A stretch of DNA of 35,054 nt, taken from the IMG/VR virus record IMGVR_UViG_3300042478_002514, positions 1 through 35,054 of that record; one strand, written 5' to 3'. Numbering within the stretch: the stretch's first letter is position 1; every line of letters begins with the position of its first letter. A program made the translations under genes and the position numbers. The DNA is from a virus. Shown piece after piece: positions 1 to 35,054 of the stretch. The notes beneath the pieces were generated by a model that saw only the letters and a list, made by a program, of their open reading frames with translations, was not told the DNA's origin and made no database searches.

Positions 1-3000
1 GAATGCTTGACTGTAGATACCTGTATAATTGCCAGAGAACGCACCTGTAAAGGCTTGACTGTATATGCCCGAATAAGCGCCTGTGAACTGACCCGTATAT
101 GATCCTGTAAAAAATCTACTGAAGACTTGTGAATAACTTCCAGTGAAAAATCCTACATATGGTCCCGAAAACGTACCGGTATAATCAAAAGTAAAGTTTC
201 TTGTGAATGCTTGGTTATATGTACCACTAAATGCTTGGCTGTATATGCCGGTGTAATTACCTGTAAATGATTGTTGGTACGTACCTTGGAACACGCCTGT
301 GAAGTTGCCTTGGTAGGCACCGGCATACGTGCCTGCATATCCACCTGTAAATGTACCTGTAAACTGTGTTGAGTATGCTCCAGTAAAGGTGCCAGTATAC
401 CCACCTGTGTAGATACCTGTGTAAATACCTGTAAACGCTCCTGTGTATCCGCCCGAATACAACCCTGAGAAGTTTCCTAGAAAACTCCCACCATATCCGC
501 CTGCGTATATCCCACTGAATGCACCTGTAAATAACGTTGAGTATATCCCTGTAAATTGACCTGTGTAAACACCCGTATATACACCGGAATATGTGCCCGA
601 GAACACACGTGTGTAGCCACCAATAAAACTTCCAGTGAAATTCCCTTGATAGCTTCCAACATAAGCGCCTGCATATACACCAGTAAATGTGCCGGTATAT
701 CCGCCTGAATAATTTCCTGTGAAGTTGCCCTGATACCCTCCTACATAACTACCAGCATATATTCCCGAAAATGTTCCTGTATATCCACCTGAATAATTTC
801 CTGTGAAGTTGCCTTGGAAGTTGCCAACATAAGCACCAGCATATATTCCAGTAAATGCACCTGTGTAGCCACCAGAGTAGTTACCTGTGAAATTGCCTTG
901 GAAGTTGCCAACATAAGCACCGGCATATATTCCAGTAAATGCACCCGTGTAGCCACCGGAATATAATCCCGAAAATACTCTTGAATATGTGCCTGCAAAA
1001 CTACCCGTAAATGTTTGATTAAATGTACCAACATAGGAACCCACATATATTCCAGTATACGCACCTGTGTAGCTACCAGTGAATAATCTACTATAGGCAC
1101 CTGAATAAAATCCAGTGAAAGAACTTTCATAACTACCTAAAAAAGCGCCTGTAAATGTCTGATTATAAGACCCTGAATATGTCCCTGCATACCCACCTGT
1201 AAACGTTTGCTGATATGTACCCGAGTAAGAACCGGTAAATGTTTGTTGATATACACCAGCGAATGCACCTGTAAATGTCTGGTTAAATGCTCCTGAGTAT
1301 GTACCAGCATAAGCGCCAGAATAGTATCCAATATATCCACCTGAATACGTACCCGTAAAGGTTTGTTGATATACACCGGCGAATGCACCTGTAAATGTCT
1401 GGTTAAATGCTCCTGAGTATGTACCAGCATAAGCGCCAGAATAATAGCCTGTATATCCGCCTGCGTAAGTACCTGTAAATGTTTGAGCATATGCCCCTGC
1501 AAATGCACCCGTAAATGTCTGGTTAAATGAGCCCGAATACGTTCCAGCATATGCCCCAGAATAATAGCCTGTATATCCGCCTGCGTAAGTACCTGTAAAT
1601 GTTTGAGCATATGCCCCTGCATATGCACCTGTAAATGTTTGATTGAATGCACCCGAATATGTACCAGCATAGGCGCCAGAATAATAGCCTGTATATCCGC
1701 CTGCGTAAGTACCTGTAAATGTTTGAGCATATGCCCCTGCATATGCACCTGTAAATGTTTGTGCATATGCTCCTGCATATGTTCCTGAGAAGTTGCCTTG
1801 ATAATTGCCGGAATATATTCCTGTGAAAGTCTGTGCATATGCACCCGCATATGTTCCGGAAAAGTTGCCTTGGTAATTGCCGGAGTATATTCCAGTAAAC
1901 GTCTGTGCATATGATCCTGCATATATCCCGGAGAAGTTGCCTTGGTAGTTGCCCGAGTACGTACCCGTAAATAATCTACTATACGTACCAGCAAAAGTAC
2001 CTGTGAAGTTACCCTGATAGGATCCTGCATAAGCGCCAGAATACTGCCCAGTAAACAATCTACTATACGTACCCGCAAAACTTCCTGTAAAGTTGCCTTG
2101 ATAAGATCCTGCATAGGACCCTGTCCATGTTGCTGTGAACACCCGAGCAAACGCTCCCGTAAAATCACCAGTATATGATCCTGAATAAAAGCCTGTAAAT
2201 AGCCTACTATATGAGGCGCCAAACACACCTACATAAGAACCCCCATAGGTACCCGCGAAAAAACCTGGACCAGCAAATGGCCCCGTAAAAGTTAAAATGA
2301 CGTAAGGATCTTGATAAACGCCTGTATATGCCCCTGTGAACAAACGCGTGAACGCTCCCTGATAAGTTCCTGTAAAAAAATTAATGTAAAAACCAGTGTA
2401 ATAACCAGTGAAATATATTCCAGTGAATGGGTTTTGGTACGATCCTGCATAAACTCCAATAAAGGCCCGAGCGTAAGCTCCAGCAAATGTTGGTGTGAAT
2501 GTATTATTGAAGCTACCTGCATATGACCCTATGAACCCTCTTTGATAAGTCCCGATGAAGACCCGCGTGAACCCACGAGAGTATGATCCTGTATATAAAC
2601 CCGTAAACAATCGACTATACGTACCAGCAAAAGCACCTGTAAAGTTACCCTGAAAGTTTCCGGAATATAATCCTGTATAGCTGCCAGTAAATAATCTACT
2701 ATATGTACCTGAATAGAGCCCCGTGAAATTGCCTTGATAACTTCCAGAGTATGTACCTGTAAATAATCTACTATATGTACCACCATATATTCCTGTAAAG
2801 TAACCAACATACCCACCCGCGTAGGCGCCTGTGAATAATCTACTATACGTACCGCCATATATTCCTGTGAAGTACCCAATATATCCACCCGCGTAGGCAC
2901 CTGTGAATAACCTACTGTACGTGCCACCATATATTCCTGTAAAGTATCCAACATAACCACCTGAATATATGCCTGTAAAGTATCCGACATAACCACCTGA

Positions 3001-5802
3001 ATACAAACCCGTATACGTTCCGGCGTATGTTCCAGTATATGATCCAGTATATGATCCTGAGAAAGCTCTTGTATACCCACCAGAGTATATTCCAGTAAAA
3101 TACCCCACATACCCACCAGCATATATGCCTGTATACGTTCCTACGTATGTTCCAGTATATGATCCAGTGTATGATCCCGAGAAAGCTCTCGTGTATCCGC
3201 CTGAGTATATGCCCGTAAAATACCCCACATATCCACCAGCATATATGCCTGTATACGTTCCGGCGTATGTTCCAGTATATGATCCAGTGTATGATCCCGA
3301 GAAAGCCCTCGTGTATCCGCCTGAGTATATGCCCGTAAACGATCCGACATACCCACCTGAATACAAACCTGTGTACGTTCCGGCGTATGTTCCAGTATAT
3401 GATCCAGTGTATGATCCCGAGAAAGCTCTCGTGTATCCGCCTGAGTAAATACCTGTGAAAGAACCTACATACCCACCGGAGTACAAACCCGTGAAGGAGC
3501 CTACGTACCCGCCCGAATAAATTCCTGTGTAAGCTCCTGTGAATGCACGTGTGTACCCACCCGAATACGAACCTATAAATAATCTACTATATGTTCCTGC
3601 AAATGAACCAGTAAAGTTTCCCTGGTAATTTCCTACATATGAACCTGCATAAATTCCTGTGTAAGCGCCTGTGTATGAACCGGAAAAAGCACCTGTGTAT
3701 CCACCAGCAAACGAACCAGTAAACGACCCGGCATAATTTCCTACAAACGCACCTGTAAATACTTGATTGTATATGCCAGTGTAATTACCTGTATAGCTTC
3801 CCGTGAATAATCTACTGTAAGTGCCTGCGAAGGTACCTGTGAATATTTGATTGTATATGCCTGTGTAATTGCCTGTATAGCTTCCTGTGAATAATCTACT
3901 ATATGTTCCCGCAAAAGTACCTGTAAAAACTTGGTTATATAATCCCGTGTAATTACCGGTATAGCTACCCGAAAATACTTGGCTATATGTTCCAGCAAAC
4001 GTTCCTGTAAATACTTGGTTATATAATCCTGTGTAGTTACCTGTGTAGCTTCCCGTGAATAAACTGCTGTATGTTCCTGCAAAAGCTCCCGTAAATGTTT
4101 GCTGATAGTTACCAACATAATTACCAACAAAGTTACCTGTGAAAGCCTGATTAAAAATACCCGTGAATGCACCTGTAAACGCTTGGCTGTATATACCAGT
4201 GTAGTTGCCTGTGTATATTGCAGAGAACAGGCTACTGTAAGTACCTGCAAATGTGCCCGTAAATACTTGGTTAAACGTTCCTGCATAACCACCAGCGAAC
4301 GTACCTGTAAACACTTGATTGAATTGACCAGTAAAGGCACCGGTGAAGTTCTGACTATATGCACCAGTATAAATACCTGTGTAGTCCCCTGTAAACAATC
4401 TACTATAGATAGCCGTATATGCGCCTGTGAATTTCCCCACGTAACTTCCTACATATACACCCGTGAAAGCGCCTGTGTATAAACCCGAAAACTGGCCTGT
4501 AAACGAACCGCTATATGCTGCTGTAAAGATTGAACTATATGCACCCGTAAATGCTTGAGCATAAGCACCGCTGAATGCACCTGTAAAGCCACCAACATAA
4601 TCACCAGTGAAATTTTGTTGATATGTCCCTAGATAAACACCACTGAACGCGCCAGTAAACTGCTGATTAAACGTCCCTACATATACACCAGTGAAGCTAC
4701 CCACATAAGGCGCCGAATATACACCAGTGAATGCACCTGTATATCCGCCCGTGTAAGCACCGGTAAATGTTCCTGTATAACCACCAGTATAAGCGCCAGT
4801 GAATTGTCCAGTGAACTGCTGATTAAACGTACCCGTGTACGTTGTTGCATATCCGCTAGAAAAAGCTCCGGTGAATTGCTGATTGAAAGCCCCGGTAAAC
4901 GTATCTGCGAATGTACCTGTGAATTCACGTGTGTATGGTATCCCATACAAACCAGTAAAACTACCTTGATACTTGCCAACAAAAGCCCGTGTATATACAC
5001 CAGAAAAAGTTGCTGTATACACTTGAGCATTATAAGTTTGAGGTCTTATTTCTTGACGGGTATCATTGAATCCCGTACCCGCCTCAACCCACGTTCCGCC
5101 TGATGACGGGGTGGTTGTGGATAATTGATAGGTGCCTATACCTGTATTGGCGATGTAATTTCTTGCTCTATGTGTCAAGGTTTTGATGTCGTTATTTGAC
5201 ATCTCACGTAAAGCATTAGTACTCCATTTCAAAGGCTTTATAGAGCCGCTTGGACTTTCAGACGTTTTTTGCCAGAGAAATGTTTCATTGGCAAAGTATG
5301 GACGTTCAGTATTCTGCAATCGCCCTCTCACAACCCACGTACCAGTTACTGGTGCAGACGGCTGCAGGACATATGAACCGACACCACCATTGACAATATA
5401 AGAAACGGCCTTCGCAATAATGGTTGTGTCAATATCCGTATTCGCCATTTGCTGTACGCCATCAAGCGTATCATTCCAGCAAATAGGTCGTACCATTGAA
5501 GGGTCCGTTAATGGTCCACCACCCAATCTTTGATAAATGGTTGTGTTTGAATAAACAAGATTCGCTTCTGAAACAGGATGGTCACCTATTTGTTGATCGT
5601 AGCGTGTATCAACCCATGTACCAATGGAGGTAGAATTTGCAGGAACCGGATCACCTGGATCCTGCACGATGAGAGATCCAATATCTTCTGTCGAAGCAAA
5701 ATCAGAACCTATTACATTTGAAATATATCCATCGATGTCCGTATTGGACATCTCCTGTAATCCGGATAACGATGTATTATAGTATAACGGACGAAGTGGC
5801 AT
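1..5802 (-). CDS. Giant aromatic-tetrapeptide-repeat fibre-like protein (3' end beyond window)
   Basis: The frame is open from an ATG at 5802 to the left edge, giving at least 1934 codons with no stop, so the C-terminus is not seen. The N-terminal ~255 residues hold three related modules (near residues 3, 102 and 187), each beginning with an Arg/Lys-Pro-hydrophobic motif followed by a signature like LQEMSNTDI and ending near a TGTWV motif. From about residue 257 to the edge the protein is almost entirely a four-residue repeat with Tyr, Phe or Trp at every fourth position, for example YTGTFTGAYS. In some tetrads Arg or Gln replaces Gly (YSQAF, YTRAF). About a quarter of the residues are aromatic; Cys, His, Met and Lys are rare. 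It starts 6 bases after the stop of its paralogue. Position at the end of a baseplate and fibre operon suggests an elongated virion fibre. I recall similar YTG/YSR-rich proteins in marine T4-like phages but know of no function. Confidence 0.85.
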   Translation of the reverse strand, partial: MPLRPLYYNTSLSGLQEMSNTDIDGYISNVIGSDFASTEDIGSLIVQDPGDPVPANSTSIGTWVDTRYDQQIGDHPVSEANLVYSNTTIYQRLGGGPLTDPSMVRPICWNDTLDGVQQMANTDIDTTIIAKAVSYIVNGGVGSYVLQPSAPVTGTWVVRGRLQNTERPYFANETFLWQKTSESPSGSIKPLKWSTNALREMSNNDIKTLTHRARNYIANTGIGTYQLSTTTPSSGGTWVEAGTGFNDTRQEIRPQTYNAQVYTATFSGVYTRAFVGKYQGSFTGLYGIPYTREFTGTFADTFTGAFNQQFTGAFSSGYATTYTGTFNQQFTGQFTGAYTGGYTGTFTGAYTGGYTGAFTGVYSAPYVGSFTGVYVGTFNQQFTGAFSGVYLGTYQQNFTGDYVGGFTGAFSGAYAQAFTGAYSSIFTAAYSGSFTGQFSGLYTGAFTGVYVGSYVGKFTGAYTAIYSRLFTGDYTGIYTGAYSQNFTGAFTGQFNQVFTGTFAGGYAGTFNQVFTGTFAGTYSSLFSAIYTGNYTGIYSQAFTGAFTGIFNQAFTGNFVGNYVGNYQQTFTGAFAGTYSSLFTGSYTGNYTGLYNQVFTGTFAGTYSQVFSGSYTGNYTGLYNQVFTGTFAGTYSRLFTGSYTGNYTGIYNQIFTGTFAGTYSRLFTGSYTGNYTGIYNQVFTGAFVGNYAGSFTGSFAGGYTGAFSGSYTGAYTGIYAGSYVGNYQGNFTGSFAGTYSRLFIGSYSGGYTRAFTGAYTGIYSGGYVGSFTGLYSGGYVGSFTGIYSGGYTRAFSGSYTGSYTGTYAGTYTGLYSGGYVGSFTGIYSGGYTRAFSGSYTGSYTGTYAGTYTGIYAGGYVGYFTGIYSGGYTRAFSGSYTGSYTGTYVGTYTGIYAGGYVGYFTGIYSGGYTRAFSGSYTGSYTGTYAGTYTGLYSGGYVGYFTGIYSGGYVGYFTGIYGGTYSRLFTGAYAGGYIGYFTGIYGGTYSRLFTGAYAGGYVGYFTGIYGGTYSRLFTGTYSGSYQGNFTGLYSGTYSRLFTGSYTGLYSGNFQGNFTGAFAGTYSRLFTGLYTGSYSRGFTRVFIGTYQRGFIGSYAGSFNNTFTPTFAGAYARAFIGVYAGSYQNPFTGIYFTGYYTGFYINFFTGTYQGAFTRLFTGAYTGVYQDPYVILTFTGPFAGPGFFAGTYGGSYVGVFGASYSRLFTGFYSGSYTGDFTGAFARVFTATWTGSYAGSYQGNFTGSFAGTYSRLFTGQYSGAYAGSYQGNFTGTFAGTYSRLFTGTYSGNYQGNFSGIYAGSYAQTFTGIYSGNYQGNFSGTYAGAYAQTFTGIYSGNYQGNFSGTYAGAYAQTFTGAYAGAYAQTFTGTYAGGYTGYYSGAYAGTYSGAFNQTFTGAYAGAYAQTFTGTYAGGYTGYYSGAYAGTYSGSFNQTFTGAFAGAYAQTFTGTYAGGYTGYYSGAYAGTYSGAFNQTFTGAFAGVYQQTFTGTYSGGYIGYYSGAYAGTYSGAFNQTFTGAFAGVYQQTFTGSYSGTYQQTFTGGYAGTYSGSYNQTFTGAFLGSYESSFTGFYSGAYSRLFTGSYTGAYTGIYVGSYVGTFNQTFTGSFAGTYSRVFSGLYSGGYTGAFTGIYAGAYVGNFQGNFTGNYSGGYTGAFTGIYAGAYVGNFQGNFTGNYSGGYTGTFSGIYAGSYVGGYQGNFTGNYSGGYTGTFTGVYAGAYVGSYQGNFTGSFIGGYTRVFSGTYSGVYTGVYTGQFTGIYSTLFTGAFSGIYAGGYGGSFLGNFSGLYSGGYTGAFTGIYTGIYTGGYTGTFTGAYSTQFTGTFTGGYAGTYAGAYQGNFTGVFQGTYQQSFTGNYTGIYSQAFSGTYNQAFTRNFTFDYTGTFSGPYVGFFTGSYSQVFSRFFTGSYTGQFTGAYSGIYSQAFTGAFSGNYTGIYSQAF
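1261..1770. repeat. 120-bp tandem repeat block in the giant fibre gene
   Basis: Units of exactly 120 bp (40 codons, ten tetrads). Bases 1441-1500, 1561-1620 and 1681-1740 are identical over 60 bases, and 1261-1320 is identical to 1381-1440. Identical third-codon positions indicate recent duplication or ongoing gene conversion. Confidence 0.92.
2762..2977. repeat. 72-bp tandem repeat block in the giant fibre gene
   Basis: Three units begin near 2762, 2834 and 2906, a 72-bp period (24 codons, six tetrads). Each encodes a tetrad string containing YSRLFTGAYAGG and YFTGIYGG-type segments. Copies differ mainly at synonymous positions. Confidence 0.8.
3001..3480. repeat. Second 120-bp tandem repeat block in the giant fibre gene
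   Basis: Four units begin near 3001, 3121, 3241 and 3361. Blocks 3141-3180, 3261-3300 and 3381-3420 are nearly identical. Each unit encodes ten tetrads with one Arg tetrad (YTRAFSGSYTG). Confidence 0.9.
3758..4093. repeat. 84-bp tandem repeat block in the giant fibre gene
   Basis: Four units begin at 3758, 3842, 3926 and 4010, exactly 84 bp apart (28 codons, seven tetrads). Each has one tetrad of the YNQVF type and most have one of the YSRLF type. Confidence 0.85.
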
Positions 5803-5808
5803 TTTTTC

Positions 5809-8800
5809 TCAAGCTGTTCTAACCCATAATGTATATGTAGTCGTCGTCGTTGTACCGGTGACGGTTAGACCCGAGTATGCCCCTGTAAATAATCGTGTAA
5901 AATTATTAGCATAGTTACCACTGAAAGCACCCGTATATGCTCCAGAATATGAGCCAGTGAACAAACCAGTATATGCACCCGTAAATATACGTGAATATGT
6001 CCCAACATAACTACCTGTAAAGTTACCAATAAAAACGCCTGTGAACGCGCCGGTATATAAACCAGTGAATATACGGCTGTATACTCCTGTCCACTGACCA
6101 ATAAACCCGCCCGTGTAGTTACCAGCGTATGTACCAGAAAATGCTCGTGTATAACCGCCCGTGTACGTCCCAGCAAAGGTAGCTGTGTAGTTGCCGCTGA
6201 ATGTACCCGTATATGCGCCTGTAAAATTTCGTGAATACGCACCAGAATATACACCCGTCCACGTAGCCGTGTATGCCCCTGTGAACGTGCCTGTGTATAT
6301 ACCAGTAAAGTTTTGTGAATACGATCCGGTGTAAGAACCTGTCCAAGTGGATGTATACGCACCCGTAAATGTTCCTACATAGTTACCAGAAAAGTTTTGT
6401 GAGTATGAACCTACATATGAACCTGTCCAGGTTGATGTATAAGCACCAGTAAATACCGCGGTATATCCGCCTGTAAACTGTCCTGTGAATACTCTTGAGT
6501 AGGTACCGGTCCACGTAGCCGTATATCCACCAGTAAAGGTCCCTGTATACGAACCGGTAAAGTTTTGTGAGTACGCACCGGTATAGGATCCTGACCAAGT
6601 AGCCGTATAGTCACCCGTGAACGCCCTAGTATAGCCACCAGTAAATTGTCCTGTGTAACTGCCTGCCCACGTATTTGCATATAACCCAACAAACCCACCC
6701 GTGTATGTAATTACACCAGTATAAGCTCCCGAAAAAACCCTGGAATATGTACTCGTGTAAGACCCTGTCCAAAAATTAACATACCCACCAGTGTAATTAG
6801 TACTAAAACCCCCCGTCCAATCACCAGTAAATATTCTTGACCAACTATTCTCATATGATCCCTGATATGGGGCTGAGAACTCTCTACTGAATGTTCCTTC
6901 ATACGATCCAATGTAGTTTTGGAGATATTCACCTGTAAATGCTCTTGAGTATGTACCAGCATACAGTGATGTCCAGCTTGATACAAATACGTTCGTCCAC
7001 GCTCTCAAAAAGGCCTGCGTATATAAACCCGAATAAAATCCCTGGAATGTCGTTTGATAACTAGCGCCAAAATTACCTTGGTAATTGCCAACGTACGATC
7101 CTGTAAAATAACCTGTACCAGCAAATGGCCCCGTAAATGATGTTATTGTATAGGGGTCTTGGTATGTACCAGCATAACTACCGGCAAATATACGTGAGAA
7201 AGCACCTTCATACGTACCCGTGAAAAAGCTGTTATATGTGCCCTGATATGTACCTGTATAATACGTGATGTTGAAAGGCCCAGTAAATCCACCTGCTATG
7301 TAATCCCCATCGTAGGAGCCTACAGAAGGAAGTGCATACGATCCTTGAAACGATGGTGTGAAAGCTCGTGTGTAGTTACCTGTATAAGTTCCTGCATACG
7401 TTGAAGTGTACGCGGCCACGAAAAAGGAGGAGAAGCCTCTTGAGAATGTTGAACCATATAGGCCTACAAAGCCACGTGTGTAGTTACCAATCCAAGCGCC
7501 TGTATATGTTCCTGTGAAAAGTCGCGCAAAGGCCTTCGTATATGCACCAGTATAATCGCCCGTATATGCAGCAGTATAGGATCCCGTCCACGCTCTTGAA
7601 AATATTCGAGACCACGTATTTGCATATGCCCCTGAATATGTGTTCTGATATGAACCTGTATATGCTCTTGAAAAGTCCCCAACATATCCACCAGCGTACG
7701 TGGCACTGAACGCCTGTGAGTAGGTCCCGGCATAATTATTTACAAATCCACCGGTAAAACTTTGATTATACGTACCGGCAAAGGTTTGATTGTAGCTACC
7801 TGAATATGTTATACCTTGAAAATTCCCAGCATATGGTCTTGAAAATGATCCTGCGTATACACCTATGAAAGTCTGATTGTAACCGCCTGAATATGTTACG
7901 CCCTGGAAATCCCCTGAGTATTGAGCTGTAAACGTTTGATTGTATGTTCCAGCAAACGTCTGATTATACCCACCAGGATATATTGTACCCTGATAAGAAC
8001 CAGAATATGGTCCCGTGAATGTTCCCACATACGTACCGGCAAAAGTCTGATTATATCCACCCGAATATGTTATACCTTGGAAGTTCCCAGCATATGGTCT
8101 TGAAAACGCCCCTACATATACGCCAGTAAAATTTTGATTGAATCCGCCTGAATATGTTACGCCCTGGAAATTTCCTGAATATGGTCCTGTAAATGTTCCC
8201 ACATACGTACCAGCAAAAGTCTGGTTGAAGCCGCCAGTAAAAGTAGAGCCTTGATAACTTCCCAAATATCCACCGGAGAATACCTGTGAGTATGCACCCG
8301 CAAATAAACCTGTGTAATTACCTGTATATGTGTTCTGATAAACACCCGTAAACGAGGTGTTTGTATCACGAGTAAAAATACGTGAATAGATACCTGTAAA
8401 ATTTTGCTGATACACACCTGCAAATGCACCAGTAAATTTAGAAGTATCAATAAAGTTACCTGTAAATGCCCGATTAAACTGTCCCTGATAAGCTCCTGTG
8501 AATGCTTGATTATAAATGCCACTGAACGCACCTGTAAAAGTACCCAAGTAACTACCGGAATATGATTGATCCTCTATACCATTCTGTGTATCTGTGAAAG
8601 AACCACGAGCTACCCAAGTACCAGGCGTTGGTGATGTAGTCGATATTTGATATCTACCAATACCAGCCGCAATACAATCACGTATAGCCGCTGTCATTGT
8701 GTCAATTTCAGCATCGGACATCTCTGTAAGAGCGTTCGCTGTACCTTTTAAAGGCCTCTTTGTACCATACCCACTATTCGTAGAGCGCTGATACAAATTA

Positions 8801-9357
8801 TATGTGGTTGTTTGCGTGCTATTGCTTGTCGAGTTAACAAAAGTATCGTTTATTGAGGATACAACAATCCACGTACCTGTTCCTGGTGGTGAAGTTCCAA
8901 GCCAGTAAGCTCCTTGTGCCCCAACAGATATTTCAGCAATAACTTTACTATGAATATCATCTCTGATTTCATTGTTTGAAAACTGTTGAATCTTTTGAAC
9001 ACCACCACTTGCCTCTGTTTTAACAGGTTTGGTTATAAGATCAAAGTTTGTTGTCAATGCAGTGTCAAGATTTTGGTACAACGTGTATGTTGTTGACGAA
9101 GAAGTTACTGGATGTGTCCCGATGGGCGGTAAAGCTGTTGGAAACACATCAAGAACAGTCCCACCAGTAACATAATTCCAAGTTGGTGGTGTAGTTCTTA
9201 GTTCGAGTTTGTTACCGTAGCCAGATGTATTTGATGCAGCGTAAAATAAGTTGGTTATCCTAGGAATAACAAGGTCATTGATGTCGCTATCCGACATCTC
9301 CTGAACACCGTCACTTGTACTTGCTGTAACATATCTTGCTCTAAGTGGTCTTGCCAT
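5809..9357 (-). CDS. Aromatic-tetrapeptide-repeat fibre-like protein, paralogue of the downstream giant
   Basis: This 1182-aa protein has the same plan as the downstream giant. The N-terminus carries three ~65-80-residue modules, with signatures GVQEMSDSDIN near residue 17, GVQKIQQFSNNEI near 118 and ALTEMSDAEID near 208. Residues ~264-1160 are aromatic tetrads (YTGTFTGAYTATWTG type), and the short C-terminal tail is Thr-rich (TGTTTTTTYTLWVRTA). Two supra-repeats are visible: a 29-residue unit containing FQGVTYSGG and a 28-residue unit with a TWTG tetrad once per unit. The start follows the previous gene's stop after one base, and an AGGA sequence lies about 8 bases before the ATG. Inference: a structural, probably fibrous, virion protein, perhaps assembling with or in place of the downstream paralogue. 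No enzymatic motif or signal peptide is seen. Confidence 0.85.
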   Translation of the reverse strand: MARPLRARYVTASTSDGVQEMSDSDINDLVIPRITNLFYAASNTSGYGNKLELRTTPPTWNYVTGGTVLDVFPTALPPIGTHPVTSSSTTYTLYQNLDTALTTNFDLITKPVKTEASGGVQKIQQFSNNEIRDDIHSKVIAEISVGAQGAYWLGTSPPGTGTWIVVSSINDTFVNSTSNSTQTTTYNLYQRSTNSGYGTKRPLKGTANALTEMSDAEIDTMTAAIRDCIAAGIGRYQISTTSPTPGTWVARGSFTDTQNGIEDQSYSGSYLGTFTGAFSGIYNQAFTGAYQGQFNRAFTGNFIDTSKFTGAFAGVYQQNFTGIYSRIFTRDTNTSFTGVYQNTYTGNYTGLFAGAYSQVFSGGYLGSYQGSTFTGGFNQTFAGTYVGTFTGPYSGNFQGVTYSGGFNQNFTGVYVGAFSRPYAGNFQGITYSGGYNQTFAGTYVGTFTGPYSGSYQGTIYPGGYNQTFAGTYNQTFTAQYSGDFQGVTYSGGYNQTFIGVYAGSFSRPYAGNFQGITYSGSYNQTFAGTYNQSFTGGFVNNYAGTYSQAFSATYAGGYVGDFSRAYTGSYQNTYSGAYANTWSRIFSRAWTGSYTAAYTGDYTGAYTKAFARLFTGTYTGAWIGNYTRGFVGLYGSTFSRGFSSFFVAAYTSTYAGTYTGNYTRAFTPSFQGSYALPSVGSYDGDYIAGGFTGPFNITYYTGTYQGTYNSFFTGTYEGAFSRIFAGSYAGTYQDPYTITSFTGPFAGTGYFTGSYVGNYQGNFGASYQTTFQGFYSGLYTQAFLRAWTNVFVSSWTSLYAGTYSRAFTGEYLQNYIGSYEGTFSREFSAPYQGSYENSWSRIFTGDWTGGFSTNYTGGYVNFWTGSYTSTYSRVFSGAYTGVITYTGGFVGLYANTWAGSYTGQFTGGYTRAFTGDYTATWSGSYTGAYSQNFTGSYTGTFTGGYTATWTGTYSRVFTGQFTGGYTAVFTGAYTSTWTGSYVGSYSQNFSGNYVGTFTGAYTSTWTGSYTGSYSQNFTGIYTGTFTGAYTATWTGVYSGAYSRNFTGAYTGTFSGNYTATFAGTYTGGYTRAFSGTYAGNYTGGFIGQWTGVYSRIFTGLYTGAFTGVFIGNFTGSYVGTYSRIFTGAYTGLFTGSYSGAYTGAFSGNYANNFTRLFTGAYSGLTVTGTTTTTTYTLWVRTA
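6175..6678. repeat. 84-bp tandem repeat block in the 1182-aa gene
   Basis: The landmark aromatic codon of the TATWTG/TATFAG tetrad recurs at 6175, 6259, 6343, 6427, 6511 and 6595, exactly 84 bp apart. The unit is 28 residues, seven tetrads, the same length as a block in the downstream paralogue. Confidence 0.85.
7770..8291. repeat. 87-bp tandem repeat block in the 1182-aa gene
   Basis: A landmark codon in the FQGVTYSGG segment recurs at 7811, 7898, 7985, 8072, 8159 and 8246, exactly 87 bp apart. The unit is 29 residues: seven tetrads plus one extra residue, so each unit shifts the aromatic register by one. Outer limits are approximate. Confidence 0.85.
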
Positions 9358-9358
9358 T

Positions 9359-11152
9359 TCATGGTCCTAGCCGCGTACCGCTTACATCGTAAATCCCAAA
9401 ATTTCCTGCATGTGCAACATTACCAGTTTTATACTTTAGCTCAGTTTGATTAAAAGCTAGAACAGATGTGGTTGTTGTTCCGTTTGCTGCCTGGAAAATA
9501 AAACCACCATCACTTGCTGTTGCGTTCGCTTCGTATGTAGTAAACGTCGTACGTGTATTTGTTGTGTTACCGGCTATTGTAATAGACGCATTATGTGTTG
9601 CGTTTGACGATAGGAAACGAATAGCTGCACTTAAACCAGTAAGTACAGTATTACCTGATATAGTTATTAGATCGGTTGAGCTTGGTGATGTGTTCTTGAA
9701 TCCAATTCTGTTGTTTACTGCATCAATGAAAAGCAAATCTGTGTCAAATGTTGCGTTACCCGAAACAACAAGTGTATTTGATAGTGTCGTTGCACCAGTA
9801 ACAGCAAGCGTGTTTGACAGGGTCGCATTACCTGTTACGGATATTGTGTTTGAAAATGTTGCTGCTCCAGTAACACCTAACGTACTAGCTAGCGTTACTG
9901 CACCGTTTACAACAGCGGTCCCTAATACACGTAAAGAGCCAACGTTAGCTAATCCTAACGAACTATCAATATTACCATTCGTTGATAGAACAATTCGTTG
10001 GGGTGTAAGAGTATGTCCAACTTCACTAACACTGGCGGTTAGATTTATGACTGATCCACCATACGACGAGGATAACTTGAATGCAGTTGAATTCGCCTCA
10101 ACCACGTAGTAACTTGTTCCATTTGCAAGACCTGTTACAGCTGTATTACCAGTCGATACAATGTACTGAACCAGATCACCATTACTAAAGCCATGTGCTG
10201 CCGTTGTGGTGATGAACTCCGTCGTGTTTGCAACACCCGTCAATGCATTGAAGGCTGCAGCTGCTCCAACTACATTGGCAGCGCTACGTAAGGTTGTGAT
10301 ACCGGCAATATTAATAGTGTTTGAAAAAGTGGTATTACCTGTAACCGCTAACGTATTAGAAAACGTCACATTACCAGTTACAGCTAATGTGTTCGATAGA
10401 ACGACGTTACCAGTTACAGCCAGTGTATTTGATAAGGTCGTATTACCAGTTACGATTAAACTATTAGAGAGAGATGTATTACCAGTAACAGCTAGCGTGT
10501 TCGAAAGAGTGGTGTTTCCTGTTACAGAAAGAGTATTGGAAAGTGTTGTCGCTCCTGTAACAGTAAGGGTTGTGGATACTGTTGCAAACCCTGTTATGGA
10601 TGTATTACCTGTAGCTAGAGTATTGGCAATAGTTACAGCACCGTTTACAACCAACGTACTTCTTAACGACGTGGCACCACCGATATTTGCTGTTGATGAT
10701 ACATTAACAAACCCTGTTATAGTTGTATTATTAGCAGCCAGTGTACCTGTTATGGATGTATTACCTGTAGCTAGAGTATTGGCAATAGTTACAGCACCAT
10801 TTACCGTTAGCGTGCCTCTCAATGTCGCTGCACCACCAATATTTGCTGTGGATGATACGTTGACGAAACCGGTTATTGTTGTATTACCTGTTGATAAGGT
10901 GTTAGTAACTGAAACACTGTCAACAAAACTACCGCCCATTGCGCTCAACGCCCAGCGCGATGTTGCGTTACCAAGTGAATAGGTGTTATTTAATGGAACC
11001 AGGCTACTTTGAAGATTTGCCGTAACAGAAAGATATGACCCGTTAATGTCAACGTTGGCATTGAACACTGCTGGTCCAGCAACATTTGCGGTACCTAAAA
11101 CAAGGAGACCATTTTCAACCTTGAATTGAACATTGCTTGACGTATCAGCCAT
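9359..11152 (-). CDS. Fibre-like structural protein with 12-residue repeats
   Basis: This 597-aa protein has a head of ~90 residues including an LGNATSRWALSA motif, the type seen in tail-fibre proteins. Two 52-residue near-duplicates follow (GFVNVSSTANIGG...LATGNTSITG), then a run of 12-residue repeats of the form LAVTGNVTFSNT (residues ~185-285). Residues ~300-382 form an inserted module (HGFSNGDLVQYIV...GNTAVTGLANGTSYYV) that also occurs in the gp7-like protein. A further short repeat run and a distinct C-terminal domain (~440-597) follow. A short period with alternating β-branched residues and Gly-Asn turns suggests a β-helical or β-spiral stalk; the C-terminal domain could be the tip. Lys and Cys are nearly absent from the repeats. 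A late-promoter-like box lies 86 bases upstream, and AAGG precedes the ATG by 6 bases. Receptor binding is only an inference. Confidence 0.85.
   Translation of the reverse strand: MADTSSNVQFKVENGLLVLGTANVAGPAVFNANVDINGSYLSVTANLQSSLVPLNNTYSLGNATSRWALSAMGGSFVDSVSVTNTLSTGNTTITGFVNVSSTANIGGAATLRGTLTVNGAVTIANTLATGNTSITGTLAANNTTITGFVNVSSTANIGGATSLRSTLVVNGAVTIANTLATGNTSITGFATVSTTLTVTGATTLSNTLSVTGNTTLSNTLAVTGNTSLSNSLIVTGNTTLSNTLAVTGNVVLSNTLAVTGNVTFSNTLAVTGNTTFSNTINIAGITTLRSAANVVGAAAAFNALTGVANTTEFITTTAAHGFSNGDLVQYIVSTGNTAVTGLANGTSYYVVEANSTAFKLSSSYGGSVINLTASVSEVGHTLTPQRIVLSTNGNIDSSLGLANVGSLRVLGTAVVNGAVTLASTLGVTGAATFSNTISVTGNATLSNTLAVTGATTLSNTLVVSGNATFDTDLLFIDAVNNRIGFKNTSPSSTDLITISGNTVLTGLSAAIRFLSSNATHNASITIAGNTTNTRTTFTTYEANATASDGGFIFQAANGTTTTSVLAFNQTELKYKTGNVAHAGNFGIYDVSGTRLGP
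10310..10570. repeat. 36-bp (12-residue) repeats in the 597-aa fibre gene
   Basis: About seven copies of the same 12-residue repeat as in the upstream gene, with a few more near 9770-9890. Confidence 0.8.
10593..10860. repeat. 156-bp duplication in the 597-aa fibre gene
   Basis: About 50 bases starting at 10593 recur identically from 10749, an offset of 156 bp (52 codons). They encode the VNGAVTIANTLATGNTSITG segment twice. The offset is in frame. Confidence 0.8.
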
Positions 11153-11160
11153 TACTTACC

Positions 11161-13233
11161 TTATTTGATAAACTGAATGAACATTTTTACAAGCGAACTA
11201 GCACCTGTTTGATGAAACTTTAGTGCCAGTGCTGTTGTATTTATAGCGGCAGAAAAACTACCCAGATTAGATGTTGCTGGAGCAGCTACTGTACCATAAA
11301 TTGTTAATGTTACATCATTAGCAGAAGCTGAATGTGCAAGGATCATTTCCTGTGTTGATACATTGGCACCGCTTTGACTCGTCACTGCTGCAGTTATTTT
11401 TGCAGCTCTATATCCCACAGGCTTTGTTAACACCAATACATCTTGTGGAGTTACAGTGACTGTATTAAGTGTAGTCGATACAACGCACAATTCAAGATCT
11501 GTTTGGAGTGTTGTATTACCAGCAACACTGAGTGTGTTCGATAGAGTCGTAGCACCTGTTACGGCTAGTGTATTTGATAGCGTAGTATTACCGGCTACAG
11601 ATATCGTATTTGAGAATGTTGCGTTACCAGTGACAGCTATTGTATTTGAGAACGTCGCATTACCTGTAACAGCTAACGTATTAGATAAAGTCGTTGCACC
11701 TGTAACCGCTAACGTATTAGAAAACGTTACGTTACCCGTGACCGCTAGTGTGTTGGAGAAAGTAGCAGCGTTAGTTACACCCAATGTCTGCGTCACAGAC
11801 ACAAAACCAGTAACACTAGTATTTCCTACAGCTAATGTATTAGGTACTGTCACAGCACCATTAACAGTGAGGGTACCTCTTAAATTTACATTACCACCAA
11901 CATTTGCTGTTGATGATACGTTAACGAATCCTGTTATCGTTGTGTTGCCTACAGAAGCTGTATTGTTAACCGTGAATGCACCATTCACCGTCCCAGTACC
12001 AGTTACAGCTAATGTATTTGATAACGTTACAGCACCAGTTACGACTAGCGTGTTTGAAAACGTTACATTACCTGTAACAGCTATTGTGTTTGAGAACGTA
12101 GCATTACCAGTAACAGACAGTGTGTTAGATAATGTTGCCGCATTTGTCACTGCCAGTGTATTTGAAAGTGTTGCAGCGCCCGTAACAGATATTGTGTTTG
12201 AAAAAGTAGCATTACCAGTAACGGATATTGTATTTGAAAACGTAGCTGCATTTGTCACGGCTAGCGTATTAGACATTGTGACAGCACCGGTTACAGCTAA
12301 TGTATTCGAAAACGTTACATTACCTACCGTCAACAACGTGTTCGACAAAGTTACTGCATTTGTCACGGCTAATGTATTTGATAGTGTAGCTGCACCAACA
12401 ACAAATAATGTATTAGAAAACGTCACATTACCAGTAACAGCTAATGTATTTGATATCGTTGTGTTGCCAGTAACAGATAACGTATTGGATAACGAAGTAG
12501 CATTTGTCACAGCCAAATTACCTGCAACAGAAGTGCTGTTGACACTTACCGTCAAAGCGGTTACAGTCGAATTGCCAGTGAGCTGAATACTATTAGTAGA
12601 TGTATTGCCTTTTAATGTAGTATTACCTGTTATAGTGCTAACACCTTGAACACCAAAAGCTGTTGCATTAATATTGGTATTTGCATTCTCAATAGAGACG
12701 TTAGATGTTATTGTTGCTTGACCGTTTTGTATGGTGGTTGCTGCTGCGTTAACAAATACGTTGGCTGAAGAAAGTAACGTGTTTGAGGTTACTTGAAACC
12801 CACCACCTTGTATACGGTTTATGACCGTGTTAGCAATAAAGAAGTTAGAATTAAAGTAGCTATTTGCGGTTACATTGGCAAATGTACCAGCTATGTAAAA
12901 CGTTTGAGTATTTGAGTAAAAATATCCTGTCGAATTGTAAACGGCAACGTTACTAGCAAATGCCGTATTACTTCCTGTAAAGTAAGCATTTGATGTTAGA
13001 TTTAAATTAGCCGATGCGTTAACTGTACCACCACGTAGGGTTGTACCAGCAGCTATAGTGTTTGCAGCAAAAATACCTATTAGTTGTGAATTACCAGAAA
13101 CATTAGCCCCATTAGCGGTGTTGTTTGCTGTTAAGGCCTGCGTCGTAATAGTGTCCGCTATCCGATTAGTAATACCAATCCACGTTGCAAATGAATCCGT
13201 AGATATAACAACATTAGCTATTGGTCTTGCCAT
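11161..13233 (-). CDS. Fibre-like structural protein with 12-residue repeats
   Basis: This 690-aa protein has an N-terminal ~30 residues reading VVISTDSFATWIGITNRI; a 'TF.TW...TN' start is, from memory, common at the attachment end of marine phage fibre proteins. Residues ~30-215 are Asn/Thr/Ala-rich and irregular. Residues ~218-585 carry roughly 28 copies of a 12-residue repeat (LAVTGNVTFSNT), interrupted near the middle by a GFVNVSSTANVGG segment that matches the next gene. The C-terminal ~100 residues are non-repetitive (STTLNTVTVTPQDVLVLTKP onward) and may be the tip or trimerisation domain. The start codon lies inside the upstream small gene (20-base overlap), and eight bases separate the stop from the next start, so the genes are translationally close-packed. 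Inferred role: stalked host-contact or accessory fibre, built like its neighbour. Confidence 0.85.
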   Translation of the reverse strand: MARPIANVVISTDSFATWIGITNRIADTITTQALTANNTANGANVSGNSQLIGIFAANTIAAGTTLRGGTVNASANLNLTSNAYFTGSNTAFASNVAVYNSTGYFYSNTQTFYIAGTFANVTANSYFNSNFFIANTVINRIQGGGFQVTSNTLLSSANVFVNAAATTIQNGQATITSNVSIENANTNINATAFGVQGVSTITGNTTLKGNTSTNSIQLTGNSTVTALTVSVNSTSVAGNLAVTNATSLSNTLSVTGNTTISNTLAVTGNVTFSNTLFVVGAATLSNTLAVTNAVTLSNTLLTVGNVTFSNTLAVTGAVTMSNTLAVTNAATFSNTISVTGNATFSNTISVTGAATLSNTLAVTNAATLSNTLSVTGNATFSNTIAVTGNVTFSNTLVVTGAVTLSNTLAVTGTGTVNGAFTVNNTASVGNTTITGFVNVSSTANVGGNVNLRGTLTVNGAVTVPNTLAVGNTSVTGFVSVTQTLGVTNAATFSNTLAVTGNVTFSNTLAVTGATTLSNTLAVTGNATFSNTIAVTGNATFSNTISVAGNTTLSNTLAVTGATTLSNTLSVAGNTTLQTDLELCVVSTTLNTVTVTPQDVLVLTKPVGYRAAKITAAVTSQSGANVSTQEMILAHSASANDVTLTIYGTVAAPATSNLGSFSAAINTTALALKFHQTGASSLVKMFIQFIK
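11238..11245 (-). promoter_or_regulatory. T4-type late promoter box before the 597-aa fibre gene
   Basis: On the minus strand TATAAATA lies within CCGCTATAAATAC, identical over 13 bases to the gp8 upstream box. It is inside the last ~30 codons of the 690-aa fibre gene, 86 bases before the ATG at 11152. An 8-base match alone is expected a few times by chance in a window this size; the shared flanks raise the likelihood. Confidence 0.42.
11500..12520. repeat. 36-bp (12-residue) repeats in the 690-aa fibre gene
   Basis: Repeats of about 36 bp encode LAVTGNVTFSNT variants, roughly 28 copies with one interruption near 11830-12000. Copies vary at many third positions, so they are older than the 120-bp blocks further left. 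Limits are approximate. Confidence 0.85.
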
Positions 13234-13447
13234 TTGTGTTTCCGTTAATTAACTGTTTAATTAAGTCTTTAAATTCATTCAAATCTTTTTTAAGATCATG
13301 CACACTATTTTCAAGTTGTTGCTGCCTTAGTATGAAGTCTCGTTCCGTTTTGAACCGTTCATATCCTGCCATATCAATATTTAGAACAGCTTTGGACAGA
13401 GGATCTCGAATATAATTAGAGTCGCTTGTATCTGGACGATATTTCAC
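13214..13447 (-). CDS. Small coiled-coil protein between structural genes
   Basis: This is a 77-aa protein starting with GTG at 13447, overlapping the previous stop by four bases (GTGA), and ending 20 bases inside the next gene. The N-terminal part reads YIRDPLSKAVLNIDMAGYER; the 'DP.SKA..N.D' pattern resembles small proteins I recall beside fibre genes in marine T4-like phages. Residues ~30-68 are rich in Gln, Glu, Lys and Leu with heptad-like spacing (QQQLENSVHDLKKDLNEFKD), which fits a coiled coil. The tail is polar (NGNTNGKTNS). The tight overlaps on both sides and the same strand argue for a real gene. Function is unknown; a chaperone or oligomerisation partner for the adjacent fibre would fit its place but is only inference. 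Confidence 0.75.
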   Translation of the reverse strand: MKYRPDTSDSNYIRDPLSKAVLNIDMAGYERFKTERDFILRQQQLENSVHDLKKDLNEFKDLIKQLINGNTNGKTNS

Positions 13448-15480
13448 GCTGACACCGCTACAGCCTGTAGATCATCAACGAATGGTATATTTGTATTATC
13501 TGAAGACAATAACACAATTTTTACAGCAAAGGCGTTGTATGTCTTGAACTTAGATAATGAACTATTAAAATATGTTAATGTGTTGAAATTTTGTTTATCC
13601 AGGAAAGCAACCTCTTTGTCTGTAGCTTTGTCTACATAGAACCCCGATTGTAGGTCTGTAATAGTTGTATTTGAGATCCCTCTCGACAAGGTTAAAGAAG
13701 AAGAATTAGTTGCGACCACTGAATCTACAACGTAGATGCTAGCATTAGCTGGATGATATACCCGAACAACATCCCCTACAGCTACGTTGCTACTTACTGT
13801 ACCTGATGACCCTTGGATTAAACCATTTGCGTTGACAGCAAAATTACCTGTGATTTGCGTGCCTGGTGGATAAAACGGTACATCAAACCCTAAATCTTTA
13901 AAGTCATCAATGTTTGAAGGATTTGATGTTATACTTACCGAAGTTGAATTTAACGATAATTCTGTCCAGCTCTTCATGTCAAATGATTCAATATCTGTTG
14001 TATTATAAAATTTAACGTACACCTGAATATCAGTATTTGAAGGCTTAAATGCTTTGAGATAAATTTTCATATCTTCAGCAAATTGATTATTTGTTAACGT
14101 TACTTGATTTCCAATGTAACGAGCTGAAGCAGACCCTCTGTTTGATGATTCGTTTGCTGTATTATTGTTAACGCTATATCTTTCTACAAATAAATCCAAA
14201 TCATTTTCACGTACGAAGGGACTAGAATAAGGATTGGATGTTGTCAATAGGAGTTCACCTTCAAACGATTTGAAAGGCGTAGCTGCCTTGACTTCACGGG
14301 TCCTAGAAGCCAGCATTGCGTCATACGTATTAATGAACACTCGCTTACCGAGCTTTGCTGTTACTTTCCTCGTGGAGCTCACCCCTCCACTTGTGTTAGC
14401 AAAATTAGTCGTAAGCGACAGCGATGTTTGTGGAGGTGTTGTAGCCGTATAGTTAGGTATAATATTGTTAACACGTGTATTTGCTACACTAGTTATATTT
14501 GCTGAAGCTCTTGAATCCACACCTATAACAACGCTCGAATCGCCCCAATTTTTGTTACTGTCAGACGTAGAGTCTGAATCCTGAATCACCATCAAATCAT
14601 TTATTGGATCGTATTCATAAAGAAAACCTGTTGGTCCTGTGTTACATGTTGCTGCAGTGTCAATAAAACTTCCTGGGCGATCCATCACCAAATGTGTTGC
14701 ATTGGTAATAGAATTTACAACGCGAATGTTAACTAAACCACCGTTAGCACTTTCAATCTTAATTTTATTGCCCACTGTTAGTGTGGAAGTAAATGTTGTA
14801 CCGTTACCGATGAGAGTTGTCGTTTGAGTAATATGAACGTTTCCTACAAACGCACCTTGACCGTAAACTTCTTCACCACCCTTGAAAGTTCCCGTGACAC
14901 CGGAAACGGTTAGAAACTCATAGGGACGATTATTAATTTTTATTGTTTTTGTAAGTTCAGTAAATTTGGCTACTTTAACTTTGAATGTGATATCCGTGTC
15001 AGTCAAAGGAGTAAGAACATTGCCGTTCGTTATCTTGTAGGCATTTCCGTCAACAATACCAGATGAAACTTGTGTGATTGACGTCGAGGAAACAGCTAGT
15101 TTACCAGACTTATTTGCAAATATTTCATACCCTGTGTCATTACCGTCAAAGGCTATAAGGAAACAATAGGTTCGGTCCGTATCAATACATAATGGTTTAG
15201 CAAATGTAAATGTTGTTTCTGTAGAGCCTGTCGTGCTGACGGATATATCCGCATATTCTTTGCGAGATATGTCTATTGGTGAACTACCTATATTGGGTGT
15301 CCCATCCTCTTTAACACTACACAAAGCAATGGTAACGCCTGGTGATTCTATACCACTTACTGTTTTACCCTGAACAGGTTTTGTTTTAAAAAACAAACCA
15401 ATAGATGTAATAAAACACATTTCAGCATTTTGAACTGCTGCTTTGTCTACGTAAAATGTTTGTCCTAGATCGTAACTCAT
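13444..15480 (-). CDS. Virion structural protein ('AQTF'-type, like the C-terminal half of large marine T4-like structural proteins)
   Basis: This 678-aa protein begins LGQTFYVDKAAVQNAEMCFI and soon reads ITSIGLFFKTKPV. From memory this matches a 'AQTFxVD...TSxxLFFxxK' domain often fused at the C-terminus of DUF4815-type proteins in cyanophages. The last ~50 residues (KFKTYNAFAVKIVLLSSDNT, then PFVDDLQAVAVS) match the usual end of that domain. In between, around residues 190-280, lies a β-rich stretch with GTFKGGEEVYGQGAFVGNV, the 'F..GE' module seen in other baseplate genes here. AAAGG lies 7 bases before the ATG, in a 20-base gap. Likely a peripheral baseplate or fibre-connecting protein working with the DUF4815 protein two genes upstream. 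The family link is recalled, not searched. Confidence 0.8.
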   Translation of the reverse strand: MSYDLGQTFYVDKAAVQNAEMCFITSIGLFFKTKPVQGKTVSGIESPGVTIALCSVKEDGTPNIGSSPIDISRKEYADISVSTTGSTETTFTFAKPLCIDTDRTYCFLIAFDGNDTGYEIFANKSGKLAVSSTSITQVSSGIVDGNAYKITNGNVLTPLTDTDITFKVKVAKFTELTKTIKINNRPYEFLTVSGVTGTFKGGEEVYGQGAFVGNVHITQTTTLIGNGTTFTSTLTVGNKIKIESANGGLVNIRVVNSITNATHLVMDRPGSFIDTAATCNTGPTGFLYEYDPINDLMVIQDSDSTSDSNKNWGDSSVVIGVDSRASANITSVANTRVNNIIPNYTATTPPQTSLSLTTNFANTSGGVSSTRKVTAKLGKRVFINTYDAMLASRTREVKAATPFKSFEGELLLTTSNPYSSPFVRENDLDLFVERYSVNNNTANESSNRGSASARYIGNQVTLTNNQFAEDMKIYLKAFKPSNTDIQVYVKFYNTTDIESFDMKSWTELSLNSTSVSITSNPSNIDDFKDLGFDVPFYPPGTQITGNFAVNANGLIQGSSGTVSSNVAVGDVVRVYHPANASIYVVDSVVATNSSSLTLSRGISNTTITDLQSGFYVDKATDKEVAFLDKQNFNTLTYFNSSLSKFKTYNAFAVKIVLLSSDNTNIPFVDDLQAVAVSA

Positions 15481-15500
15481 TTATTACCTTTTATTATTAA

Positions 15501-15980
15501 TTACCATCCTTGAGGTTGATCGTATCCCGCGTCTGTAATAGGAGGAGGCGGCGGCGGTACATAGGGTTTGTTTATAGTCTCAAACTCATTATCTGACGGA
15601 ATAAAAACAGAAATTTGGATTTGTGTTGTAAAGAAAGAATCCGATGTATTTTCGTATCCTGCATCTAACGTAGACGAACCGATGTTGCTAACAATAATTT
15701 CCTTTGTACCTGCAATAGATGCAGCAAACCGTTGAGCTTCCGCAACAGTTGTCGCAGCGAGAGAAGCTCCACTTTGATAATAGAAGTCAAATGTTACAGA
15801 TCCGTTTTCATCGGTAATAATTGACTCGCCTAAATTTCCATTTAAAGGTTTTATTTGAGTTGTCGGAACAAGTTTACGTTCAAAAAAACAATAATGTCTT
15901 GTTAAAGGTCTCAGCCCATAGACTGTTACCGTAAAAACCTGGTCGCGGGTCGTAAAAAATAAATTTGTTTGTATTGCCAT
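15501..15980 (-). CDS. Small structural protein with polyproline tail
   Basis: This 159-aa protein has residues ~1-130 that look like one β-sandwich domain with alternating hydrophobic strands (QVFTVTVYGLRPLTRHYCFF, and a NGSVTFDFYY strand). This resembles an immunoglobulin-like or fibronectin-like fold, but no family is recognised. The C-terminus is a polyproline run (PYVPPPPPP) followed by ITDAGYDQPQGW. The upstream DUF4815 protein also ends in polyproline plus tryptophans, so the tails may share a docking role. It sits between two large structural genes with gaps of 13 and 20 bases. The ATG at 15980 is the only reasonable start. Confidence 0.75.
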   Translation of the reverse strand: MAIQTNLFFTTRDQVFTVTVYGLRPLTRHYCFFERKLVPTTQIKPLNGNLGESIITDENGSVTFDFYYQSGASLAATTVAEAQRFAASIAGTKEIIVSNIGSSTLDAGYENTSDSFFTTQIQISVFIPSDNEFETINKPYVPPPPPPITDAGYDQPQGW

Positions 15981-15993
15981 TTAACACTTATCC

Positions 15994-18900
15994 TTACCAG
16001 AATTTCCACCACGGCCTACTTGGTGGAGGTGGCGGTGGTGGTGGAGCATCTTCTTGAATGATACGTTCACCACGCAATTTCACAGAGAAAGATGGAGGTG
16101 AAATTGATCCTGACCCTATAAACCTTACTTCTTGTCCATCACCGTTAAGAACAATATTCTTTATGTTTTGATTAATCAGTGTTTCCGAAGTGTACGGTAA
16201 CATAGCGAGCCCATTCGTAACACAAGCTGCTGTATTTGAATGCGTCAAATCAAACTCAGACTCAATATTTAGTTGATTGATCTTTGGTTGCAAAATTCCA
16301 CGTTCGGGCGAAACACTTGCTTTAAATTCGCGATGGGTTGAATCAGATTTGGTGTAATCACTAAACTGGTCAACAAAGAAAGCGTTCTTAAATCTGTTTG
16401 TTGTTATTGTTATGCTACTTGGAATTGTTAACTCTTTTATCTTTTGCTCAATAGCTGATAAACTCACGGTGCTTTCAATTGTGTTTAGACGACGATCAAG
16501 CAAACCAATATCTTTCATCGTGTAAACGCGGTGCTGTGCATCATTGATATTTTTTACTGTATCAACCGTCACTAATGAGCTGCTAAGTCTTTCAGTTAGA
16601 AGCGTATCTTGTGAAGCAAGCTCTTTACCAGCAAACTCTGTTGTCTGAGAGTTTAAAATTGAAGGCAGTGAGGGATATGCAGGAACACTTAAAACACCTA
16701 TTGTAACCGAGTGATCTGGTTGCTCAGGGGCTTTCGGATTATTAAGATCAGGCGTACCCTGTAAAACAACAAAGGACCCGTTACTTGTTACAACAACACG
16801 GTCTTTACGTTTATTGTAGTATGTAGCATCAAACGTTATTGTTGAATCAGGTGCTGGAATATACAATTCTGTATTGCTTAAAGCGAATGCGCCTGATGGG
16901 TTTGTACTTGCTGAACCTAATGTTGCCGTAACATTAGCAGTGGTTGTACCATATGGACGAAAATCAAAGGCATTACGTAGGTCAACATATTTACCTTGAG
17001 TCGTAAAGAGTTCAGGTATCTCTAACGTGTTAATTGTGTTTGAAGAACTAGCAAGGTTGGCCGTATCATTTATATCGTAAGAACCAATAGCAACAAGTCC
17101 TCGAGACGCCTGTGTCAGTACATCAACTTTCGCAAGTATGAGCTGATTTGTATTGACAGCCAGTGTAGAGGGTACATTTTTTAATTTAAGTTGAGACAAT
17201 CTATAAGCGTTCTCATCTTCAACAGGATCTACAACGAAATATTTCGTAACATCAGATACTGTCGTATTAGTAGTTGTTCCTACATTGGTCGAATTACCAA
17301 GGTATACATTTTTTAGACGAACAACACCAGGTAATCCTAATGACCACGGTCCTGTGTTACTACCATCATTGTTTGCTGTATGAATCTTAACAAGCACATC
17401 ACGATTAATTGTTTTCGACACCGGTGAAACGTTTGCTGTCTTTACGTTATAGACAACAATCGCGTTTGCTTCAACGTTTGCTGAAACACCTAAATTGACT
17501 GTAGCAGTGCTAGCACCACCGGTAATACTAATACTTCGTGATGTACGCGATAGTGATATAGGATATAGCGCAGGGAAATATAGGTATGTATTACCAGCAG
17601 TCATTGCTGTTGCTGCTGTTGTTAGCTGCGCTTGAGTGTTGTTTGCAATTGATTTAATCTGAAAATAAGCAGTAGCTGATGAATTGGCACACTTGATAAA
17701 ATCACCTGGTGCAAGATCGGCTATGAATGTAGTACCTGTTCCTTCGATCAACCCGTTTGCATACACACTTATGCTTGTGCCTGTAATATTCGCAGCGGCT
17801 TGAAAAGGCTCTGTTGGTATCACAACAAAATCTTTTTCTTGTGTTGCTGATAGCGTTCCGCTGTATGGAAATGTGAATCCCGCGTTCAGTGGTCCTATTT
17901 GTACTGTGCCTGATGTTGTTACTAGCCGATCGTTGTCTGAAACAGTTCTATAAATGTACGAAATGTTTTCTAATGACTCAACAGCCCCGGCTTCAATTGA
18001 AAACACTAACTGATTTCGTGAAACATCATACAGCTGTGCAACGTTCGCATTGATTGTAGCATCCTGAACTCGTACTACATCTGCAATACCGTCTTGTCCA
18101 TCGTTAGAATAAATGCTTTTGACGTCACGGAATGAATATCCCGAGTCCATGTCAATATCAAAGAGATACATCCTATACGTTGCTTCGGCTGTTCCAGGAT
18201 CGCCTGTATCAAGAACCAAGGAACGAAGTCTTGCTGTTCCTATAGAATTACCAGCTGGCGTAATTGTTCCATTTGTAACAGTCAACGTGGTATTCGTGCT
18301 ATTGGTTATTAGCTGTTTTGTTGTATCATATAAAGATACAGATGCTCCAGCCTTAAAGTTAAAAACACCAACAAGTTCTTTTACAATTGTGTAATTGCCA
18401 TAATTAACTGTTATAGATTGAGATGATAAGTCCGTTGTTGTTGAAGAGCGAGCAACATTGATATAGTTGTTGTATTTCGTCGCTATTCTGTACCCTTCAA
18501 TATAGGCTGTACCTGGATCAACAACAACATCAAAATGTGTCGTGTTTGTTGTTGCCTTTTCTTTTGTTGTGACGTTGAAACGATCTATGATGTAATTACC
18601 ATGCGTTTCGTAAGTCCTACGAGCTAGTTCATCACCTATTGTTGTATATACTGTTGTACGGTTTTCTTTAAATGGTAGACCCGATTTCCACTCTGCTAAA
18701 GCAAAAAAGTCGATATTTGCTGCAGCTTGTTCCGACGTCAAGGTTGTCAGAACCGGTGTCAACAGCAGTCTATCTGCCCCCGGTGCTGTATAGTTAGGCG
18801 CCCCCGATGCGTTATCGAGAAGCGTTTCGTCCTCATTACTATCAACATATCCTTCTGTAGTCTTAAAACCAACAACAATATTGTTTGGTGTTGTCGTATA

Positions 18901-20007
18901 TTTGTCTATAATAATAGACTGCTTCTCTACTCGGAGGAAGTGTCCTTTCTGGTATATAATACCTTCTGATACACCAAATGCATATCCTGTACCAACAGCG
19001 TTTACAGTTGTGTTTGCTACAGTAATCTTAGCTTTGTAATTTTGCGCTACAAGATCTAAACTCGCCACGGTAGCAGTGGCATTGGATGTTTTAACAGTTA
19101 CCCATGGCAGAAAGGTATAGTCCTCACCAACATCGCTCAGCGATACAGATTGAATAATACCACTCGTGTCCGTGGTTAACAGAGCTGTAGCACCCGAACC
19201 TATTAAGCCAACCACATTAGCGGTTGCACCTGAAGTGTTGCCTGTAACCGTATAAGGTGCTGTGAAGGTCCATGCCGCCGAATTGACGCTAGTATTGGTT
19301 AAATCAGCCGTGAGAGGTGCGATACTAAGAATAGTTGTGTTTGCTATAGCCGTCGTGTTTATTGCCTTAATAACACTTTTAGCAAGCGTCGTCGATTGTG
19401 TAATAACTTCACCGTTCGTGAACGTTCCCGTCACGTTAGCTAGTTGTAGAGCACTTTGAACTACAATTGTATCCGAGTTAGAAAAACCAACACCACCACT
19501 AATAACATTAATTTTGAATAATGGATAATCCTCACCAAAAACAGTTAGCTGTTCATTAGGTTGAAATGCTGAGTATATGATACTTGAAGCGGCGGGGTCT
19601 GGATCCGAACTATTCGTGTATCTAAGATAAATTGTTTTAAGATCAGGATTGCTTGCTTCTAGACCATCTTTGTAATCAACAACCCGTGCTGTTAGATTTA
19701 AATTTGACTTAACAAAATAGTTAACATATCCTGCTGGTAATGAAGGCTGACCATCCGTTTGCACATCTAGTATCTTTGCATAAGGGTATGCTGTTAGATA
19801 GTTAAAATTTACGCCGCTTAATATTGTGCCAGATTTAAATACGTGACTACCAAAACGTTCAACTTGATTTTGTAGAAGCGCTTGAAGTTGATTTAGTTCT
19901 CGAGTCTGAACAGCAACACCAGGCTTGAATAATATTCTGTAAAAGTCCTTCTCTTCATTAAAATCATCGTAATAAGGACTTACATTAAGGGATTTTTCTA
20001 ATGGCAT
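15994..20007 (-). CDS. DUF4815-family virion structural protein
   Basis: This 1337-aa protein has an N-terminus (SPYYDDFNEEKDFYRILFKP then GVAVQTRELNQLQALLQNQV, then ERFGSHVFKSGT) with the hallmark pattern of DUF4815, a family of large structural proteins of T4-like and other marine phages. Residues ~180-310 hold copies of the β-module seen in other genes here (LANVTGTFTNGEVITQSTT). Later parts are β-rich and Asn/Thr-rich, with a conserved-looking RNAFDFRPYGTTT near residue 1010. The C-terminal ~100 residues end in eight prolines and SRPWWKFW. It lies directly downstream of gp8 (10-base gap), where T4 carries genes 9 and 10, so it may occupy the peripheral baseplate. A GAGA sequence lies a few bases before the start. 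Confidence 0.85.
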   Translation of the reverse strand: MPLEKSLNVSPYYDDFNEEKDFYRILFKPGVAVQTRELNQLQALLQNQVERFGSHVFKSGTILSGVNFNYLTAYPYAKILDVQTDGQPSLPAGYVNYFVKSNLNLTARVVDYKDGLEASNPDLKTIYLRYTNSSDPDPAASSIIYSAFQPNEQLTVFGEDYPLFKINVISGGVGFSNSDTIVVQSALQLANVTGTFTNGEVITQSTTLAKSVIKAINTTAIANTTILSIAPLTADLTNTSVNSAAWTFTAPYTVTGNTSGATANVVGLIGSGATALLTTDTSGIIQSVSLSDVGEDYTFLPWVTVKTSNATATVASLDLVAQNYKAKITVANTTVNAVGTGYAFGVSEGIIYQKGHFLRVEKQSIIIDKYTTTPNNIVVGFKTTEGYVDSNEDETLLDNASGAPNYTAPGADRLLLTPVLTTLTSEQAAANIDFFALAEWKSGLPFKENRTTVYTTIGDELARRTYETHGNYIIDRFNVTTKEKATTNTTHFDVVVDPGTAYIEGYRIATKYNNYINVARSSTTTDLSSQSITVNYGNYTIVKELVGVFNFKAGASVSLYDTTKQLITNSTNTTLTVTNGTITPAGNSIGTARLRSLVLDTGDPGTAEATYRMYLFDIDMDSGYSFRDVKSIYSNDGQDGIADVVRVQDATINANVAQLYDVSRNQLVFSIEAGAVESLENISYIYRTVSDNDRLVTTSGTVQIGPLNAGFTFPYSGTLSATQEKDFVVIPTEPFQAAANITGTSISVYANGLIEGTGTTFIADLAPGDFIKCANSSATAYFQIKSIANNTQAQLTTAATAMTAGNTYLYFPALYPISLSRTSRSISITGGASTATVNLGVSANVEANAIVVYNVKTANVSPVSKTINRDVLVKIHTANNDGSNTGPWSLGLPGVVRLKNVYLGNSTNVGTTTNTTVSDVTKYFVVDPVEDENAYRLSQLKLKNVPSTLAVNTNQLILAKVDVLTQASRGLVAIGSYDINDTANLASSSNTINTLEIPELFTTQGKYVDLRNAFDFRPYGTTTANVTATLGSASTNPSGAFALSNTELYIPAPDSTITFDATYYNKRKDRVVVTSNGSFVVLQGTPDLNNPKAPEQPDHSVTIGVLSVPAYPSLPSILNSQTTEFAGKELASQDTLLTERLSSSLVTVDTVKNINDAQHRVYTMKDIGLLDRRLNTIESTVSLSAIEQKIKELTIPSSITITTNRFKNAFFVDQFSDYTKSDSTHREFKASVSPERGILQPKINQLNIESEFDLTHSNTAACVTNGLAMLPYTSETLINQNIKNIVLNGDGQEVRFIGSGSISPPSFSVKLRGERIIQEDAPPPPPPPPSRPWWKFW

Positions 20008-20017
20008 GTGTTATCTC

Positions 20018-21781
20018 TCAAAACTGCAAAATTAGCTTGATGGTTTCTGATTGAGAATTGGATCGCGTGATTGGTGTCTCATTTTCTACATACACTACTT
20101 CACCAGAATGTTTAACTAGATCAGGTGCATAGGCAAACAATAAATTTGCCGTTGCTGTTGAATTGATCCCTATCAAAGTGTTACCTGTATTTAGCACACC
20201 TTTGACGTGTGTTACATATAGGTTTGTTGACGTGTTGCTGTGGAAAATAGCATTTGCAAGTTGTATATCTGTTTGATATACAACTTCATCTTGTTGAAAG
20301 GTACCGCCAATTGGTAAAAAGGTATAACGATAACGCTGATCGAATGTATTGAAATTCTTTGCTTGTCCGTTTATTTGATACGTACTCACTGTGCCTTCAG
20401 CATCCGAAGTAGCACCAGTTACAACTTGCGAAGTAACGAAAACCCCGCTAACATTCGTCAAGGACAAGGTACTAATAGTATCCCACTCTGTAACATAGCC
20501 AGACGCATTCGAAACATTTTGTGTTACAAGCTCACCGACCGTGAAAGAACCATTTGGTGACGTAAGTGTGCATACAACATTAGCATAAAGTGGATCTTTT
20601 AACAAACCAAAAGTCCTGTAATCGTTCTCTGTCGGTATGGTGCCAACCTCATTGTTTGCAAAAGTAACACTTATCCCTAAAGCCGTACCCACAAGTTCAT
20701 ATTCAGGATTTGAACCGTGTCCACCTTTAGGTCCCCTGTCAACACGTAGAGATGCATTATTCGATATGCCTCCTGTGTTACCAGTGACAGTTGCTGTAGC
20801 CCACGTATAACCACTACCTCGGTTGATAATTTCTATTCGTGATATTGAATTAGAAGATGTTGTGTTAACAATAGCCCGAGCTTCCGCGTAATTTCCATCA
20901 CCCTCTATAACAACAGCAGGTGTAATTTCATATTCTGTACCACCGACAGGGTTAACTGTAAATGGTTCGTTAATGACAATCGTTTTTGAACCACCTATAA
21001 CATAATAATCGACAATACGCCTACCCTGCCCAGCTCCTGTTCCAGCTGTTAAGTAAACATAACTACCTGTATAGAAGTTATTCGCTGATGATGCACTATT
21101 AGCTATGTAATACAGGGTTGAATCACCACCAATACGAACATCGTCCGACTCAAATATACCACTCAACGTTGTGTTGTAATTGGATCCTTTGAAAGTAACA
21201 CCTATAACTTCAATAGCGCCAGAGACTGCATTGCCTACAACTTGGGTGTTTGCAAATACAGGTATTAAATCTGAAGTTGCAAATTTGTCAAACTGTGTAG
21301 GAGTAATCGAATACATGAACTTCCACTGATACCCATCATTGGTTGCATAATACTCATCATCGGGCGAAGTTTCACTAATAGAAGGTGCATATGTTGAGTA
21401 GGCGTTACCGTTATTATCCAAACACTTGAACACACTATATGAGGACCCTTCGTCGACATATACAAAAAACTGTTTGTCGTTGAGGTCTTCATTACTTCGG
21501 TATGCAGAATACTGTGTATTAGATGTCCACACATACCTAGTTATCATTACGGCGACATCATTCGCTGAGACTCTTTTACCAAAAACCATTTCTTCATACG
21601 GATTGGTCATCGTTTCTTCGACGCTATTGGTAATGCTAGCAACAGTACCATCTCCACCTGCATATGGTATATGTCGAGCTGCAAACACATAATAAACACT
21701 GTTTGCTGTTTCGTTTATCGACTCCTTAAATTGATTAACATTATGGAGACGAAAATAATTGGTAATAAGTTGTGTTGTCAT
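20018..21781 (-). CDS. gp8: gp8-like baseplate wedge subunit
   Basis: This 587-aa protein is longer than T4 gp8 (334 aa). The N-terminal third follows the gp8 pattern: YYVFAARHIPYAGGDGT, then NPYEEMVFGKRVSANDVAVM, then DGYQWKFMYSI (T4 gp8 has DGYVWEYLFEI). The C-terminus KHSGEVVYVENETPITRS followed by ETIKLIL is the conserved gp8 ending of marine relatives. The extra length is in the middle: a β-rich region with GSFTVGELVTQNVSNASGYV (around residues 400-420), a module shared with other genes here. gp8 is part of the baseplate wedge and binds gp7 and gp10 in T4. It follows gp7 as in T4. A perfect TATAAATA lies 31 bases upstream of its start, inside the gp7 gene, so it may begin its own late transcript. 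Confidence 0.9.
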   Translation of the reverse strand: MTTQLITNYFRLHNVNQFKESINETANSVYYVFAARHIPYAGGDGTVASITNSVEETMTNPYEEMVFGKRVSANDVAVMITRYVWTSNTQYSAYRSNEDLNDKQFFVYVDEGSSYSVFKCLDNNGNAYSTYAPSISETSPDDEYYATNDGYQWKFMYSITPTQFDKFATSDLIPVFANTQVVGNAVSGAIEVIGVTFKGSNYNTTLSGIFESDDVRIGGDSTLYYIANSASSANNFYTGSYVYLTAGTGAGQGRRIVDYYVIGGSKTIVINEPFTVNPVGGTEYEITPAVVIEGDGNYAEARAIVNTTSSNSISRIEIINRGSGYTWATATVTGNTGGISNNASLRVDRGPKGGHGSNPEYELVGTALGISVTFANNEVGTIPTENDYRTFGLLKDPLYANVVCTLTSPNGSFTVGELVTQNVSNASGYVTEWDTISTLSLTNVSGVFVTSQVVTGATSDAEGTVSTYQINGQAKNFNTFDQRYRYTFLPIGGTFQQDEVVYQTDIQLANAIFHSNTSTNLYVTHVKGVLNTGNTLIGINSTATANLLFAYAPDLVKHSGEVVYVENETPITRSNSQSETIKLILQF

Positions 21782-21789
21782 CTTTACTG

Positions 21790-24700
21790 TTAAGTGTTCG
21801 AGGTTTCGATAGTATTTATAGCGGTCATTTCTAAGTTTGCCAGCGAAAGAGAAATAACTCTACCAAATGCTTTTGTTCCAGCTACGTGTGTAACTCTTTT
21901 CAAGACATCGAAATATCTATCAAACGGTACCTTTGTTTGTACTTCATAACTGTATTCCTGATAAAATTCACCATCCTGCAGTTTCTTATCATCACTTAAA
22001 AATCCTCTTGTAGAACCATAATATCCCTGCCCAACGCCTTGTTTACCAAGCTCAACAACAGCAGTCACGCTGAACGCTGAGTTAGACATCGTTAAAGTAA
22101 CTGGTTCACGATCAAGATATCCAAAACCCGAATCAGCAACAGCAAGTTTTTTCACAACATTATTCGCTGTTTGAACGTTGGCCTCTATTGATGCATTTAA
22201 ACCAACAGGCACAGCGTTTGCATCCTCAACAACACCAACAACGTTTGCTGTTGCACCGGATGAACGACCTATAATCGGATTACCATCGAGGAAGGTGTTT
22301 TCTAAATTGATACGCTTTAATTTGAGGACCGATGAGTTTGCTGATTTAACAAGTGCCCTAGCAGTAGTTGCAAGTGTTGTTGGCGTCACAAGTGTAACAT
22401 TAGATGTTGATCCTGACGACAACCCCTTCAGAGGGTAGGACGGCGCATTATTTACAAACGTGCCCGTTACATTTTTAATTTTTAATGTTCCAGAGCCAGC
22501 ACTTATTGCAGCTTCAACGACAAATCCAGATGCTGCTACGTTTGCTGTTGAATTACTTTGATATACAAACTCATTTATAACAAACGTTGAAGTCCCAACA
22601 CCGTTTGCAGCTGTGCCTGTGAATCCTGTAACGGTTAGTTGTGTTGCTACGTTGCTATATGACTGTTGTATCTGCTCACCAACAACAAATGCACCAACTG
22701 TATTGTTAATTTGCATAACATAATCACGACTGTCGTATCCAACAACAAACGTATCAACAACGGTTACAAACGGATCAACATTATAATCAGCTCCTGGGTT
22801 AATAGAAACCAACGAAGCTATAGATCCTATAGTGGTACTGTCAAAACGAAGAGCGTCAAGAAGAATCGTATCAAGATTTGTTCCAGGGAATTTGATAAAA
22901 CCAAGACCACGGAATATTTCTTCGCCTGAACCAACATTATCGTATGTTGAGTTTGCACCCGTAATTATTCTCAGAGGACCAAACAACGTGTGCCCCGATT
23001 CGGTTGGTCCTTTAAGGATATTAATACGTAGTCCTGTCGGTGAATCCTTCAACGTTATATGTGTTGCATTTGATTGATCGATATAATACACGGTGTTAGG
23101 TGTAAGGCCATCGATAGATGTGTTCGCTGCGCTTAGACTGTAATGCACAGCACTGTTCGGCAAATAATTGACAGCTGTGCTCAAGGCTATACTGTTATTT
23201 GATCCAGTTGTGGCCTGTCGTGTAAGTGAATGCCCAACTTCGTTGGCAGTGGCTGTTATGTCAATTGGCGAACCGCCAGAAGTAAGCGACAACTGTAACG
23301 TAGTTGATCCTGCAACTGCATTGACAATATAATAATTGGTGTTGTTTGCCAGGCCAGTAACAGCCGTGTTACCAGGTGTAACAAGATAGTTTACTTGCTC
23401 GTTGTTACTAAAGATGTGTTTAGCTGGCGAACTAATGGTAATAATATTAGTCGTGTTGTTAACACCTGATAAAGCATTGAATTCAACACGTGATGGTAAC
23501 AAAACGCCAGTACCATTTGCTCCTTCTGTAATATCCGTATTACCATTAAATGTAGCTGCCGTTCCATATCCACCAGCGGTAACATTAGAGCCAATACCGT
23601 TAAGTTTTATTTCGCTAAACTTCACATTACCTGTATTTTTTCCATCAATAAAGTCGGGTGATAGTAGGACACTCTCTGTATCCGTTAAAAGACCGATACT
23701 AAAACCAGCTCCTGATCCTGTACTTACGTTCGCCACAGAGGCTGTTGTGTTACTCGTCGACCCACGAATGTAGGTTTGAGCTGATGCAACGAATCCGTTG
23801 ACTGATATATCAACAACACCCACGAATCCTGTTGTGTGTGTTATGAAATGCCCATTTTCGCTTCTATTGCTTGCTGATATACCTAAAGGCGATCCACCTC
23901 TGGTAGCAGATAATTGGATAGTGGATGCAGTTGTGTTAACAACATAGTACTTTGTGGTATTAATTAGCCCATCGAGTTGTGTGTTACCTGCACTGACACT
24001 GTAAGAGATAACGTAATTGTTTTCAAGCTGATGGCTCGGTATTGTTATTGTGTCGCCAGCACTTGACACAGATGTTTGTGCATTGAAGGAGTAAACGAGC
24101 GTGGATGTATTTGAGCCATTAACATTACCTGTAGCTGTCCTATCCCCATAGAACGTAATGACAGCAGTACCCAAGGTACGTATCAGCCTGTGACCTGTTT
24201 CGTTTGACCCTCTGGTAAGGGATATTGGGGCACCACCAGGTGTATGAGACAAGTATAAGCTCGTTGAACCTGGTACAGCGTTTACTATGTAATATGCAGC
24301 ACCTATTGACAGCTCAGGAATGTATGTATTACCTGGCATGACATGGTAACGAACAATATCATTATTACTGAATTCATGTGCAGTTAATGTGTTTATTCGG
24401 GTGCTACCGCTACCTATAAAGAGACCCGTGTAGGCTGATCCAAAAGCACCTGTGAAAAATCCATAACTACCCGTGAACAGTGAGTCTTGATACGCTCCAC
24501 TGTAAGCACCATAGCTACCCGTATATGTTCGAGCCAGATACGTTCCTGTATACCCTATGTAAGCGCCTGTAAATTGACCACTATACGAACTTGTAAACGC
24601 ACCAGCAAGTGTTACGGTAAATGTTCTCGTGTAACCATTGAAAGCACTTGTATAATCAGAACCTGCATATAACCCTGTATATGCTTTGCTGAAATATTGA

Positions 24701-27234
24701 ACTATGACGCCGTTTGCTGTTCCTTGTGCGCTGGTGTAAGTTCTTGTAAAGATGCCTGTATACCCACCATACCCACTGGTGAATGAATTATTATATACGC
24801 CGCTAAAAGCTGAACTGTATCCACTAAATGACAGTGAGAAACTAAGGTATTGACCAGAAAAAGCATTGTAATTACCACTGAAAGCTAAACTATAGCTACC
24901 CGTGAATCCTGTGTATGCACCTGTAAATGCAGTAAATGCTTGCGAATACGTGCTCGTGTAAGCACCAGAAAAGACATTGTATAATCCTGTGTAGCTTGTT
25001 GTGTAGCTTGTTGTGAAGTTGCCTTGAAATGTTCGTGAAAAACTACCCACATAATCATTTGTGAACGTATCACTGTAAGTGCCTGTATATGCTGTTCCGT
25101 ACGAACCAGAAAAATTACCGGTAAATGTTGAGGTAAAGTTTCCTGTGAATGATCCGAGCTGATACAGTCCTGTGAAAATTCTCGAGAACGAATCACCACC
25201 ATATGCACCACTGTATATGGACGAATATGATGTAATATAGGCTCCGGTATATCCAGCTCCAACATAACCTTCTGTAACACCCGGAACACCACCATAAGGT
25301 AACGATTTCAAGCCCGTATAAACAGGATATGAAATAAAGCCACCCGTATAGGCCCTTGAGAAATTGCTTACATAATTAGGTAAGTTATAAGAGTTTACAT
25401 TTGCAGCAAACGTTGCTCCGCTATATGGATTTTGATACGCGGATTGATACACACCTTGATACCCACCTACATACGATCCCAGAAAATAGTTAATATATGT
25501 TGTGCTGTAAGGAATATTACCAAACGGAGTTACACGTGTACCAGTAAAGTACCCCACATATGATCCAGCATAAGACCCTGAGTAGGTACCCGTGTAAAAA
25601 CCAGGTACTAGCGTACCCTGAAATTCGCTGGTGAAGGTTCTAGTATAATTTCCTGTGTATGTCAGATTGTATAAGCCTGTGAAGCCTACAGCTGTATATG
25701 CACCGGTAAAGGCTGTTGTATAAGCAGACCCTGTGTATGGTGTTGTAACGATAAAATATTGTAGGTATGAACCGGAAAAGTTTGTTGTTCCACTAGTTGT
25801 AAACACCCTACTATAGGTACCTGTGTATACTTCGCTCGTAAATGTTTTAGAGTAATTGCCTAGGTAAGAATCGGAAGTGAAGACTCTGCTGTATGTGCTA
25901 GAATACCCTTGTGTATAAGTAGAACTGTATACCGTACCATATACGCCAGTATAATCAGAAGTGTATATCGAAGTGAATTCTTGAGAAAAACTACCCGTAA
26001 ATAGATTAGAGTATGTCTTACTATAAACAGATGTATAAGTATTTTCAGCAAATCCGATCGTTGATGGATTAAACGATGATTCATCGGGATCTTGTGATCT
26101 CACAGCAAATGTTGTGTCTTGAGCGGCTATATTACCAACATTGGGCACTACAATAATCCATCCAACGGCGTTTGTAGTTTTGCTTGTGACTGCTATAACA
26201 GCGTTAGCAACAACATCACCGTTAGAATTGTAATTCTCTATGATGTTACCAACATTGAAATGATAATTGTTCCCTCTCGCCGTACTATACCCAATATTAG
26301 CTAAGGGTTGTGTGACGGTTTCAAATTGACTGAAGTCGGTAATCAACCCATTGGCGTTAACAATGTTGGTGAGAGTTAGGACTTTATCCGATACGATAAC
26401 GTTTGCATGGTCAATGCTATATCCCCAACCACCACTTGTAAATGCATCAACATATATGAAAGTGACACGTCCGGTTTCATTTGAAACCTCAGTTACACGT
26501 GCTTTGCCTTGTTTACCGTTTGTTGATGTTACCTCAAAAATATCACCAACAGCAAAATTAGCACCACCATCGATTACGGTAAGTGAAGTCATTGAACCTA
26601 TTACAGTAGGCGCGTTTTCAAAGGATGTGTTTGATGTCGTCGTTATGAGCTCGCCGGTTTCAAAGTTACCTCTAACACTACTCAGATAAGCAACTTGTTG
26701 GTACTTGCCTGCAAGTCGTTTGGTTACAATACTTTCTAGAAATGCCTTAGCACCACTCCGTGAACCTACAATTTCCTGACCAACAAAACTTTGTGTTCTT
26801 TCTTTGACCGTCAGCTCGAGGTACGTGGGCTTAATCCAGACGCCGTCTGACGTTTTAAAAATATCTTGACCGGGAAAAACAACTCTTGATTCTTCATTGA
26901 AAAGTCCCTGAATTAGAAGCTGTACACCTCGTTCTGTTCCTTTGGCTTTGTAGATATCAAGAGCATGCTTAATAACGAGCTGTGTGTTTGCTTCCGTTGA
27001 AAGAGGTACGCCGGACAGGTATTTGTTCTTAAAATATTTTATGAAATCACTTGATGTACTATCAATATTTCGATAATCAAGTAAGTTACGCGAAGCGTTT
27101 AATGCTTCCCCTTCAGCCTCCATCCATCGATAGTATTCCTTAACAAAAGAAATAAAGCGAGGACCTTCATCCTGATAGAAGTCAGGAAATTGAGCTTTAA
27201 CAAGTGGGAATATTAACTCTTCGATCTGTCTCAT
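21790..27234 (-). CDS. gp7: gp7-like baseplate wedge protein with large repeat insertion
   Basis: This is a 1814-aa protein. Residues 1-~170 (FPDFYQDEGPRFISFVKEYY, then NLLDYRNIDSTSSDFIKYFK, then KAKGTERGVQLLIQGLF, then FVGQEIVGSRSG) parallel the C-terminal half of T4 gp7 as I remember it (a YSTKGIEASYKFLFKVLYNE stretch and LVGQTIYTATGR). The C-terminal ~60 residues (RYFDVLKRVTHVAGTKAFGR) match the end of that part. The N-terminal half of T4 gp7 is absent. Between these ends lie β-modules (~170-390), about 540 residues of aromatic tetrads (~397-940), four copies of an ~80-residue HxFSNxD/GNT module (~945-1418), and further 'F..GE' modules. T4 gp7 (1032 aa) is the main wedge scaffold. It overlaps the gp6 stop by four bases (ATGA), so translation is probably coupled. 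The gp7 assignment is strong by position and moderate by sequence. Confidence 0.85.
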   Translation of the reverse strand: MRQIEELIFPLVKAQFPDFYQDEGPRFISFVKEYYRWMEAEGEALNASRNLLDYRNIDSTSSDFIKYFKNKYLSGVPLSTEANTQLVIKHALDIYKAKGTERGVQLLIQGLFNEESRVVFPGQDIFKTSDGVWIKPTYLELTVKERTQSFVGQEIVGSRSGAKAFLESIVTKRLAGKYQQVAYLSSVRGNFETGELITTTSNTSFENAPTVIGSMTSLTVIDGGANFAVGDIFEVTSTNGKQGKARVTEVSNETGRVTFIYVDAFTSGGWGYSIDHANVIVSDKVLTLTNIVNANGLITDFSQFETVTQPLANIGYSTARGNNYHFNVGNIIENYNSNGDVVANAVIAVTSKTTNAVGWIIVVPNVGNIAAQDTTFAVRSQDPDESSFNPSTIGFAENTYTSVYSKTYSNLFTGSFSQEFTSIYTSDYTGVYGTVYSSTYTQGYSSTYSRVFTSDSYLGNYSKTFTSEVYTGTYSRVFTTSGTTNFSGSYLQYFIVTTPYTGSAYTTAFTGAYTAVGFTGLYNLTYTGNYTRTFTSEFQGTLVPGFYTGTYSGSYAGSYVGYFTGTRVTPFGNIPYSTTYINYFLGSYVGGYQGVYQSAYQNPYSGATFAANVNSYNLPNYVSNFSRAYTGGFISYPVYTGLKSLPYGGVPGVTEGYVGAGYTGAYITSYSSIYSGAYGGDSFSRIFTGLYQLGSFTGNFTSTFTGNFSGSYGTAYTGTYSDTFTNDYVGSFSRTFQGNFTTSYTTSYTGLYNVFSGAYTSTYSQAFTAFTGAYTGFTGSYSLAFSGNYNAFSGQYLSFSLSFSGYSSAFSGVYNNSFTSGYGGYTGIFTRTYTSAQGTANGVIVQYFSKAYTGLYAGSDYTSAFNGYTRTFTVTLAGAFTSSYSGQFTGAYIGYTGTYLARTYTGSYGAYSGAYQDSLFTGSYGFFTGAFGSAYTGLFIGSGSTRINTLTAHEFSNNDIVRYHVMPGNTYIPELSIGAAYYIVNAVPGSTSLYLSHTPGGAPISLTRGSNETGHRLIRTLGTAVITFYGDRTATGNVNGSNTSTLVYSFNAQTSVSSAGDTITIPSHQLENNYVISYSVSAGNTQLDGLINTTKYYVVNTTASTIQLSATRGGSPLGISASNRSENGHFITHTTGFVGVVDISVNGFVASAQTYIRGSTSNTTASVANVSTGSGAGFSIGLLTDTESVLLSPDFIDGKNTGNVKFSEIKLNGIGSNVTAGGYGTAATFNGNTDITEGANGTGVLLPSRVEFNALSGVNNTTNIITISSPAKHIFSNNEQVNYLVTPGNTAVTGLANNTNYYIVNAVAGSTTLQLSLTSGGSPIDITATANEVGHSLTRQATTGSNNSIALSTAVNYLPNSAVHYSLSAANTSIDGLTPNTVYYIDQSNATHITLKDSPTGLRINILKGPTESGHTLFGPLRIITGANSTYDNVGSGEEIFRGLGFIKFPGTNLDTILLDALRFDSTTIGSIASLVSINPGADYNVDPFVTVVDTFVVGYDSRDYVMQINNTVGAFVVGEQIQQSYSNVATQLTVTGFTGTAANGVGTSTFVINEFVYQSNSTANVAASGFVVEAAISAGSGTLKIKNVTGTFVNNAPSYPLKGLSSGSTSNVTLVTPTTLATTARALVKSANSSVLKLKRINLENTFLDGNPIIGRSSGATANVVGVVEDANAVPVGLNASIEANVQTANNVVKKLAVADSGFGYLDREPVTLTMSNSAFSVTAVVELGKQGVGQGYYGSTRGFLSDDKKLQDGEFYQEYSYEVQTKVPFDRYFDVLKRVTHVAGTKAFGRVISLSLANLEMTAINTIETSNT
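21813..21820 (-). promoter_or_regulatory. T4-type late promoter box before gp8
   Basis: On the minus strand the sequence reads TATAAATA inside CCGCTATAAATAC. It lies within the last codons of the gp7 gene, and the expected start point would give a leader of about 25 bases before the gp8 ATG at 21781. The same 13 bases occur before the 597-aa fibre gene. Confidence 0.5.
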
Positions 27235-29018
27235 TGCTTGACACCAACAGCTGTTACGTTAACATCTAGATTGTCAATACTGAGAATGGCATTATTTTTT
27301 GTTTCGAGATTTTTTGAAACGGTTTTAAAGATCAACTCAAGGAAATTTCCTTCATAGGCACTGACTTCAAATGTTTCTTCGACAACAACTCGGCCTTTGG
27401 TGTAATCGATTGTCCCCACTTTTTTGATGATGCGAATCGTTTCACCCTCTTGCAAAGCTATATGAACATTTCCTAGCGAATCATCGACTAGAGAACATCT
27501 ACTACCTTCATATGTAAAAAAGGAACTTGTTAGTCCATGTCCATAATGAGTTTCATCTACCTCTAGCTTCTTTCCCTCTTCAGCAACAACTCGATTATTA
27601 ATGGATACACTGAATGGGTATGGTACATTCGTTGGTGGTGTAACACGTGCGATCATTTTTACAACAGTATCATTTGAAACTATACTTGGGTCAGCTTTAT
27701 CAATAGCATTGACCAATTGTGAGTAGTATAAAGTTTTCTTAAAATTAGATAATTTTGTAATGTTGTAGTTGCTGATTGCTGCTTTGACCAATGTTTCAAT
27801 ATCATTCGTTGTCTTCGTCGTCATGTTAACATCGAACTGAACTGTCGTTTCAACCGAAGCATAAAGAAACAAAGGATCAATAAAATTCACTTGCATACTA
27901 AGTGGTGTTTTATCTTTGATAAAATCAAAGTATGCTTTTTTACGCAACTCGGGCGCACCCTCCGCTTGAGCAACATCGACTGAAATAAAAACCTTTCCAT
28001 ACTGGGGCGGGTCACTGTCCTCACCACCATACACGCTTATTGATTGTATATCGGAGAATTGTGATTTGAGTAACGTCTCGTAATCAGTTGCAGTAACGGC
28101 TCTATTCTGCGCTTGGAATGAGCGCGGCGCATTGAATCTTATTGATTCAATGGACTCTGCAACCGCTCCTCCTGAAGCCTCATCGATTGTTGTAACAACA
28201 ACGTTGCTATGTCCATCGATTGGACCATCTACATCGAATACGCGCGCACCGTTCGGTAACTCGCCCGAACAAGCCCTGTACTTGGCAACAAACGTTGAAC
28301 CATCCTTCGGTTTACGACCGAAAACACCATCACCAAAAATAATTTCATATTGTTGATTTTGAGCAGCCTGTATAAAGAACACTCTTGATGTTTCATTAAG
28401 GTTGTAAAGAGTTGCTGCACGTGTATAAACTAGTGTTGTCTGTCCGTTATCCTCATATACCGCAACTTCTAAGGAAGCCGTGTCTATTGTAGGATTAGAG
28501 AGAACAAATCGTTGCGATGTGTTTGAATAGTTAATGACAAACGACTCGGTCTTGATAGACCCTTCATATAAATCCAGTCGTTGAACAAAACTAGCACCGT
28601 TGGCTGCTGTAACATAAGAGTCGTTTGTGACAAAAGTAAACGTGTTTGATCCAACTCGAGATGTAAACGATGTATTTTTAGGAATGAATACGGAAGATGT
28701 ATTGCCTGCAGGGGTCACTGTTACATCGATTGTTGCTTTTGCTGAGACAAAGGACCGTGGAACATAGTTTAACTCTTTTGCATGGGAAACAATGCTATCG
28801 CGTAGTTGAGCGCTATCTAAAAACATCTCACTTGCTACCATGTTTGTATAGAACGCATTTAAGTAGCTGTTATATGCAAGCACATCAAGCAGCACATTGA
28901 TATTAGATCCTTCATAATCCAAATCTTTGAAGGATGTGTTATTCTTTAAGAATGTTTTTAGATTGTTTTTTAGACTTGTAAAATCTAAACCAACCAAGTC
29001 AATATTGGTATTGGCCAT
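27231..29018 (-). CDS. gp6: gp6-like baseplate wedge subunit
   Basis: This 595-aa protein is slightly shorter than T4 gp6 (660 aa). The N-terminus reads LDFTSLKNNLKTFLKNNTSF, then DYEGSNINVLLDVLAYNSYL, then AFYTNMVASEMFLDSAQLRD, the conserved start of gp6/J-type wedge proteins. The central part RAVTATDYETLLKSQFSDIQ followed by SVYGGEDSDPPQYGKVFISV is the other hallmark. In T4, gp6 dimers form the inner iris ring linking neighbouring wedges and contact gp25, gp53 and gp7. Here it directly follows gp25 with no gap (stop at 29019, start at 29018) and overlaps gp7. AGGA lies 8 bases before the start. The assignment is secure. Confidence 0.94.
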   Translation of the reverse strand: MANTNIDLVGLDFTSLKNNLKTFLKNNTSFKDLDYEGSNINVLLDVLAYNSYLNAFYTNMVASEMFLDSAQLRDSIVSHAKELNYVPRSFVSAKATIDVTVTPAGNTSSVFIPKNTSFTSRVGSNTFTFVTNDSYVTAANGASFVQRLDLYEGSIKTESFVINYSNTSQRFVLSNPTIDTASLEVAVYEDNGQTTLVYTRAATLYNLNETSRVFFIQAAQNQQYEIIFGDGVFGRKPKDGSTFVAKYRACSGELPNGARVFDVDGPIDGHSNVVVTTIDEASGGAVAESIESIRFNAPRSFQAQNRAVTATDYETLLKSQFSDIQSISVYGGEDSDPPQYGKVFISVDVAQAEGAPELRKKAYFDFIKDKTPLSMQVNFIDPLFLYASVETTVQFDVNMTTKTTNDIETLVKAAISNYNITKLSNFKKTLYYSQLVNAIDKADPSIVSNDTVVKMIARVTPPTNVPYPFSVSINNRVVAEEGKKLEVDETHYGHGLTSSFFTYEGSRCSLVDDSLGNVHIALQEGETIRIIKKVGTIDYTKGRVVVEETFEVSAYEGNFLELIFKTVSKNLETKNNAILSIDNLDVNVTAVGVKQ

Positions 29019-29447
29019 TTATCGGATCCTATTTAAAACTAGCTCGAGAGAAACAGGTTCAGTCTTATTTAGAACACGAAAATTTATGACAACCAACACT
29101 TCATGTTCATCCGCCTCGCTATCTACAACTACATCGATTAATTCTGCACGTGGTTCATAATTTTCTATTGTTGTCTTAATGTAATCGGATAGTGTTTGCT
29201 CCAAAGCTGGGCTACTGTTCTCAAACAGTAATGAGTATATGTCGCTTCCTAGCGTGTTATTAAACAATCGATCGCCTCTGTTTGTGAGTAGGAGATTACG
29301 AATCGACTGCTTAACAGCGTCTTCATTCATAGCCTTAGCGATATCACGCGTTACATCTAAACTAAGCAGGTCAGTAAAAAAATCAGAATAAAGTTCTTGC
29401 TTTCGGCGGACAGGTGTTGATGTTTTTACTCTTGTAACCAGTGCCAT
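29019..29447 (-). CDS. gp25: gp25-like baseplate wedge subunit
   Basis: This 142-aa protein is close to T4 gp25 (132 aa). The central motif AVKQSIRNLLLTNRGDRLFN followed by LGSDIYSLLFE is the signature of the gp25/GPW family found in all contractile injection systems. The protein forms the core of the inner wedge together with gp6 and gp53 and nucleates the sheath. AGGGA lies just upstream of the ATG. It sits between the gp5-like and gp6 genes, one base after the former and directly touching the latter. The family assignment is secure. Confidence 0.95.
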   Translation of the reverse strand: MALVTRVKTSTPVRRKQELYSDFFTDLLSLDVTRDIAKAMNEDAVKQSIRNLLLTNRGDRLFNNTLGSDIYSLLFENSSPALEQTLSDYIKTTIENYEPRAELIDVVVDSEADEHEVLVVINFRVLNKTEPVSLELVLNRIR

Positions 29448-29448
29448 T

Positions 29449-30231
29449 TCAATTCCCTATAAACACTGTTGAAGATCCAGCACCAATCCCTTGTGTGCCG
29501 TCTATTTCTGAATCAGGCACAGCATCACCAAATCTAGCCGCACCTTTCGTTCCTCGATTGAGGTTTATACTCTTACCATTAATTACGATGTTCCCTTGCA
29601 CATTTAATGTGAAGTTGCCCCTTACCTCTATATTCCAATCACCTTGAATGTATATTGTTTTATTTTTAGCAACAATCTCGTAGTCGTCCCCCACCACCTT
29701 ATTTACGCGACGGCCCGATACATCCACTTCCTCATAGGTCCCAGACCTGTGATAATTATGTAGCCTCTGTGCGTTGGGTGTGTCATCAACTTCGAATACG
29801 TGACCAGATTCTGTTACAACGACTTTGTTATAGGGATGTTTTGCTGCGAAAGCAGAGACAGGCTCAGGCCCAAGTGGTTGTTTGTTTATCAAAGGTTTGT
29901 CGGCTGCAAGCTGTGGTATATCACCTATACCTGGTATTGATCCAAAAATAACTGGTACATTTGCTTCTTTTCCGTCCAAGAAAAAACCAAGTACAGTGGA
30001 TCCTACTTGTAGACCTGTAGCGGATATACCAACCTGTTTAAGGCTTGCACTGATAGCCGGTAATATAACCGTGGCCCAAGGTAAGCCTGACGTTGGTAGA
30101 CGTGCCTTGTTCTCATCATGCAATCCATGAACACGAACCTTTACTCGTCCTCGTTTCTCAGGATCTTCTCTGTCCTCAACGACACCTATGAACCACTGAA
30201 ATCCCTCTTCGCCTAAAAATCTTGTAGTCAT
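29449..30231 (-). CDS. gp5: gp5-like central spike/hub protein lacking the lysozyme domain
   Basis: This 260-aa protein is much shorter than T4 gp5 (575 aa). Residues ~10-110 are the OB-fold domain (FQWFIGVVEDREDPEKRGRV, then GLPWATVILPAISASLKQVG, then VGSTVLGFFLDGKEANVPVI), the conserved gp5/VgrG start. After a linker (IPQLAADKPLINKQPLG), residues ~135-230 form a short β-helix-like part (VVVTESGHVFEVDDTPNAQR, then IYIQGDWNIEVRGNFTLNVQ). The T4-type lysozyme domain that normally sits between these parts is missing: there is no room for it and no Glu-Asp-Thr catalytic arrangement is visible. The product should form the trimeric spike under the gp27-like hub encoded just before it (start touching that gene's stop; AGGAAG before the ATG). 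The C-terminus IDGTQGIGAGSSTVFIGN could be the tip-binding part. Confidence 0.9.
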   Translation of the reverse strand: MTTRFLGEEGFQWFIGVVEDREDPEKRGRVKVRVHGLHDENKARLPTSGLPWATVILPAISASLKQVGISATGLQVGSTVLGFFLDGKEANVPVIFGSIPGIGDIPQLAADKPLINKQPLGPEPVSAFAAKHPYNKVVVTESGHVFEVDDTPNAQRLHNYHRSGTYEEVDVSGRRVNKVVGDDYEIVAKNKTIYIQGDWNIEVRGNFTLNVQGNIVINGKSINLNRGTKGAARFGDAVPDSEIDGTQGIGAGSSTVFIGN

Positions 30232-31476
30232 TTATCTTCCTATCTGCGCGCAATCAAACACAATGAAATGCTTCTTTTTCTGTGTTAAAGAGAACATATG
30301 TCGAAGACGCAAGATTAAATACGATCCAGTTGTTACTTCATCGAAATTTTTACGACCAGTCATACCATCTAAAACAGGCATTTCCAGTTTTACCACTTGA
30401 CCGACCGCCAGTCCTGTATCTCCTGGTACTTTTACACGTGTTATGTCACTATTCATTAACAACACGAAAGAATTTTTTGCTCCGATCACATTATTGAAAT
30501 AAACTTGAGGCTTTGATCCATCTCTTACACTTAAAAAACGTCGTTGTACTTCTGATCCAAAAGTACTAAGCCACTCGGAGGTGTTAGGTATTGTTTTTGT
30601 TGTGTCTGCTGCTAGCAGCTCAAACTTATCTTGAAGAATAAATTCCTGTGTCTCAAATTTTTTTGTTGCGAGATCAAAGATACCAGTTACGTTTTTATAG
30701 ACACCTTTAGAAAGATTCCTAGCCGTTTCACCGCTGTAAACATTTTGATAATCAACAATCGCTCTGAATGACTCAGCTTGACGTTCAGGCGACGACATAG
30801 GATTCTGTTTGTAGTTAAACACTCTATTTTCTGATTCAACTTTTGATAAGCCCTTTTTAAAAAGGCCTCTCAGGGTCGAGAAATTAAAGCCGTACTGGTT
30901 CTCAAAGAAAACATATGGAGACACTGGGTCCTCAGCACTGACCGCTCTCTGTCGTAAGAAATCGATCGACGCAAGAGGTTTTAAATTAGGGAACACAAGC
31001 GTTTCAATTCCTTTTGTGGTATCAAAAAAGAAAGGTTTCTCTGTGGCTAAATCTCTTGTAACTATTCGCTCAACCATGTCACTTACTAAGCCAGTCATGA
31101 AATCTCTTTTAACATGACCGTTCCGTAAATGCTCCTCACTGACACAATGGAGAAAGTATGTTACTCCCTTACTCGTGTCCAGTGGATGTATGTTTGAAAC
31201 TTTAAAACAGCGGAACTTAAATGTTGCCGGAGAGCTTATACCGGGTGTCTCAACTTCTATCTCAATCTTTTCTTCGCCTATTATGGGCAATTTTTCAATA
31301 AAGCCGACCGTATCCATTAAAACCAGTACAGCGTATAAGGTCGGTTTCATTAAGTCTTCGTATATGTCAATTGTGACAATTTGATCAACACCAACGACTG
31401 CTCCCTTACCGTCGCTTGTTGATATGGTTAGTGATCTCAGATGGAAATCACCAGTTTCATAAGGCGTTCGAATCAT
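30232..31476 (-). CDS. gp27: gp27-like baseplate hub protein
   Basis: This is a 414-aa protein (T4 gp27 is 391 aa). Sequence features are weak but consistent: an N-terminal β-domain with LRSLTISTSDGKGAVVGVDQ and IVTIDIYEDLMKPTLYAVLV, then TYFLHCVSEEHLRNGHVKRD, and a late β-strand region KVPGDTGLAVGQVVKLEMPV that fits the tube-like domains of gp27/gpD hub proteins. Placement supports this: it lies immediately upstream of the gp5-like spike with stop and start touching, and it overlaps gp53 by four bases. A trimer would connect the hexameric tail tube to the trimeric spike. The assignment rests on context plus general pattern; another hub-type protein is possible. Confidence 0.78.
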   Translation of the reverse strand: MIRTPYETGDFHLRSLTISTSDGKGAVVGVDQIVTIDIYEDLMKPTLYAVLVLMDTVGFIEKLPIIGEEKIEIEVETPGISSPATFKFRCFKVSNIHPLDTSKGVTYFLHCVSEEHLRNGHVKRDFMTGLVSDMVERIVTRDLATEKPFFFDTTKGIETLVFPNLKPLASIDFLRQRAVSAEDPVSPYVFFENQYGFNFSTLRGLFKKGLSKVESENRVFNYKQNPMSSPERQAESFRAIVDYQNVYSGETARNLSKGVYKNVTGIFDLATKKFETQEFILQDKFELLAADTTKTIPNTSEWLSTFGSEVQRRFLSVRDGSKPQVYFNNVIGAKNSFVLLMNSDITRVKVPGDTGLAVGQVVKLEMPVLDGMTGRKNFDEVTTGSYLILRLRHMFSLTQKKKHFIVFDCAQIGR

Positions 31477-32318
31477 ACCTTGAGCAGTCCTCTCATATCC
31501 TTTTCGATTACATCAATGTACGAGGGTATAACTAGCTCAATATGACGTAGAGACTCATTCGTCTCAAACTCTACATCAAACATACTTACAGGCGACCAAT
31601 AACTGACTTCGTCCGCATCTAGACTGGATGCAATAGTAGAGACAGAAGTGATATTTGCGGTCACCGACGTATTAGTTAAAACAGTCGTAATAGGAGTGTT
31701 AGCAGCCCATGTACCCGATACGTGCTTAATTACTATATTAGTGCTGTTCGCAAAACTCACAGTGCCCTTGACAGTTGATGATTGTTTTATTATGGTACCT
31801 TCACTAACGCTACCAAAGGCACCAACAAGAGACACTACCTTGTTTGTCTCAATAGCATCTTCTATCTCTTTTCTCTGATAGTTAATGATAATGTTATTCT
31901 GATTCAATATTGGCGTCCAATACTGCTTTTGAATCGAGCTCAAAGCCGCATATGCAGACGTTGAAAGCACTCTATCATCATTATCATAATTTACTCTGTA
32001 AAAGGCTGTTTGTTGCTGAGCGATTTCGCTCGATCCATACTTCGACACAATGAAGTCATCAAAGATTTGCTGCGTTTTTGGCCATTGGTGGAATGGATCA
32101 ATAATATTATTTGTGAGGTACACAACCCAGTCATAAGAAGGATCCCCGTAATAGCCTTCAGCTATCTGATCTGGGCGTTGGCCTTCTTCAACGACATGTG
32201 GGAAAAAAGCGACAACGTTCTTTCTAACACTTTCTTCGAACCGGATACGTGTTATGATATTTGTAGCAACTGTGTTGCTATGTAATAAACTGGGAAAATA
32301 TTTAAAATATGATGCCAT
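31473..32318 (-). CDS. gp53: gp53-like baseplate wedge subunit with inserted β-module
   Basis: This 281-aa protein is longer than T4 gp53 (196 aa). The N-terminal MASYFKYFP and the stretch GQRPDQIAEGYYGDPSYDWV followed by VYLTNNIIDPFHQWP are hallmarks of gp53. The C-terminus EFETNESLRHIELVIPSYID is the usual end. The extra ~75 residues form one insertion (about residues 164-236, GAFGSVSEGTIIKQSSTVKG), a β-rich module that also appears in gp7, gp8 and the DUF4815 protein. Without it the length is close to T4's. gp53 joins adjacent wedges by clamping gp6 and gp25. AGGTAA precedes the ATG, and the stop overlaps the hub gene. Confidence 0.9.
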   Translation of the reverse strand: MASYFKYFPSLLHSNTVATNIITRIRFEESVRKNVVAFFPHVVEEGQRPDQIAEGYYGDPSYDWVVYLTNNIIDPFHQWPKTQQIFDDFIVSKYGSSEIAQQQTAFYRVNYDNDDRVLSTSAYAALSSIQKQYWTPILNQNNIIINYQRKEIEDAIETNKVVSLVGAFGSVSEGTIIKQSSTVKGTVSFANSTNIVIKHVSGTWAANTPITTVLTNTSVTANITSVSTIASSLDADEVSYWSPVSMFDVEFETNESLRHIELVIPSYIDVIEKDMRGLLKV

Positions 32319-32330
32319 TGTATTACCTGT

Positions 32331-33413
32331 TCAAATCGGACTTGTTGATTTTGGATCGGCTTCGTCTCTTCTCGTGTAGGGTTCGACTTCAATAAAAGAG
32401 AGAGTAATTTCAACAATTACAGGATCACCGGTCTTAAAAAAAGCTGGCCCGTTTGGTGAGTAATTTACACTCATATCCTTGAGCACGCTTCTTTTTATCT
32501 TATATGGTGGATTGCTAGCCGGACCAAAAGCTATTTCACACGTGTCAGGGAAGGTGAAAGCCATATCTAAGCTACCTTCCAAAAAATCCGGTAGCATTCT
32601 TAGCTTTAATTGCTTTATTATAGCTTTTACTGTTTGCAACTCTTTCAAATTATTAGGTGCAAAACGATAACTAAATTGATGTGAACGCATTTGCACATTT
32701 TTAAAAATCGTAGCAATAAAAGGGTTTGGGGTAAGACCTGTTACTTTTTTAACAATATCACCACCGGTTTGGATCTTTGCATTCTTCAAAATATTCAACG
32801 ATGCTGTTAAACCAACAGCACTACCAATACCAGCTGCAGTTGCTGTACCAGCAGCACTGGCAGCACCTTGAACGATCTTGTTTATAAAACCGGATTCATT
32901 TTGAATTGTTTGTGCTGCTCTTATAGCTGCTTCTGTTGCTGCACCACCTATAGCTCCAAGTTCAGGTGTATCATAAGTAACATTGAACGACTCACTTAAA
33001 TTTGATGGCATTGGTAAAACAATTGTGGATGTGGGCAATTGTTTTGGTGCCTCAGTAGCAATGATACGTTTATACTGATAAAACGTAAACTTTGTATAAT
33101 ACTTCATATCCACTGGGTAGATAAGCGGTGTACCTGGAACAGGCGCTACAAACTGTGGTGTTTCTTCTCTACGTGTTGCAGCACGAGGCAACGTGGACGA
33201 TGGGAATGATGTATCTGCTTTTACAGATGGCGCTTTTTTAAATATCCCACCTATTGCATCAGAGGCTTTCCCAAAGCCATCTTTGATACCACCTGCAATG
33301 TCCTGCACGCCAACTTTTTCTGCTAGCGACGATGCGGAGCTAAAAGCTGATTGAACGCCTCCTTGCAAAGCCGAGCCGGCACTGCTTAACCCGCTGGATA
33401 TTGAATCTAACAT
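32331..33413 (-). CDS. gp48: gp48-like baseplate tail-tube cap protein
   Basis: This is a 360-aa protein (T4 gp48 is 364 aa). The first ~60 residues are Ser/Ala/Gly-rich and look amphipathic. The body contains FKNVQMRSHQFSYRFAPNNL and KTVNY-type strands, and the C-terminus has DMSVNYSPNGPAFFKTGDPV followed by EITLSFIEVEPYTRRD, the characteristic ending of gp48-like tube-cap proteins. An Ala/Gly-rich hydrophobic stretch lies near residues 180-205 (GAASAAGTATAAGIGSAVGL). gp48 sits on the hub, and tail-tube growth starts on the gp48-gp54 platform. It is the first gene of the leftward unit; AGGA lies 8 bases before its ATG within the 12-base divergent gap. Confidence 0.85.
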   Translation of the reverse strand: MLDSISSGLSSAGSALQGGVQSAFSSASSLAEKVGVQDIAGGIKDGFGKASDAIGGIFKKAPSVKADTSFPSSTLPRAATRREETPQFVAPVPGTPLIYPVDMKYYTKFTFYQYKRIIATEAPKQLPTSTIVLPMPSNLSESFNVTYDTPELGAIGGAATEAAIRAAQTIQNESGFINKIVQGAASAAGTATAAGIGSAVGLTASLNILKNAKIQTGGDIVKKVTGLTPNPFIATIFKNVQMRSHQFSYRFAPNNLKELQTVKAIIKQLKLRMLPDFLEGSLDMAFTFPDTCEIAFGPASNPPYKIKRSVLKDMSVNYSPNGPAFFKTGDPVIVEITLSFIEVEPYTRRDEADPKSTSPI

Positions 33414-33420
33414 ATAAATA
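33413..33420 (+). promoter_or_regulatory. T4-type late promoter box for the rightward genes
   Basis: TATAAATA, a perfect match to the T4 late promoter element, lies in the 12-base divergent gap and touches the gp48 start codon. Only five bases separate it from the gp4 ATG, so the usual start point would fall at or near that ATG. No other place outside gp48 coding DNA could hold a promoter for the rightward unit. Confidence 0.55.
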
Positions 33421-33421
33421 G

Positions 33422-33425
33422 TCCT
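33422..33425 (-). promoter_or_regulatory. gp48 ribosome binding site inside the divergent gap
   Basis: AGGA on the minus strand lies 8 bases before the gp48 ATG. It shares the 12-base gap with the rightward late promoter box, and no comparable site is present on the other strand before gp4. Confidence 0.6.
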
Positions 33426-33869
33426 ATGAGCTATAAAGGTCTTTTCAAACCAACTAACCCCACGAAATACAGGGGCGATCCCTCTAACATCGTCTATCGA
33501 AGTAGTTGGGAGTTAAAGTTTATGAGGTATTTAGACGCTCACAAGGACATAATTGAATGGTCCAGTGAGGAGTTAATAATACCTTACCGCTCTCCTCTCG
33601 ATAATAAAATTCATAGATACTTTCCTGACTTTAAGATAAAAAAGAAAAACAAAGACGGCCATCAAGAAACTATCGTTGTTGAAATAAAGCCTGCAAAGGA
33701 GGTGAAGCCTCCTATTCCACAACAAAAAAAGACCAAACAATACTTAAGAGAAGTGTATACGTGGGGTGTGAACAGTGCTAAATGGCAAGCTGCTACAGCA
33801 TATTGCGAAGACAGAAAATGGAAGTTTATGATCTTAACGGAACACGAATTAGGAATTAAGCAGATATAA
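33426..33869 (+). CDS. gp4: gp4-like head-completion protein with PD-(D/E)xK nuclease fold
   Basis: This is a 147-aa protein (T4 gp4 is ~150 aa). The start YKGLFKPTNPTKYRGDPSNI followed by VYRSSWELKFMRYLD closely follows T4 gp4 as I remember it. A nuclease-type active site is visible: Glu29 in SSWEL, Asp68 in YFPDF, and Glu86 with Lys88 in VVEIKP. The stretch YTWGVNSAKWQAATAYCEDR and the C-terminal FMILTEHELG complete the family pattern. gp4 is needed to finish DNA-filled heads before tails join. It is the first rightward gene; conserved residues begin at position 3, so this ATG is right, yet no ribosome binding site lies before it. The stop overlaps the next start (TAATG). Confidence 0.9.
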   Translation: MSYKGLFKPTNPTKYRGDPSNIVYRSSWELKFMRYLDAHKDIIEWSSEELIIPYRSPLDNKIHRYFPDFKIKKKNKDGHQETIVVEIKPAKEVKPPIPQQKKTKQYLREVYTWGVNSAKWQAATAYCEDRKWKFMILTEHELGIKQI

Positions 33870-34444
33870 TGGCAACCAATACATTTTATGGTGTTCTCCA
33901 AGGAAACACCAACGCGGCGCAGACGCAACAAAATGCACAGAACTGGTTGCAGGAACAGGCTGCCAACGTTCGTAATCCCAGACAACTGATTGATGGTAAT
34001 ACACGCCTTGTTTCAAGAATAGCAATAGGTAGAATGTACTTGTTTTATTATGATCCAAAAACAAAGGATCAACTACCATATTATGACAAGTTCCCTCTAA
34101 TTTTTCCGTTCCAACGAGTAGATGGTGGTTTTTATGGACTCAACTTACATTACCTACCACATATTCTAAGAGCTCGTTTAATGGATAGCCTTCTCGATCT
34201 TGCAAACAATAAGGTCTACGACGATACTACCAAACTAAAAATATCATATCAAATACTAAGCTCGTCTTCGAAGTTCAAATACTTTGAACCATGCGTCAAG
34301 CACTATCTAAATAGTCATGTAAGAAGCAGATTCCTGTGGATTCCTGCTGAACAATGGAACACCGCTCTGTTTCTACCACTTGAAAGATTCCAAAAACGTA
34401 GAAAAGAGACTGTCTGGCGTAATTCAAGGGATATGGTAAAATAA
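33869..34444 (+). CDS. Conserved phage protein of unknown function
   Basis: This 191-aa protein is not assigned to a T4 gene. Residues ~50-85 (GRMYLFYYDPKTKDQLPYYD, then KFPLIFPF) and ~90-105 (GGFYGLNLHYLPHILRARLM) are rich in aromatic residues and look strongly conserved in type; I recall similar proteins near head-completion genes of marine T4-like phages. The middle KFKYFEPCVKHYLNSHVRSR and the C-terminal ALFLPLERFQKRRKETVWRN are basic, which would suit DNA or capsid-vertex contact, but that is inference. The start overlaps the gp4 stop (TAATG), and the stop overlaps the next start in the same way, so the three genes are probably translated in a coupled fashion. Confidence 0.8.
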   Translation: MATNTFYGVLQGNTNAAQTQQNAQNWLQEQAANVRNPRQLIDGNTRLVSRIAIGRMYLFYYDPKTKDQLPYYDKFPLIFPFQRVDGGFYGLNLHYLPHILRARLMDSLLDLANNKVYDDTTKLKISYQILSSSSKFKYFEPCVKHYLNSHVRSRFLWIPAEQWNTALFLPLERFQKRRKETVWRNSRDMVK

Positions 34445-35054
34445 TGAGTCTACTGAACACGGGATTAAACGCGCTTGGTACATTAGCAACACTCAAATCG
34501 CTTTTTGGAAAAAAGCAATCTGGGCCTACGGGGCGATATAACAGCTTCCTTACAGAGATTCGTAATTCGTCCGTCAGTCGGACAAATCTTTTTGATGTAA
34601 TGATCCCCTTTCCAAAAATAATGCAAGGGGATGAAAAGTCAACGGCCACTGTTCAAAAGATTTCTCTATTTGCAGAAGGTGCTCAGCTACCAGCAATCAG
34701 CATCCAAACAGACGACAGTATAAAGAGATTTGGTATTGGACCGACCGAAAACGTCCCATATTCAATGCAGTTCAATGACATTACTCTTAATTTCATTGGT
34801 GATGGTGCTGGTGAAATTTACAAGTTTTTCTATGGATGGATGCACGGGATTGTTAACGGCGATGGTCAAATAAATTCATCACGTCAATCTAGTGCAACTG
34901 GTCTTGCACCATATGAAGTTGAGTTTAAGGAAAATTACAAAGCTGATATCGATATAACAACATACAACGAGCAAAACGATAAGATTTTAGAGTATAGACT
35001 TTACAATGCATGTCCTAAAATTGTTCCTGACGTGTCACTTTCATGGAAAGATAC
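34444..35054 (+). CDS. Tail-tube-fold protein, probably gp54-like tube initiator (3' end beyond window)
   Basis: At least 203 residues are present, with no stop before the window edge. The N-terminus SLLNTGLNALGTLATLKSLF is hydrophobic and gp48/gp54-like in style. Then RNSSVSRTNLFDVMIPFPKI, LFAEGAQLPAISIQTDD, FGIGPTENVPYSMQFNDITL followed by NFIGDGAG, and YRLYNACPKIVPDVSLSWKD show the strand order of phage tail-tube proteins (gp19/gp54 class: 'P...Y...F....FI.DG......F..W...' and a late 'LYNAxPxxxxxVxLSW'). Because gp48 lies just across the divergent gap, the gp54 tube initiator is the favoured reading; another tube-like protein is possible. Start and previous stop overlap in TAATG. Confidence 0.72.
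   Translation, partial: MSLLNTGLNALGTLATLKSLFGKKQSGPTGRYNSFLTEIRNSSVSRTNLFDVMIPFPKIMQGDEKSTATVQKISLFAEGAQLPAISIQTDDSIKRFGIGPTENVPYSMQFNDITLNFIGDGAGEIYKFFYGWMHGIVNGDGQINSSRQSSATGLAPYEVEFKENYKADIDITTYNEQNDKILEYRLYNACPKIVPDVSLSWKD

Follow-up and report, generated by a model that had tools for sequence, protein, structure and literature searches.

Paralogous candidate tail fibres of a marine T4-like phage whose aromatic ladder may form a giant beta hairpin

The long tail fibres of phage T4 measure 145 nm (PMC9603124). In T4 gp37, the stem (residues 882-931 and 960-1009) is inserted in the knob and is interrupted by the tip at residues 932-959 (Bartual et al. 2010, summarised in PMC9603124). Both termini lie at the knob; the trimer, whose chains are interwoven, has a length of 20 nm and binds LPS and OmpC (PMC9603124).

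Here we describe two genes, A and B, from a 35-kb IMG/VR virus record (IMGVR_UViG_3300042478_002514; all 35,054 nucleotides were analysed and are called the window). We conclude, with a probability of about 0.82, that A and B encode paralogous tail fibres in which a ladder of aromatic residues, inserted in the third of three N-terminal modules, folds as a giant antiparallel beta hairpin. We showed computationally that the ladder splits at its midpoint, that its arms match in length, that bulges are mirrored between them, that residues covary across the arms and, in AF2 models, that module 3 is closed by the far end of the protein.

The minus strand of the window has the late-gene order of a T4-like myovirus: tail and baseplate proteins are followed by a gp6/gp7/gp8-like wedge cluster, two fibre-like proteins with a 12-residue repeat, gene B and then gene A (Table 1), the gene names other than that of the wedge being assigned by gene order and annotated relatives. 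The missing C-terminal end of gene A was supplied by contig L014 (L-labels denote the sequences carrying relatives, found by viral-contig scans), which overlaps the window by 1,476 bases with 1 mismatch. The joined protein has 2,142 aa, 1,934 aa of them inside the window, in agreement with the first-pass annotation of this DNA, which had put it at more than 1900 residues; its C-arm runs on in L014 to residue ~2122 and is followed by a C-terminal strand. Beyond the end of gene A, L014 carries fibre-like and then gp13/14/15-like genes. Genes A and B lie within the baseplate-to-neck cluster of a T4-like myovirus, as expected of phage tail fibres, and both phiM12 and Cr30 have tail-fibre or unassigned genes in the same wedge-to-neck interval. 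The B-A order recurs in L012, L013, L015, L020, L021 and L022.

Two neighbouring regions are worth recording in their own right. The adjacent proteins of 597 and 690 aa at 9359-13233 (minus strand) consist mostly of the 12-residue repeat S/T-N-T-L-x-V-T-G-N and match several PHROGs of unknown function and one structural-protein PHROG; they are a different repeat fibre in the same cluster as the ladder genes. On L014, between the ladder gene and the neck genes (2546-4637), ORFs resemble glycosyltransferase or oxygenase genes by eye.

Table 1. Parts of the ladder genes and of the wedge insertion, in window coordinates.
Feature	Position	Strand	Basis
Gene A, ladder protein	1..5802	-	Open frame and translation; open at window edge
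Gene A, three tandem N-terminal modules 'QEMSNTDI ... GTW', residues 1-255	5038..5802	-	Alignments; AF2 of relatives L030 and L111
Gene A, N-arm, residues 262-1160	2323..5019	-	221 consecutive in-register aromatics at 262-1142
Gene A, turn/tip, motif YQDPY...FTGPFAG, residues 1161-1181	2260..2322	-	Mirror axis; shared motif
Gene A, C-arm, residues 1182-1934 in window	1..2259	-	214 in-register aromatics at 1182-2034, joined protein
Gene B, paralogous ladder protein, 1,182 aa	5809..9357	-	Open frame; B-A order in relatives
Gene B, three N-terminal modules, residues 1-262	8572..9357	-	Alignment
Gene B, ladder, residues 266-1161	5875..8562	-	Autocorrelation 0.89; run lengths
Gene B, QDPY tip motif, residues 733-751	7105..7161	-	Motif match
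Gene B, C-terminal strand, TVTGTTTTTTYTLWVRTA region	5812..5874	-	Should complete module 3 (C-terminal motif; AF2 of L030 and L111)
Wedge ladder insertion, ~residues 396-945	24400..26049	-	Inside gp7-like baseplate-wedge protein 21790-27234

The ladder of gene A starts at residue 257, and 26.2% of the 1,678 residues it covers are aromatic. Successive aromatics are exactly 4 residues apart in 397 of 438 steps, with a lag-4 autocorrelation of 0.94 compared to a shuffle maximum of 0.077. Across 418 tetrads, position 3 is Gly in 77.8%, Gln in 8.9% and Arg in 7.2%. This bears out the first-pass description of an aromatic four-residue ladder from residue 257 with Gly, Arg or Gln two positions later. 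The ladder is not uniform, being made of two arms with a break at the midpoint. Gene B carries the same ladder throughout, and the ladders of both window genes contain no His. TRF detected arrays of 36-240 bp inside gene A, whose copies differ at codon positions 1, 2 and 3 in 32, 16 and 167 places (five arrays summed); because these differences fall mostly at position 3, the protein sequence is under selection. On the opposite strand, an open frame with YVPVYDP repeats (3125-3448, plus strand) crosses the ladder, a shadow of the period-4 code that is not evidence of a gene.

Viral-contig scans with gene A, an N-terminal alignment, a short-form alignment and a sister member as queries gave at least 106 unique complete relatives, which form 83 clusters at 90% identity; in the short-form scan, the best 80 of 227 related stretches were returned. 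The relatives were selected by a C-terminal ending such as TLWVRTA, so that its presence in 106 of 106 reflects the selection criterion. They share one architecture, in which three small modules at the N terminus are followed by the ladder and then by a C-terminal strand of 20 residues, and in some the ladder is very short (~85 aa). In the alignments, modules 1 and 2 finish with a strand like TTYTLYQR and module 3 does so without one; the C terminus of the protein resembles this missing last strand.

Structure prediction, which had been proposed as a check on the repeat, was informative at the base of the ladder but not along it. AF2 monomer models of two natural short members, L030 (402 aa) and L111 (409 aa), gave a block pLDDT of 72-97 (mostly 84-97) for the modules and above 90 for the base of the ladder, while most of the ladder stayed below 50. 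Judging from strand boundaries, residues 236-256 of module 3 pair with C-terminal residues 372-400 in L030; in L111, residues 251-271 pair with 379-407 and 275-279 with 371-376. Because module 3 lacks its last strand and the C-terminal strand completes it, the models and alignments indicate that the ladder interrupts a beta hairpin, entering between the last two strands of module 3, where both of its ends meet. A stem that springs from a basal domain holding both termini was thus found in the two models and in the split module 3, and is assigned to the window protein by homology.

The lengths of the arms point the same way. In most members the largest break in the ladder lies at or near the midpoint, leaving two equal stem arms parted by a tip, as in gp37; arm, gap and arm measure 906, 14 and 941 in window A and, for example, 1043, 81 and 1036, 506, 114 and 491, or 65, 7 and 63 in others. 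Aromatics in the N- and C-arm number 6/5, 7/6, 8/7, 10/9, 12/11, 17/16, 22/21, 25/24, 34/34, 29/29, 97/96, 116/115, 123/123 and (outer run) 112/112, the N-arm being ahead by exactly one aromatic in the simplest short forms. Counts agreed within two in 17 of 17 proteins, which are related, non-independent and chosen for clear arms; permuting the arms never gave more than 11. Differences in length are also shared between the arms: from L026 to L030 (84% identical) either arm changes by 44 residues, and of the 346 residues that separate window A from its orthologue L012 A, 164 lie before and 172 after the shared tip motifs. The QDPY tip motif is common to window A, gene B, L012 and L013. In gene A the mirror axis has a sum of 2304-2312, corresponding to residue ~1152-1156, and the conserved QDPY turn region lies near 1155-1170.

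Residues that face each other across the axis covary. When the axis runs base to base, an aromatic lies opposite 83% of the ladder aromatics of the N-arm, compared to 21% with displaced axes (47 clusters). Among 848 pairs from 14 equal-arm proteins, the association of Tyr and Phe reached G=504 one tetrad off the base-to-base axis; values at most other axes were 4-35, apart from satellite peaks of 74 and 111 at a distance of three tetrads. The Gly/Arg/Gln slot of the same pairs peaked at G=168, compared to 14-94 at other axes. Arg slots faced Arg slots in 29 R-R cells (R includes a few Lys) against ~5 expected from the margins. The spaced Arg tetrads had been taken as possible turn marks; they instead face each other across the arms above chance, and the turn is the QDPY region.

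A free axis scan returned the base-to-base axis +4 or +8 for L021 A and B, L104 A, L120 A, L020 A, L015 A, window A, L012 A and the first N-arm part of L013 A; in the second N-arm part of L013 A, the axis is displaced by an insert. For the outer run of L041, the base-to-base axis was recovered through the Gly slot instead of Y/F. Homotypic rungs (Y-Y or F-F) made up 121/126 in L020 A, 155/170 in L012 A, 112/122 in L021 A, 90/96 in L104 A and 88/97 in L015 A. Single-protein axes were judged against a block-shuffle null. In window A, the axis sum of 2304 (turn ~1152) gave G=66.4, while block shuffling reached at most 25.0 and the best parallel match 17.7. A gapped match paired residues 274-1142 with 2030-1176, with 171 of 214 rungs alike and a score of 93.6 (null maximum 59.2). 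Gene B of the window did not have a significant mirror of its own (gapped score 21.7, null 95% 27.0); its orthologue L012 B did (27.9, null maximum 22.6). The gapped score of L041 (56.3) missed the null 95% of 58.9, and its run lengths and Gly slots do mirror. The register is fixed to about one tetrad: the covariation peak is at +4, and AF2 and the bulges favour the base-to-base axis (0). In L013 A (protein at 12398-18664), a 176-residue CBM_4_9-like insertion at residues 651-826 (E 0.003, below the cut-off) lies in one arm only, and the rungs go on matching to either side of it, as would be expected of a domain that loops out of the ribbon.

Given the genetic code, a reversed peptide pattern cannot arise when DNA is duplicated or inverted, and the mirror therefore argues for selection for antiparallel pairing as its natural cause. 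This bears on whether the ladder is folded at all. The TRF arrays and the low pLDDT of the ladder could be due to a low-complexity, mostly disordered or phase-separating tail-tip spacer, with a period left by slippage and tandem duplication. We regard this as highly improbable, given that the array copies differ mainly at third codon positions, that arms stay matched across 20 to 1,000 residues and that the 155 rungs of L012 A match in reverse.

We give equally little credence to the suggestion, made in the first-pass annotation, of a new solenoid or beta-spiral. A beta-solenoid or parallel beta-spiral, with the tetrads forming part of a coil and the mirror being incidental, would account for the perfect period, and a coil of ~13 residues could fit the secondary Y/F period of 3.1-3.3 tetrads. 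However, it predicts neither the midpoint break, the equal arms nor the mirror-image covariation; the parallel control was far weaker in window A (17.7 vs 66.4), and the AF2 models bring the N and C ends together in a single small domain. With equal arms, mirrored bulges and like-with-like rungs, the halves pair antiparallel.

The bulges supply a further mirror. Six-residue bulges lie at mirrored heights, with runs of 9, 5, 5, tip, 4, 5 and 9 in L075 and of 8, 5, 6, tip, 5, 5 and 8 in L084. Slips in the N-arm have a mirror partner within four residues in 58 of 108 cases (null mean 20.7, maximum 35), a count that takes in near-identical proteins. Where AKx and TSx bulges pair across the axis, the partners are of opposite type in 65 of 65 pairs, and this holds for proteins with differing motif orders too. 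Taken by itself, the order of these motifs is also compatible with an arm repeated directly, but the mirrored run lengths exclude such a repeat. In L086, L107, L111 and ~25 relatives, six-residue AKx and TSx bulges always face each other across the hairpin; it is possible that such pairs act as a register lock.

In the hairpin we propose, the N-terminal 255 residues would form three small alpha/beta modules that probably attach to the tail. The N-arm would run out to the turn/tip domain and the C-arm back, closed by the C-terminal strand, and every fourth residue of each arm, an aromatic, would face its like, giving Tyr-Tyr or Phe-Phe rungs with Gly/Arg/Gln slots between them. The Phe rungs would face the core of a helically twisted ribbon of ~13 residues per turn. 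A ribbon that presents the same face to the core every ~13 residues fits the A proteins, as their Phe rungs recur each 3.1-3.3 tetrads. By analogy with T4 gp37, three hairpins may associate into a six-stranded needle, whose tip, together with the lectin-like inserts of some relatives, would bind the host surface. With 0.30-0.34 nm per residue, the two arms (906 and 941 residues) predict a fibre of 270-320 nm, and the predicted length for gene B is roughly 120-160 nm. Window A would then probably be a very long receptor-seeking tail-fibre needle, and the earlier idea of a regular long fibre with aromatic rows is still the best reading.

The arms need not belong to the same chain. In a strand-swapped dimer or trimer, they would pair antiparallel between different chains, as the interwoven chains of T4 gp37, which twist round their neighbours (PMC9603124), might lead one to expect, and sequence covariation would be the same for intra- and inter-chain contacts. 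In the AF2 models a single chain closes the base, but this is the only outcome open to a monomer prediction. We consider inter-chain pairing the strongest of the alternatives, yet unlikely.

The ladder is also found in a third protein of the window. The protein at 21790-27234 (minus strand) matches phrog_17744, a baseplate wedge, with E 7e-161. Its flanks align to the gp7-like wedge proteins of phiM12, Cr30 and DLP6, whose N- and C-terminal parts are ~40% identical to it and which lack the ladder region. At 1,814 aa, this gp7-like protein has grown by the ladder and other inserts in its variable middle. Its ladder is less regular (lag-4 autocorrelation 0.55), and inspection of its run lengths revealed no clear symmetry.

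Hairpin fibres of this kind might also serve as head fibres, whiskers or tail-sheath decoration rather than as receptor-binding tail fibres, and the very short ladders of some relatives would suit such roles. This seems improbable to us, as the genes lie in the interval from baseplate to neck genes that holds the tail fibres of related phages, the same phage has a ladder inside its baseplate-wedge protein, and one orthologue (L013 A) carries the CBM-like insert.

The ladder proteins tested had no match among the PHROG models, and their Pfam matches all stayed below threshold and were compositional. Weak matches of the ladder to the Gly-zipper families PF13441/PF13488 were rejected as compositional (19.4 bits vs a Pfam cut-off of 28.9). 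Also set aside were an S-RIM2 match to gene A (low-complexity VTGN, no ladder), a Vibrio phage F23s1 match (octapeptide repeat, no ladder) and IgA1 protease 7uvk (a compositional match to a 20-residue YTG repeat without an aromatic ladder). Foldseek and VIA searches of the PDB with the AF2 models of L030 and L111, in which the ladder is poorly modelled, gave no significant match, nor did a search of BFVD with the first AF2 model; the best VIA rows, T4 gp11 (Z 2.4) and a KP1 baseplate protein (Z 2.0-2.2), were too weak to use. That no described fold is known to have this exact period, as had been remarked at the outset, is consistent with the lack of any sequence or profile match to a known fold, and in the literature we found nothing relevant on a period-4 aromatic fibre or on C48C1, a phage with a related protein (see below).

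The fibre class is already known; it is the ladder hairpin that is new and may be a new fold. We lean, with less assurance than for the hairpin itself, towards a helical antiparallel beta ribbon of up to ~1,000 residues per arm, its register written as like Tyr/Phe rungs and heterotypic bulges, making a fibre of at least 0.3 micrometre whose length is tunable by matched arm insertions, and thus an unseen fibre fold. To our knowledge, it would be the longest beta hairpin known. If true, the pairing of strands up to ~1,800 residues apart can be read from sequence like the base pairs of an RNA stem, and one chain, or three together, builds a fibre of 0.3 micrometre or more. It would also offer materials work a genetically length-tunable fibre. 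The hairpin is a testable model for a large marine phage fibre family missing from Pfam and PHROGs, and it poses a folding problem, namely how 220 near-identical rungs find the right register. It is tempting to speculate that the bulges and Y/F patterns are a register address code.

Among 50,697 annotated phage records searched with gene B and L030, the only family member was in phage C48C1 (Kyanoviridae, OQ984149; our L001), and three marine MAG contigs in GTDB genomes also carry one. The C48C1 protein (WJE88074.1, 3,347 aa, annotated as hypothetical; L001 13845-23888) likewise has three N-terminal modules, a ladder and a C-terminal TLYVR strand. It differs from the window proteins in that many aromatics are replaced by Arg, with a 12-residue sub-period, and several large inserted domains (~150-180 aa) stand between ladder stretches.

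Pfam, PHROGs and PDB profile searches gave no gp37 match for the ladder proteins. Compared to T4 gp37, the arms of window A are ~18 times longer, and the ladder has a period-4 aromatic/Gly code and no His, so that there are no His-coordinated iron sites; a trimer is suggested here by analogy. As in gp37, the stem is inserted in a knob or base domain, the chain runs out to a tip and back, the termini lie at the base, and the two arms are equal in length (50 + 50 residues in gp37), with extended strands. Given the lack of iron-site His and of detected homology, we do not class A and B as members of the gp37 group, but propose, by analogy, that they work like gp37.
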